Shown here: piece after piece, positions 1 through 64,000 of the stretch | Position numbering within the stretch: the stretch's first letter is position 1 | Layout: each line of letters starts with the position of its first letter | DNA from: Cystobacter fuscus | Lineage (GTDB): Bacteria > Myxococcota > Myxococcia > Myxococcales > Myxococcaceae | Length of the DNA stretch: 64,000 nt | Assembly (NCBI RefSeq): GCF_002305875.1 | Contig: NZ_CP022098.1 | Coordinates: forward strand, 11,408,001 to 11,472,000 | Reading direction: 5' to 3' | The notes under the pieces: generated by a model | The model's database searches: none | Seen by the model: the letters and a program-made list of their open reading frames with translations, nothing else | Told to the model about the DNA's origin: nothing | Translations under genes and position numbers: made by a program

Positions 1-855
1 GCTCCCCGTGCTCGGGAACGTGGCCAGCTTCGACATCTGGAAGGGGGTGCTCTGCGTCTTCACGGCATAGACACCAAGGCCCGTGCCGCTCACGCCCTCC
101 AGGCCCAACCCATTGATGAGGAAGGCTCCATCCAGACCCACGGCGGAGAAGTTGCCAGCCGCGGAGACGTACGTGGACGTGGTGGACGCCAGATCGTGGA
201 TGGCCACCTTGCCGGAGAAGTCACCCAGGGTATAGCCCCCCATCAAGCGGACACCATCGTTGACGAGGTAGCCGTTGACATAGGCGGTCTGCGTCACATC
301 GGCGGGGACGATGGGGTAGAGAGGCGTGGTGCTGGCCGCGACACTCGGCCAGGTGCCGAGCGCGTAGACACTGTCGTCCGAGTTCACACCGTACAGCGTG
401 TACGAGCCCGCGGCACCCGCCACCGCCGTGATGGCGCCGATGCTCTCGGGCAGAGGGGCGGACTCGACGACGGTGAAGCCCGGCTGGAGTTGCAGGGTAC
501 CGAGCTGCGCGTCATGCGGCAGATCCGCGCACGTGGTCCCCGCGTCCGTCCCCGCGTCCGGCTCGGGCTCCGTCCCCGCGTCCGTCCCCGCATCTGGCCC
601 GGGCTCCGTCCCCGCGTCCGTCCCCGCGTCCGAACCGTTCCCGGGATTCGGAGGAGCGACGTCCTTCACCACGCAGGTGTCGGCCTCGCACACGTACTGC
701 TTGCCCTCCGGCGGGGCGCCCTTGCTGTTCTGGCAGTCGAAGCGATCCACGCACTCCGGACCACTGCAACCCGTCACCATCCATCCGAACGCCACGGCCC
801 CCACCGCCATCACGACCTGGCTCAGCGAGCGCGACTTCTTCATCTCCGTCATCAT
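1..855 (-). CDS. Lipoprotein with DAGT-rich linker, C terminus outside window
   Basis: The reading frame starts at the ATG-ATG pair at 855-850 and stays open to the window edge, so 285 codons are visible and the C terminus is missing. An AAGGAG-type ribosome binding site lies about 10 nt upstream. The N terminus is a lipoprotein signal with lipobox VTGC, followed by a Cys-containing segment and a low-complexity linker of repeated DAGTDAGTEP units. A globular part that looks like a beta-propeller or surface protein follows. It lies about 140 nt downstream of a cobalamin riboswitch on the same strand, so its expression is probably repressed by B12. Myxobacterial lipoproteins of this kind often accompany TonB receptors, and a B12 uptake role is inferred from the riboswitch only. 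Downstream partners are outside the window. Confidence 0.8.
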   Translation of the reverse strand, partial: MMTEMKKSRSLSQVVMAVGAVAFGWMVTGCSGPECVDRFDCQNSKGAPPEGKQYVCEADTCVVKDVAPPNPGNGSDAGTDAGTEPGPDAGTDAGTEPEPDAGTDAGTTCADLPHDAQLGTLQLQPGFTVVESAPLPESIGAITAVAGAAGSYTLYGVNSDDSVYALGTWPSVAASTTPLYPIVPADVTQTAYVNGYLVNDGVRLMGGYTLGDFSGKVAIHDLASTTSTYVSAAGNFSAVGLDGAFLINGLGLEGVSGTGLGVYAVKTQSTPFQMSKLATFPSTGS

Positions 856-1011
856 CCGCGTCCTGCTCCTTGCCCCCTCGGGCACAACGGCTTCACGACG
901 GGAGTGGATGCGAAATGAGCGCTCGGGCGCGGCCCGTGAGAGGACGCACACGAGAACTCATCCGCGCCCCCCCTCGGAAGCATCGGTATGGTCCGTGCCC
1001 ACTGGCACGGG

Positions 1012-1210
1012 TCCCTGGCAGGTCTTCGGACTCACGGGCATGGGCGGCTCTCGACAGAGCCCCCCTTCCTACCGGCCGTCGCTTCCCAGCCCTCGCCGGA
1101 GGGCCAGTGCCTTCTGACAGCGTTCGTTCCCGTTCACCGCTGCGGGGCAGTCCCGGAGTCGCACCGGATTCCCTCAAGCCTCCACCACCCGGTGGAAGAA
1201 CCAAGGACGG
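1012..1210 (-). promoter_or_regulatory. Cobalamin (AdoCbl) riboswitch
   Basis: On the minus strand the conserved core is present in order. GGGAATCCGGTGCGACTCC is at 1173-1155 and CTGCCCCGCAGCGGTGA at 1150-1134. AGAAGGCACTGGCC is near 1115-1102, GGGAAGCG near 1087-1080, and the 3' box GAGTCCGAAGACCTGCC at 1033-1017. These match the known cobalamin aptamer elements including the P3/P6 core. A perfect 7-bp hairpin, CCGTGCCAGTGGGCACGG, follows immediately (1010-993) and could be part of the expression platform, though no U-run follows it. The regulated gene is the lipoprotein starting at 855 and whatever lies beyond it. Confidence 0.95.
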
Positions 1211-1215
1211 CAGCG

Positions 1216-1245
1216 GGGATAGGGTCGCGGAGGCACCTTTGTCAA
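1216..1245 (-). promoter_or_regulatory. Sigma-70-type promoter of the riboswitch transcript
   Basis: On the minus strand a consensus -35 TTGACA (1245-1240) is followed after 18 nt by TATCCC (1221-1216), which would start transcription at about 1208, exactly where the cobalamin aptamer begins. This placement supports an independent transcript for the riboswitch and the lipoprotein at 855, separate from the lipoprotein gene ending at 1305. Confidence 0.6.
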
Positions 1246-1304
1246 ATCGGTTATCCGTGACGCGTGGCGCCGCGAGCGCAACACAACACACCCATCAGGA
1301 CCGC

Positions 1305-2873
1305 TCACGGTAGAGCGATGACATCACTGACGAGCGAGGGGCCCGAGCTTCGGGGACAGATGGCCAATTCCTTGCGCGCCACGAGCGTGTCGCCCACGAC
1401 CTCGATGACGAAGACGCGACCCGCGTTGTTGTCGCCCACGTAGGCCCGAGAGCCCACCACGGCGAAGCGTCCCGCCGAGGGCAGCGGACACGACGTCGCT
1501 TCCGGACAACCCAGCGCGAGCGAGTCCAGCACGCGGCCCTCCGCGCCGAGCAGCACCAGGCCCGTGCCCCGGACGTCCGTGAGGTTGAAGTCGACGTCAT
1601 AGGTGGCGGCGCCGCCACAGCTCACGAGCAGCCGTTCGCCCACGGGGAGCACCCAGAAGGGATTGAGACATGCCTCGCCCAGCGCGAGCAGCTCCACCGC
1701 GCGAGTGCCCGAATCGATCCGGGCGAGGAACCCGGGGCCTCCGGCGGAGTAGCTGCGCGCATCCAGGTTGCCCAGCGCGGCGTACACCCGGCCCTGGAGC
1801 GAGGTGATGCCCGCGGGCGCGGGGAGCGTGGTGCGGCCAGGGAAGGGGCGCAGGGCCTCGCCCGAGGGCAGCACGAAGGTGTCCGTGATGACGGGCGCGG
1901 TGGGCTCCGCCACCGAGACGCGCACCACCCGGCCTCCCGCGGACGCGTCCCCCTGGAGATTGCCGAGGAGCGTGACATACGCGTCCGGCCCCTCGAGCGT
2001 GAAGGCATACGGGTTGGTGTTGGCGCCGAAGTTCACACTGCCCACGTTGGTGAGGGGAATGCCCGTGGGGAAGCGGGGGCCCGGACCCGGAGCGGGCTCG
2101 CCGTCGCGCCGCAGCACCTGCAACGTGTTGCTCGTGGAGTTGAGGACGAAGACGAAGGGCTCGCGCACGAGCACCTGATTGGGGACCTGTCCGGTCTGGG
2201 TGCGCGCGGGCAGCTCGCCGTAGTCGGAGAGCCGGGCCTGGAGCAGCCGCGAGGACACATCCACCACGAGCAGCACGTCCTGCATGGGCGCGAGGGACAC
2301 GGGGCTCGTGCCCACCCGCACCGCGGGCCCCCGCACGTCCGCTCCCGCCTGGATGCCCACCACCTGCCCGGTGTTGAAACACGCGGCGACGACATCATCC
2401 GTGCACAGGCCCCCGTGACAGCTCCGCGCGTCCGCGCACACGCTCCCGCAGGCGCCGCAATGGAAGGCATCCGTCCGCACGTCCACACACGAGCGCCCAC
2501 AGAGCGAGGAGGACGCCAGGGTACACGCGACCTTGCACTCGCCCCGCTCGCACACCTGCTCGGGGCCACACGCCACGCCACCCGCGCCCGCGCACCCGCC
2601 ACAGTGCGCCGGGTCCGACGCCGTCACGACACACTCCCCGCCGCACAGCGCCGCCCCCGCCCGGCACTGGCAGGCTCCCTCGACACACTGCTGCGTGGCG
2701 GAACAGGCCACCCCGCACGCACCACACTGGGACGAGGAGCTGGAGAGATCCACGCACTCATTTCCGCAGGCGCTCAGGCCCTCGGCACACAGCGGCCCCT
2801 CGTCCGGACACCCCGCCAATACGAGGGACAGGAACACCGCGAGGACCAGCCCTCCGCATCGCATCGGCGTCAT
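1305..2873 (-). CDS. Cys-rich lipoprotein with propeller-like body
   Basis: 522 aa. The start ATG at 2873 overlaps the stop of the TonB receptor gene (ATGA), indicating translational coupling. The signal peptide ends with lipobox LAGC. Residues about 25-165 hold repeated Cys-rich units of the pattern CG..CVD....CG.CG..C, a motif common in myxobacterial surface proteins. The rest, with repeated VVDVSS, FVLNST and AYVGDN type strands, looks like a beta-propeller of the YVTN/surface-antigen kind. Partnering with an upstream TonB receptor suggests an outer-membrane uptake complex, comparable to a surface substrate-binding lipoprotein. The substrate cannot be read from the sequence, and cobalamin is possible only because of the nearby riboswitch. 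Confidence 0.85.
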   Translation of the reverse strand: MTPMRCGGLVLAVFLSLVLAGCPDEGPLCAEGLSACGNECVDLSSSSSQCGACGVACSATQQCVEGACQCRAGAALCGGECVVTASDPAHCGGCAGAGGVACGPEQVCERGECKVACTLASSSLCGRSCVDVRTDAFHCGACGSVCADARSCHGGLCTDDVVAACFNTGQVVGIQAGADVRGPAVRVGTSPVSLAPMQDVLLVVDVSSRLLQARLSDYGELPARTQTGQVPNQVLVREPFVFVLNSTSNTLQVLRRDGEPAPGPGPRFPTGIPLTNVGSVNFGANTNPYAFTLEGPDAYVTLLGNLQGDASAGGRVVRVSVAEPTAPVITDTFVLPSGEALRPFPGRTTLPAPAGITSLQGRVYAALGNLDARSYSAGGPGFLARIDSGTRAVELLALGEACLNPFWVLPVGERLLVSCGGAATYDVDFNLTDVRGTGLVLLGAEGRVLDSLALGCPEATSCPLPSAGRFAVVGSRAYVGDNNAGRVFVIEVVGDTLVARKELAICPRSSGPSLVSDVIALP

Positions 2874-4819
2874 GGCGTCTTCCTTCCCGGCTCGAACGCG
2901 CCCGACACGGACACGTACACGGCGCGGCCCGGCAGGGGATAGCCCACGAAGTCCTCGACGCGCGCGTCGAGCAGGTTGCGAACCTCGAGGGACACGGTGA
3001 GCTCCGGGCGCGAGCCGAAGGTGCTGGACACTCCCGTGTGGACGAAGGCCCGACCGGGCAGGGTCAGCACCCCGTCCCGCGACAGCGCGTGGGCCGACTG
3101 GGCCAGCACCTCCACGCGCCCCGTGAGCCACCGGGGACCAGCCAGCACCCGCGCGAACAGCTTGTGCCGGGGCCGGTAGGGCAGTTCGCGCAGGTAGAAG
3201 CGCCCGTCGCGTTGCAGATCATTCGACACGGTGAGCGTGTAGCTCAACGCGCCCGAGAGGAACGGATGGGGCCGCCACTCGCCCTCGGCCTCGAGCCCCA
3301 CCACGCGCGCCCGGACGAAGTTGTAGGGCCGGGCCGCTCCGGGCGGATAGGCCTCGTAGGAGATGAGATCCTCATAGAGGCTCGCGTACCCCCCCACCGA
3401 GGCGGAGGACACCTCCGTGCGGTGCACCACCGCCGCGTCCGCGTACAGCGCGCTCTCGGGGCGCAACGCCGGGTTGGGCAGGAGCGTGCCCTGGCGCACG
3501 TACAACTCCAGGAAGGACGGCGCGCGGTGGGCCCGTCCCGCGTTGGCCCGCAGCTCGAGTCCCGCGGGCAGCAGCAGCGAGGCACCCAGCTTCGGCGACC
3601 ACAACGTGTAGGGCCCCGCCCGCTCCACGCGCATCGAGGGCGCGATCGTCAGGCGCTCGTCCCATGCCCGCACCTCGTCCATCGCCATGACACTCGCGCG
3701 GAACCACGCGGGCTCGCCACCGGAGGCCGCGGCCGTCTCCGCGGCGGACACGGCCTCGCCTCCCACGCCCACCAGCGCGGACAGCGCGTGCCGCCCCCAC
3801 CGCTTGCGCCCCTCCGCCTCCACGCCGCCCACCTGTTGCACCTGCGCCGACACCCCGCTCCACATTCCTCCGTCGAGCGCCAGCCAGTCCCGCCGGTAGT
3901 ACGCGCGCGCCTCCACGCTCCCGCCTCCCGGCAACACGCCCGCGAGCCGCACCGTCGCCGAGCCCCGACGCGCGGACTGCCGCGCATCCACGCTCGGATT
4001 CTGCGCGGTGCCCGCGAGCCCACGCCCGTCGAGGGACAGCTCGCCCAGCGCGTCCACGGAGAAACCGCCACCCAGCTCGCGCCGCAGCCGCAGCAGTCCC
4101 CCCGCGCCGTGGGCATCGTTGTTCGCGCGCCGCGACTCCACGAGCGCGTCCCCGGGCAGCGTGGGGCTCGGATCGAAGAGGTAGCGGAAGTTCCCACGCG
4201 ACAGGCCGCCATGGAGCAGCAGCAGCACCTCGTTGCCCGCGATCGGCCCCGTGGCGGACAACCAGCCCACCGCCGTGTCCCAGCTCCCATACGACAGCTC
4301 ACCCGCCACGCGCGCGCTCTCACCTGGGCGGCGGGTGATGATGTTGATGACGCCGCCGAGGCCTCCCGAGCCGTAGCGCGCTCCGGCGCCGCCGCGCAGC
4401 ACCTCGATGCGCTCGGCCAGCGCCACGGGCACGCGCGACACGTCCGCGATGCCTCCGGCCCCATTGAGCGGAATGCCATCGAGCAGCACCAGCGTCCCAT
4501 TCGAGGACGCCCCGCGCACCACCACGCCCTTGCTCTGTCCGTAGCCGCCCGAGTCCTGCACCACGACCCCGGGCGCGGTGGACAGCAGCGCCGCGGTGTC
4601 ACGCGCCGCGCCCGCGCCCTCCTCCCCGTCGATCACCGTCAGGGCCCCGCTGGGATCACGCCGCGAGGCGGAGTCCGCGGGCTCGGAGACGGGACGCGCC
4701 TCCTCCACCTCGACGATGGGAACGCGGAAGGGCTCGCCTCCAGGAGCCTCGGGAGGCTGGGCGAGGACGGACGCGCTCGTGCCGAGTACCAGACACCCGG
4801 CGAGGGAAGACCACCGCAT
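2870..4819 (-). CDS. TonB-dependent outer-membrane receptor
   Basis: 649 aa. The start is chosen at ATG 4819 because the signal peptide MRWSSLAGCLVLG begins there, with a GGAAGG-type site upstream. After the signal peptide comes the plug domain: LLSTAPGVVVQDSGG, VVVRGASSNGT, LVLLDGIPLN, ERIEVLRGG and GGVINIITRRP are all typical. The rest is a 22-strand-type barrel, ending with an aromatic-rich segment. Size and plug resemble the BtuB-like/vitamin group rather than large siderophore receptors. It would import a scarce ligand across the outer membrane using TonB-ExbBD energy. It is coupled to the downstream lipoprotein and lies 54 nt after the FHA gene. The ligand is unknown; B12 is plausible by context but no riboswitch precedes this gene. 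Confidence 0.9.
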   Translation of the reverse strand: MRWSSLAGCLVLGTSASVLAQPPEAPGGEPFRVPIVEVEEARPVSEPADSASRRDPSGALTVIDGEEGAGAARDTAALLSTAPGVVVQDSGGYGQSKGVVVRGASSNGTLVLLDGIPLNGAGGIADVSRVPVALAERIEVLRGGAGARYGSGGLGGVINIITRRPGESARVAGELSYGSWDTAVGWLSATGPIAGNEVLLLLHGGLSRGNFRYLFDPSPTLPGDALVESRRANNDAHGAGGLLRLRRELGGGFSVDALGELSLDGRGLAGTAQNPSVDARQSARRGSATVRLAGVLPGGGSVEARAYYRRDWLALDGGMWSGVSAQVQQVGGVEAEGRKRWGRHALSALVGVGGEAVSAAETAAASGGEPAWFRASVMAMDEVRAWDERLTIAPSMRVERAGPYTLWSPKLGASLLLPAGLELRANAGRAHRAPSFLELYVRQGTLLPNPALRPESALYADAAVVHRTEVSSASVGGYASLYEDLISYEAYPPGAARPYNFVRARVVGLEAEGEWRPHPFLSGALSYTLTVSNDLQRDGRFYLRELPYRPRHKLFARVLAGPRWLTGRVEVLAQSAHALSRDGVLTLPGRAFVHTGVSSTFGSRPELTVSLEVRNLLDARVEDFVGYPLPGRAVYVSVSGAFEPGRKTP

Positions 4820-4873
4820 GGGCCCGCCTTCCCGCACGAGGGCCCGGCATGGGCCCCCAGGGGCGTGCCTTTC

Positions 4874-5440
4874 CTAGGGGGCTTCCCCGTGGCGCGTCAA
4901 GAAGCTCTCGGGCACGGGGGTGGGCGTGGCGCGCGAGTGACGTGCCAACCAGTCGAGAATGAACTGATTGAAGGCGGAGAACTGGAGGAAGGTGGCCATC
5001 ACGTCCCCGAAGCACAGCGAGGCCCGCTCGAAGAGGGGCGACGGCCGGCCGGGGATGAGCAGGGTGCCATCCTGCCAGGTGCCGTTGTGGCTGCCGCTGT
5101 CGGAGACGTACCACATGCCCGTCTGCGCCTCCTCGTTGAAGGAGGCGTGCACGCGCGACACGGTGGGGTCCTCCACCATGATGTCGCTGTCGAGCGTGCG
5201 GCCCAGGACGATGCCCGTGGAGGGCGTCACCACATGCGAGCGCCTGCGCACCTCGAGCACCAGCGGCTCGGCGACCGTGGGACGGCGCAGCGACAGCCCC
5301 GTCATCGTCCTGCGGGAAAAGGCAGGACCCACGCCCACGGGAGTAGCCTCCCACACCAGCACCGGCCAGCACACCGCGCGCCGCACGGACTGGGGATCAT
5401 CCAGGAACTGCGACGCGAGGGTGGAGAACTTCAGGTGCAC
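4874..5440 (-). CDS. FHA-domain protein
   Basis: 188 aa. The GTG at 5440 is chosen because GGAGG lies 8 nt upstream and the composition upstream of it turns random. An N-terminal stretch of about 60 aa resembles the leader found in many small myxobacterial FHA proteins. The FHA fold follows, with VLGRTLDSDIMVEDPTVSRVHA (cut here to its key elements GR, S, SRVH), then SDSGSHNGTW. Residues Gly-Arg, Ser, His and the NGT(W) motif used for phosphothreonine binding are all present. It probably reads a Ser/Thr-kinase mark. It is followed after 54 nt by the TonB receptor gene on the same strand and may share its transcript. The partner kinase is not identifiable. Confidence 0.85.
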   Translation of the reverse strand: MHLKFSTLASQFLDDPQSVRRAVCWPVLVWEATPVGVGPAFSRRTMTGLSLRRPTVAEPLVLEVRRRSHVVTPSTGIVLGRTLDSDIMVEDPTVSRVHASFNEEAQTGMWYVSDSGSHNGTWQDGTLLIPGRPSPLFERASLCFGDVMATFLQFSAFNQFILDWLARHSRATPTPVPESFLTRHGEAP

Positions 5441-5712
5441 GGTTCCTGCCTCCAGCGCATGTGGCGAGGGCACCAAGATGTGCACGGTTTTCAACCGCGC
5501 TAGCCCCCATGACGCGGTGGGACGCGGGAGCACACAGCGGCACTCCAGAGGGAGGGAGCGCGCGCCGGCTCCGTCCAAACGCCGGGATGGAAGAAGCCGG
5601 CGTGTACACCTCGCGCGGGTGTCCTCCGAGGTGGGCCGCGCTGGCATGACCGCTGCTGTGGGGCGAGGGACCGTGCCACTCCAGGCGCGGGAGCAGGACA
5701 AAGGATCAGACG

Positions 5713-5970
5713 ATGTTGACGGCGGGAAAGCGGTTGGCGGTGTTCTCCATCCGCGAGGGCAAGGGCGGGAGCATCTGGGTGCGCGCGGGCAGCGCGTTCG
5801 TGAACAAGGACGGCTCACTCAACGTGTTGCTGGACGTGCTGCCGCTGGACGGCAAGCTGCACGTGCGCGAGGCGGCGGACAAGAAGGACTCGGCGGGAAC
5901 GGGCGGGGGCGGACGCTACGGCGTGGAGGGTGGACTGGACGCGCTGTCGGCGGCGGGGGGCCACTCGTGA
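5713..5970 (+). CDS. Small conserved-looking hypothetical protein
   Basis: 85 aa, starting at ATG 5713 with AAAGGA nine nt upstream. The first 55 residues (AGKRLAVFSIREGKGGS, VRAGSAFVNKDGSLNV, LDVLPLDGKLHVRE) look like one compact beta-rich domain. A Gly-rich tail (TGGGGRYG) follows. I do not recognise a named family. Its stop overlaps the GTG of the ComEA-like gene (GTGA), so the two are probably translated together, which hints at a DNA-related or envelope-related job but does not prove one. Confidence 0.75.
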   Translation: MLTAGKRLAVFSIREGKGGSIWVRAGSAFVNKDGSLNVLLDVLPLDGKLHVREAADKKDSAGTGGGGRYGVEGGLDALSAAGGHS

Positions 5971-6317
5971 GCAGGCGAGCGGGCTGGTGCGCGGTGGTGC
6001 TCGCACTGGTGGGGGTGCTCGGGGCGGCGGACGCGGAGGCGGCGGGCGCGAAGTGGCGCACCCGGTACACGGGCCAGGTGAACCTGAACGAGGCGACGCG
6101 CGAGCAGTTGGACGCGCTGCCGAGCGTGGGAGCCAAGGCCGCCCAGCGCATCATCGCCTTCCGGGAGAAGCGGCCCTTCAAGCGCGTGGAGGAGCTGGTG
6201 CGGGTGAAGGGCTTCGGCAAGAAGCGCTTCCTCCAGCTCAAGCCCTACCTGACACTCCAGGGCACCACGACGCTCAAGGCCGAGCGCGTGCGTGAGCAGG
6301 AGCCCGGCAAGGGCTGA
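5967..6317 (+). CDS. ComEA-like helix-hairpin-helix secreted protein
   Basis: 116 aa from GTG 5967, overlapping the previous stop by 4 nt. The N terminus has a signal or anchor segment (WCAVVLALVGVLGAADA). The rest is a ComEA-type double HhH domain: VNLNEATREQLDALPSVG, AKAAQRIIAFREKRPF, VKGFGKKRFLQLKPYL. ComEA proteins bind double-stranded DNA in the periplasm during transformation. Single-domain secreted forms like this are common in proteobacteria, including non-competent ones. No other competence gene is adjacent, so the DNA-binding part is well supported and a competence role is inference. Confidence 0.85.
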   Translation: MSRRAGWCAVVLALVGVLGAADAEAAGAKWRTRYTGQVNLNEATREQLDALPSVGAKAAQRIIAFREKRPFKRVEELVRVKGFGKKRFLQLKPYLTLQGTTTLKAERVREQEPGKG

Positions 6318-6830
6318 GCGCGGCGCAGGGCCGGTGGGCACGAGGCGCGGGCAGCGCCTCGGCCGTCTCGGTCACGGCCATGTCGGCTCGCCCTGGCCCT
6401 GATGTCCAACGCCTGTGCCTCACGGAGGCCACCGCCTGGCCGGGGGATGAGCCTGCACTACACGCCGCGCGAGGCCACGGGGACCGTGGTAGACGGAAGC
6501 TTGAGCGAGGCGTCTTCGCTCGCCCGAGCCTCCCCGCCCAAGCCCGACAGTGCGGAGCGGCCGCACCGGCACCGCGACTCGCGGGAGGCCGTGACGGCGG
6601 CAGCCCCTGGCAGGGTTGAGGGAAATGTGTGGCTGAGCGCCCTCGCGGCCCACTGCTGGCCAAGGAACTGTCGCGAGATTGGCCTGCACCGGAGCGGCGC
6701 TCGGCCTTGCTCGCTCCGGCAGCGGCCCTCCTCGACCCCTTTGCACCAGCCCGCCCCCTCAACAAGGCCCCCAGTGCGCCTATGCTCCACGCACCTGTCC
6801 GTTCCCGCAGTCAGGAAAGGAGCCGTTCAT
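6318..6830 (+). other. Intergenic, 513 bp, with a kinase-tail remnant
   Basis: No gene with convincing codon use was found here; the long frame that extends upstream of the methyltransferase has a random, Arg/Pro/Ser-rich composition. At 6344-6386 the minus strand matches 40 of 43 bases of 38104-38146, the last codons of the membrane Ser/Thr kinase gene (peptide TE.AEALPAP). This looks like the leftover end of a related kinase gene. Confidence 0.5.
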
Positions 6831-7805
6831 ATGCGTCGTCTCATCGCGGCGAGCGTCTTCTCCAGCCTCAACGTTCTTCTGTCCCCCGTGACGCTGCTCG
6901 GCTACGTCCTCTGGACCGGCGGTCTCTTCGTCCGGCGCGGATCGGGTGTATCGACAACGGCGCAGGGCCCCCTGTCCGCACGCTGGCTCGAGCACCACCT
7001 GGGGACCCGGAAGGACGAGCCGGCGGATCTGTTGATGAAGTTCCTGCCCGGTGTGCCTCCCCTGGGCCCACGCCTCGCGGCGGGCCCCATGCTGTTCGCC
7101 CACCGGCTGACGGGCTACGTGCCCAGGGCCTTCAGATACCCCTTCGAGGGCGAGGTGCCCCCACGATACCAGGCCTCCGCCCGGATCCCGTTCTTCGACG
7201 CCGCCGTGGACCGATACCTCGCGGACTTCGACCAGTTCGTCATCCTGGGAGCGGGTTTCGACACGCGCGCCTTCAGGCTTCCCAAGGACGGGAGGGTCCG
7301 CGCTTTCGAGGTCGACATGCCGAAGACCCAGGCGCTCAAGCGGGAGATGGTGGAGAAGGCCGGAATCGAATCGGCCCGAGTCACGTTCGTCTCCGCGGAC
7401 TTCGAGAAGGAGGACTGGCTCGAGCGGCTCGAGGACGCGGGGTTCGACGCCGGCAGGCCCGCGCTCTTCCTGTGGGAGGGCGTGACCATGTACCTGGAGA
7501 GGCAAGCCGTCGAGGACACCCTGCGCAAGATCGCCAGCACCGCCCGGGGGAGCGTCGTCGCGTTCGACTATTTCACGACCGAGCCGCTCGAATCGCGGGC
7601 GCTCTACTGGCGTATGGCGAGAGCAACGACCCAGGCCAGCGGTGAAACGCTGAAATTCGGCGTGGATTGCAGTCCACCGTTGAGCGAGCGCCTCACCGAG
7701 CTGCTCCGGTCTTGCGGACTCTCACTCGGCGAGCACCAGACCCTCGGGAAAGAGACGGAGGGGAAGCGCGCCTGGGGCGGCTTCGCCACCGCGATGGTGC
7801 TCTAA
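6831..7805 (+). CDS. Class I SAM-dependent methyltransferase (LCMT/TIGR00027-like)
   Basis: 324 aa. ATG 6831 is preceded by AGGAAAGGAG. An N-terminal hydrophobic segment (SVFSSLNVLLSPVTLLGYVL) suggests membrane attachment. The methyltransferase part carries YLADFDQFVILGAGFDTRAF (GxGxD SAM loop), FEVDMPKTQALK (acidic residue for ribose), VSADFEKEDW and ALFLWEGVTMYL. These are characteristic of the leucine-carboxyl-methyltransferase-like family that methylates small-molecule or peptide carboxylates, often in secondary metabolism. Length agrees with the family (about 280-320 aa). The substrate is unknown and neighbours give no further clue. Confidence 0.88.
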   Translation: MRRLIAASVFSSLNVLLSPVTLLGYVLWTGGLFVRRGSGVSTTAQGPLSARWLEHHLGTRKDEPADLLMKFLPGVPPLGPRLAAGPMLFAHRLTGYVPRAFRYPFEGEVPPRYQASARIPFFDAAVDRYLADFDQFVILGAGFDTRAFRLPKDGRVRAFEVDMPKTQALKREMVEKAGIESARVTFVSADFEKEDWLERLEDAGFDAGRPALFLWEGVTMYLERQAVEDTLRKIASTARGSVVAFDYFTTEPLESRALYWRMARATTQASGETLKFGVDCSPPLSERLTELLRSCGLSLGEHQTLGKETEGKRAWGGFATAMVL

Positions 7806-7851
7806 GTTCGAGTTTCGCACTCCCCCCTCTCACACGAACACTCCCCAGACC

Positions 7852-8124
7852 ATGCCCTCTCCTCACGACGACTCCCACCCCGACGTGCTCCGGCGAAGAC
7901 TGCTCGAGTTGAAGGAAACCCACCCGCTTCACACTCTCATCAAGCCCATGCTCCTGCGGGGCTACGCCACGGTCGGGTTCGTCTACGACCATCACCGGGC
8001 TCAGGACATCGAGGCTCCCTCCGTGGATGCCGAATATGCCTGGCTGGATGCGCAGGGGAACCTGCGCACCGACAGCATCCACGAGGATTACGATGCGAAG
8101 CATGGTTGCGCGCAGTTGTCGTAG
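7852..8124 (+). CDS. Hypothetical protein, possibly truncated
   Basis: 90 aa from ATG 7852, with no good ribosome binding site visible. The amino-acid composition (HTLIKPMLLRGYATVGFVYD, SIHEDYDAKHG) is balanced rather than the Arg/Pro bias of frame shadows here, so it probably is or was a real coding region. It overlaps the 3' end of the convergent lipoprotein gene by 37 bp, and its end may be an artefact of truncation. No family is recognised. Confidence 0.4.
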   Translation: MPSPHDDSHPDVLRRRLLELKETHPLHTLIKPMLLRGYATVGFVYDHHRAQDIEAPSVDAEYAWLDAQGNLRTDSIHEDYDAKHGCAQLS

Positions 8125-8384
8125 ACGACCTGCTTGAACGGGCCATGCCACTTCGAGCACTTGACGTAACAACAGACGCCCGTTTCCCCCACCTTCCCCG
8201 CGCCGGTCTGTCCGTCCGTCCAGGGCGAGGGCACCTCCAAAGTGGTGGTTGGATTCTCGGGAGCCGAGGTCTGCGTGGGGGCAGAGGTCTGTGTCTCCTC
8301 CAGCGAGACCTCGGGGCCACCACACCCAACCACGAGGGCCGCTCCCAACATCAACATGCTCACGCCAGCGAAAATGCTCTTCAT
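8088..8384 (-). CDS. Small Cys-rich lipoprotein
   Basis: 98 aa, starting at ATG 8384 with AAAGG about 10 nt upstream. The signal peptide MKSIFAGVSMLMLGAALVVGC ends in lipobox VVGC. The middle is a Thr/Pro-rich spacer with the duplicated unit QTSAPTQTSAPE. The C-terminal third holds a compact Cys cluster (GVCCYVKCSKWHG, NCAQPC), consistent with a disulfide-bonded secreted peptide. Similar small lipoproteins with C-terminal Cys modules are frequent in myxobacteria and have no assigned function. The divergent region upstream holds a fragment of another Cys-rich gene. Confidence 0.75.
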   Translation of the reverse strand: MKSIFAGVSMLMLGAALVVGCGGPEVSLEETQTSAPTQTSAPENPTTTLEVPSPWTDGQTGAGKVGETGVCCYVKCSKWHGPFKQVVYDNCAQPCFAS

Positions 8385-8746
8385 GAAGTGGACCTTTCAA
8401 CGATGCAAGAGAACGAACGTGGATGGCCCCTGCGCTGCAGCCAACTGCGCAGGCCGCGTGGGCAACTCCAGGTGCTTCAACATGGCGCGCACCCCGTCGG
8501 GTGCCGTCAAGTATGCCAGCCCCGGCGCCGCCCTGCCTTCCATCTTGTTCTGAGCGCGTCAGTCGATAACGAAGGGTTTTGGCGTACGTGAAGGAAGCCA
8601 GGCGGGTGTCTGGTGCAAGGGGGGGCACTTCATTCGCGAAGCATCTGCTCTCGAACGGCTCCCTCACCTCGGTGGGCTGATTCGGGCTCTGCTCATCAAG
8701 GATAGAGTCCCCGTCCATTCTGGCCGTGGAGTGGGGGGAAAGACTC
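8385..8746 (+). pseudogene. Fragment of a Cys-rich peptide gene (CAAANCAGRVGNSRCF module)
   Basis: Between two genes, 8424-8553 reads on the plus strand GPCAAANCAGRVGNSRCFNMA and ends at a stop at 8551-8553. No signal peptide or start belongs to it. About 65 bp here (near 8428-8492) is nearly identical to 10466-10530, where the same module sits behind a lipoprotein N terminus. It is therefore best read as a displaced or decayed copy of the same small-peptide gene. The rest of the interval, to the MBL pseudogene, shows nothing recognisable. Confidence 0.5.
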
Positions 8747-10117
8747 ATGCTTGGATTCGAGACCATTGGGAATGCCACACTCATCGCCTTTGATGGCAAA
8801 CCAAAGCTGGTCACGGATCCGTGGCTCAGTGATACCGCCTACTTCGGGAGCTGGGGGCTGAGCTACTCCATTCCACCGGAGCAACGGAGCCACATCCAGG
8901 AGTGCGAATACGTCTGGTTTTCACATGGCCATCCAGACCATCTGAACGGCGACTCGCTGCCCGCGCTCTCCGGCAAGAAGTCCTCCTGGGCGATCATGTG
9001 GGCAGCCGCATCTACGAGGCGCTGAGGGCCCAGGGGTTCAACGTCACCATCCTCCCGGAGCGAACCTGAACGCGCATCTCCAAAAACATCGAAGTGATGT
9101 GCATGACGGACTATTTCCAGGACTCCATCCTGCTGGTGAAGATTGGCAATCGACTCGTCATCAATCTCAATGACGCGGTCGATCATGGCTGGGCTGCGGA
9201 GGTCGCGCGGGTGGCCTCCCAGTATGAGGGGAACTTCCTCCTGAAGCTGAGCGGTTACGGCGACGCGGACATGCTCAACCTGTTCACGGAGGACGGGGAA
9301 CGCATCGAGCCCTGGGCCGCGAAGAAGTACCCGGTGGGCCGGACACTGGTCGGTCCCATGCGTCGGTACAATGCGCGCTACTTCATTCCCTTCAGCTCAT
9401 TCCACTGCTACCGCCGCCAGGACAGTCTCTGGGCGGAGGCCTACACCACGCCCATCGACGCGTACGCCGAAGGCTTCGACCTGCCTGGCGCCGAGGTGTT
9501 GTCCCCCTTCGTTCGGGTGGATTGTGAGACGGGTGCGGTGCTCGAGCTCCGGCCGCCCCCCCTCGGACAGGAGGCCCCGCGAGCCCGGGGAGTTCGGCGA
9601 CGACTGGAGCGAACCGCTCGGCCAGGAAGATCGCAAGAAGATCGCCGCCTACTTCAAGAACATGCAGGCGCTGGCCAGCAAGCTCGGCTTCGTGCGCTTG
9701 CGAGTGGGGGGGCGTGACTTCACCGTCGATCTGAACGACAAGCGCTCGAAGTACGGTGTCACCTTCGAAGCGCCACGGGGCTCGTTGATGACCGCGGTCG
9801 AGTACGAGGTCTTCGACGATCTGCTGATCGGCAACTTCATGAAGACCACGCTGCATGGGATGGACAGCCTGTACCCGTGGTTCACGCCGGTTGTCGCCAA
9901 GTACGCGGACAACGGGCGCGCATACTCGAAGGTCGAGGTCGTGAAGTACTTCGCCGAGTACCTCCGCCGGCAGCCCAGGAACTTCCTGCTGCACCAGCTC
10001 GAGAACCAGGCGTCCGACTGCTTCCGGACGATGGTCCCCAAAGACGCGAAGTTCTATGGAGCGGCGAAGCGGGTCTATTTCGCCCTCAAGGGTCTTCCGC
10101 CGCCGCTCGATGCGTAG
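8747..10117 (+). pseudogene. Broken MBL-fold metallo-hydrolase
   Basis: The protein is spread over three frames. Part 1 (from ATG 8747) has LVTDPWLSDTAYFGSW and the metal-binding motif SHGHPDHLNGD (His at 8924). A lost base at about 8981 shifts the frame; the sequence continues as VLLGDHVGSRIYEALR and then meets an in-frame TGA at 9067-9069. It resumes as VMCMTDYFQDSILLVKIG to about 9553, where a run of C residues (9554-9561) shifts to the frame that carries GEFGDDWSEPLGQEDRKK to the stop at 10117. At least two frameshifts and one nonsense codon make it a pseudogene. An intact product would be about 455 aa, of the CMAH/UlaG-like lactamase-fold hydrolases. Confidence 0.85.
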
Positions 10118-10168
10118 CCTCGGCTGCGTCCCTCTCCACGCAAGGCGCCATCACCCCCAGCCGACGAA

Positions 10169-10184
10169 TGTGATTGCATTCACA
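10169..10184. promoter_or_regulatory. CRP-type palindrome TGTGA-N6-TCACA
   Basis: TGTGATTGCATTCACA is a perfect match to the CRP/FNR-family consensus half-sites with the standard 6-bp spacer. It lies about 105 bp upstream of the (now broken) lipoprotein start at 10290. No sigma-70 boxes are obvious around it. Binding by a CRP homologue is inferred from the motif only. Confidence 0.45.
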
Positions 10185-10289
10185 CGAACGCAGTGAGACG
10201 GATCACGGCCCTCGCCAACCCTCTCAGGCACAGTTCTCCACGTCGAGGCGATGAACGCCTCGCCAGCCATCTGGCTTTGGAGAACACCA

Positions 10290-10600
10290 TGACGAGGATG
10301 CCCTGGAAGAGTCTGGCGATTGTTGGTCTGTCCCTGCTGCCCGCCTGTGGCGGCGAGGAGCCGGGTACGACGAGGACGGAGTTGGCCGGACCGACGACCG
10401 AGAACCTCGCCCAGGCGGGAAGCGCGCTCGCCGTGACCGGGACCACCCAGACCCACCAGGTCTCGCCCCTGCGCTGCAGCCCACTGCACAGGCCGCGTGG
10501 GCAACTCCAGGTGCTTCAACATGGCGCTCAGGCCCTGCCCTCGCTTGGGGGAGGCCACCGTGCAATGGAAACATGCCGTTGGAATGCGGCGCTATGTCCT
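10290..10600 (+). pseudogene. Lipoprotein with Cys-rich C-terminal module, frameshifted
   Basis: ATG 10290 opens a lipoprotein signal (KSLAIVGLSLLPACGG, lipobox LPAC) followed by a Thr-rich spacer (TTENLAQAGSALAVTGTTQT). Near 10460 the plausible coding frame shifts: the next frame reads CAAAHCTGRVGNSRCFNMAL, the same module as at 8428-8492, then LRPCPRLGEATVQW. In the original frame this stretch becomes Pro/Arg/Gln-rich. A single-base slip therefore separates signal peptide and Cys module. The downstream end is not sharply definable. Intact relatives would be small secreted Cys-rich peptides of unknown role. Confidence 0.55.
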
Positions 10601-10652
10601 CCCCGCGGGCCCCCTCCAGATGCCAGCCCTGGATCTGGAACGCTTGCCACCC

Positions 10653-12287
10653 TCAGGCCGGCTCCCGGAGCGCCCAGCGCAGCAGGGCCAGCGGCATGGC
10701 GAGCAGCCATGTCACCACGAACACGGCCCCAGCCCGTTCGGGCACGTAGGCGTCGACGCAGGCGCCGGCGAGCGCGATGACCGCGAACGCCGCGAGCGCC
10801 CAGTCCAGCGTGAGCCCCGCGACACCAAAGATCGCCGCGAGGAACAGTTGATCCACCGCGACGATATGGAGCGGCGCGATGCCAAACCGGAGCGCGAGCA
10901 TCCGGTGCGCGAGGAGCGTGGGACCGACAACCAGGAAGAGCCTGGCGGACCGCCTGCCAGGAGCGAGCCTGGAGATCCGCTCGCGGAACACCACGTTGGC
11001 AACGATCGAGGCGACGATCATCCCCACGGGAATGAAGAAGAGATCCCTGGGACCCGGCTCGAGCCGCGTGCCGAGGCGGGCGAGGACGGTGGCGCAGAAT
11101 CCAAGGATGAAGACGATGCAGATACCGGCGATGCTCAACCGCTCCCGCCGCACCACTTCCGGATCCCGCACGGGAAGGCTCGCGAGGTGCTCCTCGAGCG
11201 CGGCGATGAGCGCCGCCATGGACGGAAAGCGCTCGGCCGGCTCTCTCGCGAGGCCCCGACGGAGGATGAGCGCGAGCCACCCGGGAATGCCCGGGCGCAC
11301 GGGGGGTAGCCGGAACTGGCCGTCGAGCACGCTCCGGGACAGGGCGGAGAGATCCTCTCCGGCGAAGGGCGGCGCCCCGTACACCGCGGTGTAGAGCGCG
11401 ACACAGAACGCGAACTGATCGCTCGCGGGTGTCGCCCGCTCGCCCAGGAACAGCTCCGGCGCCATGTACGAGGGCGTGCCCATCAAGGTGCCCCGGTGTG
11501 TCAGAGGACTCGCGAGAGCACTCGGACTCGCGCCGGGCCGCCGCTCCTCCCCGGGGGAAGCAACGCTCCAGGAGCCCTCGCCGGGGCGCACCGCGAGCGC
11601 GGCGATGCCAAAGTCGGCGACCCGCGCCCGCCCGTCCTTGCCGACGAGCACGTTCTCGGGTTTGAAATCACGATGCACGAGTCCGGCCTCGTGTGCGGCA
11701 GCGAGGCCCCGGCCGGCCTGCGCCAGCATCGCCAGCACCTCCGGAACGGAGCGCACCGCGCCCGCGAGCCACTCCCGCAGGTTCTGGCCATCGACGAACT
11801 CCATCGCGATGAAGACCCGGCCCTCGTGCTCGGACACCTCGTGAACGGCGACGACGTTCGGGTGCGAGAGCCGCGCGAGCGCCTGGGCCTCGCGCAGGAG
11901 CCACTCCCGCGCGACCGTGTCCCGTTGGAGCAGCTTGAGCGCCACGCGCCGGTCCAGCAGCGCGTCATATCCCATGTAGACGGTGCCCATTCCACCCTCA
12001 CCCAGCTTGCGGATGACGGCGAATCGCCCGAGCCCGGCGGACTCCTCTGGATGGGTGACCACGGAGGGCTCCCGCGCGAGGACCGCCTCGGCCAGCACGG
12101 CGGGTGGATGCGCGAGGAAGCCCGCTCCCGCCGCACGGTCGTGGACGAGGAGCTTCTCCACCGCCTCACGGAGCGCGACGTCGCCCGCGCAGGACTCGTC
12201 GAGCCGCCGCGCCGCGTCCGCGGGCTCCAGGTCGACCAGGGCGTCGAACAGCTCCTCGAGCCTTCTGGGATCCACCGCCACGCTCAC
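10653..12287 (-). CDS. Ser/Thr protein kinase with C-terminal membrane domain
   Basis: 544 aa from GTG 12287, overlapping the sigma-factor stop by 4 nt; GTG 12281 is an alternative. Residues 1-80 are a helical leader. The kinase has Gly loop LGEGGMGTVY (95-104), catalytic Lys118 in VALKLL, HRDFKPEN (205-212), ADFGIA and GTPSYMAPE, so it should be active. The C-terminal 140 residues contain four or more hydrophobic helices (IAGICIVFILGFCATVL, FFIPVGMIVASIVANVVF and others), placing the kinase in the inner membrane. Coupling to an ECF sigma gene suggests it phosphorylates that sigma factor or a regulator of it. This arrangement is known for some ECF groups (EcfP/PknT type). Confidence 0.92.
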   Translation of the reverse strand: MSVAVDPRRLEELFDALVDLEPADAARRLDESCAGDVALREAVEKLLVHDRAAGAGFLAHPPAVLAEAVLAREPSVVTHPEESAGLGRFAVIRKLGEGGMGTVYMGYDALLDRRVALKLLQRDTVAREWLLREAQALARLSHPNVVAVHEVSEHEGRVFIAMEFVDGQNLREWLAGAVRSVPEVLAMLAQAGRGLAAAHEAGLVHRDFKPENVLVGKDGRARVADFGIAALAVRPGEGSWSVASPGEERRPGASPSALASPLTHRGTLMGTPSYMAPELFLGERATPASDQFAFCVALYTAVYGAPPFAGEDLSALSRSVLDGQFRLPPVRPGIPGWLALILRRGLAREPAERFPSMAALIAALEEHLASLPVRDPEVVRRERLSIAGICIVFILGFCATVLARLGTRLEPGPRDLFFIPVGMIVASIVANVVFRERISRLAPGRRSARLFLVVGPTLLAHRMLALRFGIAPLHIVAVDQLFLAAIFGVAGLTLDWALAAFAVIALAGACVDAYVPERAGAVFVVTWLLAMPLALLRWALREPA

Positions 12288-12853
12288 TCCTTCGAGGCCG
12301 AGAGCCGTTCGTGCAACCAGGCGCGGGCGAAACGCCATTCGCGCTCGATGGTACGGGGGGTGACCCCGAGCGCCTGGGCGATCTCCTCCTCGGACAGGCC
12401 GCCGAAGTAGCGCATGAGCACGACACGGGCCTTGCGCGGATGCTCGGCCTCGAGCTGCCCGAGCGCGGCATCGACGGCGAGCACGTCCTCGGTGGGCAGG
12501 CCCTCCGCGGCGACCTCGAAGGCCGCCTCGAGCGCCTCGCCCGGCTGCCCACCACCCCGCTTGTGCGCGGCCTTGCGGCGCACGTGGTCGACGATGAGCT
12601 CGCGCATGGCCTGGGCCGCGGCGCCGAAGAAGTGGGCACGACCGCTCCAGCCGGGATCACTGCGCCGGACGAGCTTGAGATAGGCCTCGTGGACGAGGGC
12701 GGTGGGCTGGAGCGTCTGCCCGGGCCGGAGGTGGGCCATCTGCGCCGCGGCGACCCGGCGCAGTTCGTCATAGACGATGGGGAACAGTTCCCCGGCGGCG
12801 CGCTCCTCGCCGCGGCCGGCGTCCTCCAGGAGTTGCGTGACGTCGCGTGCCAT
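12284..12853 (-). CDS. ECF RNA polymerase sigma factor
   Basis: 189 aa from ATG 12853; the longer upstream frame has no coding character. Region 2 carries RPGQTLQPTALVHEAYLKL and RAHFFGAAAQAMRELIVDH, signatures of the TIGR02999 ECF subfamily. Region 4 carries VVLMRYFGGLSEEEIAQALG and TPRTIEREWRFARAWL, the DNA-binding helix-turn-helix. No anti-sigma gene is adjacent. Instead a membrane Ser/Thr kinase gene overlaps its stop codon, so regulation by phosphorylation is likely. Target promoters are not identified. Confidence 0.92.
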   Translation of the reverse strand: MARDVTQLLEDAGRGEERAAGELFPIVYDELRRVAAAQMAHLRPGQTLQPTALVHEAYLKLVRRSDPGWSGRAHFFGAAAQAMRELIVDHVRRKAAHKRGGGQPGEALEAAFEVAAEGLPTEDVLAVDAALGQLEAEHPRKARVVLMRYFGGLSEEEIAQALGVTPRTIEREWRFARAWLHERLSASKE

Positions 12854-13023
12854 GACCCGTGAATCTCTCAAAAGAGCAAGGCAGTGGGTAGGAGCGAGAC
12901 CACGTGGCAGCCAGAGGTCACCGAAAAAAATGAGCGGACCCATGTCGGGTCTTTTTCCCGGCCTGCGGATGGATGGGCGGGACGCAGGAAGAACCTGCTC
13001 CACACCCACGAAAGGGAGACCCG

Positions 13024-14256
13024 ATGATGATTTCCATCCATGAGAATTCCACCCGCCGTTACCTGGCCGTGACTGTACTCGCCGGAGGCCTGGTGCTCGG
13101 CGCGTGCGGACCCTCCAACGAACAGCAGGGACAGAAAGAGGAAGAGGTGCTGGACGAAGTGGGCATCCAGGCCATGGCGCTGACCGCCGACTCCTGCGCC
13201 AGACTGAAGGCCGTGGGGCAGCCCATGGAGCGCAACTACACGCTGTTCGTGAACGGAGACCTCCGCAAGCCCTTCATCGCCTGGTGCGATGCCGACGGTG
13301 ACACCTATCTGAACCTGCCGACCGGAGGCGGCCGCAACTTCTCCCAGTACCTCGAGGTGGATGGAACGTCGGTCTCCACCAGGTGGGCCAAGGTCCGGTT
13401 GGATCCGGTGGCGATGACGCTCGACGTGAACGACGCCCGGTTCACCACGTCCACCGGAAGCATCCCGGGGTGGAACAAGTACTACGCGGCCTATGGCGAG
13501 GCGGGAGACTGCGTCACGTACGACTCCTCGACGGGCCGGGCCAACGTGGACCTGCGCGGGCTGCCCTTCGCCGTGAGCGCGACGTGGAAGACGGACGGCT
13601 GGTACGCCGCTGGCGGCTCCACCAGGTCCTCGCATGACCAGGTCGTCGACGTGTCGGGCGGTGGCTACTGCGGCTCCACCACCGTCGACGGTGCCTTGAC
13701 CGTGCGCTACGTGGGCTATGACTCCTGCGCCACCGTGGCGGCCGCGGGGGGGACCCTGAACCAGGACTACACGCTGTACCTCGGCCTGGACCCCAGCAAG
13801 CCCTACCTCGCCTACTGCCACAGCAGCGGCAATACCTATCTGACCCTGCGGGCCATCGGAAGCGGCAGCAACTTCTCCCAGTACCTCGAGGTGGATGGAA
13901 CGTCGGTCTCCACCAGGTGGGCCAAGGTCCGGTTGGATCCGGTGGCGATGACGCTCGACGTGAACGACGCCCGGTTCGCCACGTCCACCGGAAGCATCCC
14001 GGGGTGGAACAAGTACTACGCAGCCTATGGCGAGGCGGGAGACTGCGTCACGTACGACTCCTCGACGGGCCGGGCCAACGTGGACCTGCGCGGGCTGCCC
14101 TTCGCCGTGAGCGCGACGTGGAAGACGGACGGCTGGTACGCCGCTGGCGGCTCCACCAGGTCCTCGCATGACCAGGTCGTCGATGTGTCGGGCGGTGGCT
14201 ACTGCGGCTCCACCACCGTCGACGGTGCCTTGACCGTGCGCTACTTCTACCAGTAG
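13024..14256 (+). CDS. Lipoprotein with two tandem GON domains
   Basis: 410 aa from ATG 13024 (AAAGGGAG upstream; ATG 13027 also possible). The signal peptide ends in lipobox LGAC. After a short acidic spacer two GON-like domains follow, residues about 57-230 and 235-410. Each opens with a DSCA motif and contains YTL, W/YC and LDVNDARF segments; GON is the C-terminal domain of ADAMTS proteases and also occurs in bacterial secreted proteins. The second halves of the domains are encoded by 375-bp DNA copies that differ at only three bases, while the first halves differ strongly. It probably acts as a surface-exposed binding protein; no enzyme domain is present. Confidence 0.85.
   Translation: MMISIHENSTRRYLAVTVLAGGLVLGACGPSNEQQGQKEEEVLDEVGIQAMALTADSCARLKAVGQPMERNYTLFVNGDLRKPFIAWCDADGDTYLNLPTGGGRNFSQYLEVDGTSVSTRWAKVRLDPVAMTLDVNDARFTTSTGSIPGWNKYYAAYGEAGDCVTYDSSTGRANVDLRGLPFAVSATWKTDGWYAAGGSTRSSHDQVVDVSGGGYCGSTTVDGALTVRYVGYDSCATVAAAGGTLNQDYTLYLGLDPSKPYLAYCHSSGNTYLTLRAIGSGSNFSQYLEVDGTSVSTRWAKVRLDPVAMTLDVNDARFATSTGSIPGWNKYYAAYGEAGDCVTYDSSTGRANVDLRGLPFAVSATWKTDGWYAAGGSTRSSHDQVVDVSGGGYCGSTTVDGALTVRYFYQ
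13336..13710 (+). repeat. Direct repeat, copy 1 (375 bp, period 534)
   Basis: Copy 1 of an intragenic repeat encoding the second half of GON domain 1. Compared with 13870-14244 I count three substitutions: Thr/Ala in RF(T/A)TST, and two silent changes. The flanking first halves of the domains are much less similar, which points to recent gene conversion or duplication. Confidence 0.9.
13870..14244 (+). repeat. Direct repeat, copy 2 (375 bp, period 534)
   Basis: Copy 2 of the intragenic repeat, encoding the second half of GON domain 2, offset 534 bp (178 codons) from copy 1. See copy 1 for the differences. Confidence 0.9.
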
Positions 14257-14346
14257 GTGGAGCTGGGTTGGCGGGGTCCTCGGGAGCTCCGCCTTCAGCA
14301 AGGTCCCCGTCCTCGGAGGCGCTTCTCGGCAGCGACCTGCCAACCC

Positions 14347-15897
14347 CTAAAGCGGCGGATGAAAGCCGGTGTCCAGGCTGCCGTCTGGCAGAAGCTGAAC
14401 AAGCTGGTGGAACGTCTTTCCGCCAGCCGAGGCAGGCGCGAAGCGATAGAGAAGCACGGTGCCGTTGGGCCCCACCGTGAGCTTGAGAATGCTCGAGATC
14501 CCTTGCGCGGCGAACGCCGAACGGAAACGCTCGGCGACCGCCCTGTCGACCCGCCCGTTCGAGTCCAGGCGTGCCAGCACCACTGGAGTCCGTTCTTCGA
14601 ACGCGTTCAAGAGACCCACTCGGGCGACGATGAAGCCTCCGTCCGCAAGAGCGCTCAGGTGGTTGGCTTCGAAGGGAAGCTCCTCCCGCTGGAAGGTGTC
14701 GTCCAGGGTTCCGTCAGGGTTCAGACGCATCACCTCGGAACGAGCCTCACCCGTCACAAAAGCGGTGACGAGCTTTCCGTCCGCCTGAACAGCCAGGGCT
14801 GTTGCCTGGCGCAACTCCTTCTCGCGCTGCATCCCCAAAAGCCGCTCATGAAAGACCTCATCAGGCTGCCCTTCAGCGCTGATGGAGTAGACAGCCGGGA
14901 GGAGAGACTCCGCATATTCGGGATTGTCGGCGACGATGAAACGTCGCCCATCGGCACCGATTGCGCCGGGAATGGAATCGGCCACACCCAGCTCTGGCAT
15001 CTCCCTCCATGAAGACAGGTCTGGCAGTCCCTCGGGAGTGATCCGCAGGATGGGGCTCCCGGACTTGGAATCCGCCTCACGACGGAAGCCTCCATACATC
15101 AGCAGCCCGCCATCCGACTGGAGCTGGACCTCCGCGACCAGGCCCTCAACGTGCTGCTCGGCCGGGAGATTGGGGATGGACACCCGGCGGAGTTCTTCTC
15201 CCTCCGGGCTGACGATCAGGGCCAGCTCGTCCTTGTGATTCGGAGAGCTGGAGATCGACCCTGATCCCAGGAGGATTTTTCCATCCGACTGAAGCCAGAC
15301 GTGGCCTGGATGCGTGGGCGTGAGGCTCGAGCAGCGATCCTGTCCCTTGAAGGTGGGATCGATGCTCCCATCCGGCAGGAGCCGGGAGAGCTTCATGCCG
15401 TTCTTCCGTGTTCCTTCCTTGGAGATGAAGCCTTGGATGAGGATCCTGCCATCGGGCTGGTACGTGACCCCCAGGACTTCCGTGCTGAACCCATGCTGGC
15501 CAGCTTCCCACAGGGAAACCTCGCAGGGCGAGGCGAACGCGAACCCCGTCAGCTTGCCGTAGAGGGCCTCCCCGGGCATGAACCACACGCCGAAGGACGC
15601 CACGCGCACCGTGACATCCAGGAAGGGGACTCTTCGGGGCAGGGGCAGCACGGCCAGGATGAGCAGGAGGACCCCAGGCACGAGCGAGCTGATGACCATC
15701 CTGCGTGTCTGGGACATGCGCACCAACCACACCGGCCAGGTGAGCGCGAAGTAGTAGAGCGTATAGGAGAACAGGCCCGTCACCAGCCAACCTCCACCGC
15801 CCGACCGGTCGGTGCTTTGGTTGGTGTGGATCACCACGCCAATGGCCACGGGGATGGCGAGGACCAGCGGCCAGAACCACAGGAGACGTCTCCACAT
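14347..15897 (-). CDS. Membrane protein with delta-60 repeat domain
   Basis: 516 aa; ATG 15897 is chosen because the first hydrophobic helix begins right after it and the upstream frame has no coding bias. The N-terminal 150 residues hold four hydrophobic helices (LLWFWPLVLAIPVAIGVVI and others). The rest is made of beta-propeller-like delta-60 repeats with the signature LLPDGSIDPTF, LNPDGTLDDTF and LLPDGSLDTGF, each with a QxDGK/G.L turn. Delta-60 repeats are typical of myxobacteria and Bdellovibrio surface or secreted proteins of unknown function. Here the propeller is tethered to the inner membrane. It is transcribed divergently from the ABC exporter 100 bp away. Confidence 0.85.
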   Translation of the reverse strand: MWRRLLWFWPLVLAIPVAIGVVIHTNQSTDRSGGGGWLVTGLFSYTLYYFALTWPVWLVRMSQTRRMVISSLVPGVLLLILAVLPLPRRVPFLDVTVRVASFGVWFMPGEALYGKLTGFAFASPCEVSLWEAGQHGFSTEVLGVTYQPDGRILIQGFISKEGTRKNGMKLSRLLPDGSIDPTFKGQDRCSSLTPTHPGHVWLQSDGKILLGSGSISSSPNHKDELALIVSPEGEELRRVSIPNLPAEQHVEGLVAEVQLQSDGGLLMYGGFRREADSKSGSPILRITPEGLPDLSSWREMPELGVADSIPGAIGADGRRFIVADNPEYAESLLPAVYSISAEGQPDEVFHERLLGMQREKELRQATALAVQADGKLVTAFVTGEARSEVMRLNPDGTLDDTFQREELPFEANHLSALADGGFIVARVGLLNAFEERTPVVLARLDSNGRVDRAVAERFRSAFAAQGISSILKLTVGPNGTVLLYRFAPASAGGKTFHQLVQLLPDGSLDTGFHPPL

Positions 15898-15997
15898 GCC
15901 CCAACTATAGCGGAGGGTCTCCAGCCCTGAGCCCTCCGGAGAATCGCCCGGCGCGCGGTTTATCGTCCGTTTAAAAATGGGGCGTAGGGTCCTTCCC

Positions 15998-17788
15998 ATG
16001 GACCCACGCAACCGCCTGAAAATGGATGGGACCGCGTCCTCCGGCCCCGCGTCCTTCAAGAGCTTCTTCAACCTGATCGCATCGACGAAGCCATCGCTGC
16101 CCCTGCTCATCACCGCCCTGGTGCTGAGCGTGGGCTCGACGCTGGTGAGCCTCCTCGTTCCGCTCTTCACCAAGAGCCTGGTGGATGGCTTCTCGCTCGC
16201 CTCCCTCGACTACCGCCAGATGGCGCTGATCGCCGCGGCCTTCACCCTCCAGGCCGCCACCAGCGGCATCTCGCTCTACCTGCTCACCTTCGTGGGCCAG
16301 CGGATCGTCGTCGGCATCCGAGACCGGCTCTGGAAGAAGCAGCTGGCCCTGCCCATCCGCTACTTCGACGCGCACGGCACCGGAGACCTCATCTCCCGCA
16401 TGGCCAACGACACCGCCGTCGTCAAGGCGCTCATCACCGAGAACCTCTCGAGCTTCGTCTCGGGCATCCTCGCCATGGTCGGCTCGGTCAGCCTGCTCAT
16501 CTCCCTGAACTGGAAGATGGCCCTCGTCATGCTGGTGGCCCTGCCGGTGGGCATCGGCGTCATCGCGCCCCTGGCTCGCAGCATGCGCCGGGTGTCCATG
16601 GGGACGATGGACGAGAACGCCCGCTTCACCACCCTGCTCGCCCAGGTGCTGTCGGAGATCCGCCTGGTGAAGGCCTCCAACGCCGAGAGCCGCGAGTACC
16701 GCAAGGGCCAGGAGACCGTCGAGCGGCTCTTCCAGTTCGGCCTCAAGGAGGGCCGTGTCCAGGCGCTCGTCGGGCCGATGATGGGCCTGGTGATGATGGG
16801 CATGCTCGTCCTCGTCATCGGCTATGGCGGGCTGCTCGTCTCGTCCGGGCAGCTCTCGGCGGGAGACCTGGTCGCGTTCATCCTCTACCTGATTCAGGCC
16901 ATCATCCCCGTGGGCCAGCTGACCGCCTTCTTCGTCCAGCTCCAGAAGGCACGCGGCGCCACGCAGAGCATCATCACCCTGCTGGAGACGCCCGAGGAGA
17001 AGCCGGAGGAGGGAGTGCACCTCGAGGCGGCCCGCCTGCCCATCCGCTTCGACCGGGTGAGCTTCAGCTACCTGCCGGGCGAGCCCGTGAGCCGGGAGCT
17101 GAGCTTCTGCCTGGAGCCCGGCACCGTGACGGCCATCGTCGGCCCGAGCGGCTCGGGCAAGACGACACTCTTCTCGCTCCTGGAGCGCTTCTATGAGCCG
17201 GACTCCGGGACCATCCTCATCGGCTCGAAGCCGCTGCGGGAGTTCTCCCTGGCCTCGTGGCGCCGCCGCATCGGCTACGTCCCCCAGGAGAGCCCGCTCA
17301 TGGCGGGGACGATCCGCGAGAACATCGCCTATGGCCTCGACCGGGAGCCGAGCGATGAAGAGCTCATCGAGGCCGCTCGCCTGGCCTATGCCGACGAGTT
17401 CATCCAGGGCCTGCCCAACGGCTATGACACGGAGGTGGGCGAGCGGGGCGTGAAGCTCTCCGGTGGACAGCGGCAGCGCATCGCCATCGCCCGGGCGTTC
17501 CTGCGCAACCCCGACATCCTCATGCTCGACGAGGCCACCTCCAGCCTGGACAGTACCTCGGAGCACTTCGTCAAGCTGGCCCTGGAGAACCTGATGCGAG
17601 GCCGGACGACGCTGATCATCGCGCACCGCCTGTCCACGGTGATCGATGCGGACCTCATCCTCTTCGTGGAGAAGGGGCGGTTGACGGGGCGCGGCACCCA
17701 CTCGGAGTTGGTGGACAGCCACGAACTCTACCGGAGCTTCGCCGAGCAGCAGCTCCGCTCCCACGACAGCCGCGAGGCACGCGCCTGA
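15998..17788 (+). CDS. ABC exporter, fused membrane and ATPase domains (LmrA/MsbA type)
   Basis: 596 aa from ATG 15998 (GTAGGG upstream; ATG 15977 is an alternative). Residues 25-330 form the six-helix type I exporter domain. The ATPase domain has Walker A GPSGSGKTT (382-390), Q-loop YVPQESPL, signature LSGGQRQR (487-494), Walker B ILMLDEATSSLD and H-loop IAHRLST, so it is complete. It works as a homodimer or half-transporter for drugs, lipids or peptides. It is followed after 42 nt by a response regulator and a histidine kinase, which suggests that the two-component pair controls it, as in bacitracin/drug-sensing and heme-sensing (Hss-Hrt) systems. Confidence 0.93.
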   Translation: MDPRNRLKMDGTASSGPASFKSFFNLIASTKPSLPLLITALVLSVGSTLVSLLVPLFTKSLVDGFSLASLDYRQMALIAAAFTLQAATSGISLYLLTFVGQRIVVGIRDRLWKKQLALPIRYFDAHGTGDLISRMANDTAVVKALITENLSSFVSGILAMVGSVSLLISLNWKMALVMLVALPVGIGVIAPLARSMRRVSMGTMDENARFTTLLAQVLSEIRLVKASNAESREYRKGQETVERLFQFGLKEGRVQALVGPMMGLVMMGMLVLVIGYGGLLVSSGQLSAGDLVAFILYLIQAIIPVGQLTAFFVQLQKARGATQSIITLLETPEEKPEEGVHLEAARLPIRFDRVSFSYLPGEPVSRELSFCLEPGTVTAIVGPSGSGKTTLFSLLERFYEPDSGTILIGSKPLREFSLASWRRRIGYVPQESPLMAGTIRENIAYGLDREPSDEELIEAARLAYADEFIQGLPNGYDTEVGERGVKLSGGQRQRIAIARAFLRNPDILMLDEATSSLDSTSEHFVKLALENLMRGRTTLIIAHRLSTVIDADLILFVEKGRLTGRGTHSELVDSHELYRSFAEQQLRSHDSREARA

Positions 17789-17830
17789 CTCGCGGAGTGT
17801 TCCCTGTAGAATGCGAACCCAGGAGGGCGC

Positions 17831-18505
17831 ATGGCGAGGATCATGGTCGTCGATGACGACCCCCACATCCGCGAGGTGGTCCGACACTTCCTCGGGACCG
17901 CGGGCTTCGACGTCGTCGAGGCCTCGGACGGCCGGGAGGCCCTGAGCCTGCTGGAGCGGACCCAGGTGGACCTGCTCGTGCTGGACGTGATGATGCCGAA
18001 GATGGACGGCTGGCAGCTCTGCCAGGAGCTCAAGCGTCTGCGAGACGTCCCCATCCTGATGCTCACGGCGAAGGGGGAGACTTCGCAGAAGCTCAAGGGC
18101 TTCGAGCTCGGGGCCGATGACTACCTGGTGAAGCCCTTCGAGCCCGCGGAGCTCGCGGCCCGCGTCAAGGCGCTGCTCAAGCGCTACCGCATCGAGGCGT
18201 CGCAGAGCGTGCAGGTCGGCAAGCTCTTCCTCAGCCGGAAGACATACCTGATCCAGGCTGGCGAGGAGAGCCTCACCATTCCCATGAAGGAGTTCGAGTT
18301 GCTCTTCAAGCTGGGCAGCTCGCCGGGGAAGACGTTCAGCCGGGAGCAGCTCATCCAGGCCATCTGGGGCCCGGACTTCGAGGGGACGGATCGCACCGTG
18401 GACGTGCACGTCAACCGCCTGCGCGAGCGGTTTCCCGAGGAGCGCTTCGGCTATCGCATCACCGCCATCCGCGGCTTGGGCTATCGGCTGGAGCTCGCAC
18501 AGTGA
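17831..18505 (+). CDS. OmpR/HssR-family response regulator
   Basis: 224 aa from ATG 17831 with AGGAGG close upstream. The receiver domain has acidic pocket DDD (8-10), phospho-acceptor Asp52 (LLVLDVMMPK), Thr in MLTAKGE and Lys in YLVKPFE. The C-terminal winged helix has TIPMKEFELLF, REQLIQAIWG and RTVDVHVNRLRERF. Sequence style resembles HssR of heme-sensing systems. Its last codons overlap the GTG of the histidine kinase gene (GTGA). Confidence 0.93.
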   Translation: MARIMVVDDDPHIREVVRHFLGTAGFDVVEASDGREALSLLERTQVDLLVLDVMMPKMDGWQLCQELKRLRDVPILMLTAKGETSQKLKGFELGADDYLVKPFEPAELAARVKALLKRYRIEASQSVQVGKLFLSRKTYLIQAGEESLTIPMKEFELLFKLGSSPGKTFSREQLIQAIWGPDFEGTDRTVDVHVNRLRERFPEERFGYRITAIRGLGYRLELAQ

Positions 18506-19698
18506 AGTGGCCCGCCCTGAAGCGCACGCCTCGCCTCGGGGCAGGGCTGGTCACCCTGGCCATGCTGGCAGGGCTGGTCGCGGAGTGGACGCTGGTGTCC
18601 TGGCTCAAGGATGCCGCCCTGACGGCCCTCGGTGTACGGCTCTCTCCCTACGTCAGCCAGGTCATCGATCTGGTGGTCTCGCTCTTCCTGTTCGGCTTCA
18701 TCATGAGGTTCATCGGAAAGGCCTTCTTCCACTGGCGGATGACCATCTTCACCGTGTTGAACGACGCGCTGAGCCGCATCGCGCGAGGGGACTTCTCCGT
18801 CAGCGTACCGGTGGATGAGACGGGCGATGACACGCGGAAGAACCCGGTCCTCGAGGTGGCCGTCAACATCAACCAGGTGGCCGAGGCCCTCCAGCGCATG
18901 GAGGCGATGCGTCAGGAGTTCATCTCGAACGTCTCCCACGAGATCCAATCGCCCCTCACCTCCATCCGAGGCTTCGCACAGGCCCTGAGAGAAGGCGGGC
19001 TGTCCGAGGAGACCCGTCAGCACTACCTCGCCACCATCGAGGCCGAGAGCCGGCGTCTCTCACGGCTGAGCGAGAACCTCCTGAGGCTGAGCTCGCTGGA
19101 CTCGAAGGCCCATGCCCCGGTCCCGCGGCGCTATCGGCTCGACAGCCAGCTGCGCGAAGTGGTCCTGGCCGCCGAGCCTCAGTGGACGGCCAAGGGGCTC
19201 GACATCGAGGCGGACCTGGACGCCGTGTACCAGACCGCGGACGAGGACATGCTGAATCAGGTCTGGACCAACCTCGTCCACAACGCCATCAAGTTCACTC
19301 CCGCGGGCGGAAGGATGGGGATCGAGCTGCGGCTCGAGGGCGGACAGGCCCTCGTGCGGCTCACGGATTCGGGGATTGGCATCTCGCGGGAGGACCTGCC
19401 CTTCGTCTTCGATCGGTTCTACAAGGCGGACAAGGCTCGCAGCCGCACCGATGCCTCGGGTGGGAGTGGACTGGGGCTCGCCATCGCCCGGAAGATCGTC
19501 GAACTCCACGGAGGGCGCATCGAGGCGCTGAGCGAGGGTCTGGGCAAAGGCTCCTGCTTCACGGTGCGCCTCCCCTCCGCGGAGCCCTACCTGAAAGCAC
19601 CCGAGCCTGCTTCATCGGACACGTCTTCGGAGCAGGGCTTGGAGCCGGGAGCGCAACCCGGCACGGTTCGAAGTGCACGATGGAGGACGTACGTATAG
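18502..19698 (+). CDS. Sensor histidine kinase
   Basis: 398 aa from GTG 18502, coupled to the response regulator. Two hydrophobic helices (about 15-33 and 50-72) enclose a very short periplasmic loop. HAMP-like linker, then HisKA with His146 in SNVSHEIQSPLTSI. The ATPase has N-box NLVHNAIKF, G1 DSGIGI, F-box FVFDRFYKAD and G2 GGSGLGLAI. The short extracytoplasmic loop is typical of kinases that sense membrane stress or their own transporter. The last 35 or so residues after VRLPSAEPY are low-complexity and run into a sequence that is repeated at 21149-21176, so the normal C terminus may have been altered. Confidence 0.92.
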   Translation: MKWPALKRTPRLGAGLVTLAMLAGLVAEWTLVSWLKDAALTALGVRLSPYVSQVIDLVVSLFLFGFIMRFIGKAFFHWRMTIFTVLNDALSRIARGDFSVSVPVDETGDDTRKNPVLEVAVNINQVAEALQRMEAMRQEFISNVSHEIQSPLTSIRGFAQALREGGLSEETRQHYLATIEAESRRLSRLSENLLRLSSLDSKAHAPVPRRYRLDSQLREVVLAAEPQWTAKGLDIEADLDAVYQTADEDMLNQVWTNLVHNAIKFTPAGGRMGIELRLEGGQALVRLTDSGIGISREDLPFVFDRFYKADKARSRTDASGGSGLGLAIARKIVELHGGRIEALSEGLGKGSCFTVRLPSAEPYLKAPEPASSDTSSEQGLEPGAQPGTVRSARWRTYV

Positions 19699-19722
19699 GA
19701 GGGATGGGGGCCGTGTTGAGGG
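19695..19722 (+). repeat. Dispersed repeat A, copy 1
   Basis: TAGG(A/C)GGGATGGGGGCCGTGT followed by GAGG, shared with 21149-21176. The stop codon of the histidine kinase lies in this copy. Confidence 0.5.
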
Positions 19723-19771
19723 GCAGTGCCAGACGCGCACTGCGTTTGGTTCCGTCAGGTAACCCAGTGTG

Positions 19772-19789
19772 CCCACACGAGTCGTCTGA
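19772..19789 (+). repeat. Dispersed repeat B, copy 1
   Basis: CCCACACGAGTCGTCTGA, identical to 20340-20357. Both copies are preceded within about 20 nt by TCAGGT. A diverged third copy is in the inverted repeat at 20956-20987. Confidence 0.6.
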
Positions 19790-19811
19790 CACCCTTCCTG
19801 GGAACGCGCGT

Positions 19812-20174
19812 TCAAGGCGCCGGCGCGAGGACAGTCCGGTCGATCCATCCCCGGGCGGGAGTGGGATCGAAGTCTTTGCGGTAGTCCGCCAGGAAGCGCC
19901 CATTCGAGGGGCACGACTCCACCAGGTTCGCGACCCAGTAGGCGCCGCCACAGGGGATCGTGTCGATGGGCGTGGTGGAGGTGGCCGTCTTGTAGACGTA
20001 CACGGTGGCGCACACGAACGTGTAGTCGCGCCCGGGATTCTGACAGGTGTTGGTGAGCGCCTCGGCGAGGGCGTCCGTGGGCCCTGCTTCTTCCTGGACC
20101 TCCAGCGAACCACACCCCGCCAGCAGGCCCACCACCCCAGCCGCGAACCACCCACCTCGAAGAAGAATCGTCAT
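19812..20174 (-). CDS. Small Cys-containing lipoprotein
   Basis: 120 aa from ATG 20174 with GGGAG about 7 nt upstream. The signal peptide ends in lipobox LLAGC. The mature part has two Cys pairs (NTCQNPG, FVCATVYVYK, TIPCGGAYW, ESCPSNGRF) separated by short beta-like strands, and is probably a disulfide-stabilised secreted domain. No family is recognised. It stands alone between repeat copies and converges with the histidine kinase gene. Confidence 0.75.
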   Translation of the reverse strand: MTILLRGGWFAAGVVGLLAGCGSLEVQEEAGPTDALAEALTNTCQNPGRDYTFVCATVYVYKTATSTTPIDTIPCGGAYWVANLVESCPSNGRFLADYRKDFDPTPARGWIDRTVLAPAP

Positions 20175-20339
20175 CGAAAGCTCCCGCGTGCGTCGAAAAG
20201 AGGAGCTTCCAATTTTAGAGTGGGCACCTCGGCTGCCGTGAGCGCCTCGTCGCGCATGGGTGCTGGAGGCCGAAGGCCGGTGTTCGCATGGACCGCGCCC
20301 GACTTCCAGGAGGTACCCGGTGTGTCAGGTGGGGGCCTA

Positions 20340-20357
20340 CCCACACGAGTCGTCTGA
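20340..20357 (+). repeat. Dispersed repeat B, copy 2
   Basis: Second exact copy of CCCACACGAGTCGTCTGA (compare 19772-19789). Confidence 0.6.
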
Positions 20358-20373
20358 GCGAGCGAAGGCCGTG

Positions 20374-20955
20374 TCACGAGTCCTTTCGCCCTGACGCGTG
20401 GGCCCCGCCGTCCAGCACCTCGGACAGGGTCGTGGCCTGGAGGGCCCGGTCGAACCAGTTATCGAGCGTGTTCAGGTCCGTGCAGTCGAGGATGAGCTGC
20501 CGGGCTCCTTCCTCCACGTGAATCCCCCGGAGGGCGAGAATCCTCAGGATGGACTCGGCACGTCCCCGTGCCAGACCCTCTTCCCTGCCTCGCACCAACC
20601 CCTTCTCCAGCCCCTGCGACAGGCCCTGCTGGCGTCCCTGCTCGATGAGTTCCTCGCCATAGCTCCGCATCAACTCCTCCGTGCGTTGCTCATCCAGGAC
20701 TGAATGTAGCACCTGACCTGTAGCGTTGTGGACGGCCTTGTCCCCAGTCCACAGCAGGTAACGGATGACCACCCGCAGAGGTTCGGCGCCCTCTGGAGCC
20801 GCCTGCACCTGGGCGAACAGGCCCACCCACTCGGGCAGCTTGCGCGCCAGTACCCTGCGGGGAGCCAGCAGGCCGTGGATGTCCGCTTCCGCTCCCTTGG
20901 TCCCGTTGGCGAGACGCCATTCTCCTGGGAGGGGTCTCCCACGGGCCCGCCCGAG
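20374..20955 (-). pseudogene. Rpn-family nuclease/transposase, 5'-truncated
   Basis: About 193 codons are open but with no start: the frame begins right after a TGA at 20958-20956 that belongs to an inverted repeat. What remains is the C-terminal half of an Rpn (PD-(D/E)XK, DUF4351-type) protein: WRLANGTKGAEADIHGLLA, LRVVIRYLLWTG and a Gln/Gly/Glu-rich helix (EQGRQQGLSQGLEKGLVRG), ending in a small helical domain. The nuclease core near the N terminus is missing. An internal ATG at 20826 could start a 150-aa product lacking the catalytic residues. Full-length Rpn proteins promote recA-independent recombination; this copy is most likely dead. Confidence 0.75.
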
Positions 20956-20987
20956 TCAGACGAACCGTCTCGTACAAATCGTCTGAC
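20956..20987. repeat. Inverted repeat TCAGACGA...TCGTCTGA
   Basis: GTCAGACGA and TCGTCTGAC form 9-bp perfect inverted arms around a 16-bp spacer, at the breakpoint of the truncated Rpn gene. The right arm resembles repeat B (TCGTCTGACACC). Confidence 0.55.
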
Positions 20988-21411
20988 ACCTTCGCAGCGC
21001 CCGCACTCGCATCCTCGGGGCTCGTGGCCCTCACCGGACACCTCGCGCGGCACTTCGGCGACAGTGGCTTCGCCGTGGCGGACACGGCTGGCCCATGCTC
21101 AAGCTGCTGCGCAACGGCCAGCTCTACAAGAACACGCCCTTCCACGTACTAGGCGGGATGGGGGCCGTGTGGAGGGAGAGAGCTGGAGCCGAGGGGTAGA
21201 GGAGGACTGATGAGGGGTGCCACGCGGGCTGTGCGCCAGGCCAGTGGAGAGGCGATGCAGCCCCATGGGGCACACGCCGGCCCAGGTGGCCCCCCGGCTG
21301 GATCTCTCGAGCGGACGGCATGTTGGGGCTCCCTCCTCCCGTCGTTCTCCTATGCTCCCTCCGGGTGACCCAAGTCCCCGGAGAAGCGTGGTGGATAGCG
21401 AGGAGGAAGTC
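20988..21411 (+). other. Intergenic debris with repeat A copy 2
   Basis: No intact gene. 21097-21140 reads MLKLLRNGQLYKNTPFHV in one frame and may be a gene relic. Repeat A copy 2 is at 21149-21176. The last 40 bp carry the strong ribosome binding site of the next gene. Confidence 0.35.
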
Positions 21412-22323
21412 ATGAAGACGAGGTGGTTGTTACCCGCGGCCTTGCTGCTGGCCATCACGGGATGTGGTGCGCCCACAGGTGGCGCGGAAGGCGAGGTCAC
21501 GTACGCGGAGGTGCCCAGCCCGAGTGAGCCCGGTGGGGTGCATCCGCTGACACTCGACATCGCAGTACCAGAGGGGCCGGGTCCCTTTCCCGCGATCGTC
21601 TTCATCCATGGTGGCGGATGGGTCATCGGAGATCTGGACGACTTCGGAGATCGAATCCACGAAGCGAGCCGACGGGGCTTCATCGGGGTGACCATCAACT
21701 ATCGGCTCGCGAACCTCGATGATGGACACGGCAAGGCCCTCCACCCCTGGCCGGCGCAACTGCAGGACGTGCGGTGTGCGCTCCGGTGGCTCGCCGCGAA
21801 TGCCGCCACGTACAAAGTGGATACGGCCCGAGTGGGGGTGATCGGCGGGTCCGCTGGCGGGCACCTCGCGATGATGTCGGCGTACGCCCGGAACGAAGCA
21901 CGCTTCGAGCCAGACTATTGCCCCTACAGCGAGAACCTCGAGGTGAAGGCCGTGGTGTCCATGTGCGGCGCCGGTGACCCCGCGTCCGTCTATGAGACGA
22001 CGGACTGGTGGATCAAACCCTACGTCACCCGGTTCCTCGCGCTGCCGGATGGAGCGAAGGTAAAGGATTCGCCCGAGGTCTTCGCTGATGTCAGCAACCT
22101 CACCTACATGGGGCACGGGCCCAGGGTGCCACTGCTGATTCTCCAGGGGACGGCGGACACCCTCGTCCTCCCCGAGGTGCAGCGAGCCTTCGCGGTATCG
22201 GCTCGATTGCTCGGGCAGGAGGTCCACGTCGAGTACCTCGAAGGCGCGGGCCACGACATCGATGCCACCCACCGGGCCGAGTCGGATGAGTTCATTTGGA
22301 AGTGGTTCGGGGAGAGGCTATGA
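21412..22323 (+). CDS. Secreted alpha/beta hydrolase (HGGG esterase/lipase)
   Basis: 303 aa from ATG 21412 with AGGAGG 5 nt upstream. Lipoprotein signal with lipobox ITGC, so it is anchored in the envelope. The oxyanion motif HGGGW begins at His66, the nucleophile is Ser147 in GGSAGG, and the acid and His are in GTADTLVLP and EGAGHDID. This is the BD-FAE/hormone-sensitive-lipase type of esterase; members deacylate sugars, short acyl esters or peptides. It overlaps the next gene by 4 nt (ATGA). Confidence 0.9.
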   Translation: MKTRWLLPAALLLAITGCGAPTGGAEGEVTYAEVPSPSEPGGVHPLTLDIAVPEGPGPFPAIVFIHGGGWVIGDLDDFGDRIHEASRRGFIGVTINYRLANLDDGHGKALHPWPAQLQDVRCALRWLAANAATYKVDTARVGVIGGSAGGHLAMMSAYARNEARFEPDYCPYSENLEVKAVVSMCGAGDPASVYETTDWWIKPYVTRFLALPDGAKVKDSPEVFADVSNLTYMGHGPRVPLLILQGTADTLVLPEVQRAFAVSARLLGQEVHVEYLEGAGHDIDATHRAESDEFIWKWFGERL

Positions 22324-22856
22324 CGATGCGCCACTTCATCTGCATGCTCGTGCTGTTGGCAGCGCCGCGAGTGCTGGCCCAATCAGCGGGAGGGGAGGCC
22401 CACGCTCCAGCCGAGGACGCCTTCGCTCTCAGGCTGGGGCTCAGCGCCCGGCCGCTCATCGGTCTCAGCGGAGTGAGCGCCATCAGGACGCACACGCTTC
22501 GGGACGGGGGTTGGGTCGTCGTGGACGTCGCTCCCTCCTACCGTCTGTCACGACTCTTCGCCGCCGAGCTCGGTCTGTCGGCGATGGTGCCCGTGAAGGA
22601 CGCGTGGGGGTTTCCGGACTTCCGGCTCGCGGTGACGCCCGCCGCCCGGCTCGACGCCGGGCCCGTCTACGCGCGCATCGGGCTGCCCCTGATGTTCGGG
22701 GAGGGCTTCAGTCTGGGCGCTCAGGCCGCAGTGGGCGCGACGCTCTTCGATCGCTTCTACGTGGGAGTCATCGGGGAGGCCAACGTCAGAGACCTGCTGG
22801 GGATGGTGGGGCTCGAGCTGGGCGTCCGCTTCGGTGGCCCGAAGCCTCGCATCTAA
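22320..22856 (+). CDS. Small outer-membrane beta-barrel-like protein
   Basis: 178 aa from ATG 22320, coupled to the esterase gene. Signal peptide RHFICMLVLLAAPRVLAQ. The mature part has alternating hydrophobic strands (AFALRLGLSARPLIGL, GWVVVDVAPSYRLS, VYARIGLPLMFGEGF, LLGMVGLELGVRFGG), consistent with an 8-strand barrel. It ends without the terminal Phe. No named family is recognised. It might serve as a partner of the lipoprotein esterase. Confidence 0.7.
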   Translation: MTMRHFICMLVLLAAPRVLAQSAGGEAHAPAEDAFALRLGLSARPLIGLSGVSAIRTHTLRDGGWVVVDVAPSYRLSRLFAAELGLSAMVPVKDAWGFPDFRLAVTPAARLDAGPVYARIGLPLMFGEGFSLGAQAAVGATLFDRFYVGVIGEANVRDLLGMVGLELGVRFGGPKPRI

Positions 22857-22902
22857 CACGACTATTGCCCGCATGGTGAGAAGTCTGACCCGACGCGTTG
22901 GC

Positions 22903-22933
22903 TGACATGTCAATCCGTGTCACTGACATGTCA
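22903..22933. promoter_or_regulatory. Paired TGACATGTCA palindromes
   Basis: Two identical 10-bp palindromes at 22903-22912 and 22924-22933 are 21 bp apart, two helical turns, and are followed by TTGACA at 22934-22939. Such phased sites fit cooperative binding of a dimeric regulator ahead of the ferritin-like gene. A third copy is at 36219-36228. Confidence 0.4.
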
Positions 22934-23068
22934 TTGACACGAGCCTTCCCTGGCCTCGGAGGGGGAGCATCACCGGAAGGAGTTGAAACGACTGGAGCCT
23001 GTCTTTCGCGGGCTCCTGGCGCGAATGTTGCTGTCCGCCCGAGCGTCCCCCCAACCTCCGAGCGCCTC

Positions 23069-24094
23069 GTGCAAAACAACACCTGGACCGACGCCGCCCT
23101 TCTCGACCATCTCCAGAAAGCCGTCTACCTGGAGCTGTGGACCCTCCCCCTCTACCTGGCGGCCGCCTATTCCTTGCAGGTCCCCGGCTCGGACGCCCAG
23201 AATCCGCCCCAGTTGAAGAGCCTCCGCGGCAAGAGCAACCCCAAGCGCAGCCGGGAGCAGCTCGCCTTCAACAACATCTACTCGGTCGCCGTGCAGGAGA
23301 TGCTGCACCTGGAGCTGGCCAGCAACCTCTTCAATGCGCTGTTCGCTCCCAAGGGACACACGCCGAAGTTCACGGGCGACTGGGCGCCCCGCTACGACAA
23401 GTTCCCCTCCTGGATCGCGGTCGAGAAGCCCGTGCAGCTCGGACCGGTGAACCCCGAGCAGATGTCCCTCCTGGCCGCCATCGAAACCCCCGAGCCAGCG
23501 ACCGATGGCGCGCCGAACGGGCCGCAGGAGACCTACGATTCCATCGGCCAGTTCTACAAGGCCATCGAGCAGGGGGTAAATCAGCGCTGGAGCGAACTCT
23601 ACCAGCCCAAGGCGGACCACCGGCAGAAGAGCGAATTCACCAACCCGGAATACCCAGGCGACGATTACACCGGCTTCAGCAGCATCATCGACAGTCAGGA
23701 CAGCGACACCGCGCGGAAGCAGGCGAACGCGGTGATCCAGGCCATCATCGGGCAGGGAGAGGGCAGCCGGGGACCGGTCATCGACTCGGACCTCCGCCCC
23801 GAGGACTCCAATGATGTCGAGGATCGGTTCAGCCATTTCGCGCGCTTCCGGATGGTGCAGGCGATGCTGAAGCTCGACGGCCCGCTGAAGACCTACCCCA
23901 CCCCGGGGAGCAGTGGGCTCGCGGCCGCGCAGAAGCAACTCACCGCCGGCTTCACGAGCCTCCTGACCGCGCTGGAGCAGGGTTACGCGGGGAACGGCGA
24001 GCTCGACCTCGGCAGCATGTGGTCGCTCCCCGGGCAGATCGTGTCCGTGTGGGCCGCGGGTGGAGTGCCCCAGTTCCAAACCCAATCCCAGTAG
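23069..24094 (+). CDS. Ferritin-like domain protein (VioB/PF12902 type)
   Basis: 341 aa from GTG 23069. The N-terminal 200 residues match the ferritin-like fold of the iminophenyl-pyruvate dimer synthase family: HLQKAVYLELWTLPLYLAAAYS and VAVQEMLHLELASNLFNAL supply the paired Glu/His metal ligands. The second half has QFYKAIEQGV and HFARFRMVQAML. Relatives work in pigment or indolocarbazole synthesis or as stand-alone oxidoreductases. The start is uncertain: an AAGGAG at 22977 lies far upstream, and a frame with KRLEPVFRGLLARMLL would join only if one C were added in the C-run near 23050, so a frameshift in the 5' end is possible. Confidence 0.8.
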   Translation: MQNNTWTDAALLDHLQKAVYLELWTLPLYLAAAYSLQVPGSDAQNPPQLKSLRGKSNPKRSREQLAFNNIYSVAVQEMLHLELASNLFNALFAPKGHTPKFTGDWAPRYDKFPSWIAVEKPVQLGPVNPEQMSLLAAIETPEPATDGAPNGPQETYDSIGQFYKAIEQGVNQRWSELYQPKADHRQKSEFTNPEYPGDDYTGFSSIIDSQDSDTARKQANAVIQAIIGQGEGSRGPVIDSDLRPEDSNDVEDRFSHFARFRMVQAMLKLDGPLKTYPTPGSSGLAAAQKQLTAGFTSLLTALEQGYAGNGELDLGSMWSLPGQIVSVWAAGGVPQFQTQSQ

Positions 24095-24205
24095 CCCGCC
24101 CAGTCCCGGACACGGCCCCATCGCCACCCATGGTGGCAACCAGAAAAACAGGAACTAGCAGTCAATTCAGGATAGCATGATGGTGAAACAAGGAGGTTCT
24201 CCATC

Positions 24206-26680
24206 ATGTTCGTCTCCCGCTGGGCCCAGTCCGGCCTTCCCATGTTCGCGGCGGCTTCACTGCTCCTGCAGGTATGGGGCGCACCCGAAGCAGTCGCCGC
24301 CGAGCGACGGTTCCTCATCGACTTCGGCGCGGAACCATCATCCACCCCTGGATGGAACAACATCTACTTCGGCCACACCGGCTCGGAGCTGTCGGGGCTG
24401 GTGGACTCGACGGGTGTCACCTCGGGGCTGTCGCTTCAGATAACCGATGGGTTCTGGCAGGGCTGGGTGGGGGCGTACAACGGCGCTGGCACCACCGCGA
24501 GCACGCTCTACCCGGCGACGGCCACCCAGGATACGTTCTTCATCGGGACCAACGAGGGCTCGACCGACGAGCTGGCCCGGCTGCGCATCTCCGGACTGGC
24601 CATCAACGGGACGTACTCGCTGCGCTTCTATGCCTCCCGGATGACGGACGACCAGACGTCGGACCGGACCACGCTGTACACCGTGGGCACCCAGACGGTG
24701 GAGTTGCAGGCGCGCAACAACATCGACGGCTACGCCCAGCTGTCCGGACTGGCGCCCACCCACGGCGCGCTGGACATCACCCTGACGATGAAGCCCGGCG
24801 CCGTCTTCGGCTACCTGGGCGTCCTGGAGCTCATCGAGCAGGACGGTGGCGTGGTGAACCAACCCCCCGTGCCGAACGCCGGCGCGGACCGGAGCATCCC
24901 CCTGCCCTCCAACACGGTGGCGATCCAACAGACGATCTCCGACCCCGAGGGGCAATCCACCACCTTCCAGTGGACCCAGGTTTCCGGCCCCAACACCGCG
25001 CGGCTCTACCAGAACCCCTGGAGCCCTCTCATCGCGAGCAACCTGGTGCAGGGCACCTACGTCTTCCGCCTCACCGCGACGGATGCCCAGGGCGCGAGCG
25101 CGTCCGATGACGTGAGCGTGTCCGTGGTGCCGAGCACCGGCACTGGTAGCCCCATCCAGCGCACCCTCACCGGGAAGTCCGTGACCGCCAACGCCAAGGT
25201 CATCCACTATTACGAGTCGCTGCCCCGGGGCTACAACACCGACCCGAACCGCAAGTGGCCGCTCATCATCTTCCACCACGGCATCGGCGAGCGGGGCAGC
25301 ACCCCGGAGACGCTGCCTGGCGTGCTGGGCAACCTCACCCCCATCCGGGACACCGCGCCGCTCGAGTTCAACGTCAACGGCGTGACGGAGTCCTTCATCG
25401 TCCTGCAGCCGCAGTTGCACGAGTCCTACGGCGACTGGCAGGACTTCTTTACGCAGGCGATGATCGACACGGCCCGGGCCAACCTCCGCGTGGACCTGGA
25501 CCGCATCTACCTGGTGGGCTACTCGCTGGGCGCGTTCCACACGTGGACCTTCCCGCAGCGCTCGGATACGAACGCCAGCCAGATTGCCGCGGTCGCCCCC
25601 ATCGCCGGTGGACGGATCTACAGCGTGAATGGCGCGTCCCAGATCTGCCGCCTGGCGGACCAGGACGTCCCGGTGTGGGCGTTCCACGCGGTGGATGACC
25701 ACACGGTGAACGTGAGCACGACGGACAACGCGGTGAACGCGCTCAACGCCTGCTCGCCCGCGGCGGACCCGGCGCCCCGCTACACGCGCCCGACCACCGG
25801 CGACCACTGGATCCTGGGCGGGGTCGTGAACCCCAACGCGGCGGAGACCACCAACATCTACCGGTGGCTGCTCCAGCACCGGCGCAACGCCACGCCGACG
25901 CCGACGCCGACGTCCCGGACGCTCACGCCCAGGATGACCACCGTTCCCAAGCTCTACAACGGCTCGATGGGCTACTACGAGTCGCTGCCGCGCGGCTATG
26001 ACACGGACCCCAACCGCCAGTGGCCCCTGCTCATCTTCCTCCATGGCGATGGCCAGCGGGGCAACGGCACGACGGAACTGCCGAAGGTGCTGGAGACGGG
26101 GCTGCCGGAGAAGATCAACGCGGGCCACCAGCTCGAGTTCACCGTCAACGGGGCGAATGATTCGTTCGTGGTGCTCATCCCCCAGATTCCTCCGGGCCCC
26201 TCGGGGTGGCACCCCTACCAGGTGGAGCGGATGCTCGACGTCGGACTGGCCAACTACCGCATCGATCCGAAGCGCGTGTACGTGACGGGTCTGTCGCTCG
26301 GGGGCTTCGGCACCACGGCCTTCGTGGAGTTCTCCCTGGCCAACGCCCAGCGCATCGCGGCGATCGCTCCCACGGATGGCGCCAACTATGGCCCCGACAT
26401 CTGGACCCCGGACCTGGGCTCCGTCCTCACGAACACCTGCTACATCGCGCAGGCGGGCGTGAAGGTCTGGTTGTTCTACGGCGCGACCGATGGCTGGGGC
26501 TGGACGGCCTCCCAGTTCGTGGACCGTTTGAATGCGTGCTCCCCCGCGCCAGTGCCCGCACCGGTGGTGACCGTCTATCCCAACCTCGGACACGCCGCGT
26601 GGGGCCGGGCATACGCGACGGACCACTCGTGGCATACCCCGAACCTCTATGAGTGGCTGCTCGCCCAGCAGCGCCCATAG
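24206..26680 (+). CDS. Secreted two-domain carbohydrate-type esterase with PKD linker
   Basis: 824 aa from ATG 24206 (AGGAGG nine nt upstream). Signal peptide ends near VAA-ERR. Residues 30-215 are a beta-sandwich module, 220-310 a PKD-like domain (PVPNAGADRSI...FQWTQVSGP). Two homologous alpha/beta-hydrolase domains follow: the first with nucleophile Ser440 in GYSLGAF and motif SLPRGYNTD, the second with Ser697 in GLSLGGF and motif SLPRGYDTD. A TPTPTPT linker at about 565 separates them. This PHB-depolymerase/feruloyl-esterase-like duplication suits degradation of plant or bacterial polymers by a predatory or saprophytic myxobacterium. The substrate is not evident. Confidence 0.88.
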   Translation: MFVSRWAQSGLPMFAAASLLLQVWGAPEAVAAERRFLIDFGAEPSSTPGWNNIYFGHTGSELSGLVDSTGVTSGLSLQITDGFWQGWVGAYNGAGTTASTLYPATATQDTFFIGTNEGSTDELARLRISGLAINGTYSLRFYASRMTDDQTSDRTTLYTVGTQTVELQARNNIDGYAQLSGLAPTHGALDITLTMKPGAVFGYLGVLELIEQDGGVVNQPPVPNAGADRSIPLPSNTVAIQQTISDPEGQSTTFQWTQVSGPNTARLYQNPWSPLIASNLVQGTYVFRLTATDAQGASASDDVSVSVVPSTGTGSPIQRTLTGKSVTANAKVIHYYESLPRGYNTDPNRKWPLIIFHHGIGERGSTPETLPGVLGNLTPIRDTAPLEFNVNGVTESFIVLQPQLHESYGDWQDFFTQAMIDTARANLRVDLDRIYLVGYSLGAFHTWTFPQRSDTNASQIAAVAPIAGGRIYSVNGASQICRLADQDVPVWAFHAVDDHTVNVSTTDNAVNALNACSPAADPAPRYTRPTTGDHWILGGVVNPNAAETTNIYRWLLQHRRNATPTPTPTSRTLTPRMTTVPKLYNGSMGYYESLPRGYDTDPNRQWPLLIFLHGDGQRGNGTTELPKVLETGLPEKINAGHQLEFTVNGANDSFVVLIPQIPPGPSGWHPYQVERMLDVGLANYRIDPKRVYVTGLSLGGFGTTAFVEFSLANAQRIAAIAPTDGANYGPDIWTPDLGSVLTNTCYIAQAGVKVWLFYGATDGWGWTASQFVDRLNACSPAPVPAPVVTVYPNLGHAAWGRAYATDHSWHTPNLYEWLLAQQRP

Positions 26681-26693
26681 AGGGCATGCCGGC

Positions 26694-26792
26694 CAGGAGC
26701 TGCCCGTGGGCGTGGTGACGGCCGTGCTCGGCGGGCCGCTGTTCCTCGCACTGCTCCACCGGCGCGGGCGACTATCCTCTTCAGCCGTCTAG
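26694..26792 (+). pseudogene. C-terminal remnant of a FecCD-family iron/B12 permease
   Basis: The stretch QELPVGVVTAVLGGPLFLAL, then LHRRGR and a short tail, is the conserved last membrane helix and C terminus of FecCD permeases. The rest of the gene is absent; the preceding bases follow directly after the esterase stop. Its own stop TAG (26790-26792) lies inside the CTAG target duplication of the adjacent insertion element. It was evidently once the gene directly upstream of the hydrolase at 28555. Confidence 0.8.
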
Positions 26793-28542
26793 AACACCGA
26801 CCGATTTGATTTTTTAGTAAAATCAGGGATTTACGTGAGGGGGTGGACAACAGGGGCTGAATTTGATCAGGTCGGCACATGACCTTAGCCGTCAGTCCGC
26901 CGAAGGTGACCGGAGAGATAGCTCGATGGACTCCTCCGCGGGAGTTGAACGAGCAAGAGCAACAGATTGTCGAACGGATGAGCCGTAACGGCAAGCTGTT
27001 CGCTTTTCTGCGTCTGAATCGGCACAAGCTGATGGATGAGGCTTTTCAGGCGGAACTGGCCTCCATGTACCGCCAGACAGGAGCAGGGAAAGTGGCTATA
27101 GCACCCGGGCTGATGGCAATGGCAATACTCTTACAGGGATACATGGGAGTGTCGGATGCCACCCTGGTGGAACTGACGGTCTTCGACTTGAGAGTGCAGA
27201 TGGTGTTGGGCTGGTTGGGTCACAGCGAGCCGGCGTTCTCCCAGGGCTCGTTGTATGAGTTTCGTCAGCGGCTGATGAGAAACCAAATGGACCGGCGCCT
27301 CCTGGAGAAGACAGTCGAGGTGGCGCGGGAACAGAAAGAGTTCGGTGAGCGAAAGCTCAAGACGCTGTTGCGAGTGGCGATTGACTCAAAGCCACTGGAG
27401 GGAGCTGGCCGGGTAGAGGACACCATCAACCTGGTAGGACACGCAGCGCGCAAGGTGATGATGTGCGTGGCGAAGCTGCTGGGATGTTCCAAGCAGCAGG
27501 CCTGCCGAGAGGCGGGTATTCCCTTGTTGTTGGAAAAAAGTATCAAGAAGGGATTGGATGTGGACTGGAGCGAAGCGGGGCAGAAAAAGAAAGCGCTGCA
27601 AGCCCTGCTCGAGCAAGTGGAAAGCATGATGTCCTGGCTAAGAAAGAATCTGGCAGAGGAGATGGAAGAGGAGCCTTTGAGGGAACACGTTCAGACTCTC
27701 GAGCAGATTCGCAAGCAGGACCTGGAGCCGGACCCAGAAGGAGGAGGTGTCCGCGTTCGCCAGCAAGTGGCGGAAGAGAGACGAGTGTCGGTAGAAGATG
27801 GGGAGATGCGTCATGGACGCAAGAGCAAAAGCAAGCGCTTCAACGGATTCAAGCAGCATGTGGCCACGGCGCTGGACGAAGAACTCATCCTGGCATGTGC
27901 TGTGACGCCCGCCAACCGACCTGAAGCGGAGGCAACACCGGCGCTTGAGAAGGACATGGAGAAGCAAGGAGTGAAGATTGACGAGTTACACATAGACCGG
28001 GGGTATATCAACAGCAGTATCGTGGACAGCGTGCTCGAGGAGGGAGGGGAAGTGCTGAGCAAGCCGTGGAAGGCACGCAATGGGGAGTTGTTCGCGAAGT
28101 CAGACTTCAAAATAGATATGCGAAGCCGGACCATCACGTGTCCGGAGGGGAAGACAATGCGCTTCGAACTGGGAAAGACAGTCGAATTCGCGACAAAGGA
28201 CTGTGAGACTTGTCCATTGCGCGAGAAATGTACACAAGCCCAGATAGGACAAGGACGGACTGTGGCAATCAGTGAAGATGAAGCGCTCCAGCACAAGTTG
28301 CGCAAATTAATGAAGACACCTGCTGGGCGAGAGCGACTCAGGAAGCGAGTAGGGGTGGAACATCGACAAGCCCATATAGCGCGACGACAGGGGCGTCGTG
28401 CGCGCTATCGGGGCGTGCGTAAGAACGTCTTTGATCTACGACGTGCGGCCAGCATCCAGAATTTGGAGACATGGCAACGCCATCTAGAGTTGTCCCAGCA
28501 GCAGGTGGGATGATGTGGTTTTTAAATCGGTCGGTGTTCTAG
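26789..28542 (+). mobile_element. IS1182-family insertion sequence with CTAG target duplication
   Basis: The element spans 26793-28538 (1746 bp) and is flanked by the 4-bp direct repeat CTAG (26789-26792 and 28539-28542). Terminal inverted repeats begin AACACCGACCGATTT on both ends (26793-26807, 28524-28538), 15 bp perfect. Inside is one intact transposase gene. Its GC content is visibly lower than that of the surroundings. A palindromic 4-bp duplication is in keeping with this family. The insertion appears recent because ends and transposase are intact. Confidence 0.93.
26879..28513 (+). CDS. IS1182-family DDE transposase
   Basis: 544 aa from ATG 26879. The N-terminal part (LFAFLRLNRHKLMDEAFQ, VSDATLVELTVFDLRVQMVL, SQGSLYEFRQRL) is the DUF772-like DNA-binding region of IS1182/IS5-type transposases. 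The catalytic triad is likely Asp in VAIDSKPLEG, Asp in LHIDRGYINS and Glu in VGVEHRQAHI, followed by GRRARYRGVRKNVFDL. A Cys cluster (DCETCPLREKC) precedes the last part. No frameshift or stop interrupts it. Confidence 0.93.
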   Translation: MTLAVSPPKVTGEIARWTPPRELNEQEQQIVERMSRNGKLFAFLRLNRHKLMDEAFQAELASMYRQTGAGKVAIAPGLMAMAILLQGYMGVSDATLVELTVFDLRVQMVLGWLGHSEPAFSQGSLYEFRQRLMRNQMDRRLLEKTVEVAREQKEFGERKLKTLLRVAIDSKPLEGAGRVEDTINLVGHAARKVMMCVAKLLGCSKQQACREAGIPLLLEKSIKKGLDVDWSEAGQKKKALQALLEQVESMMSWLRKNLAEEMEEEPLREHVQTLEQIRKQDLEPDPEGGGVRVRQQVAEERRVSVEDGEMRHGRKSKSKRFNGFKQHVATALDEELILACAVTPANRPEAEATPALEKDMEKQGVKIDELHIDRGYINSSIVDSVLEEGGEVLSKPWKARNGELFAKSDFKIDMRSRTITCPEGKTMRFELGKTVEFATKDCETCPLREKCTQAQIGQGRTVAISEDEALQHKLRKLMKTPAGRERLRKRVGVEHRQAHIARRQGRRARYRGVRKNVFDLRRAASIQNLETWQRHLELSQQQVG

Positions 28543-28554
28543 AAGGAGTCCCTC

Positions 28555-29343
28555 GTGAGCGATGCATCGGTACACATCACCCGTTGGGGCAAGTCCGGTC
28601 CCCGGGTCGTCCTGGTGCATGGAAGCATGCAAGGCAGTGCGGTGGGGGGTGACCTCCACTTCGCCGTCCAGGAGCGTCTGGGCGAGCGGGGGTGGAGGCT
28701 GGTGGTTCCGGATCGTCCCGGCCACGGGCGCAGTCCGGCGCCCGGCCGTCCCGATGATGCCGAGGCGGATGGGGCGTGGGTCGCCGACCTGCTGGAGGAT
28801 GGGGCGCATCTGGTGGGCCACTCCTTCGGAGGGTGTGTCGCCCTGGCCGCCGCCGCGAGGCGTCCCCAGGCCGTGCGTTCCCTGACGCTCATCGAGCCCG
28901 CGCTGCAGAACCTGGCCCCGAAGGACTGGCGCGTGCGGCGCTTCGTCCTGCGGGCCGCGTGGACCATGCTCTCCTCGCTCTCCGCCTCCTCGCGGGCCCG
29001 GCGCTTCTTTCGGCTGATGCGGGTACCTCGCGAGACCGGGAGCGGCGCCTCGCCGGAGGAACTCGAGCGCGTGGGGCGGGCGCTGCTCCAGCTCAAGGTC
29101 CCCTCGCCGGAAACGCTGCGGAGTCAGATGGAGACCGTGCGCCGCGAGGGCATTCCCCTGCTGGTCGTGACGGGAGGGTGGAGCCCGGCGCTGGAGGCCG
29201 CCGCGGATGCCGCGGTCGCCCTGGGCGGGGGCCAGCGGCGGGTGATTGCCTCGGAGAACCACTTCCCCCAAAGCATCTCCGACGAGTTCAACCAGCTCCT
29301 CGATGCCTTCATGCGCGAGAGCGACGCACGGCGCTCGCGCTGA
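28555..29343 (+). CDS. Alpha/beta hydrolase
   Basis: 262 aa from GTG 28555 with AAGGAG 6 nt upstream, directly after the IS target duplication. Features: VVLVHGSMQGS (oxyanion loop), DRPGHGRSPAPG, nucleophile motif GHSFGG, and ENHFPQ with the putative catalytic His. It is a compact epoxide-hydrolase/MhpC-like enzyme. Before the insertion it would have followed the FecCD permease gene with 12 nt between, so a role with iron-chelate or related uptake (for example siderophore ester hydrolysis) is possible but not shown. Confidence 0.88.
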   Translation: MSDASVHITRWGKSGPRVVLVHGSMQGSAVGGDLHFAVQERLGERGWRLVVPDRPGHGRSPAPGRPDDAEADGAWVADLLEDGAHLVGHSFGGCVALAAAARRPQAVRSLTLIEPALQNLAPKDWRVRRFVLRAAWTMLSSLSASSRARRFFRLMRVPRETGSGASPEELERVGRALLQLKVPSPETLRSQMETVRREGIPLLVVTGGWSPALEAAADAAVALGGGQRRVIASENHFPQSISDEFNQLLDAFMRESDARRSR

Positions 29344-29716
29344 AGCTGTCCTCCAAAGGAGACCAGGCAGGCGGGGCGGCGCGGGGTGGATTGACGCTCT
29401 CGGGAGACAACTGGCTGCCGCCGGCGTTTGTACGTGGGTCATGGACCTGGTTGGAATGACTTGTACATTCCATTCCAAATCCGGCGAGCCGTTGTTCGTG
29501 GATGAGGTTTGAGCCGGCCCCACGAAGCAAGCTCGGCGTGGAGCCTACTTGCGCGCCAGACCCAACGAGGCCAACAGGTAGTGGAAGGCCGCCCAGAAGT
29601 AGAAGCACAACAGGACGATGCTTTCCCGGGCGTCTTGCCGCCTTGCTGGCCGCCCTATTCGCCACTCATAAGATTCCGTAGATTCGAACGCTACAAGCTT
29701 ACACGGGGTACCAAGG
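29344..29716 (+). other. Intergenic debris
   Basis: Contains an 8-bp inverted repeat TTGGAATG/CATTCCAA (29451-29458, 29471-29478) and, on the minus strand at 29634-29545, the end of a membrane protein frame (ESIVLLCFYFWAAFHYLL, then a stop). Nothing else was recognised. Confidence 0.4.
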
Positions 29717-29923
29717 ATGCCGCGAATCTACAAACCGGGCTCGTTCTTGAGAATCCCCCTTGCCGACGGCTCTTGGTGGAGAGAGCTGGAGGAGCAGTTT
29801 TCTCAACCGATTGTCCAGTTCATGCAGGACATTGGGAACTTCAGCGACTGCACAATCTTCGACACCGTCGGCAATGAGCGAAGCGCGGAGCCCCAGGAGT
29901 GTATCGGGCTTGAGCGCTCGGCT
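29717..29923 (+). pseudogene. Imm26-like immunity protein, internally deleted and truncated
   Basis: ATG 29717 begins MPRIYKPGSFLRIPLADGS, typical of Imm26-type immunity proteins. It jumps straight to WWRELEEQFSQPIVQFMQD and CTIFDTVGNERSA, PQECIGLERSA. In relatives about 50-60 residues lie between GS and the WRELEE helix, so an in-frame internal piece is missing. After ERSA the frame no longer looks like the family. No toxin gene is adjacent. An orphan decayed immunity gene, common in polymorphic toxin loci. Confidence 0.65.
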
Positions 29924-29960
29924 GGCGAGAGCATCGAAGGTGTGGCGGCAGGTATCTGCG

Positions 29961-30256
29961 GTCCCGAAGGTGCCGATCAAGAAGATCGAGGCCATCACGT
30001 TCACGAATTTGTTTCCCGCTGCGGCTATTGACGCAGAGAAGTCTCAGCACGGATTCCCTTTCTTCCAAAGCTCGCAGAGCACGCTGGGATCGATGACTCT
30101 GTCGCGTATGACCTTGCGCTGGACTTCGAGGGTATGCGGGGTCGTGGATGGGTCGTCCCGATGGGGGGCTTCCCCGTCGCCTACGGTATTTCCGCTGAAC
30201 CAGCGCGAGTGTGGGGCGACGAGAGTCTCTTTGGTCAGCTCGACGGAGTTCTGTAG
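29961..30256 (+). pseudogene. Frameshifted fragment, probably immunity or conserved hypothetical
   Basis: The sequence reads KVPIKKIEAITFTNLFPAA then AIDAEK to about 30040, where the good frame shifts by one base. It then continues as ARIPFLPKLAEHAGIDDSVA and, further on, VVPMGGFPVAYGISAEPARV, ending at a TAG at 30254-30256. Both parts have balanced composition unlike shadows, so this is a single decayed C-terminal region. The family was not recognised. Confidence 0.45.
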
Positions 30257-30348
30257 GCCATAGCCGCCCGGGATGTGCCCTCTCTGTCTGCGTAGCGTCG
30301 GCGCCCGTGCTCCTCCTCTCGGGCCTTCTCGCGTCTGACCAGGTAGTA

Positions 30349-31149
30349 CTAATGCCGCCCCAACTCCCTGTCCCAGGCAGCCAACTGCACGGTCACCGTG
30401 TATTTGTCGGCGCTGGAGAGCGACTCGAACTTCTTCGGGGGAAGCGCGGAGAGGCGCTCGCGCAGGAAGTCCGTGTCCCTGAGCACCTCGCGGTGTTTGA
30501 ATTCGGTGTCCTCCTCCACCAGGACAGGCATCAACCGGAGCACGGCCTCCAGGCAGTCCTCTCGGGTAGCGCGAGCCATGCGCTTCACCGTCATGGCCAT
30601 GTGCTCGCGGACCGAGGCAGGGCCTCCGGGGCACCACGCCTCCAGGGTCTTGCGGTAGATATCCTCCATGAGTTCTTCCAGCGTGTACTTCTTACCGGGC
30701 CAGAACGCGTAGCGAGGGCCCTGGAGCACATCCCAGAAACGGAGCACCGAGGCGAGCCGGTTCGCCACGCGCTCCGCGCTCCGCGGCGGGGACGGAGACA
30801 CGGTATAATCGAGGGCGCCCCAAGGGGTGCCCAGGCAGAAGGACTCGAAGGCGTCCCTCATGCGTTGACGCTCCTCCTTCGGGACGCCTTCATTCAAGTC
30901 CATGAAGACGTCGCCGAACATGTGCATCCACCAGCGTGTGCGGCCCAAGTCGAATTCGGCCCCCGAGTGCATCACCAGCAACTCGCCGGACGACACCTGG
31001 CGCATCTGCCGGGGCAGGGGAAAGGCACCGGTCTTGAGGTACTCCCGGGCCCACCAGCGTCCCTCGGCTCTCGCCTTGCGGCGAATGGCGGCGGTGGTGC
31101 CGTAGAGCCACGCCGGAAACTCGAGCACAGGGGACTGCTCCGGGGTCAT
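30349..31149 (-). CDS. Probable immunity-type partner protein, unrecognised family
   Basis: 266 aa from ATG 31149 (GTAGGG upstream; GTG 31167 is an alternative). Soluble, no signal peptide, rich in Trp/Tyr/Arg (FPAWLYGTTAAIRRKA, GRWWAREYLKTGAFP, WWMHMFGDVFMDLNEG). It does not match a family I can name. It follows the signal-peptide nuclease-like gene by 87 nt on the same strand, the order and size expected for an immunity gene. The same layout recurs at 44-45.7 kb and 57-60.6 kb. Function is inferred from this context only. Confidence 0.6.
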   Translation of the reverse strand: MTPEQSPVLEFPAWLYGTTAAIRRKARAEGRWWAREYLKTGAFPLPRQMRQVSSGELLVMHSGAEFDLGRTRWWMHMFGDVFMDLNEGVPKEERQRMRDAFESFCLGTPWGALDYTVSPSPPRSAERVANRLASVLRFWDVLQGPRYAFWPGKKYTLEELMEDIYRKTLEAWCPGGPASVREHMAMTVKRMARATREDCLEAVLRLMPVLVEEDTEFKHREVLRDTDFLRERLSALPPKKFESLSSADKYTVTVQLAAWDRELGRH

Positions 31150-31236
31150 GGCTTTTCGCCCTACCACAGCAGTCGGACGCCCCTCAAGCGCCAGGCACTT
31201 CGCGCGCTCCGAGGGAGGCAGACGCCTCCCGCCCGC

Positions 31237-31980
31237 TCAGCGGCAGTCCACAGGCAGGTAGACTTGGCCCTGGAAGCCCTGGGGCCGTTCGCCCCCTTCA
31301 TAGGCGCCCCGGAGCGCCTGCTCGGCCAACTCACCGCGCTGTTCTATTTCTTCCCTGGGCAACTCCTCTGCCTTCTGGGCCGCCCGCTCCTTCCAGGAAG
31401 CATCGGGCTTCTTGCGCCGGTAGCTCCAACGGTACAGCGTCACTCCGGGCTCTGGCGTGCGCCAGGACAACTGCCAGAGTACTCCCCCCTTCTCGAATTC
31501 GAGGAAGAGGGACCCCTCGAAGCCGGTGCCCCCCGCGAGCTTCTTGTCAGGCTCGACAACCTCATTGAGCGCTGCCAGGTAGCGCCTCGCCTCTTCTCTC
31601 CCTTTCTCGCGCGACTCCTCATTGTCCGGCTTGAGTTCGAACAGCACGAGGGCGCGGGTATCGGTGATGTCCGGGCGCAAGCGCCTCACGAGTTCCGGAA
31701 GACGCTCGGGGTCCCCCAACTCTCCCTTCTCGACAATTCTGTAGAGGTCGACGGTGTTGAGAAAGACGCGGTTGGAGGGGTGCTGCACGCGGTACTCCAG
31801 GCCAATGACCTCATGTGCGGCCTTGCCAAGAAAAGCACCCCAAGGCTCCTTGGAGTCCAGCTTACGGCCAGGGAGCTTGGAGGAAGGCGGCTCCGCCTGG
31901 GCACCGAAGGCCGCCACGAGCACCAGGAGAAAACCCGCCAGCCGAAAGGTGCCCCTCGTCCTGCTTCCACGCTCTTTCAT
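31237..31980 (-). CDS. Secreted protein with PD-(D/E)XK-like domain (toxin-like)
   Basis: 247 aa from ATG 31980 (GGAGGAG about 10 nt upstream; ATG 31989 also possible). Signal peptide FRLAGFLLVLVAAFGAQA. The mature domain contains LRPDITDTRALVLFELKP, where Asp and Glu-x-Lys are spaced as in the catalytic core of PD-(D/E)XK nucleases. Then comes REEARRYLAALNEVV and GFEGSLFLEFEKGGV. Proteins of this kind occur as toxin domains in myxobacterial polymorphic toxin loci. A partner gene follows after 87 nt. Enzyme activity and toxicity are inference. Confidence 0.65.
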   Translation of the reverse strand: MKERGSRTRGTFRLAGFLLVLVAAFGAQAEPPSSKLPGRKLDSKEPWGAFLGKAAHEVIGLEYRVQHPSNRVFLNTVDLYRIVEKGELGDPERLPELVRRLRPDITDTRALVLFELKPDNEESREKGREEARRYLAALNEVVEPDKKLAGGTGFEGSLFLEFEKGGVLWQLSWRTPEPGVTLYRWSYRRKKPDASWKERAAQKAEELPREEIEQRGELAEQALRGAYEGGERPQGFQGQVYLPVDCR

Positions 31981-32295
31981 GTCCAACATGCTCCTCCCGG
32001 TGCGGTGTAAGGTTGGGGAGGGAACTGTGAGGGGCTGACATGCCGATGACGACCGTGGGCCTCGTCCGCCTTATACGCTGCCGTTCTGCCTCCAGATTTG
32101 GTCCAAATCTGGTCCGACAAGAACCGATTTGGTCCCCCAAGGCGCTTCGCGCCTCATCGTTAGGAGTGGGCTCGGCTCAGAGCGGCGGGCAACCTCTACT
32201 GGAAGCGGCGGGAAGCAAAACCGCCGCCGGCAGTGGCTTCCAGATCCGCGTTCCTCTGATGAGCGCTGCCTACCACCCCGGGTCACTGGAGACCA
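31981..32295. other. Intergenic with palindrome and stem-loop
   Basis: Holds a 21-bp perfect palindrome at 32092-32112 (arms CCAGATTTGG and CCAAATCTGG around one T), with further GATTTGGTCC copies just after. It also holds a stem-loop (CTGGAAGC...GCTTCCAG, about 32199-32252) downstream of the GH43 gene that may end its transcription. Confidence 0.45.
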
Positions 32296-34452
32296 TCACC
32301 TGTATATCTCGATGTAATCCAGCTCCGTGAACTGGGCCCCCTTCGTGAAGCGGATCGTGTTGGTGCCCGCGTTGAGGTTCACGGTGGTGGTGGCCGCCGT
32401 CCAGACATCGACGCCGTTGTTGGCATAGCTCTGGCTGAAGGGAGCGCCGCCATTGACCGAGATGTTGTGGCTGCTGGCTCCCCAGCCATTGCTGTAGAGC
32501 GTGCGCAGGGTATAGGTGCCCGAGCTGGGGACATTGACCCGGAACTCCACGAAGCTGTCCGCGTAGTCGATGTACCCGGCCTTCTGCCCGTTCGACGCGC
32601 TGGCCTGGGAGGCGATCGCGGCGTGGAAGATCGTCGCGTTCTCGGCCTCGTAGCGGGGCAGTTCGAGGTAGTCCAGCTCGGTGAAGTTGCTGCCCTTCGT
32701 GAAGGTGAGCGTGTTGTTCCCCGCGTTCAGGGGCACCTGCAGCGTCAGCGAGTTCCAGACATCCACCCCGTCGTTGGCATAGTTCACGCTGAAGGGCGCT
32801 CCCCCGTTGACCGAGACATCGTGGCTGCTGGCCCCCCAGCCATTGGCATAGCGCACGGTGACCGCGTGCGTGCCGGCCTTGGGAACGTTGACGGTGAAGC
32901 GCACCGCGCTGTCCGCGTAGTCGATGTACCCGGCCTTCTGCCCGTTCGACGCGCTCGCGATGCTGGCGACACGGGCATTCGTCAACTGCGCGTGCTCGGC
33001 CTCGTACCGGGTGGCATCGGTCGCGCTGGCGCTGATGTCGACCCGATCGATCGTGAGGTAGTAGCCACTGGAGGCGCCATTCTTGGTCCCGGTGACGCGG
33101 AGCTTGAGCGTGTGCGGACCGGCGCTGAGCACCGGGCTGACGTACATGACCTGATGGCCCTGGCGCGGTGACTGGTAGAAGTCCACGAGCGTCTCCGCCC
33201 CCCCATCGATCGAGACCGCCCCGATGCCGTGCGAGGGGTCCTTCGCGCCATAAAGGACGATCCGCGTGCCGTTGAAGCGCACCTGCACGGAGGCGTTGGC
33301 GGTGTTGGAGTAGTGATCATCTCCCTGGTAGCAGCCGACCCCGCAGGAAGGCCCGTAGCTCCAGCTCCCGGTGTACTCGAACTGCTGGAGGCCCGTGCCG
33401 GTGGCGTTGTCGTTCAGCGTGATGGGGCTGGGCCCGTTGTCACCCGAGGGTTTGGTCAGCGTGGCTCCGAGGGACACCGGGCTGCCGAAGTTCGGCGTCC
33501 CATCGGCATTCCAGGTGATGCGCTGCGCTCGGGTCGTGCGGCCGTTGTACGTGAACTCGGTGGTGGTCTTCGCGTGATAGATGATCCAGTCCTCGGTCCC
33601 ATCGGGCGACTTGAAGAACCCATGGTGCCCGGGCCCGAAGGCCCCGTTGGCATCGTTGCGTTGGAACACCGGGTTGGCCGTCTGTGTCCAGGAGGCGGGG
33701 TTCATCACGTTGCTGCTCTCGTTGGCGGTGAGCATGCCAAGCCTGTAGTCCGGCTTGCCCGTGTCGCAAGCGGAGTAGGTCAGGAAGATCCGACCGTTGC
33801 GCTGGAGCACCACCGGGCCTTCACGCACCTCGGTGCATCCAAAGCCCGACGCGGGGAGGTTGACCCGGGCGCCGCTGATGGTCCACGGGTTGCTCATCGG
33901 CGCGATGTAGAGCAGGTGCCCCGGGTGCCCGGCCCAGAGGAAGTACAGCGAGCCGTCGCTCTTGCGCAGGATGCTGCCGTCGATGGCGTAGTACTGGTTG
34001 TTGGGATCGGTCGCGAGCCGGCCCTTGTCCGTGTAGGGGCCCAGCGGATCCGTGCCGCTGCTTTCCAAGACGTACATGCGGTGGTTGACGTCGGTCCCGT
34101 CGTCCTTGGTGTAGTAGAGGTACCAGCGCGGGCCGTTCGGGCCGTCAAGCAGGTGGAACTCGGATGCCCAGACGTTGCAGCAGCCGGTCCACACGGTCGT
34201 CGGCGTGGCTGTCAGCAGGCCCGAGATCGACGCCGCCTTCCAGATCTTGATCGAACTCCCCTGGGTGGTGGCCAGGTAGTAGGAGCCGTTGTAGTACTGC
34301 ATCCACGGGTCCGCGCTGGTGTTCAGCGGGTTGACGAACGTCCCCGATGCGTGGGCACGCGGCGCGATGAGCACGAAGAGGCCGCACACCATCACGCGCA
34401 GCAGCGCAGCGGCCTTCCATGGGGTGGCTTGGGGGGGCGGGGAGAGCAGCAC
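32296..34452 (-). CDS. GH43 family glycoside hydrolase with two CBM6/35-like modules
   Basis: 718 aa from GTG 34452, chosen for AGGAG seven nt upstream and the signal peptide that begins there (LLRVMVCGLFVLIAPRAHA). The five-blade GH43 domain covers roughly residues 35-330: base Asp in TSADPWMQYYNGSYY, pKa-modulating Asp in YYAIDGSIL, acid Glu in CTEVREGPVVL. A beta-sandwich linker domain follows, then two similar carbohydrate-binding modules, both with GYIDYADS, NGWGASSH, SVNGGAPFS and FTELDYLE/FTELDYIE. Likely an arabinofuranosidase or xylosidase for plant polysaccharide. An ACGTATACGT palindrome at 34493-34502 just upstream of the start might be an operator. Confidence 0.9.
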   Translation of the reverse strand: MLLSPPPQATPWKAAALLRVMVCGLFVLIAPRAHASGTFVNPLNTSADPWMQYYNGSYYLATTQGSSIKIWKAASISGLLTATPTTVWTGCCNVWASEFHLLDGPNGPRWYLYYTKDDGTDVNHRMYVLESSGTDPLGPYTDKGRLATDPNNQYYAIDGSILRKSDGSLYFLWAGHPGHLLYIAPMSNPWTISGARVNLPASGFGCTEVREGPVVLQRNGRIFLTYSACDTGKPDYRLGMLTANESSNVMNPASWTQTANPVFQRNDANGAFGPGHHGFFKSPDGTEDWIIYHAKTTTEFTYNGRTTRAQRITWNADGTPNFGSPVSLGATLTKPSGDNGPSPITLNDNATGTGLQQFEYTGSWSYGPSCGVGCYQGDDHYSNTANASVQVRFNGTRIVLYGAKDPSHGIGAVSIDGGAETLVDFYQSPRQGHQVMYVSPVLSAGPHTLKLRVTGTKNGASSGYYLTIDRVDISASATDATRYEAEHAQLTNARVASIASASNGQKAGYIDYADSAVRFTVNVPKAGTHAVTVRYANGWGASSHDVSVNGGAPFSVNYANDGVDVWNSLTLQVPLNAGNNTLTFTKGSNFTELDYLELPRYEAENATIFHAAIASQASASNGQKAGYIDYADSFVEFRVNVPSSGTYTLRTLYSNGWGASSHNISVNGGAPFSQSYANNGVDVWTAATTTVNLNAGTNTIRFTKGAQFTELDYIEIYR

Positions 34453-34590
34453 GAGAGTTCTCCTGGAGGAGCGCCCATCGAAGGCGCCCGAAACGTATAC
34501 GTATGGGAAGGACAGGCGCCCTGTTGGGGTGGCGATACGGACACCGCCGCGTGGCACCACACCGTGGGTGCCACGGGGCGGTGAAGCCCA

Positions 34591-36021
34591 TTAGAAGCGG
34601 GGACGCGAGCCCACCGAGGGAGCCGCGGGCATGGACGGCCAGCCGCCGCTCCAGATGATGTTGTCCACGAGCATCACGCGCGACGTGTGGCCCTGGTTCC
34701 ACGCGTGATAGACCATGGCCGAGCCACCCGCGGGCGTGGTCACCACCGAGCCGTGTCCGGGGCCCTCCCATCCCGGCACCGTCTTGAGAATGGGGGCGCC
34801 GAGCTTCGTGTAGGGGCCCAGGGGGCTCGTCGCGCGCGCCACGCCAATGGCATACGTGCCGTTGTAGTAGGCGTTGCCGCTGTAGAAGAGGTAGTAATAG
34901 CCGTCGCGCGTCACCACCCACGGTGCCTCGACGACGCCGCCCTCCCACGACAGGTCATTGGTGATGAGTTGCACGCGGCTGCCCACGAGCGACAGGCCAT
35001 CCGCCGAGAGCTGCTGGCCGTAGATGGGCGTCTTCTTGCCCACCGCGTTCCCATCCGCCTTCCACACGAGGTAGGGCGTGCCATTGCTGGCCTTCATGAC
35101 CGTGGCGTCGATCATCCCCATGCTCGTGTCGTTGATGAGCGGGCGGCCCAGGTCGGTGTAGGGGCCGAGGGGGTTGGTCGCCGTGGCGGCGCCGATCGAC
35201 AGCGCGCCATTGGTGTGGCGCGCGGTGAAGTAGGCGATGTAGCGCGAGCCCACCTTGTGGATCTCCGGCGCCCAGAAGTCTCCCGTGGCCCACGTGGGTT
35301 TGGTCGTGGACGAGAAGATGGAGCCCGCGGACGTCCACGTCACGAGGTCCGTCGAGGTGCGCAGCGCATAGTTTCCGCCCGTACAGGCGGCGATGTACCG
35401 GTTGCCGTCCTGGAGGACGCCCGGGTCCGGACAGCTGCTGTCCACCACCGGGTTCTGGTAGAGGCCGCCACAGCCCGAGTACATGAACGACATGCCGCAC
35501 GCGTTCGAGCCCGTGAAGAAGGGCTTCCAGCCATTGGAGAGCACCGCGTAGGAGTTGGGGCTCTGGTTGGTGCACGACCGGTCCCAGAACACCCGCCCGC
35601 CCACGTTGTCATACTGGTTCGAGCCGGAGTGGATCCACGACGCGTCGTAGGTGATGCGCGTGGTGCACGCGGACGCGCCCGCGCACGTCGTGTCGAAGGC
35701 CATCACGCACGCGTTCTTGCCGGTGAAGTACGGCTTCCAGCCATTGGAGAGCACCGCATAGGAATTGCTGCCCTCGTTGACGCAGGTGCCATCCCACGTC
35801 ACCGGCCCATCCACCGTGTCCACCATGCTCGTGCGGCCCGGGTGGATCCACGTGTCGCCGTAGGTGATGCGGGTCGTACACTCCGCGAGCTCCGCGGGGG
35901 CGGAGGTGACCGCCTCTTGCACCGTCCCCTCCTCGCCCTCACCGTTTCCACAGCCCGGCACCACCGCCATCGTCGCCCCCACCAGCGTGAGGGATGCAGC
36001 CCACTTATTATAGGTTTTCAT
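34591..36021 (-). CDS. GH43 family glycoside hydrolase lipoprotein
   Basis: 476 aa from ATG 36021. Lipoprotein signal with lipobox VPGC. Residues 45-175 hold two copies of a 65-residue Cys-bounded module (CTTRITYGDTWIHPG, NSYAVLSNGWKP, F/YFTG.NAC), possibly carbohydrate binding. The GH43 domain then shows SSCPDPGVLQDGNRYIA, TGDFWAPEIHKVGSRY, GMIDATVMKA and GGVVEAPWVV, with Asp, Asp and Glu in the expected order. No clear ribosome binding site; the 5' region is AT-rich with TATATA about 10 nt before the start, so a leaderless or weakly initiated message is possible. It precedes the other GH43 gene on the same strand by 138 bp. Confidence 0.88.
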   Translation of the reverse strand: MKTYNKWAASLTLVGATMAVVPGCGNGEGEEGTVQEAVTSAPAELAECTTRITYGDTWIHPGRTSMVDTVDGPVTWDGTCVNEGSNSYAVLSNGWKPYFTGKNACVMAFDTTCAGASACTTRITYDASWIHSGSNQYDNVGGRVFWDRSCTNQSPNSYAVLSNGWKPFFTGSNACGMSFMYSGCGGLYQNPVVDSSCPDPGVLQDGNRYIAACTGGNYALRTSTDLVTWTSAGSIFSSTTKPTWATGDFWAPEIHKVGSRYIAYFTARHTNGALSIGAATATNPLGPYTDLGRPLINDTSMGMIDATVMKASNGTPYLVWKADGNAVGKKTPIYGQQLSADGLSLVGSRVQLITNDLSWEGGVVEAPWVVTRDGYYYLFYSGNAYYNGTYAIGVARATSPLGPYTKLGAPILKTVPGWEGPGHGSVVTTPAGGSAMVYHAWNQGHTSRVMLVDNIIWSGGWPSMPAAPSVGSRPRF

Positions 36022-36335
36022 GAGAAATGGCTATATACCTGAATTACATGAATAGAACAGGATGAAAGGCGCGAGGGCAGCAAGAACCCGCCCCAGCTCG
36101 CCAAGGACCTGGACCTGGTGCGGAGCCGGCTGGTGCGCTGACTGGCGCCGAGCGGGAAGAGCTGGTGGGGCTGCGTAAGGAGAATCGCCAGCTGCAGATG
36201 GAGCGCGACTTGTCATACTGACATGTCAGGACCCGCGGCCCAAGGGGGCCCCGGGGGGGCGGGTGAATCCGCGGCGGTGGGGCGCTAGAGTGAGGCCCGC
36301 CGTCTCTTTCTCAACCCCACGCAGGTCCCAGGACA
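36022..36335 (+). pseudogene. IS3-family OrfA remnant in intergenic space
   Basis: 36082-36221 reads KNPPQLAKDLDLVRSRLVR, a stop at 36139-36141, and in the next frame LTGAEREELVGLRKENRQLQ then MERD, followed by a stop at 36219-36221. This is the helix-turn-helix end and leucine-zipper of an IS3-type OrfA, with a frameshift and no OrfB. A TGACATGTCA palindrome follows at 36219-36228. The rest of the 314 bp holds no gene. Confidence 0.7.
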
Positions 36336-37994
36336 ATGTTGATTCCCCGTTTCGCGGAAACCTCCGAACTCAACAACGCCTTGCTCGTTGGCTCCGCCGT
36401 GCTGTTCTCGCTGCTCGCCATCTGGAGCGTGCTCGTCACGTCCAGCTTCCTGCTCCACCAGGGCCTCCGGGCGAGCGGTATCCATACCCTGGCCTCCTTG
36501 TCCGAGGGTCTCTACAAGCGGGGACGGGTGCTCGCCGCCCTGCTCTCCGTTCCGGTCGTTCTCCTGGGCATCTCCCTGCTCGGCTACGCGGTCTGGAGTG
36601 GCACCGATCTGCAGCCCTGGTTCGACCGGACCCTGCAGGAGATCACTCCGGAGATGCTCAAGGCGCTGGGCCGCGGCTTGGGTCTGGCCGTGCTCATGGT
36701 CATCGGATTCTACGCGCTGCAGCGCAGCGGCCGGCGTCTGGTGGCCCGGGTCGAGCGGACGCTCGTCGAGCGCCCCCTGCCCGACGCCCAGCGCATCCAC
36801 GTGGAGAAGTTGCTGCCCATCCTCCCCTCGGTCGTCAACCTCGCGCTGGCCTACACCGTGGTGCGCCTGGCGCTCTCGGCCATGGAGCTGCCCGAGGGGC
36901 TCGAGTGGCTCATCTCCACCACGCTCTACATCCTGCTGCTCGTCACCGGCTCGCGGGCGCTCGTGTTCCTGCTCTACTTCCTGTCCGAGCGCGTGGTGGC
37001 CTCCTGGGAGGAGAAGAGCCGGGGCACGCCGCTCGAGGAGTATTATGGAGCCCTGCGCCGGCTGCTGCCGGTGGGCCAGAAGAGCCTCGAGGCCATCACC
37101 TACATCTCCGTGGCGACCCTCATCGTCCACAGGTTCCAGGCGCTCGAGCCCATCGCGCCCTATGGGCCCATCCTCATCCGCGTCGTCTCGATGTTCTTCG
37201 CCGCCAGCGTGCTCGTCGAGCTCAGCCGCGTCATGGTCACCCGGGTGCTGGCCTCCTTCACCTCGGGCGCCGATGACGTGCAGCGCCGCCGCCAGACGTT
37301 CGTCAACCTGCTGCAGAGCATCATCAAGTACGCCATCTACTTCTGCGTCTGCATGATGGTGCTCAGCGACCTGGGCGTGGATCCCACGCCCATCCTCGCG
37401 GGCGCCGGCATCGTGGGCCTCACGGTGGGCCTGGGCTCCCAGACCATCGTGACGGATCTCATCAACGGCATCTTCCTGCTGTTCGAGGATCAGATCCTCA
37501 ACGGTGACTACATCCGCATCGGCGACACCGAGGGCGTGGTGGAGGAGATCACCCCCCGCGTCACGCGCATCCGGGATCGCTTCGGGCGCCTGCACATCAT
37601 GCGCAACGGAGAGATCAAGAACGTCATCAACTACAGCCGCGGCTGGACGCTGGCCGTGGTGGAGATGAACGTCGCGTACGAGTCGGACCTGCGCAAGGCG
37701 CTTCACGTCATCGGCGAGGCCAGCGCCCGGTTGCCGGAACTGCTGCCCGGCAAGGCCGTCGAGACGCCCAAGGTCATGGGCATCGAGGCCATCGACGAGA
37801 GCTGCCTGCGGGTGCGCATCGAGACGAAGGTGTCGCCCGGGTGCCACTACGAGGTGAAGCGCATGCTGCACCTGCTGTTGGTGGAGAGCTTCAACGCCAA
37901 CCACCTGGAGATTCCCTACCCCAAGTCCGTCGAGCTCTCGCCGGAGGAGGCCGCTCCGCCCCAGCCCAAGCAGGAGAAGCAGGAAGCGGCGTGA
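36336..37994 (+). CDS. MscS-family mechanosensitive ion channel
   Basis: 552 aa from ATG 36336. Six or more hydrophobic helices precede the conserved MscS core: pore helix ILAGAGIVGLTVGLGSQTIV and FINGIF-like segment TDLINGIFLLFEDQIL. The beta domain has YIRIGDTEGVVEEITPRVT and LHIMRNGEIKNVINYSR. The C-terminal cytoplasmic domain ends with a Lys/Glu/Pro tail. The extra N-terminal helices resemble YnaI/YbdG-type channels. It releases solutes during osmotic downshift. It stands alone and is followed by a strong hairpin terminator. Confidence 0.92.
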   Translation: MLIPRFAETSELNNALLVGSAVLFSLLAIWSVLVTSSFLLHQGLRASGIHTLASLSEGLYKRGRVLAALLSVPVVLLGISLLGYAVWSGTDLQPWFDRTLQEITPEMLKALGRGLGLAVLMVIGFYALQRSGRRLVARVERTLVERPLPDAQRIHVEKLLPILPSVVNLALAYTVVRLALSAMELPEGLEWLISTTLYILLLVTGSRALVFLLYFLSERVVASWEEKSRGTPLEEYYGALRRLLPVGQKSLEAITYISVATLIVHRFQALEPIAPYGPILIRVVSMFFAASVLVELSRVMVTRVLASFTSGADDVQRRRQTFVNLLQSIIKYAIYFCVCMMVLSDLGVDPTPILAGAGIVGLTVGLGSQTIVTDLINGIFLLFEDQILNGDYIRIGDTEGVVEEITPRVTRIRDRFGRLHIMRNGEIKNVINYSRGWTLAVVEMNVAYESDLRKALHVIGEASARLPELLPGKAVETPKVMGIEAIDESCLRVRIETKVSPGCHYEVKRMLHLLLVESFNANHLEIPYPKSVELSPEEAAPPQPKQEKQEAA

Positions 37995-37995
37995 G

Positions 37996-38017
37996 ACGGG
38001 GGGCCGCCGCCCCCCGT
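37996..38017 (+). terminator. GC hairpin terminator
   Basis: ACGGGGGG, loop CCGCCG, CCCCCCGT: an 8-bp perfect stem starting 2 nt after the MscS stop codon. No long U-run follows, which is usual in very GC-rich genomes. It probably also acts on the convergent kinase transcript. Confidence 0.6.
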
Positions 38018-38084
38018 TGCCCGAAGGCGCTCATGGTCGATTCGGGAGTTTTCTTTCATGGACGCGCCAGGGACCGAGCGCGCC

Positions 38085-39713
38085 TCAGCGTCGGTTCACA
38101 TGGGGCGCGGGCAGCGCCTCGGCCGCCTCGGTCAGGGCCAGGTCGGGCGTGAGTTGCAGGGGCTGCACGGGCGTGGCGTTCTGCGTGGTGGCCTCGCGCA
38201 GGGCGTCGATCAACTGCCGCTGACCATGGACATACGGAGCCTCGGCGCCCGGGAGCGCCAGGAACTGCCGCCCCAGCACCTCCGCCGAGCGCGTACGCTG
38301 CGCCAGATCCCTGCGCAGCAGGCCCGCGATGATGGCGTCCAGGGCGGGCGAGATGTCCGGCACGAGGTGCGAGGGCGGAGGCACGTCCTGCTGGGTGGAG
38401 GCGATCATCAGCTCGGCGTCGTTCTGTCCGTGAAGGGCGGGCTGGCCGGTGAGGGCCTCGTACAAGGTGAGGCCCAGGGCGAAGAGGTCCGCGCGGCCAT
38501 CCAGCGCCAGGCCGTGGGCCTGCTCGGGTGCCATGTAGCCCGCCTTGCCGCGCACCGTCTGGGCCCGGGTGAGGGCGAGCTGCTTGGCCGCGCGCGCGAC
38601 GCCGAAATCCGACAGCTTCACCTCGCCGATGCGCGACAGGAGGATGTTGGGGGGATTGAGGTCGCGGTGCACGAGGCCAAGCGGTTCGCCACGGCGGCCC
38701 GTGCGCCCATGCATGTACGCGAGCGCCAGGGCCATCTCCGCGCCGATGTAGGCCACCGCCGCCGGGGGCAGCCGCCGCACGCGCTGCAGGAGCGTGCTCA
38801 AGGGCAGACCATCCACGTACTCCAGGGCGAGGAAGACCGTGCCCTGGTGCCGGCCCAGGTCGAGCACCTGGACGATGTTGGGGTGGTTGAGCAGCGAGCC
38901 CAGCTCCGCCTCGCGCCGGAACAGGGCGAGGAACTCCTCGTTGTCCGCGTACGCGGGCAACACGCGCTTGATGGCCACCTGCTTCTCGAAGCCGCCCTCG
39001 GGGCTGTAGGTGGCACGGAACACCTCGGCCATTCCGCCCACGCCCAGCCGCTCGTGGAGGAAGTACTTGCCCATCACGTCCTTCTCCCGGATGGCGCGCA
39101 GCGCCTCGCCGGCCTTGTTCATGATGAGCGTGCCGAGCGTCGCCGTGAGCGGGCCATAGGAGAAGAGGAACACGCAGCGCAGGAACACCATGGGCAGCTC
39201 CAGGGTGTCCGGCGAGTCGGGGGGCAGCCGGGGCCAGGCCACCAACAGGTAGAGCAGCAGGTACTCCAGCGCCGCGAGCGCCGCGGCGAAGTACGCCAGG
39301 TTGCGGTTGGTGCGCAGCGCGCACACGACGATGAGCGTGCCCCAGGCATACGCCGGCGGCGTGGTGAGCGCGTACACGGCCCCGTTGAAGTACACGTCGG
39401 CGAGGAACACCACGGCCGGAATGGACACCGTGAGGGCACTGTCCACCCATTGCATCGCCGGGTGGAAGCCGCCCTGCTCCAGGGCGCGCAGCATGAGCGT
39501 GTAATAGAGGCTCAACGCGCCCGTCAGCGCCGCGAGGCACAGCGACAGCTTCCAGCCGATCGGCCCGGAGAGCAGCAGCGCCGCCACGCAACTGAACGAC
39601 ACCATGCCGCGCATGAAGCGGGCGATGGCCACCTCCCGGGGGACGACGTCCTGGGCCAGGTACTCCTGCAGCAACTGGGATGAGCGCGCGGCGCGCGGTG
39701 CGGCGGCTTGCAT
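38085..39713 (-). CDS. Ser/Thr protein kinase with N-terminal membrane domain
   Basis: 542 aa from ATG 39713. The first 185 residues contain about six hydrophobic helices (SFSCVAALLLSGPIGWKLSL, VSIPAVVFLADVYFNGAVY, LAYFAAALAALEYLLLYLLV). The kinase has Gly loop LGVGGMAEVFRA, Lys in VAIKRVLP, HRDLNPPNILL, SDFGVARA and GKAGYMAPEQ, all required residues present, so it should be active. The tail TEAAEALPAPHV matches the relic at 6344-6386. This topology (membrane sensor in front, kinase behind) is widespread in myxobacteria. Targets are unknown. It is convergent with mscS. Confidence 0.92.
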   Translation of the reverse strand: MQAAAPRAARSSQLLQEYLAQDVVPREVAIARFMRGMVSFSCVAALLLSGPIGWKLSLCLAALTGALSLYYTLMLRALEQGGFHPAMQWVDSALTVSIPAVVFLADVYFNGAVYALTTPPAYAWGTLIVVCALRTNRNLAYFAAALAALEYLLLYLLVAWPRLPPDSPDTLELPMVFLRCVFLFSYGPLTATLGTLIMNKAGEALRAIREKDVMGKYFLHERLGVGGMAEVFRATYSPEGGFEKQVAIKRVLPAYADNEEFLALFRREAELGSLLNHPNIVQVLDLGRHQGTVFLALEYVDGLPLSTLLQRVRRLPPAAVAYIGAEMALALAYMHGRTGRRGEPLGLVHRDLNPPNILLSRIGEVKLSDFGVARAAKQLALTRAQTVRGKAGYMAPEQAHGLALDGRADLFALGLTLYEALTGQPALHGQNDAELMIASTQQDVPPPSHLVPDISPALDAIIAGLLRRDLAQRTRSAEVLGRQFLALPGAEAPYVHGQRQLIDALREATTQNATPVQPLQLTPDLALTEAAEALPAPHVNRR

Positions 39714-40067
39714 GACGTCCACTCTAGCCGACCCGCCCGGAGCGCTCCGGAACCACCCGGCCGCGCCGCCTGCCCACACGGAGAGAGGCCCCCATCCACC
39801 GCCTTCCGCTATAACGGAGAGTCGTCTTGACAAACGGACATGTGCCGGGCACGTTAGGCCCATCAATGTCCACCCCGTCCCGTCAGGAAGTCTGCTGTTG
39901 CTGTCGGTCCCGGCGGTGGGCGCTCGTCCGCCGTCAGCGTGGAGGCTGACGGAGGCGAGCAAGGAAGAGCCCACGCCCGCGAGGGACGGTGGGCCTTCGA
40001 CTTTCATGGCTCTTGTCGGGCCTCGAATGCACCCGGGAACTCGCGGTCACCCGACCGAGGCCACCAC
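39714..40067 (+). promoter_or_regulatory. Divergent intergenic region, candidate promoter of the sulfate operon
   Basis: A consensus -35 TTGACA lies at 39827-39832, with weakly matching -10 sequence (CACGTTAG) 17-19 nt downstream. The remaining 220 bp leader before sbp has several GC hairpins but no riboswitch I can identify. A CysB-like or SAM-linked control cannot be read from it. Confidence 0.35.
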
Positions 40068-41114
40068 ATGAAGACTCATCATCCGCCCCTCACCGCGTCC
40101 CTGCTGACCGTGCTCCTGGCCGCCCTGTCCGTCTGGACGGGCTGCTCGAAGCCGGGCGCCGCGTCGTCCGACGCCCCCACCCTGCTCAACGTCTCGTACG
40201 ATCCCACGCGCGAGCTGTACGCGGACATCAACGCCGCCTTCACCAGGCAGTGGGAGGCGAAGACGGGGGCGAAGCCCACCATCAAGCAGTCCCATGGCGG
40301 CTCGGGCAAGCAGGCGCGCGCCGTCATCGATGGGCTGGACGCGGATGTCGTGACGCTCGCGCTCGCGTACGACATCGACATGCTGCACGACAAGGCGCAG
40401 CTGTTGCCAGCCGACTGGCAGTCGCGCCTGCCCGAGCACAGCGCGCCGTACACGTCCACCATCGTCTTCGTGGTGCGCAAGGGCAACCCCCAGGGCATCC
40501 ATGACTGGGAGGACCTGGTGCGCCCGGGCGTGTCCGTCATCACCCCCAATCCCAAGACGTCCGGGGGCGCGCGCTGGAACTACCTCGCCGCCTGGGGTCA
40601 TGCGCTGCGCAAGTCCGGCGGGGACGAGGCCCAGGCGCGTCAGTACATCACCGCCCTGTTCAAGAACGTGCCCGTGCTGGACTCGGGCGCGCGCGGCGCC
40701 ACCACCACCTTCGCCGAGCGCGGGCTCGGGGACGTGCTGATCGCCTGGGAGAACGAGGCCTACCTGCTCACCCAGGAGGTGGGCCCCGAGCGCTTCGAGA
40801 TCATCACCCCCACCGACAGCATCCTCGCCGAGCCGCCCGTGGCGATCGTGGACAAGAACGTGGACCGCAAGGGCACGCGCGCCCTGGCCGAGGCCTACCT
40901 GCGCTTCCTCTACACCGAGGAGGGACAGGAGATCGCCGCGAAGCACCACTACCGGCCGCGCTCGGCCCAGGCCGCCCAGAAGGCCGGCAAGAGCCTCGCT
41001 CCGGTGAAGCTCTTCACGCTCGAGGAAGTGGCGGGCGGCTGGAAGCAGGCGCAGAAGCAACACTTCGAGGACGGCGGCACGTTCGATCAACTCTACGTAC
41101 CCCAGGCCCAGTGA
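40068..41114 (+). CDS. sbp: Sulfate/thiosulfate-binding protein
   Basis: 348 aa from ATG 40068. The N-terminal signal has lipobox-like WTGC. The mature protein is a typical Sbp/Cys[65 protein letters not shown] and [21 protein letters not shown]. It captures sulfate in the periplasm and hands it to CysTWA. It is the first gene of a four-gene operon; its stop overlaps the GTG of cysT. Confidence 0.95.
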
Positions 41115-41962
41115 GCGCGCCCATGCAAGCCTCCGCGCGCCGCCGCGTCCTGCCGGGCTTTGGCCTGACGTTGGGCCTGAGCTGGTTCTACCTGGGCCTC
41201 ATCGTCCTCATTCCGCTGTCGGCCCTCTTCCTCAAGACGTTCAGCCTGACGTGGGAGCAGTTCTGGGCCACCGTGGCCTCGCCCCGCGTGCTCGCCGCCT
41301 ACCGGCTGAGCTTCGGCGCGGCCTTCTTCGCCGCGCTCGTCAACACCGTCTTCGGACTGCTCGTGGCGTGGGTGCTCGTGCGCTACCGCTTCCCGGGCCG
41401 CGCGCTCGTGGACGCGCTGGTGGACCTGCCCTTCGCCCTGCCCACCGCCGTGGCCGGGCTCACGCTCACCACGCTCTACTCGCACAACGGCTGGTACGGG
41501 CGCTACCTGGAGGCCTGGGGCATCAAGGTGGCCTTCACCCCGCTGGGCGTGGGCGTGGCCCTCACCTTCATCGGCCTGCCCTTCGTGGTGCGCACGGTGC
41601 AGCCCGTGCTCGAGGAGCTCGACGCGGACGTGGAGGAGGCGGCCGCCACGCTCGGCGCCTCGCCGTGGAGGACGTTCACGCACGTGCTGCTGCCGGCCGT
41701 CTTCCCCGCGCTGCTCAGCGGCTTCACGCTCGCCTTCGCCCGGGCCATCGGTGAGTACGGCTCGGTCGTCTTCATTTCCGGCAACATGCCCTTGAAGACG
41801 GAAATCGCGCCGCTACTCATCATCACCCGGCTGGAGCAGTACGACTACGCGGGCGCCACGGCCATCGCCGGGGTCATGCTCCTCGTGTCGTTCGCGCTGC
41901 TGCTGGTCGTCAACCTGCTCCAGCGCTGGAGCCATCGCCGGCTCGAGGCCCGGCCCGAGTAG
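41111..41962 (+). CDS. cysT: Sulfate ABC transporter permease CysT (CysU)
   Basis: 283 aa from GTG 41111, overlapping sbp by 4 nt. Six transmembrane helices and the EAA loop ([22 protein letters not shown]), with [25 protein letters not shown] typical of Cys[13 protein letters not shown] and [16 protein letters not shown] are also conserved. It forms the channel together with CysW. Confidence 0.95.
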
Positions 41963-41978
41963 GAGGAGCGCCGCGCCC

Positions 41979-42827
41979 ATGCACCCGGCCACCGTCATTC
42001 CGCAGCGCGCCCGGCGCACCCTCGCGGCTCCCGCGCTGACGCGCTGGCTGCTCATCGGCGGGGCGCTCGCCTTCCTGGGCGTCTTCCTCGTCGTGCCGCT
42101 GGTGGCCGTGTTCACCTACGCCCTGCAGAAGGGCGTAGGCGCGTACCTGGCGGCCCTGGGCGATCCCGAGACGGTGTCCGCCATCCGCCTCACGCTCCTG
42201 GCCGCCGCCATCGCCGTGCCGCTCAACCTGGTGTTCGGGCTGGCCGCCGCGTGGCTCATCGCGCACTTCCGCTTCCGGGGGCGGGACGTGCTGCTCACGC
42301 TCATCGACCTGCCCTTCAGCGTGTCGCCCGTCATCGCGGGGCTCATCTTCGTGCTGCTCTTCGGCCGGCAGGGCTGGTTCGGCCCGTGGCTGGCCGAGCG
42401 GGGACTTCAAATCATCTTCGCGGTGCCCGGCATCGTGCTGGCCACGGTGTTCGTCACCTTCCCCTTCGTGGTGCGCGAGGTGCTGCCCGTCATGCAGGCA
42501 CAGGGGCAGGACGAGGAGGAGGCGGCGCTGTCGCTGGGGGCCAGTGGCTGGCGCACCTTCTGGCACGTGACGCTGCCCAAGGTGAAGTGGGGCGTGCTCT
42601 ACGGCGTGCTGCTGTGCAACGCGCGCGCGATGGGCGAGTTCGGCGCGGTGTCGGTCGTCTCCGGACACGTGCGCGGGGTGACCAACACCCTGCCGCTGCA
42701 CGCGGAGATCCTCTACAACGAATACAACCTCGCGGGAGCGTTCTCCGTGGCCTCGCTGCTCACGCTGCTCGCGCTGATCACCCTGGCCATCAAGAAGTAC
42801 GTCGAGTGGAGGGCCGAGTCCCCATGA
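41979..42827 (+). CDS. cysW: Sulfate ABC transporter permease CysW
   Basis: 282 aa from ATG 41979, 16 nt after cysT. Six helices and EAA loop DEEEAALSLGASGWRTFW. LIDLPFSVSPVIAGLIFVLL, ARAMGEFGAVSVVSGHVRG and TNTLPLHAEILYNEY are the CysW signatures. Its stop overlaps the start of cysA (ATGA). Confidence 0.95.
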   Translation: MHPATVIPQRARRTLAAPALTRWLLIGGALAFLGVFLVVPLVAVFTYALQKGVGAYLAALGDPETVSAIRLTLLAAAIAVPLNLVFGLAAAWLIAHFRFRGRDVLLTLIDLPFSVSPVIAGLIFVLLFGRQGWFGPWLAERGLQIIFAVPGIVLATVFVTFPFVVREVLPVMQAQGQDEEEAALSLGASGWRTFWHVTLPKVKWGVLYGVLLCNARAMGEFGAVSVVSGHVRGVTNTLPLHAEILYNEYNLAGAFSVASLLTLLALITLAIKKYVEWRAESP

Positions 42828-43885
42828 GTGTCATCGTCGAGCACCTGACCCGGCAGTTCACGCAAGGTGGGACACCCGCCGTGTCGGACGTGTCCTTCCA
42901 AGCGCCCTCGGGGGCCATCACCACGCTGCTGGGCCCCTCGGGGGCGGGCAAGAGCACGCTGCTGCGGATCATCGCGGGGCTGGAGCTGCCGGACGCTGGG
43001 CGCGTGCTCATCGAGGGCGTGGATTGCACGAACATGCCCGTGCAGCAGCGCGGCATCGGGGTCGTCTTCCAGAGCTACGCGCTCTTCAAGCACATGACGG
43101 TGCGCAAGAACCTGGCCTTCGGGCTGGAGACGCGCCGGCTGCCGCGCGCCGAGGTGGAGGCGCGCGTGGAGGAGATGCTCAAGCTCGTGCAATTGGAGGA
43201 GCTGGGCGAGCGCTACCCCGGGCAGCTCTCGGGAGGACAGCGCCAGCGCGTGGCGTTCGCACGGGCGCTCGCCATCCGGCCCAAGCTGCTGCTGTTGGAC
43301 GAGCCCTTCGGCGCGCTGGACAGCCGCGTACGCGTGGAGCTGCGCGAGTGGCTCCAGTCCCTGCACGAGCGCACGGGTGTCACCACGCTGCTCGTCACGC
43401 ACGACCAGGAGGAGGCGCTGGAGATCTCCCAGCACGTGGTGGTGCTGAGCGAGGGGCGGGTGGCGCAGGAGGGGCCGCCGGAGGAAATCTATGATCGCCC
43501 CGCCACGCCCTTCGTGGCCTCCTTCGTGGGGGGCACGAGCGTGCTGCGCGGACAGGTGCGGTCGGGCCGGGCTCGGGTGGGCTCGCTGGAGGTGGAGGCG
43601 CCCCAGAGCGCGCGCGAGGGAGAGACGGTTCAGGCCTTCGTCCGCCCGCATGACATCAAGCTCGTCAAACCGGCGCAGGGCGCGGAGGAGCCCGCGACGA
43701 GCCTGGTGAAGCGACTCAAGCCCGTGGGCGGTTACGTGAAGGTGCTGCTCAAGCTGCCCACCGGGGAGAGCATGGCCGTCGAGGTGCCGCGCGCCGAGTT
43801 CGACAAGCTGGGCGTCGTCGAGGGAGACCTCGTGCATGCCGACGTGCGCATGGCCAAGGTGTTCGTCGGCGACTACGTCATCTGA
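42824..43885 (+). CDS. cysA: Sulfate ABC transporter ATPase CysA
   Basis: 353 aa from ATG 42824, coupled to cysW. Walker A GPSGAGKSTLL, Q-loop VVFQSYALFKHMTV, signature LSGGQRQRVAFARAL, Walker B LLLLDEPFGALD and switch His in VTHDQEEALEI are all there. The C-terminal TOBE-like region (VQAFVRPHDIKLVK) completes the usual length of about 350 aa. It drives sulfate/thiosulfate import. Confidence 0.96.
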   Translation: MSVIVEHLTRQFTQGGTPAVSDVSFQAPSGAITTLLGPSGAGKSTLLRIIAGLELPDAGRVLIEGVDCTNMPVQQRGIGVVFQSYALFKHMTVRKNLAFGLETRRLPRAEVEARVEEMLKLVQLEELGERYPGQLSGGQRQRVAFARALAIRPKLLLLDEPFGALDSRVRVELREWLQSLHERTGVTTLLVTHDQEEALEISQHVVVLSEGRVAQEGPPEEIYDRPATPFVASFVGGTSVLRGQVRSGRARVGSLEVEAPQSAREGETVQAFVRPHDIKLVKPAQGAEEPATSLVKRLKPVGGYVKVLLKLPTGESMAVEVPRAEFDKLGVVEGDLVHADVRMAKVFVGDYVI

Positions 43886-43920
43886 CGTGACTGTCCGGGA
43901 GGCCCCTGGCTGGTCATCCT

Positions 43921-44859
43921 TCAGGTTTCGCCAACAATCCGGGACAGATGGCGAACCCAGTGGCGCATGATGTCCCTGTCCACGGAGAACCTGTTGGTGT
44001 GCTGCTCGTAGAGGAACGGCTCCAGCAGGTGCGCCAGCGCCAGGTACTGGGGCAGGTGGTGCTCCTTCGCGGTATCGATGGCATCAGGCCACTCGCCGAG
44101 GGAGAGCAGCAGGCGCTCGCCCTCCAGGGGATGGAAGGAGACACCAGGAAAGGAGAGTTCGTGGCGAAGACGCTCGATACCTCCGAGTTCGCCAAGCAGG
44201 GGCTGACCCAGGAAGGTGAGCCAGTAGGCACCTCGGGCACGGGTACCGATGATCCGGCTGGTGTCACCCAGGTGATAGAGATCCAGACCCGGATAACGCT
44301 CGAGGAGGTCGGAGAGCTCCCGACGACCGGCGTACCAGGACCCCTGATGACCGACGAAGGCGAGGCTGGCATACCCAAAGCTGAAGGGCAGCTCGCGGGC
44401 GAGTTCGAGGGCCAGGGCACGCAGATGGGCAGGGCCGTGCTCCAGGAGGTACTCGGTGGGAAAGGTGAAGCTCACCGCACTAGTGGCCCCCTCGTCGCGA
44501 GTGAAGATGAGATCCTCGAGCTTCCGGCCGTCATAATTGAAGTGATAGCCGCCCGCTTCGCCAGGATCCTCGGAGAGATCAACGAGCCACTCCAGTCCCC
44601 AGGGGCGTTCGAGTATTTGCTTGCGGATGACCTCCCAGCCCTTGTCATCGAGCGGGACCATGTCTCCATCATCCGAGACATACCAGTTCAGAGACTGGGG
44701 AGGGATGGCGCGAAGGTAGTTCTGCAAGGCCCGCCACACGGCGGGGGCTACCTCTTTGTGGGAACGGCGCATGAAGAAACAGAGGATGACGCCGTCGCGG
44801 GCCACCACCTTCCTCCCGTCCTTCGTCCGCAAGCGGATGACGGGAATGTTCTCCCTCAT
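43921..44859 (-). CDS. Type VI-immunity-like protein (DUF3396/TsiV3 type)
   Basis: 312 aa from ATG 44859, overlapping the stop of the upstream gene (ATGA). Cytosolic, no signal peptide. Features: VILCFFMRRSHKEVAPAVW, SLNWYVSDDGDMVPLDDKGW, TFPTEYLLEHGPAHLRALAL, ELPFSFGYASLAF and GARAYWLTFLGQPLLGELGG-like text (ARGAYWLTFLGQPLL). This matches the DUF3396 family of immunity proteins found beside secreted toxins. Its tight coupling to the nuclease-like lipoprotein gene supports that it neutralises that protein. The convergent cysA gene ends 35 bp away. Confidence 0.82.
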   Translation of the reverse strand: MRENIPVIRLRTKDGRKVVARDGVILCFFMRRSHKEVAPAVWRALQNYLRAIPPQSLNWYVSDDGDMVPLDDKGWEVIRKQILERPWGLEWLVDLSEDPGEAGGYHFNYDGRKLEDLIFTRDEGATSAVSFTFPTEYLLEHGPAHLRALALELARELPFSFGYASLAFVGHQGSWYAGRRELSDLLERYPGLDLYHLGDTSRIIGTRARGAYWLTFLGQPLLGELGGIERLRHELSFPGVSFHPLEGERLLLSLGEWPDAIDTAKEHHLPQYLALAHLLEPFLYEQHTNRFSVDRDIMRHWVRHLSRIVGET

Positions 44860-45677
44860 TGAATCACCCCTGTCATCGGAGAGATGAGAAACACCTCTCC
44901 CCCCAGTGCTTGCCTGTAGATCTCGCCTTGATTGAAGCCGGCATAGGCGCTGCTCTCTCCATAACGCGTCCACCGCGGCTCGTTGGTGTCGGGGCAAGGA
45001 AACTTGTAGTCCAGGGTGAGCACCGACCGCAGAAGGTTGCGATCGGCATGAAGGACGATGTCCGGTTTGATGGTGCGCCACAGCGCGCGGGTGCAGCCCT
45101 CGGCGAGGAGGCGCGCCTCCTCCTCCCGACTGACCGTCTCGAGGATCTCGGCATACTTATAGTAGCGGTAGCGCTGCTCGATGCTGAAAGGCGCGGGCCA
45201 CAGTTGCTCGAGAACCTCGCGAGCGCACTGGAGGGCAAGAGCATGCTTTCGCTGACCCAGGAGCATGGCCCGGGTGATGCGCCCACCGCAGCCATCCACA
45301 TCCACCTCCTCGCCACACTCCGCACGAGTCGGGGAGCGGTTGCCAAAGAAAGAGAAGTTCACCTGGTGCTCGGCTTGTCTGGCACACTCCGCGAGGCGCT
45401 CCTCGAAGTCACTCACCGCATTATCGCTCTTGAGCAGGGTGAGCAGGAGCGGAACATTCCGGGCGAAGCTGGACGCCACGACCCGAGTAGCGGCGGGGGC
45501 AACAGGACTCGCGACTTCGCCCACGACGACCGCTTGGCGGAGCTGGGCAGCGCGTACCGAGTCGAGACGCAATTCCCCGCGCCCGAACCGTTGAGGACCG
45601 CTGACACAACCCGCGAGCAGGACACTGGCCAGAAACAGGTGTGCGAACCTCCAGCACACGGTTCGACGATCGGACAT
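44856..45677 (-). CDS. Lipoprotein with PD-(D/E)XK-like C-terminal domain (toxin-like)
   Basis: 273 aa from ATG 45677; upstream in-frame sequence lacks a signal. Lipoprotein signal FAHLFLASVLLAGC. The middle has a Cys-rich helical region (RLAECARQAEHQV, RAECGEEVDVDGCGG). The C terminus contains IKPDIVLHADRNLLRSVLTL followed by DYKFPCP: Asp and the Asp-x-Lys pair are placed as in PD-(D/E)XK nucleases. It ends with a GEIYRQALGGEVFLISP stretch, as in several myxobacterial polymorphic toxin tips. The next gene is a DUF3396 immunity gene. Being a lipoprotein suggests delivery from the cell surface, possibly by outer-membrane exchange as in SitA-type toxins; this is inference. Confidence 0.72.
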   Translation of the reverse strand: MSDRRTVCWRFAHLFLASVLLAGCVSGPQRFGRGELRLDSVRAAQLRQAVVVGEVASPVAPAATRVVASSFARNVPLLLTLLKSDNAVSDFEERLAECARQAEHQVNFSFFGNRSPTRAECGEEVDVDGCGGRITRAMLLGQRKHALALQCAREVLEQLWPAPFSIEQRYRYYKYAEILETVSREEEARLLAEGCTRALWRTIKPDIVLHADRNLLRSVLTLDYKFPCPDTNEPRWTRYGESSAYAGFNQGEIYRQALGGEVFLISPMTGVIQ

Positions 45678-45744
45678 GTTCGCCTCCAAGGCGACAAGGG
45701 CTTCTTCACGAGCGCGGCGTTCACCCACCATACCCAGGCCACAC

Positions 45745-46482
45745 TCACCCGGGCCGGTACTCGTGGATCCACACGAACTCGAAGCCCCAGGTGAAGAGCA
45801 GCCGGTGACGGGAGAGGAGCACGAAGTCCTCGGCCTCGATGGGGTGCGCCACCGTGAGGAAGCGCGTGCCCGGCGCGCAGGTGCGGAAGCGCTCGACGAG
45901 CTTCGCCTTCGTCTCCGGGGTGAGCGCCAGCCAGTTGGTGAAGACGTGCGTGGCGCCGCTCAGGTCCGCTTGGGCCGCGTCTCCCTGCACGAGCGTGATA
46001 CCAGCGGGCTCGAGCCGCTTCGCCACGCTCTCCACGTGGCTGGCGATGAGCTCCACGCCCACCGCCTCCGCCCCCAGCCAGCGCGCCGCGATGAGCACCC
46101 GCCCCCGCCCCGCCCCCAGGTCCACCAGCCGGCTGCCCGGACCCAGCCCCGCTCGCCGGAACGCCCACAGCGCCGTCATCAGCGGCGTCTCGCCGTAGAT
46201 GAGCTCCCGGAAGCGCTGACCCGTGCTCCGCAGCGCCCGCACCACCTCGAACGTGCGCCTGGCCCGGTAGGGTGAGCGCAGGCACTCGGCGAGCCAGATG
46301 CCCAGGTAGGGCCGCAACAGCCAGGGACGCCCGAGCACCAGCACCAGGTCCGTGAACCGCGCGAAGATGCCGACGAGCAGGGCCCAGAGCAGGACGACGA
46401 GCTTCTGGAAGAAGGGCAGCTCGAACTCCTCCAGGTCCTCCTGGTCGCGCTTCCGGGCTTCCGAATCGAGGGATGGCGTCAT
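45745..46482 (-). CDS. Membrane-anchored SAM-dependent methyltransferase
   Basis: 245 aa from ATG 46482 (AAGG about 11 nt upstream). The N-terminal 70 residues have one hydrophobic segment (KLVVLLWALLVGIFARFTDLV). The methyltransferase then shows SRLVDLGAGRGRVLIAARWL (GxGxG SAM loop), AVGVELIASHVE and VQGDAAQADLS. It resembles FAM173/ATPSCKMT-like lysine methyltransferases in layout (hydrophobic anchor plus short Rossmann core), but this link is weak. Substrate unknown. Confidence 0.78.
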   Translation of the reverse strand: MTPSLDSEARKRDQEDLEEFELPFFQKLVVLLWALLVGIFARFTDLVLVLGRPWLLRPYLGIWLAECLRSPYRARRTFEVVRALRSTGQRFRELIYGETPLMTALWAFRRAGLGPGSRLVDLGAGRGRVLIAARWLGAEAVGVELIASHVESVAKRLEPAGITLVQGDAAQADLSGATHVFTNWLALTPETKAKLVERFRTCAPGTRFLTVAHPIEAEDFVLLSRHRLLFTWGFEFVWIHEYRPG

Positions 46483-46739
46483 ACCGAGGAGCCCTTCTCC
46501 CACATGAGCGGCTCGCTCCAAGGGGTGCCGGATGACGGCAGAATCCTCCAAAAGTGAAGTCGTGGGGAACTCAACGAACTCTCGTTCCGTCACTCGGAGG
46601 GCACCCCACCCAGGGACAGGCCAGGAAGATCCTGGGAACGCCAAGGTATTGATTTTTCAGAACAGGTAGGACTTGGATGCGCGACTCCGTGCAGCGCCGG
46701 GACAGGCGGTCACCGGTAGAATTCAGGGACACTGTAGAA

Positions 46740-47327
46740 ATGAAGCCAATCGACGAAACGGCCGAGTCGCCCACGACTGTGGGCAGGGACAACAAGGCCC
46801 CTCTGGGTGAGGTCCTGGAGTTCATGCGGCTGCTGTGGGCGGTCGACCACGGCTTGCAGTCCACCTCCAAGCGCATGGAGTCCACGCTGGGTCTGACCGG
46901 TCCACAGCGGCTGGTGCTCCGGCTGGTGGGGCGATTTCCCGGCATCACCGCGGGCCGGCTCGCGCAGATCATGCACGTGCACCCCAGCACGCTCACCGGC
47001 GTGCTCAAGCGCATGGAGAAGCGGGGCCTGCTCGAGCGCAAGTCGGATCCGCTCGACGGACGCAAGGCCCTCTTCGCCCTCACCGAGGCGGGCCGTACCA
47101 TGGATGTGCCCGCCACGGGGACCGTGGAGGCCGCCGTGGAGCGAGTGCTCTCGCGCCTGTCTCGGGCCCGGCTCCAGGCCGCCCAGGAGGCCCTGACGGC
47201 GCTCGCCGAGGAGCTGGGTGGAGCGGATGCGCCGGGCGAGTACGCCCAGGGCCCCTCGCTGGCCAAGGAGGAAGCGTCCGCGCAGTCGGGCGATGACGCA
47301 CCAGCCAGCCCCACCCCCCAGCGCTGA
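46740..47327 (+). CDS. MarR-family transcriptional regulator
   Basis: 195 aa from ATG 46740. Winged helix with LTGPQRLVLRLVGRFPGITA, AGRLAQIMHVHPSTLTGVLK (recognition helix) and RMEKRGLLERKSDPLDGRK (wing with the conserved Asp-x-Arg). A Glu/Ala-rich tail follows. It usually binds DNA as a dimer and responds to small ligands. The gene after it (151 bp away, same strand) may be a target. Confidence 0.92.
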   Translation: MKPIDETAESPTTVGRDNKAPLGEVLEFMRLLWAVDHGLQSTSKRMESTLGLTGPQRLVLRLVGRFPGITAGRLAQIMHVHPSTLTGVLKRMEKRGLLERKSDPLDGRKALFALTEAGRTMDVPATGTVEAAVERVLSRLSRARLQAAQEALTALAEELGGADAPGEYAQGPSLAKEEASAQSGDDAPASPTPQR

Positions 47328-47478
47328 ACACCCGCCCCAAGCTTCCAACGCCGGACACGGACGGCGGAAGCCCGCCCGCTCGGGGCGCAAGACAGCGCGC
47401 CACGCGCTCGAGCCTGCTACAGATCGGAAATAGGCGACCCTGTCGGGGGTTGCCACACGACCGAGCGGACGAGACAGC

Positions 47479-50400
47479 GTGAACATCGAATCCCCGCAGC
47501 CCCCAGGTCCCGAACTTCCTCCCCCACCGCCACCACCTCCGGCGCCTCCCGCGGTGCGCTCTGTCGGGCCGCGCCCCTCCGGCGTCGTGGAGTTGCTGGC
47601 CGCGGTGCGCGCGCGCCAACGCCGTCAGCTCTGGCTCCAGGGCGCGCTGCTCGGAGTCGCGCTGTGCCTCGGGCTGTGGGTGGCCGGAGGCTTCCTCGCC
47701 CTGCTCACGCCCACGGGAGGCCGCTGGGTGATGATGCTCGCGCCCGTGGCGGGCGCGCTGCTCGCCGTGGGCTTCGGTGTCGGGCTCTCCCTGCGTACCG
47801 TGGGCGATGACTTCCGGACCGCGCGCCTCATCGGCGAGCGCCAGCCCGCCCTGTCGCTGGACGTGCTCGCCGCGGTGGAGCTGGCCCGGGAGCAGGACCG
47901 GCAGCCGGGTCACTCCCCCATCCTCGCCGACGCCTTCCTGCGCCAGATGGACGCGCGCGTGCGGCAGGTGGACGTGGGCCAGGTGGTGGATGGCTCGCGG
48001 GTGAAGCAGGCCGGGCTCGTGCTCGGCGGGACGGTGCTCGTGCTCGCGTGCGTGCTCCTGCTCGCCGGTACGCACTGGCGCCTGGGGTGGAACAAGGCGC
48101 TCGAGTCACTCAACCCCATCGCCCAGACCGAGACGCGCGAGCCCATCACCGGCGACATCGAGATCACCTACCGCTACCCGGCGTACACGGGGCTCACCCC
48201 GCGCACCGTGCCAGGCACCAACGGCGAGGTGAGCGCTCCGGCGGGCACCGAGGTGCAGCTCAAGACGCGCTCGGACCGGGAGGTGCGGCGCGCGGAGCTG
48301 ATCGTCAACGGCGAGACGCTCCCGCTCACCGTCACGGACAAGCGCGAGCTGGTGGGTTCCTTCGTCGCGAAGAAGGCGGGCAGCTACCACTTCGTCTTCT
48401 ACGACACCGGCCGCGCTCCCCTGGCCACCGGGCCGGACATCCCGCTCAACGTGGAGGCGGATGCCCCGCCCCAGGTGCAGCTGCTCACGCCCGCGGCGGA
48501 GCTCGAGATCGACCCCGGCCAGCAGGTGGTGCTCAAGTACGAGGCCAGCGACGACTATGGCCTCAACGGCCTCGCGCTCGTCTTCCGCGTGCCGGGCTCC
48601 AAGGAGGAGTCGCGCATCCCCCTGCCCCGCGCGGATGGCCGCCGCGACAAGGGCACCTACAACTGGAACCTCGGCACGCTGAAGGTGCAGCCGGGAGACC
48701 GCATCTCCTACTTCATCGAGGCGAAGGACAACGACGCGGTGGAGGGCCCCAAGCGGGGCGTGAGCCGCACCCAGGTGCTGCGCGTCTACAGCGCCGCCGA
48801 GCACCTGCGCGCCGCGCTGCAGAAGGTCGAGGCCCTCTGGGGCCGCATGGTGGACCACCTGGCCGACCGGCTCGAGGGCCCCGAGCGCGAGAAGATTCGG
48901 GACGCGAAGAAGGTGCTCGCCGCGCAGGCGGTGGACACGAGTGGCCAGACGCTGGTGGCGGACCTGGGCACGCTCGCCCAGGAGCTGCGCCGCGAGCGCG
49001 ATACCCCGGCCGAGCTCGTCACCGCGCTCACCAACATCGCCAGCACGCTGGGCCAGCGCGTGCGCGCCACCTCGGACTTCCGCCGCGTCTACCAGCGCAC
49101 CCAGCAGCGCCAGGCCGGCGGTGACTTCGGCATCGGCGAGCGCCTGGGCGCGCTCGTCAACGAGGAGATCACCGAGCTGGAAAAGGACGTGCTCTACCTG
49201 GAGTCGCTCCTGGACCGGCAGAAGCTCGAGGCGCTACAGGAGCTGGCCAAGCAGCTCGCCAACGAGCGCCGGGAGCTGGCCAACCTCATCGAGGAGTACA
49301 AGTCCAAGCCCGACGAGCAGACGCGCGAACAGGTGATGCAGCAGATCCAGCAGATGCGCGCGCGCATCGAGGAGCTGATGCAGCGCATGGCCGAGCTGCG
49401 CCGGGGCATCCGCGACGAGCACCTCAACGCCGAGGCCCTTCAGGACATGATGAAGGACCAGGACATGCAGAGCGCGCTGGATGACGTGGAGCGGCTCATG
49501 CGCGAGGGCAAGACGGACGAGGCGCTCGCCAAGCTCCAGGAGCTGTCCATGCAGATGGACGAGATGCTCAATGGCCTCAACGACGCGCAGGAGCAGTTCG
49601 GCGGCGAGCAGTTCCCCGAGCTCACGCAGAAGTTCGGCCAGTTCATGAGCGACCTGGAGAAGACGGCCAAGGAGCAGCAGCGCGTGGCCGACGCCACCCA
49701 GGCCATCCGGGATCAGGCCAAGAAGCAGAACCAGGACCGGCTCGCCGAGCGCGGCAAGGCGATGAAGGAGGAGCTGCAGCGGCAGATCGAACAGGTGCAG
49801 AAGGACTACCAGGAGCTGCGGCCGGATCAGCTCAGCAGCCGCGCCTCCTTCCCGCTGGAGCAGGCCCAGTCGGAGCTGGAGAACGCGAAGAACGCGCTCA
49901 AGGTGGACGACTACGACCTGGCGGCGGAGTCCACCCAGCGCGCCGCCGAGGCCGCCCAGCAGCTCGCCCACTACGGCGAGCAGCAGCGCTCGCTGGACGA
50001 GATGTACGGCAACCCGCCCGCGGTGCGCCGCCAGTCGGCGGAGCTCGCCGAGCGGTTGGAGGACGACGCGCGCACCATGGAGGAGGTCAATCGCAAGCTC
50101 CAGTCGCTCTTCCCGCCTCCCGGCTCGCAGCTCAGCCCCCAGGAGAAGCAGCAGTTGCAGCAGCTCGCCGAGGAGCAGCAGTCGTTGGAGCAGCAGTCCA
50201 AGGGCCTGCGCCAGCAGATGGAGGAGATGGAGCAGATGGCGCCCCTGTTCGGCCAGGAGGCCGGCGAGCAGATGGAGGAGATTGGCCGGCGCATGGGCGA
50301 GGCCGCGCAGCGCATGCAGGGCAAGGACGCCAACCGGGGTCACGGCGAGCAGCAGGCGGCGCTCGAGGGGCTGCGCCAGTTCCAGAAGCAGATGAAGGAG

Positions 50401-50631
50401 AGCCAGCAGCGCAAGGGCAAGGGACGCGGGCTGCCACTGCCCATGGGCATGGGCTCGGGCCGCGGACAGGGCAACGGCCAGGATCCGCGCGACAAGGTGG
50501 AGATCCCCGACGAGGAGGCCTACCAGGCGCCGCGCGAGTTCCGCAAGGACTTGCTCGACGCCATGAAGGAAGGCACGCCGGAGAAGTACCGGGATCAGGT
50601 GAAGCGCTACTACGAGGAGCTGGTGAAGTGA
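47479..50631 (+). CDS. DUF4175-family large membrane protein
   Basis: 1050 aa from GTG 47479. The N terminus is Pro-rich (PPPPPPPAPP), then two hydrophobic helices (LWLQGALLGVALCLGLWVAG and a following one) and a third at about 175-195. The periplasmic part has Ig-like strands (DIEITYRYPAYTGL, VVLKYEASDDYGLNGLALVF). A long helical region from about 560 to 980, rich in Gln/Glu/Met, is predicted coiled-coil (MQQIQQMRARIEELMQRMAE). This matches DUF4175/TIGR02302 proteins of unknown function. It is coupled to the zinc peptidase gene (TGATG). Confidence 0.88.
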   Translation: MNIESPQPPGPELPPPPPPPPAPPAVRSVGPRPSGVVELLAAVRARQRRQLWLQGALLGVALCLGLWVAGGFLALLTPTGGRWVMMLAPVAGALLAVGFGVGLSLRTVGDDFRTARLIGERQPALSLDVLAAVELAREQDRQPGHSPILADAFLRQMDARVRQVDVGQVVDGSRVKQAGLVLGGTVLVLACVLLLAGTHWRLGWNKALESLNPIAQTETREPITGDIEITYRYPAYTGLTPRTVPGTNGEVSAPAGTEVQLKTRSDREVRRAELIVNGETLPLTVTDKRELVGSFVAKKAGSYHFVFYDTGRAPLATGPDIPLNVEADAPPQVQLLTPAAELEIDPGQQVVLKYEASDDYGLNGLALVFRVPGSKEESRIPLPRADGRRDKGTYNWNLGTLKVQPGDRISYFIEAKDNDAVEGPKRGVSRTQVLRVYSAAEHLRAALQKVEALWGRMVDHLADRLEGPEREKIRDAKKVLAAQAVDTSGQTLVADLGTLAQELRRERDTPAELVTALTNIASTLGQRVRATSDFRRVYQRTQQRQAGGDFGIGERLGALVNEEITELEKDVLYLESLLDRQKLEALQELAKQLANERRELANLIEEYKSKPDEQTREQVMQQIQQMRARIEELMQRMAELRRGIRDEHLNAEALQDMMKDQDMQSALDDVERLMREGKTDEALAKLQELSMQMDEMLNGLNDAQEQFGGEQFPELTQKFGQFMSDLEKTAKEQQRVADATQAIRDQAKKQNQDRLAERGKAMKEELQRQIEQVQKDYQELRPDQLSSRASFPLEQAQSELENAKNALKVDDYDLAAESTQRAAEAAQQLAHYGEQQRSLDEMYGNPPAVRRQSAELAERLEDDARTMEEVNRKLQSLFPPPGSQLSPQEKQQLQQLAEEQQSLEQQSKGLRQQMEEMEQMAPLFGQEAGEQMEEIGRRMGEAAQRMQGKDANRGHGEQQAALEGLRQFQKQMKESQQRKGKGRGLPLPMGMGSGRGQGNGQDPRDKVEIPDEEAYQAPREFRKDLLDAMKEGTPEKYRDQVKRYYEELVK

Positions 50632-52361
50632 TGACGCGTGCCGCGAGCACATCCCTGTTGCTGCTGGCGCTGGTGCTGAGCACTCCCCTGGGCGCGCGCG
50701 CCCAGGAGTCGAAGAACGAGGCCAAGGAGCAGCTGGGCAAGGTGGAGTCGGCGCTGGACAACTGGGACGTGCCCACCGCGCGCCGCGAGCTGACGGCGCT
50801 CGAGGGCCTCGTCCCGGAGGACATCGAGCCGCTCAAGTACTTCCAGGGCCGCGTCGCCTTCGAGGAGGGCAACTACCCGGAGGCCGTGGAGCTCCTGAAG
50901 AAGGCCCGCATCGAGGACAAGCCGGGCAGCTACATGCGGCTGGCCAAGGACACGCGCGACATCGTCAAGGGCCACCGCCACGTGGAGAGCGAGCACTTCA
51001 TCTTCTACTACCCTCCGGGCAAGGACGAGGTGCTGGCGCCCTACGCGCTGGAGACGCTGGAGTCCATCCACCGCGCGCTCGCCGAGGACCTGGGCCACCG
51101 GCCTCCGGGCAAGGTGCGCGTGGAGGTGGTGAACAACGCACGCGAGCTGTCCAAGGTGAGCACCCTCACCTACCAGCAGATCCAGACGACGGGCACCATC
51201 GCCATCTGCAAGTTCAACAAGCTCATGGTGACGAGCCCCAAGGCCGTGGCGCGCGGCTATGACTGGCAGGACACGCTCGCGCACGAGTACATCCACCTGG
51301 TCGTCAGCCAGATGAGCCACAACACCGTGCCCATCTGGCTGCACGAGGGCCTGGCCAAGTTCCTCGAGTCGCGCTGGCGCGGCAAGCCCGGGCTCGCCAT
51401 GACGCCCTCCACGCTGGCGCTGCTCGGGCGACGGGTGAAGGAGGACAAGCTCATCCCCTTCGAGAAGATGCACCCGTCCATCGCCATGCTGCCCACCGCC
51501 GAGGACGCCGCCACCGCCTTCGCCGAGGTCTATTTCGCCATCGACTACGTCTACAAGACCCAGGGCAACAGGGGCCTGCGCGACATCATCCTCGGCCTGC
51601 GCGATGGCAAGCAGGACCGCAAGGCGGTGGAGGGCGCCACGAGCATGCCCTTCGCCCAGTTCGAGAAGAACTGGCTCGCGCACATCAAGCAGCAGCCCTT
51701 TCCCCAGGAGCTGCTGCCGCCCGAGGAGGTCGTGCTCAAGGAGAACGCCAAGGAGCCGGACGACAAGAAGAAGGGTCGGGAGATCTCCTTCGGCGACTTC
51801 GCGGAGGTGACGGAGATACCGGCGCGCAAGTTCGCGCACCTGGGCGAGCTCATGCGCGAGCGCAACCGCATCAAGGCCGCCGCCGAGGAGTACTCGCGCG
51901 CGCACAAGCTCGTGGGCGACAAGTACGAGTCCGTGTCCAACAAGTACGCGCTCGCGCTGCTGGAGCTGCGGCGGCTGGACGAGGCGGAGCAGGTGCTGCG
52001 CGGCTCGCTGCGCGTGCACCCGGGCTCCCCCACCACCAACGTGCACCTGGGCCGCATCTTCCTGCACCGCGCGGACTACCAGAAGGCCCGCCAGTCCTAC
52101 CTGGATGCCCTCTCCTCGGACCCGTTCGATCCGGAAATCCATATCGCGCTCACCCGCATCCACGGAGAGCTCGGCGAGACGACGCTCGCCAGCCGCGCCC
52201 GCAGCGCGAGTGCGGCCCTCACCGGGATGACCCCGGACGAGGTCAGCGCCAGCGCCCGGGCCTTCCTGCGCGACGACTCGGAGCTCGTGAACGCCGGGAA
52301 CGTCGGCGTGGAAGAGCCGGAGGGCAAGGCACCCGCCGCCCCCAAGGATGGTGGCCACTGA
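50631..52361 (+). CDS. Secreted zinc metallopeptidase with TPR repeats (peptidase MA-like)
   Basis: 576 aa from ATG 50631, overlapping the previous stop by one base. Signal peptide STSLLLLALVLSTPLGARA. A short TPR-type helical part (YPEAVELLKKARIE) precedes the gluzincin domain with HEYIH (His218, Glu219, His222) and the downstream helix WLHEGLAKFLESRW that supplies the third ligand Glu. The C-terminal 200 residues hold TPR repeats (IKAAAEEYSRAHKLVGDKYE, YQKARQSYLDALSSDPF). Length and architecture fit peptidase MA-like family members of the myxobacterial envelope. With the DUF4175 gene it forms a two-gene operon. Confidence 0.9.
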   Translation: MTRAASTSLLLLALVLSTPLGARAQESKNEAKEQLGKVESALDNWDVPTARRELTALEGLVPEDIEPLKYFQGRVAFEEGNYPEAVELLKKARIEDKPGSYMRLAKDTRDIVKGHRHVESEHFIFYYPPGKDEVLAPYALETLESIHRALAEDLGHRPPGKVRVEVVNNARELSKVSTLTYQQIQTTGTIAICKFNKLMVTSPKAVARGYDWQDTLAHEYIHLVVSQMSHNTVPIWLHEGLAKFLESRWRGKPGLAMTPSTLALLGRRVKEDKLIPFEKMHPSIAMLPTAEDAATAFAEVYFAIDYVYKTQGNRGLRDIILGLRDGKQDRKAVEGATSMPFAQFEKNWLAHIKQQPFPQELLPPEEVVLKENAKEPDDKKKGREISFGDFAEVTEIPARKFAHLGELMRERNRIKAAAEEYSRAHKLVGDKYESVSNKYALALLELRRLDEAEQVLRGSLRVHPGSPTTNVHLGRIFLHRADYQKARQSYLDALSSDPFDPEIHIALTRIHGELGETTLASRARSASAALTGMTPDEVSASARAFLRDDSELVNAGNVGVEEPEGKAPAAPKDGGH

Positions 52362-52545
52362 CGTCCCGGCGTCAGCCGCACCATCGGTACGGACGCTCGC
52401 GCGCATAAGCACGCGAGCACTCGCGCCCGCACATTCTTTCAGGGCACCGTCCAAAGGTGCCCGTTAGTGTCGCGCGGCGCCCTCGGGTCCAAGAATCGAT
52501 CCGGCGCTTGCAGTGTTGTCCTTCACCTTTCGGAGAGCTCTCCCC

Positions 52546-53592
52546 ATGCCGACCGTTCAAGCCTACGCCGCCCCCAGCGCCAAGGCCCCCCTGGCACCCT
52601 TCTCGTTCGAGCGCCGCGAGCCCGGCCCTCACGACGTGCTCATCGACATCCTCTTCTGTGGCGTGTGCCACTCGGACATCCACACGGTGCGCGACGAGTG
52701 GGGCAAGGCGAAGTACCCGCTCGTGCCCGGCCATGAAATCGTCGGCAAGGTCGCCCAGGTGGGCAAGTCCGTCACCCGCTACAAGGTCGGCGACTCCGTG
52801 GGCGTGGGCTGTTTCGTGGACTCCTGCCGCGAGTGCGACAACTGCAAGGCAGGCGAGGAGCAGTACTGCGACCGGGGCATGGTGGGCACGTACAACGCCA
52901 AGGATCGCCAGGGCACCGTCACCCAGGGTGGCTACTCCACCCGCATCACCGTGGACGAGCAGTACGTGCTGCGCATCCCCGACTCTCTCCCGCTGGATCG
53001 CGCCGCGCCACTGTTGTGCGCGGGCATCACCACCTACTCGCCCCTGCGCCACTTCGGCGTGAAGGCCGGGGACAAGGTGGCCGTGGTGGGCCTCGGCGGG
53101 CTCGGCCACATGGGCGTGAAGCTCGCCAAGGAGATGGGCGCCGAGGTCACCGTGCTGAGCACCTCGGAGAAGAAGCGCGAGGACGCGCTCGCCCTGGGCG
53201 CCAGGCACTTCGCCGCCACGTCCGACAAGGACACGTTCAAGAAGCTCGCGGGCTCCTTCAACTTCATCCTCGACACCGTCTCCGCCCCACACGACTACAA
53301 CGCCTACCTCGGCCTGCTGAAGGTGGATGGCACCATGGTGCTCGTGGGCCTGCCCGAGGCTCCCGTGCCCCTGGCCGCTGGACCCCTCGTCTTCCGTCGG
53401 CGCCGGCTCGCCGGCTCGCTCATCGGTGGCATCCGCGAGACCCAGGAGATGCTCGACTTCTGCGGCAAGCACAACGTGGCCGCGGACATCGAGGTCATCC
53501 CCGTCCAGAAGATCAACGAGGCCTACGAGCGCATGATCAAGAGCGACGTGCGCTACCGCTTCGTGATCGACATCGCCAGCCTGCGCAAGTGA
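52546..53592 (+). CDS. Zinc-dependent alcohol dehydrogenase (YahK/CAD type)
   Basis: 348 aa from ATG 52546, with GGAGAG nine nt upstream. Catalytic zinc: Cys in [10 protein letters not shown], His-Glu in PGHEIVGKV. Structural zinc: four Cys in [23 protein letters not shown] fold [18 protein letters not shown]. This is the class III/cinnamyl-alcohol-dehydrogenase-like group, reducing a broad range of aldehydes with NADPH (E. coli YahK, YjgB). It stands alone in a 184-bp promoter region. Confidence 0.94.
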
Positions 53593-53652
53593 GCCGGCTC
53601 GCGCGTTGAGCGGCTATCCTCGGGGAAAGCAGTCCCCAGGAGAGAACGCCCC

Positions 53653-54675
53653 ATGGCCGAGCGCGTCGTGAAGTGCCCCCAGTGCAACGCCCCCCTCGCC
53701 CCGGGGCGCTTCGCCCGCTCGACTGTCTGTGGCTACTGCGGCACCACCGTCCAGATCGACCCGAGCGCCGTCTCCGTCGCGCGCTACCGGCAGGCCCTCC
53801 AGGAGTGGGAGGACCCCGCCCGCCACGGCTACTCGCAGTGGTGGACCGTCGGCACCGGCCACTGGGCTCCCGGCCCCCTCATCGCGCGGGGAGAGATCTC
53901 GGACGTCTACGCCGCCGAGCGGGCCCGGCGGCCCACCGAGCGCATCCTGATGAAGGTGCTGCGCGACCCCGAGCACGCGCCGCTCCTGGAGCACGAGTGG
54001 CGGATGCTCGTGGAACTCCAAGCGGCCATCGGGAACGAGGCCCCGGCCTTCCTCACCCACCTGCCCCAGCCCGTGGCCCACGGCACCCTGCGAGGGGGAC
54101 CGTACGAGGGCCGCCAGGCCCTGCTCGTGCGCCAGACTCCTGGCTACCTCCACACCTTCGAGGCCGTGCGCCGGGTGCATGCCTCGGGTGTCGATCCGCG
54201 CGTGTCCGTGTGGATGTGGCGGCGCATCCTGGAGACGCTCGCGGTGCTGCACCGCGCGGGCTACGTGCACGGCGCGGTGCTGCCCCCGCACCTGCTCGTG
54301 CAACACGGCGAGCATGGCGTGCGGCTCGTGGGCTTCAGTTGCGCGGACCGCGTGAAGGGAGCCCGCCTGCGCGCCATCTGCACGCGCTACGAGGACTTCT
54401 ATCCCGCGAGCCTCCTGGACTCCCAGCGGCCCACGCCCATGGACGACGTGCGGATGAGCGCCCGGTGCATCATCTCGGTGCTCGGCGGAGATCCCGTCCG
54501 GGCCACCCTCCCCCGCTCGGTCCCCGGTGCCCTGGCGACCCTCCTCGAGCGCGCCGCGGTGGGAGAGGAGGGCGAGGGAGAGCGGGACCTGGCCTGGACA
54601 CTTCGCGAGCGCGTTGGTGAAGTGAGCGCCGCGGTCTACGGACACCCGGGCTTCCATCCACTCGTGATGCCCTGA
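53653..54675 (+). CDS. Zinc-ribbon pseudokinase
   Basis: 340 aa from ATG 53653 (AGGAGAGAACGCCCC upstream). Residues 8-29 form a CPxC...CGYC zinc ribbon (Cys8, 11, 26, 29). The rest follows a protein kinase plan: IARGEISDVYAAER (Gly loop degenerate), RILMKVLRDP (Lys kept), HEWRMLVELQ (helix C Glu). Where HRD should stand the text is GYVHGAVLPPHLLV, and the DFG position reads LVGFSCA. The catalytic Asp and metal Asp are therefore lost and it is most likely a pseudokinase. It begins a three-gene operon with a vWA protein and a PurA-like enzyme. Zn-ribbon kinase-like plus vWA pairs are known in TerY-linked stress systems; homology to those is not demonstrated here. Confidence 0.82.
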   Translation: MAERVVKCPQCNAPLAPGRFARSTVCGYCGTTVQIDPSAVSVARYRQALQEWEDPARHGYSQWWTVGTGHWAPGPLIARGEISDVYAAERARRPTERILMKVLRDPEHAPLLEHEWRMLVELQAAIGNEAPAFLTHLPQPVAHGTLRGGPYEGRQALLVRQTPGYLHTFEAVRRVHASGVDPRVSVWMWRRILETLAVLHRAGYVHGAVLPPHLLVQHGEHGVRLVGFSCADRVKGARLRAICTRYEDFYPASLLDSQRPTPMDDVRMSARCIISVLGGDPVRATLPRSVPGALATLLERAAVGEEGEGERDLAWTLRERVGEVSAAVYGHPGFHPLVMP

Positions 54676-54714
54676 GCCCGTCCACGGCCGTCCACAGACG
54701 CGAGGAGCACGCAC

Positions 54715-55686
54715 ATGGGGTACGGCAACTACAGCAACCAGGCCCACGAAGCCCTCCTGAAGGACCGCGCCCAGGTACCGGTGCAGGAGGTCTTCCAGCA
54801 GCGCAAGTGCCACCCACTGATGAACCCCAAGGGCATCCGCGTGCGCGAGTCCCGCGACAGCGCCGAGCACCCCAACTCCCTGGGCATCGTCTTCGCGCTG
54901 GACGTCACGGGCTCCATGGGGACCATTCCCAAGCTGATGGCCACCGAGTTGCTGCCCAAGTTCATGAAGGTCCTCACCGACTGCAAGGTGGCGGACCCCC
55001 AGTTGCTCTTCATGGCCGTGGGCGATGCCTACAGCGACGAGGCGCCGCTGCAGGTGGGCCAGTTCGAGACCACCGCCGAGCTGATGGATCAATGGCTCAC
55101 CTGGAGCTACCTCGAGGGGCGCGGCGGCGGCACCGGACAGGAGAGCTACGAGCTGGGCCTGTACCTGCTCGCCGAGCACACGGCGATGGACTGCTTCGAG
55201 AAGCGCAAGAAGAAGGGCTACCTCTTCATGACGGGCGACGAGTTGCCCTACCCCATCCTCTCCAAGCACATCGTCGAGGGCATCATCGGTGACCGGCTCG
55301 ACGAGGACCTGAAGATCGAGGAGATCGTCGCCGAGCTACAGAAGTCCTTCGTGCCCTTCTTCGTCATCCCCGACGCGAAGCGCCGCGCGAAGTGCGAGTC
55401 TCGCTGGCGTGAGTTGATCGGCGACCATGTGCTGTGCATGGAGTCCGCCGAGGACATCTGCTTCGTGTCCGCGGGGGCCATCTGCCTCTACGAGGGGCTC
55501 GTCCCCGACATCGATGGCCTCGGCCGTGTCCTCCAGGAGGCGAACGTGCCCCGTCCGTCCGTGCATGCGACGCTGCGCGCCCTGACGCCGCTGGCCGAGG
55601 CACTCGGCCGCTCGGGAGGGCCCGCGCTGGAGGGGGCGCCGGCGTCCGAGGGGGTCCTGCAGCGGCTCGTCCGCATCCTCAAGTGA
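54715..55686 (+). CDS. von Willebrand factor A domain protein
   Basis: 323 aa from ATG 54715 (GAGGAG upstream), 39 nt after the pseudokinase. vWA fold with MIDAS motif DVTGSMG (Asp63, Thr65, Ser67), then LLFMAVGDAYSDEAPLQ and GRGGGTGQESYELGLYLL providing later MIDAS residues. LFMTGDELPYPILSKH follows. No signal peptide or membrane helix, so cytosolic, unlike most envelope vWA proteins. Cytosolic vWA proteins often scaffold or present metal-dependent complexes. Overlaps the PurA-like gene by 4 nt (GTGA), implying coordinate synthesis. Confidence 0.85.
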   Translation: MGYGNYSNQAHEALLKDRAQVPVQEVFQQRKCHPLMNPKGIRVRESRDSAEHPNSLGIVFALDVTGSMGTIPKLMATELLPKFMKVLTDCKVADPQLLFMAVGDAYSDEAPLQVGQFETTAELMDQWLTWSYLEGRGGGTGQESYELGLYLLAEHTAMDCFEKRKKKGYLFMTGDELPYPILSKHIVEGIIGDRLDEDLKIEEIVAELQKSFVPFFVIPDAKRRAKCESRWRELIGDHVLCMESAEDICFVSAGAICLYEGLVPDIDGLGRVLQEANVPRPSVHATLRALTPLAEALGRSGGPALEGAPASEGVLQRLVRILK

Positions 55687-57041
55687 AGGCTCCGAGCGGC
55701 CAGCGGCGCGCCTCCATCGTCATCGACCTGGGATTCGGCGACGCGGGCAAGGGGCTGATGACGGACTACCTCGTGCGGCGCGACCGGGCGTCGCTCGTGG
55801 TGCGCTACAACGGCGGCGCGCAGGCGGGCCACAACGTCGTCACCTCGGAGGGCCAGCACCACACCTTCGCGCAGTTCGGCGCGGGGACGTTCGTCCCCGG
55901 GGTGCGCACCTTCCTCGCCCACCCCTTCCTGCTCCACCCCACCGCGCTGCTGCTCGAGGGCGAGGCGCTGCGCGCCCAGGGCGTGGGAGACGTGTTCTCG
56001 CGCCTGCGGGTCAGCGAGCGCGCGCGGGTCATCACCCCCTTCCACCAGGCCGCCAACCGGCTGCGAGAGCTGGCCCGTGGCGGCTCCCGGCACGGCAGTT
56101 GCGGCGTTGGCGTGGGCGAGACCGTGCGGGACGCGCTGGCCTGGCCAGAGGACACCGTGCTCGCGGGAGACCTGCGCGACGTGCCCCGGCTGCGGCGGAA
56201 GCTCCAGCGCGTCCGGGAGCGCGAGCACGAGGAGCTGCGGGCCCTGGGAGACTCCCTTCCCGACAGCCCCCAGGTCCGACGCGAGCGCTCCGTCTTCGAG
56301 GCCGAGGGCATCATCGACGCGTGGATGGAGCGGGCGACGCGGCTGGAGACACTCGGACTCGTGGCCCCGGACAACCTGCTCGTGCGCTGGATGACCGAGG
56401 CCCCCGCCACGGTGTTCGAGGGGGCGCAGGGCGTGCTGCTCGACGAGTGGCGGGGTTTTCACCCGTACACCACCTGGTCCCGCTGCACCGCGGACAACGC
56501 GCTCGGCCTCATCACCGAGAGTGGCGTGGACCTGGATGTCCAGCGGGTGGGCGTGCTGCGCAGCCACATGGTGCGGCACGGCGCGGGACCGCTGCCCACG
56601 GAGACGGAGGAATTGCGGCCGCTGCTCTCCGAGCACAACACGCTCAATGACTGGCAGGGCCATGTCCGCTATGGCTGGTTCGACGCGGTGCTCGCCCGGT
56701 ACGCGCTCGATGTCCTGGGCGGAGTGGACGTGCTGGCGATCACCCACCTGGACCTGCTCCGCCGGCTGCGCACCTGGAAGGCCGCGGCGAGTTATCAGGA
56801 TGGCCCCGTCACCCGGTTGGCCGTGGAACCGAATCCCTCGCTCGAGGGGCAGGCCACACTCACGCGATGGCTCCTCCACGTGACGCCCTCGCTCGAGGAA
56901 CGCGAGCCCCGGGAGGACCTCGTCCTGGAGCACCTCGAGCAGTTGCTCGACCGGCGAGTGGACCTCGTCTCTCGGGGGCCTCGGGCGGAGGATGTCTCCC
57001 CGCTCGCGCCTCAAGAACGGTGCCGCTCGGCGACGCGGTAG
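55683..57041 (+). CDS. Divergent adenylosuccinate-synthetase (PurA) homologue
   Basis: 452 aa from GTG 55683, coupled to the vWA gene. It keeps the PurA landmarks: GFGDAGKG (19-24; Asp20 equals the catalytic Asp13 of E. coli PurA), NGGAQAGHN with His50 (equals His41), FEGAQGVLLD (245-254), FHPYTTWS and HGAGPLPTE (299-307). However, the aspartate-binding and GTP-adjacent loop TTGRRRRTGWLD of PurA is replaced by DWQGHVRYGWFD (323-334), and TKLD becomes THLD. There is extra helical sequence at 165-230. It therefore probably ligates IMP or a related nucleotide to something other than aspartate. A housekeeping purA would not sit in this operon. Product and role unknown. Confidence 0.83.
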   Translation: MKAPSGQRRASIVIDLGFGDAGKGLMTDYLVRRDRASLVVRYNGGAQAGHNVVTSEGQHHTFAQFGAGTFVPGVRTFLAHPFLLHPTALLLEGEALRAQGVGDVFSRLRVSERARVITPFHQAANRLRELARGGSRHGSCGVGVGETVRDALAWPEDTVLAGDLRDVPRLRRKLQRVREREHEELRALGDSLPDSPQVRRERSVFEAEGIIDAWMERATRLETLGLVAPDNLLVRWMTEAPATVFEGAQGVLLDEWRGFHPYTTWSRCTADNALGLITESGVDLDVQRVGVLRSHMVRHGAGPLPTETEELRPLLSEHNTLNDWQGHVRYGWFDAVLARYALDVLGGVDVLAITHLDLLRRLRTWKAAASYQDGPVTRLAVEPNPSLEGQATLTRWLLHVTPSLEEREPREDLVLEHLEQLLDRRVDLVSRGPRAEDVSPLAPQERCRSATR

Positions 57042-58351
57042 AGCTGGGTGAGGGAGAAGTCCAACAACGACTGGCAGGTGCGCATGGCGCGCCAGGCCCG
57101 GACGAAGGGCAACCAGACCCGTTCACCCACGCACACCTGGACTTCCTCGAGCTTCTGACGGGGTATCCACTGGCCCCCCAGGTGGCGCACCAGCACCTCG
57201 CCCAGGTAGGCGCCCATGGCGGGGACCGCGAGCGCGTCGAGCTTCTCCCGCTCGAACACGCGCGGGAACTCCTCATGCCAGAACTGATAGTCCACGTCCG
57301 TGAGGGACTCGGGGGTCGCCTTGAAGACGGAGGGCACCTTCGTGTGCAGCAGCGCCACCAGGTGCTCGGCGAGGTAGCGGTAATGCGCGCGAGCCCGCTC
57401 CGGGTCCGCCACGTCCGAGGGCAGCGCGGCGTTGGCGGGAAGCCATTCCTCGGGCTCGGGCGGCTGCCAGACATTGAGCTCGGCGATCTTCCGCTGGCGC
57501 TCGTGAATGGCGACGCTGTCCACCACGCGTGAGAGGAGCGACGCCACGTCCGGGTGGAAGCGGGGCTCCACGGGGGCGAGCGTGGCACTGCGCTCGCGCA
57601 GGGTGCGCAGTACGGTGTCGAAGTCCAGGTCCGGCCGGAGGTGGGCATGGGCACGGGCCTGGGCGAGGCGCGCCTCGTCGCTGGCGAAGCCCGCCGCCGT
57701 GGGCCACGTCACCACGAGCACGGCGCCATTGGGCAACTCCTCCACCCGCCAGGCCGGCGTGGAGAGCACGCGCTCACGCCCCACGGCTTCCACCAGCTTC
57801 GGACCGAAGACATTGAGCCAGAACACCTCGTAGACCTTGTCGAATCCGTCCCGGATCGCGGTCTGCATGTCGCGGCCAAAGTTGGGGGCTCCAGCCAACT
57901 GGTCATCAGCCACGCTGTGGGCCGAGGCATAGGACACTGGGTAGCGCGAGGCCCAGTCACGCACCATCTCCACGAATCGGTGACAGCGCTCCGCTTCGGT
58001 GAAGACGGAGAGTGGTTTTACCTCGATCGTGACGTCCAATTCGGAGGGAAGAGGCGGAAAATAGAGCCTGAGCGTCATGTCCAGCGCGGGCCACTTGGTG
58101 CGATACAGCCCGATGGACATACTCCTGTCACCGCGCTCTTCTTCTAGGGCCGTCCAAATGGCGGTATGGCTGTATTTGCGTCGCCGTTTACCCTCAACGA
58201 CATCCGGCATCCATCCGTCGGCACATTCTTCGAGCACCTGGAAAAAGGGCTTCAACTCGCTCTCCAGTGCCACCTGTGGATCGAAAGTACCGACGAAATC
58301 CAGCCGAAGGTAGTCTTCCTCCTTCAAGTCGTGAAACCTCAGCACCTTCAT
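57011..58351 (-). CDS. Immunity-like protein, Imm52-related N terminus
   Basis: 446 aa from ATG 58351, overlapping the upstream gene's stop (ATGA). Soluble. Residues about 30-230 have LPSELDVTIEVKPLSVFTEA, AVGRERVLSTPAWRVEELPN and GAVLVVTWPT, reminiscent of Imm52/type VI immunity proteins. The C-terminal half (DVDYQFWHEEFPRVFEREKL, AYLGEVLVRHLGGQWIPRQK, LLDFSLTQLYRVAERH) is a second domain I do not recognise. It overlaps the PurA-like gene convergently by 31 bp. Position directly behind a toxin-like gene supports an immunity role. Confidence 0.7.
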   Translation of the reverse strand: MKVLRFHDLKEEDYLRLDFVGTFDPQVALESELKPFFQVLEECADGWMPDVVEGKRRRKYSHTAIWTALEEERGDRSMSIGLYRTKWPALDMTLRLYFPPLPSELDVTIEVKPLSVFTEAERCHRFVEMVRDWASRYPVSYASAHSVADDQLAGAPNFGRDMQTAIRDGFDKVYEVFWLNVFGPKLVEAVGRERVLSTPAWRVEELPNGAVLVVTWPTAAGFASDEARLAQARAHAHLRPDLDFDTVLRTLRERSATLAPVEPRFHPDVASLLSRVVDSVAIHERQRKIAELNVWQPPEPEEWLPANAALPSDVADPERARAHYRYLAEHLVALLHTKVPSVFKATPESLTDVDYQFWHEEFPRVFEREKLDALAVPAMGAYLGEVLVRHLGGQWIPRQKLEEVQVCVGERVWLPFVRAWRAMRTCQSLLDFSLTQLYRVAERHRS

Positions 58352-60573
58352 TGAAACGTCACCTCCACTCTCGGAACGTCACGCTGGACTTTGTTCATGG
58401 ATACATTGAGGCCACGTTCGTTTTTGGGCTTGAGATCGCCCCCCTCATAGAGGAGGCGGACTCTTCGGACTGGAACCTTGCTGCCCTCACGGAGAAGGAA
58501 CTGAAGCGATGGTCTACGGATGTCCAGCGTCCCACCGTAATACCCCAGGGCGTCCATCGCGTCCGCAATCATCCGCGCTTCCAGAGCCTTGCCTTGCAGT
58601 TCCGAGAGATTTCGGCTCTTGAAGCTGAACGTCTCCACACGCGGGAGCTGTCCGGTACTCGGACCCTCTTCGATGACGAGCACATCCGCGAAGCGCAGGC
58701 CGCTGCCCTGCTTCCACACGCCCACACTCCTCTCGATGCGCGGCCGGTCGAAGTCCCCGAGAAATTGCCGCTCGGCCCGAGGCCGCGCCGCGTCGGCCCG
58801 CAGTCTCTCCACCATGAGTCGCTCGAAGGCCATCCCCCGGGCGAATCCTCCCCGCATCCGCTCGTAGCCCTCCCAACGCAGCGGCCCCTCCACGGCCTTG
58901 CCCTGCTTGAGTTCCCCGAGGCGCTCCTCGCGGTAGGCGACGTACTCACTCCAGAGCGGGTTGCCTTCCGCTCCGGGAGGTGGGGCCTCCAGAACGGGCC
59001 GCTGCCGCTCCAACACCGCCACATCTCGGGGAAGGCGCGGTCCCGCGACATCCAGCTCCACCCACGCCAGCCGGGCCTCCAGCACCTCTCGGGTGAGCCC
59101 CGCCCGCTCATCCACCCACGCTTCCAGGCTCCCGAGACGCTCGGTGCTCAGAGTCCGCTTCGGAGTGGCCACGTCATCCGCCACGGAAGCCACTGTCCCA
59201 GGCCCCTTCCCCGTACCTCCCACCGGCGAACCAGAGCGCTGCGGCTTCGTCTGGGACAGCCACACCTGCGCCCGGGCCACATCTCCCCGCGCCTCACGCA
59301 AGGCCAGGGCCGCGTCCGCACCTCCCAGGGCCACGAAGTGGGCCGCTTCCCGCCGCGCCCGGATGTCCCGCAGCAACTCCCGCACGCCCTCCACTCCCAG
59401 CCGGGCTTCCCACTGCCGTCCCATCTCCTGGAGCACCGCCAGACGCCGAAGCCCTCGCACGCCTCCCGCCCCAAGGCCTGGAGTCCCTCGGGCCTCGGTC
59501 AGGGCACGCATGCCCCGGCCACCCGCGTACAGGCCCACCACCACCGCCGCTGGCGCCAGTTCGCGCGTGGCCTGCTCGTATTGGCCCCTCGACAGCGACG
59601 CCAGCCCCTGGCCCGTCCCCGCCACCAGGTAGGCGAAGCCCAGCGGCACTCCGAACGTCACCGCATCGAAGCTCCCCATCGCCACGCTGCCCGGGGCGAA
59701 GTGCCTCAGCGCCAGGGCCCACTCCACCTCATTCAGCGCCTCCTGGTAGGGCTCGGGCAACTGCTCCCTCCGTACGGACAACTCCGCATAGCGGGCACCG
59801 TCACTCACCTGGCTCGTGGACAGCGCATCCCGGGCGGCTCGGCCCAGCCCCCGCAGCACGTCACCCGCCCGCTCTCCCCGCTCCGGATAGGCCGAGAGCG
59901 GCATTCCGCGCGTCGCCAACTCCTCGCGCACCTCGGGCATCAGCCCCAGCGTCTGGCCCAACTGCTTGTCCCGAGCCAGCCACCGCAACACCGCGTCCAC
60001 TTCGTCATCATGGGCCGAGTGCAGCACGTAGAGGGCGAACACCTCGGCGAAGTAGGGGCCATAGCGCTCGGCGACGGCGAGCAGGAAGGAGACGCGCTTG
60101 CGGAGGAGCACTCCGGCGGCGTCCGCGCACACGGGCCCGAGTGCACCGAGCCGCATGGCTCGCCAGTCATCCAACGCCTCCACCAGCCGAGGCATGTCCA
60201 CCCGCTGCTGCAACGCCACGTACTCCGCGGGTGAGGCACACGTCAGGAAGGGGGCCAGCAACGCCTCCGCGTCTCCGGAGGAAAAATCGGGCCAACCCTC
60301 TGGCACCGCCACGCCTCCACAAGCCAGCGCCTTCCCCGCCTCCCACACCCCGGGTGGGGAATCCAGCTCAACGGACAAACCGCTCCCTCCCGTCCCCCTC
60401 GAGGCGACAGGCCGCGAGTGCAGGCCCCATCCACTCGTCAGGCTTCCGCGCGGCGAGCCCGTCGCGCACCCCGCCAGGAGCGCCAGCACGGCCAGCGCCA
60501 GGAACGACACGCCAATGCCTGTCGTCCCGGCGGTGCACCGTCGAGGAAGAAACGAGTGAGTCCTTGTCAGCAT
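58348..60573 (-). CDS. Large toxin-like lipoprotein with nuclease-like C terminus
   Basis: 741 aa from ATG 60573. Lipoprotein signal with lipobox LLAGC. A long helical body (about 70-560) includes a hydrophobic stretch (VTFGVPLGFAYLVAGTGQGL and APAAVVVGLYAGG). The C-terminal 200 residues (GSGLRFADVLVIEE, VETFSFKSRNLSELQGKALE, YGGTLDIRRPSLQFLLREG) resemble the PD-(D/E)XK-type tips of myxobacterial polymorphic toxins, with Asp and Ser-x-Lys as probable catalytic set. An immunity-like gene follows with a 4-nt overlap. Delivery by lipoprotein exchange or lysis is plausible; toxicity is inference. Confidence 0.75.
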   Translation of the reverse strand: MLTRTHSFLPRRCTAGTTGIGVSFLALAVLALLAGCATGSPRGSLTSGWGLHSRPVASRGTGGSGLSVELDSPPGVWEAGKALACGGVAVPEGWPDFSSGDAEALLAPFLTCASPAEYVALQQRVDMPRLVEALDDWRAMRLGALGPVCADAAGVLLRKRVSFLLAVAERYGPYFAEVFALYVLHSAHDDEVDAVLRWLARDKQLGQTLGLMPEVREELATRGMPLSAYPERGERAGDVLRGLGRAARDALSTSQVSDGARYAELSVRREQLPEPYQEALNEVEWALALRHFAPGSVAMGSFDAVTFGVPLGFAYLVAGTGQGLASLSRGQYEQATRELAPAAVVVGLYAGGRGMRALTEARGTPGLGAGGVRGLRRLAVLQEMGRQWEARLGVEGVRELLRDIRARREAAHFVALGGADAALALREARGDVARAQVWLSQTKPQRSGSPVGGTGKGPGTVASVADDVATPKRTLSTERLGSLEAWVDERAGLTREVLEARLAWVELDVAGPRLPRDVAVLERQRPVLEAPPPGAEGNPLWSEYVAYREERLGELKQGKAVEGPLRWEGYERMRGGFARGMAFERLMVERLRADAARPRAERQFLGDFDRPRIERSVGVWKQGSGLRFADVLVIEEGPSTGQLPRVETFSFKSRNLSELQGKALEARMIADAMDALGYYGGTLDIRRPSLQFLLREGSKVPVRRVRLLYEGGDLKPKNERGLNVSMNKVQRDVPRVEVTFQ

Positions 60574-60652
60574 GAGCGCCGCCCCGGAGGAAGCACAGCC
60601 TCCCCTCAGGGTAGTTCCGCTCCCTGACAATCTTCAGGAGACGCCCCGGCCC

Positions 60653-61954
60653 TCAGGAGGGCCGGCCGATGCCGAAGTAGGTGAAGCCCTCCTCGCGCGC
60701 GAGCCGGGGATCGATGACGTTGCGGCCATCGAAGATCGTGGGACTCTTCATCGTCGCCTTGAGCCGCTTCAGGTCCGGGTGGCGGAACTCGTTCCACTCC
60801 GTCACCAGGAAGATCGCATCGGCTCCCTCCGCCGCCGCGTAGCACGTGGGCGCGTACAACACCCGGTCGCCGAAGTAGCGGCGCGCGCCCTCGATTGCCA
60901 CCGGGTCATGGCATTGCACCCGCGCGCCCTTGCCGAGCAATCCCTCGATGAGTTCCACCGACGGCGCCTCCCGCATGTCGTCCGTCTTCGGCTTGAACGC
61001 CAGACCCCACACCGCGAAGGTGCGATCGGACAGGTCGCCAAAGTGTCTCAGCGCCTTGGTCAGCAGGCACCGCTTCTGCCTCGCGTTGGTGTTCTCCACC
61101 GCGCGCAGCAGGTCGAACTCCAGCCCCACGTCGCGCGCGGTGGCCGTCAGCGCCTTCACGTCCTTGGGAAAACAACTCCCGCCATAGCCAATCCCCGGGT
61201 GCAGGAAGGAATAGCCAATGCGCTTGTCCGCGCCCATTCCCTTGCGAACCTGCTCCACGTCCGCGCCCACCTTCTCGCAGAGCGCGGCCATGTCGTTCAT
61301 GAAGGAGATGCGCGTGGCGAGCATCGCGTTGGCCGCGTACTTGGTCAGCTCCGCCGAGCATGGATCCATGAAGAGGATCGGGTTCTCCGTGCGCACGAAG
61401 GGCGCGTACAGCTCGGCCATGAGCTTGCGCGCCCGCTCCGAGCGCGTGCCAATCACCACCCGGTCCGGCTTGAGGAAGTCCTCCAGCGCCGCCCCTTCCT
61501 TGAGGAACTCGGGGTTGGACACCACGTCGAACTCACACCGGGTGTGGCGGGCGATGACCTCATGCACCTTGTCCGCCGTGCCCACCGGCACCGTGCTCTT
61601 GTCCACGATGACCGTGTACTGCCGCAGCGCCCGGCCCACCTGCTCGGCGGCGGCGAGCACGTACTGGAGATCCGCTCGCCCGTTCTCCCCCTCGGGCGTC
61701 CCCACGGCGATGAACACCACTTGCGCGAGCCCCACCGTATCCGCCAGCTCCTCGGTGAAGTGCAACCGACCCGCGGCGACGTTGCGGCGCACCAGCTCCT
61801 CCAGGCCAGGCTCGTAGATGGGCACTTCGCCTCGCCTCAGCGCCTGGATCTTCCTCGGGTCGACGTCGATGCAGGTGACGTCGTGCCCCGACTCCGCGAA
61901 GCAGGTCCCTGCCACCAGACCCACGTACCCCGTACCAATGACCGCGATCTTCAT
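60653..61954 (-). CDS. ugd: UDP-glucose/GDP-mannose 6-dehydrogenase
   Basis: 433 aa from ATG 61954 (GAGGTGG upstream). N-terminal NAD fold AVIGTGYVGLVAGTCFAESG, IDVDPRKI; FIAVGTPEGENG; STVPVGTAD; catalytic Cys261 in GYGGSCFPKDVKAL; C-terminal SVELIEGLLGKGARVQCHDP. Complete UDP-glucose 6-dehydrogenase producing UDP-glucuronate for capsule, exopolysaccharide or LPS. Three glycosyltransferase-like genes stand immediately upstream on the same strand (20 nt from the nearest), consistent with a surface polysaccharide operon. Confidence 0.95.
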   Translation of the reverse strand: MKIAVIGTGYVGLVAGTCFAESGHDVTCIDVDPRKIQALRRGEVPIYEPGLEELVRRNVAAGRLHFTEELADTVGLAQVVFIAVGTPEGENGRADLQYVLAAAEQVGRALRQYTVIVDKSTVPVGTADKVHEVIARHTRCEFDVVSNPEFLKEGAALEDFLKPDRVVIGTRSERARKLMAELYAPFVRTENPILFMDPCSAELTKYAANAMLATRISFMNDMAALCEKVGADVEQVRKGMGADKRIGYSFLHPGIGYGGSCFPKDVKALTATARDVGLEFDLLRAVENTNARQKRCLLTKALRHFGDLSDRTFAVWGLAFKPKTDDMREAPSVELIEGLLGKGARVQCHDPVAIEGARRYFGDRVLYAPTCYAAAEGADAIFLVTEWNEFRHPDLKRLKATMKSPTIFDGRNVIDPRLAREEGFTYFGIGRPS

Positions 61955-61974
61955 AGGTCCCACCTCTCTCTCGT

Positions 61975-62631
61975 CTAGGGTTTCCGTCCTGAACTCACCG
62001 ACCGGGTGTAGTCCTCCAACGTCTCCGCGCGATGCGCCGCCGTATGCGCGGCCAGCACCCGGGCCCGCGCCTTCCTGCCCATCTCCTGGCGCTCCGCATC
62101 CGGCACCTCCTGGAGGTAGCGCCGTGTCTCCTCCCCGGAGCGCGAGATGAGGATCTCCTCGCCCGGCCGGAAGAAGGTGTCGAGCCCCTCCCACGCATCG
62201 CTGATGATGGGCACCGCGCACGCGGCTGCCTCGAACAGCCGCACACTCGGGGAGTAGCCCGCGCGCGTGAGCTTCGCCAGCGTCACCGGCGTGTCGATGT
62301 CATAGAAGGCCGAGACCCCTCGAGCCGTGCGTTGCACCCAGGCGCCCACCTCCACGCCCTGGGGCACGTACGAGCCCACCACGACCAGGTCCGCCCCGCG
62401 CACCGCGTCCGTGAAGCGGTCCTTCAGGTCCGCGAGGTCCGAGTACAGCTCGGTGCGCCCATAAGGAGGCCGGGGCATGTCGCGATTGGAGGCATACCAG
62501 GGCACATCCCGCTCGAGGAACAGCACGTCGTGCCCGCGCCGCACCAGCTCGCGCACCAGCCCCCGGTAGGTCGTGGCGTGTCCGTTGCCCCAGCTCGACG
62601 TGATGGACAGGCCGAGCATGACGATCCGCAT
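61975..62631 (-). CDS. CgeB-like glycosyltransferase, internally deleted
   Basis: 218 aa from ATG 62631 (GGAG about 10 nt upstream; ATG 62646 possible). N-terminal Rossmann part (LGLSITSSWGNGHATTYRGL, VLFLERDVPWYASNRD, YDIDTPVTLAKL) and C-terminal nucleotide-sugar domain (AGYSPSVRLFEAAACAVPII, FFRPGEEILI) are both well preserved. The region that in relatives lies between TLAKL and AGYSPS, about 140 residues including the start of the second domain, is missing with no frame change (junction near 62268). Family members are normally about 360 aa. The product is likely inactive unless the shortened form has another role. Confidence 0.78.
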   Translation of the reverse strand: MRIVMLGLSITSSWGNGHATTYRGLVRELVRRGHDVLFLERDVPWYASNRDMPRPPYGRTELYSDLADLKDRFTDAVRGADLVVVGSYVPQGVEVGAWVQRTARGVSAFYDIDTPVTLAKLTRAGYSPSVRLFEAAACAVPIISDAWEGLDTFFRPGEEILISRSGEETRRYLQEVPDAERQEMGRKARARVLAAHTAAHRAETLEDYTRSVSSGRKP

Positions 62632-62649
62632 CCGCTGCGTCTCCATGAC

Positions 62650-63564
62650 TCAAGCCACCCGCTCGTGAGCACCGGTGGAGGGAAGACCCAGCACCGCCTC
62701 CACCTTCGAGGCGCGATGGGCATACGTGTGCTCGGACAGCACGCGCTGGAGCGCCGCCTGGCCGATGCGCCGCGCCTCGGGCCCGCTCAGCGCGCGCACG
62801 TGCTCGGCGACCTCCTCGCCCGAGTGCGCCACGAGGATCTCCTTCCCGGGCTCCAGGAACAGCTCCACGCCCTTGAAGGCGTCGGTGAGGATGCAGGCTC
62901 CCGCGCCCGCGGCCTCGAACACCCGCGTGGCCGGCGAGAAGCCAAAGCGGGCCATGCTGTCCCGGTTGATGTTGAGCACCGCGCGCGCCGAGCAGTTCAG
63001 CGCGTTGTGGTCCTGCGTGTAGACGTGGCCCAGGTACTTCACGTTCTCCGGCAGGGCCCGGTCTCCCCAGCCACTGCCCCCCAGCAGGAAGCGAGAGCCG
63101 GGCAGGAGGCTCGCGGCCTTCAGGAAGAAGGCCTCCACGCGCGCCTCGCGGTCCGGCAGCCGGTTGCCCAGGAAGGCCAGGTCCCCCTCGAAGCGCGCCT
63201 CCGCCGCCACCGGGTGGTGGACCTGATTGCCCGGACGCCGCAGCTCCAGCACGCGCGCCTCGAGCAGGGCGTCGAATACGCCCACGCCGCTCGCCTTCAC
63301 CACCACGTCCGCGTCCCGAGCCTCCTCCAGGCAGCGCTCGAGCGCCTCCGTCCCCTGCGCGGAATAGACGACCACGCGCGCCCAGTCTGGATCCGCCAGG
63401 TCGCGGTGCTGCTGGCGCTCGTAGGCATCCGGCTCGTAGAAGGTGACGTGGTGCCCACGCTCGTGCAGCGCGCGGACGATGCCACGGTAATAGGTGGCCG
63501 CTCCGTTCCAGTAGGCCGAGACGAGGCTCGAGCCGAAGAAGGCGATACGCGACCCCTTGCTCAT
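62650..63564 (-). CDS. CgeB-like glycosyltransferase, likely internally deleted
   Basis: 304 aa from ATG 63564. Good matches: FFGSSLVSAYWNGAATYYRG, VTFYEPDAYERQQHRDLADP, VVVKASGVGVFDALLEARVL at the N terminus; FEGDLAFLGNRLPDREARVE, FLLGGSGWGD and FGFSPATRVFEAAGAGACIL at the C terminus. Between LELRRPGN and VHHPVA (residue about 112, near 63228) relatives carry roughly 60-70 more residues with a WDVDAPATL-type motif; here the join is direct and in frame. It follows the next upstream glycosyltransferase with a 4-nt overlap, and is followed after 18 nt by the shorter one. Confidence 0.8.
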   Translation of the reverse strand: MSKGSRIAFFGSSLVSAYWNGAATYYRGIVRALHERGHHVTFYEPDAYERQQHRDLADPDWARVVVYSAQGTEALERCLEEARDADVVVKASGVGVFDALLEARVLELRRPGNQVHHPVAAEARFEGDLAFLGNRLPDREARVEAFFLKAASLLPGSRFLLGGSGWGDRALPENVKYLGHVYTQDHNALNCSARAVLNINRDSMARFGFSPATRVFEAAGAGACILTDAFKGVELFLEPGKEILVAHSGEEVAEHVRALSGPEARRIGQAALQRVLSEHTYAHRASKVEAVLGLPSTGAHERVA

Positions 63565-64000
63565 GGGGTGATTCTTTCCCGCGCCAGCGGGTGACACAGT
63601 GAAGCGCTCAGGCCCAGGGACTGGCAGATGCGCAGAAGCTCCTCCACGCGGTGCCCACAGGTGTGGCGCGCGAACACCGTGCGCCGGCCGTGCTCCACCA
63701 GCTCGCGACGCAGCCCCTCGTCGGAGAGCAACGCGCGCAGGTGGCGCCGCATCTCCTCTCCATTGGCGGCCACGAGGAAGTCCCGGCCCGGAGTGAAGAG
63801 CCCCTCCGCGTCGGACCAGAGGGCCGACACCAGGGGAATGCCGCAGGCGAGCGCCTCGAAGGGGCGGATGGTGGGAATGCCGGGCAGCGCCTGGGTATAG
63901 GGCCGACGCGGCACGTGGACCGTCACACGCGCCTGGGCGAAGGCCTGGGGGGCGCGGTGATTGGGCAACCATCCCGCGTACTCGATGCCCGAGGCGGCGA
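63561..64000 (-). CDS. CgeB-like glycosyltransferase, N terminus outside window
   Basis: The frame is open to the window edge, so only the C-terminal 145 residues are seen. GIEYAGWLPNHRAPQAFAQA, RVTVHVPRRPYTQALPGIPT and IRPFEALACGIPLVSALWSD are the nucleotide-sugar-binding half of a CgeB/GT4-like glycosyltransferase, and LFTPGRDFLVAANGEEMRRH follows. The stop overlaps the ATG of the next gene (ATGA). Part of the polysaccharide operon with ugd. Confidence 0.85.
   Translation of the reverse strand, partial: AASGIEYAGWLPNHRAPQAFAQARVTVHVPRRPYTQALPGIPTIRPFEALACGIPLVSALWSDAEGLFTPGRDFLVAANGEEMRRHLRALLSDEGLRRELVEHGRRTVFARHTCGHRVEELLRICQSLGLSASLCHPLARERITP

Follow-up and report, generated by a model that had tools for sequence, protein, structure and literature searches.

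The window, a stretch of 64,000 nucleotides from the genome of Cystobacter fuscus, carries on its minus strand a gene for an ECF sigma factor of 189 amino acids (12284-12853) and, adjoining it on the same strand, a gene for a Hanks-type Ser/Thr kinase (10653-12287). The sigma factor matches the TIGR02999 profile with 211.9 bits (cut-off 126.15; E = 6.5e-63) and Pfam family PF07638 with 193.8 bits (cut-off 21.1; E = 3.3e-57). Residues 90-323 of the kinase match PF00069 (E = 3.9e-39), and Pfam recognised nothing in its C-terminal part. Translation from the GTG at 12287 would give a kinase of 544 amino acids and translation from the better-placed GTG at 12281 one of 542; kinase residues are numbered here from GTG 12287. 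The original prediction of an ECF sigma factor paired with a Ser/Thr kinase is confirmed by these profile matches.

The host genome is a single contig of 12.35 Mb with 156 kinase matches and one TIGR02999 match over the cut-off, which is the sigma factor at 12284-12853. A sigma factor and a kinase of the same six-helix architecture are kept in two genomes of the Archangium genus (our genus g3) and in Minicystis, and this retention argues that the architecture did not arise by chance. The sigma factor is 90-92% identical to the Archangium orthologues and 72% identical to that of Minicystis, and the kinase 71-73% and 53%, respectively. Genus g3 includes Archangium violaceum; the related genome G005 was judged to be strain Cb vi76 of this species, and G002 carries the same genus code.

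Two more sigma-kinase neighbours were noticed in the host genome, at loci L116 (G000:C1:5852074-5853386) and L115 (6863359-6864923). Their sigma factors are not TIGR02999 matches and retain an acidic residue at the position of Ala52 in the sigma factor described here, and the L116 kinase also has several hydrophobic segments towards its C terminus. Within the window, a metal-hydrolase-like gene at 8726-10117 appears by eye to be split over the overlapping frames 8726-9025, 9094-9717 and 9371-10117, perhaps as a pseudogene; the two pieces scanned with Pfam gave no match. Two short Cys-rich coding stretches that resemble each other (C..CxGRVGNSRCFNMA-like) were also seen by eye, at about 8400-8500 and at 10470-10530, in possible small lipoprotein genes whose frames are apparently disturbed.

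Gene junction and neighbouring genes

The sequence GTGA is present at the sigma/kinase junction (12284-12287), where three in-frame GTGs compete as the kinase start. A Shine-Dalgarno sequence, AAGGAG, lies 5 nt upstream of GTG 12281 and overlaps GTG 12287, and its position favours 12281 as the start and makes the GTGA overlap doubtful. In both Archangium orthologues the GTG equivalent to 12281 lies 3 and 4 nt beyond the end of the sigma gene, with no overlap, and in Minicystis rosea GTGA is found at the junction. The two genes are thus tightly spaced, and their overlap is not a conserved feature. Of the 4-nt overlap originally described, the GTGA itself stands, but the start that it implies is disfavoured and the overlap is not kept in Archangium. 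Translational coupling through GTGA was rejected as evidence, because neither Archangium-genus orthologue has the overlap and the start codon within GTGA itself overlaps the Shine-Dalgarno sequence.

A search with Pfam recognised no anti-sigma domain in the divergent lipoprotein or in seven ORFs between 6804 and 18502, a scan that covered part of the small ORFs and in which three of the seven ORFs had no Pfam match of any kind. Within this scope the predicted lack of an anti-sigma gene holds, and the Ser/Thr kinase gene adjoins an ECF43-type sigma factor with no anti-sigma recognised among the scanned neighbours. Both the GTGA overlap and the missing anti-sigma gene are weaker arguments for control by phosphorylation than the features described below.

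Region 2.2 of the sigma factor

Region 2.2 of ordinary sigma factors contains an acidic DAED motif, in place of which ECF43 members have uncharged residues, as described in three papers (PMC8999054; PMC8103513; PMC13147305). These papers also report that a Thr in region 2.2 of ECF43 members is phosphorylated by the neighbouring kinase, within the motif STTA of EcfP and at Thr51 of EcfK. The rule used here to place the phospho-site Thr was drawn from PMC8999054 and PMC13147305. By this rule, alignment places the motif QPTA of our sigma factor at the DAED position and its Thr51 (codon 12701-12703, minus strand), the predicted phospho-switch, at the EcfP/EcfK phospho-position.

The fourth position of the motif is Asp or Glu in all 32 other sigma domains compared from the host genome and is Ala52 in the sigma factor at 12284-12853. 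These 32 are drawn from the 44 other PF04542 matches and comprise 30 loci and the two sigma factors that neighbour kinases, which were excised from L115 and L116. Alignment of region 2.2/2.4 in search of a phosphorylatable Thr had been proposed as a check of the original prediction, and the residue is indeed found: Thr51 is present in 80 of 80 relatives (the best 80 of 309 found in named genomes). It is likewise invariant in a four-row alignment of the window's sigma factor, the two Archangium-genus sigma factors and that of genome G052.

The linker between the sigma domains (residues 95-119) contains no Ser and no Thr, which makes phosphorylation of the kind reported for the EcfK linker unlikely in this sigma factor. 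Ala107, with Glu106 and Glu109 close by, likely matches the column of EcfK T106.

We also compared Thr51 with the presence of a kinase neighbour across the family. TIGR02999 matches over the cut-off occur in 45 of 96 family genomes, for a total of 64 genes including that of the window; the other 63 were all read. Thr occupies the phospho-position in 25 of 25 relatives with a kinase within 2 kb and in 16 of 38 without one (Fisher 4.5e-7), although for 2 of these 38, which lie near contig ends, a kinase may have been missed. The remaining kinase-less genes have Ala, Met, Arg, Pro or Val at this position.

On a quick tree, a single clade holds 36 of the 38 genes that have no kinase neighbour. The Thr position underwent six or more changes on this tree, where all 26 kinase-linked rows have Thr, and the presence of a kinase four or more; with so few changes in the latter, the independent-pairs test (p = 1) is without power. 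The correlation between Thr and kinase is therefore not independent of ancestry; it hints at a link between the two and does not prove one. Many of the TIGR02999 sigma factors with no kinase neighbour (L046, L071-L073, L275-L277 and others, mostly from genus g19) have Ala at this position, in the motif QPAV.

Kinase catalytic domain and N-terminal extension

The catalytic domain of the kinase (11205-12029, minus strand) carries the complete set of Hanks motifs: a GEGGMG glycine loop at residues 96-101, K118, E133, HRD at 205-207, DFG at 225-227 and APE at 276-278. All are invariant in the four kinases compared, which are those of the window, of the two genus g3 genomes and of Minicystis.

Ahead of this domain is an N-terminal extension of about 67 amino acids (12081-12281, minus strand). 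A profile of the extension, built with the window sequence as its first row and 24 of 50 listed upstream stretches added, matches residues 6-55 of the Xanthomonas kinase PknS (PDB 9EED) with an E value of 8.3e-9. PMC13147305 calls the 83-residue extension of PknS conserved among Xanthomonadaceae homologues. The extension also occurs on partner kinases in Planctomycetota, Acidobacteriota and other groups, and thus, judged by sequence, it reaches wider than Xanthomonadaceae.

The extension profile gave 31 listed matches in the 96 family genomes, with 25 of them within 3 kb of a TIGR02999 sigma factor over the cut-off, 22 within 600 nt and 6 with none within 3 kb. Counted from the other side, the extension is present within 3 kb of 25 of the 64 family TIGR02999 sigma genes. 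In the host genome there is one match to it among the matches listed, compared with 156 kinase matches. Because sigma-linked kinases supplied the seeds of the profile and the search scored only some candidates in each genome, these counts are neither a blind nor an exhaustive test. We infer that the extension may serve as a docking aid through which the kinase recognises its sigma factor.

A six-helix membrane module

Directly behind the catalytic domain is a predicted six-transmembrane C-terminal module (10656-11162, minus strand), with helices at kinase residues 376-405, 413-433, 442-467, 472-493, 496-514 and 516-540. The AlphaFold2 model, based on a 25-row alignment, has six long helices with a mean pLDDT of 90.4 and a pTM of 0.80. 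Only 1-8 residues separate the helices and nothing lies beyond the module, and these short loops leave no room for a further domain within it. Hydropathy alone gives four to six helices depending on the homologue; the count of four in the original prediction is replaced by the six of the model. Arg383 and Arg462 are invariant in all 25 rows.

The location of the membrane domain at the C terminus had been called correctly, but as a peculiarity it does not hold, since this arrangement is usual for partner kinases of this sigma family and the oddity is that almost nothing follows the helices. Downstream of the 80 relatives described above, 11 have no kinase in range, 10 have a kinase cut by a contig end and 59 have a complete one. 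By hydropathy, 52 of these 59 partner kinases have one predicted helix with 301-806 amino acids past it. The other seven comprise three with no helix, two with two helices and two with several, namely those of Archangium violaceum and Minicystis, in each of which hydropathy counts four. The single helix and C-terminal periplasmic domain that characterise PknS are thus replaced in the window's kinase by six helices.

The module has at least 35 matches in at least 24 of the 195 Myxococcota genomes searched. Outside of the window's own genome and genus g3, 20 of 22 matches that were fetched are in frame with a kinase, and the other two are cut by contig ends. A spacer of 114-133 amino acids separates kinase and module in 20 of 20 other myxobacterial kinases and is absent here, where the two are fused directly. 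The constancy of the spacer (L067, L068, L226-L245) suggests that it is a separate, defined domain. L227, being nearly a copy of L226, was omitted from alignment A3.

By sequence, the module matches no Pfam family convincingly: a scan of 25 members yielded five weak matches, each for a single member (best E = 0.0039), and none for the module of the window. A fold search returned a best Foldseek E value of 0.23 and a best VIA Z score of 9.9, to a de novo barrel, which is below the level trusted for helical bundles. TMEM45A (Z 9.7, rmsd 4.0, 151 aligned) also lies below that level.

One contig-cut copy, L236 (G052:C392), also has the end of the kinase C-lobe running directly into the module. On a separate contig of the same genome, L082 (G052:C230) is a cut kinase beside a sigma factor 58% identical to ours. 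L236 and L082 may be parts of one kinase with a direct fusion of catalytic domain and module.

A conserved cassette with a divergent lipoprotein gene

The pair is part of a three-gene cassette (10652-14244, genes on both strands), a stretch common to the two Archangium-genus loci at 80-81% nucleotide identity with unmatched flanks. The shared stretch extends from 10652 to 14220 at one locus and to 14244 at the other, that is, from the kinase stop to near the end of the lipoprotein gene, and we count this agreement with gene ends in favour of a cassette. Beyond this stretch, positions 4000-22000 of the window match nothing else in the 20 kb of sequence surrounding each of these loci.

The third gene (13024-14256, plus strand) is divergent from the pair and encodes a lipoprotein in which a GON-like repeat occurs twice; both Archangium-genus genomes retain it alongside the pair, at 69-74% identity. 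Orthologues this close were found in 3 of the 12 genomes tested, the three that have the pair, and distant relatives in six others. The two GON-like repeats are nearly identical to each other, and two more GON genes are present in the host genome near 2.286 and 2.293 Mb.

Between the divergent genes is a conserved 27-nt block, ACCCGACAYGGNNCCGYTCATTTTTTT (12924-12950, minus strand), which is a candidate promoter or regulatory site. A search for this block in three genomes, allowing up to 3 mismatches, found one site per genome only. A single site per genome yields no regulon, and the block may be kept by descent. The block was also considered as a terminator hairpin and rejected, since by eye neither Archangium-genus sequence preserves the stem. 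The restriction of close lipoprotein orthologues to pair-bearing genomes, together with the conserved block between the genes, makes the lipoprotein gene the first candidate target, and perhaps it is the gene that the sigma factor controls.

The pair is found in the host, in 2 of 6 genus g3 genomes and in none of three other genomes of the window's genus. In these three, neither a TIGR02999 match over the cut-off nor a match to the module was found; two of them share the next gene. A clean empty site was sought in the congeners and none could be demonstrated, since the 20-kb stretches of G032 and G033 match the window's first 26 kb only at 14352-15923 and 14339-15928.

Discussion

From sequence comparison, the most likely explanation for this locus is that phosphorylation of one threonine by the membrane kinase switches on the partner sigma factor. 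We consider it quite probable that the locus as a whole is a one-step relay from membrane to RNA polymerase, of the ECF43 type, with Thr51 as a single switch and with gating by the six helices. The sigma factor would be made inactive by QPTA, which replaces the acidic DAED that normally meets the beta-prime clamp. The kinase, probably helped by its N-terminal extension, would recognise the sigma factor and phosphorylate Thr51, and the negative charge thereby restored would permit binding to core polymerase. The bundle right behind the catalytic domain would gate the kinase. Because no domain lies past this bundle, sensing probably takes place within the membrane, the signal being a lipophilic ligand, a lipid state or a membrane partner. 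The likely target would be the promoter of the GON-domain lipoprotein gene, perhaps with self-activation via the shared intergenic block. Control by phosphorylation in the manner of EcfP/PknT, as originally proposed, is thus supported by the sigma family, by QPTA with Thr51, by the complete adjacent kinase and by the PknS-type extension.

It is improbable that an anti-sigma factor encoded elsewhere holds the sigma factor while the kinase acts on that anti-sigma or on unrelated targets. There is precedent in PknB, which acts on RshA, the anti-sigma of SigH, according to PMC13147305 and PMC8999054; moreover, the genome has 156 kinase matches, and our anti-sigma search covered the neighbours of the pair only. 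However, none was recognised beside the pair, and sigma factors of this family, kinases with the extension and the Thr are found together. Region 2.2 also has no acidic contact residues, and release from an anti-sigma alone should therefore not suffice for activity.

A somewhat less likely alternative is activation at multiple sites as in EcfK, where important phospho-sites would lie in the linker that joins sigma domains 2 and 4, and Thr51 would be one among several. In PMC13147305, EcfK is phosphorylated at T51 and at four linker residues, with T106 called critical, and Xanthomonas EcfK with T51A alone is functional, meaning that Thr51 need not be the only switch. The linker of our sigma factor, with no Ser or Thr and a probable Ala in the T106 column near two Glu residues, argues against this arrangement. 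Least likely of all, and very doubtful, is that the cassette was acquired recently or is in decay, and that the pair has little function. The patchy distribution of the pair, in its own and two of six genus g3 genomes and absent from three congeners, and the differing DNA that flanks it at each locus would fit such an origin. Against this reading, however, the frames are open, the sigma factor and the kinase are 90-92% and 71-73% identical to their genus g3 orthologues, and even at the distance of Minicystis the catalytic and switch residues are invariant.

A broader proposal is offered tentatively, as one that we hold somewhat short of even. The module may be an undescribed family of intramembrane sensors of myxobacterial Hanks kinases, whose direct fusion here would turn a membrane-borne signal into a phosphorylated, active sigma factor via a single protein. 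This circuit of sensor kinase, sigma factor and lipoprotein would move as a 3.6 kb cassette, and the extension shared with PknS would be a docking module that pairs one kinase of about 150 with its one sigma factor.

Few worked examples exist of sigma factor activation by direct phosphorylation, and the locus also touches on the question of how about 150 Hanks kinases are kept distinct within one genome. It represents a minimal system, with one sigma factor of the family, one recognised kinase bearing the extension, a linker with no competing phospho-sites and a small putative sensor. With these characteristics, the locus would allow one to ask whether a single phospho-site suffices for activation, whether the extension docks the sigma factor and whether the signal is sensed within the membrane.

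Comparison with known systems

The original prediction contrasted the kinase with those that have a PASTA-type sensor. PASTA kinases such as PknB and StkP have the same type of catalytic domain, but Pfam found no PASTA repeats in the window's kinase, and the match to NF033483, the profile of PASTA-domain Stk1/PknB kinases, reached 209 bits where the cut-off is 450; the comparison was dropped. The contrast is also beside the point, as PknS itself is predicted to cross the membrane with one helix and has three TPRs in its periplasmic region (PMC13147305), whereas here there are six helices and nothing past them. The other myxobacterial six-helix Hanks kinases, L067 and L068 for example, have a homologous module but include the spacer that is absent here, and no sigma factor like that of the window was found in the fetched stretches around them.

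EcfP/PknT of Vibrio parahaemolyticus resembles the pair in its sigma factor motif, from which the likeness is drawn: an uncharged substitute for DAED that includes a Thr, STTA there and QPTA here. PMC8999054 reports a polymyxin response for that system. Another counterpart in our comparison is EcfK/PknS of Xanthomonas citri (PDB 9EED is PknS 1-364), which like the window has an ECF43-type sigma factor adjoining a Hanks kinase, a Thr at the T51 position and a homologous N-terminal kinase extension. EcfK differs in its motif, QATE, and in its phosphorylated linker (PMC13147305). Control by phosphorylation is therefore an already known mode, and the part that is different here is the polytopic sensor in place of the usual large C-terminal one. 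This polytopic type was seen in 2 of the 59 partner kinases compared, and it may already stand in published ECF43 survey tables.
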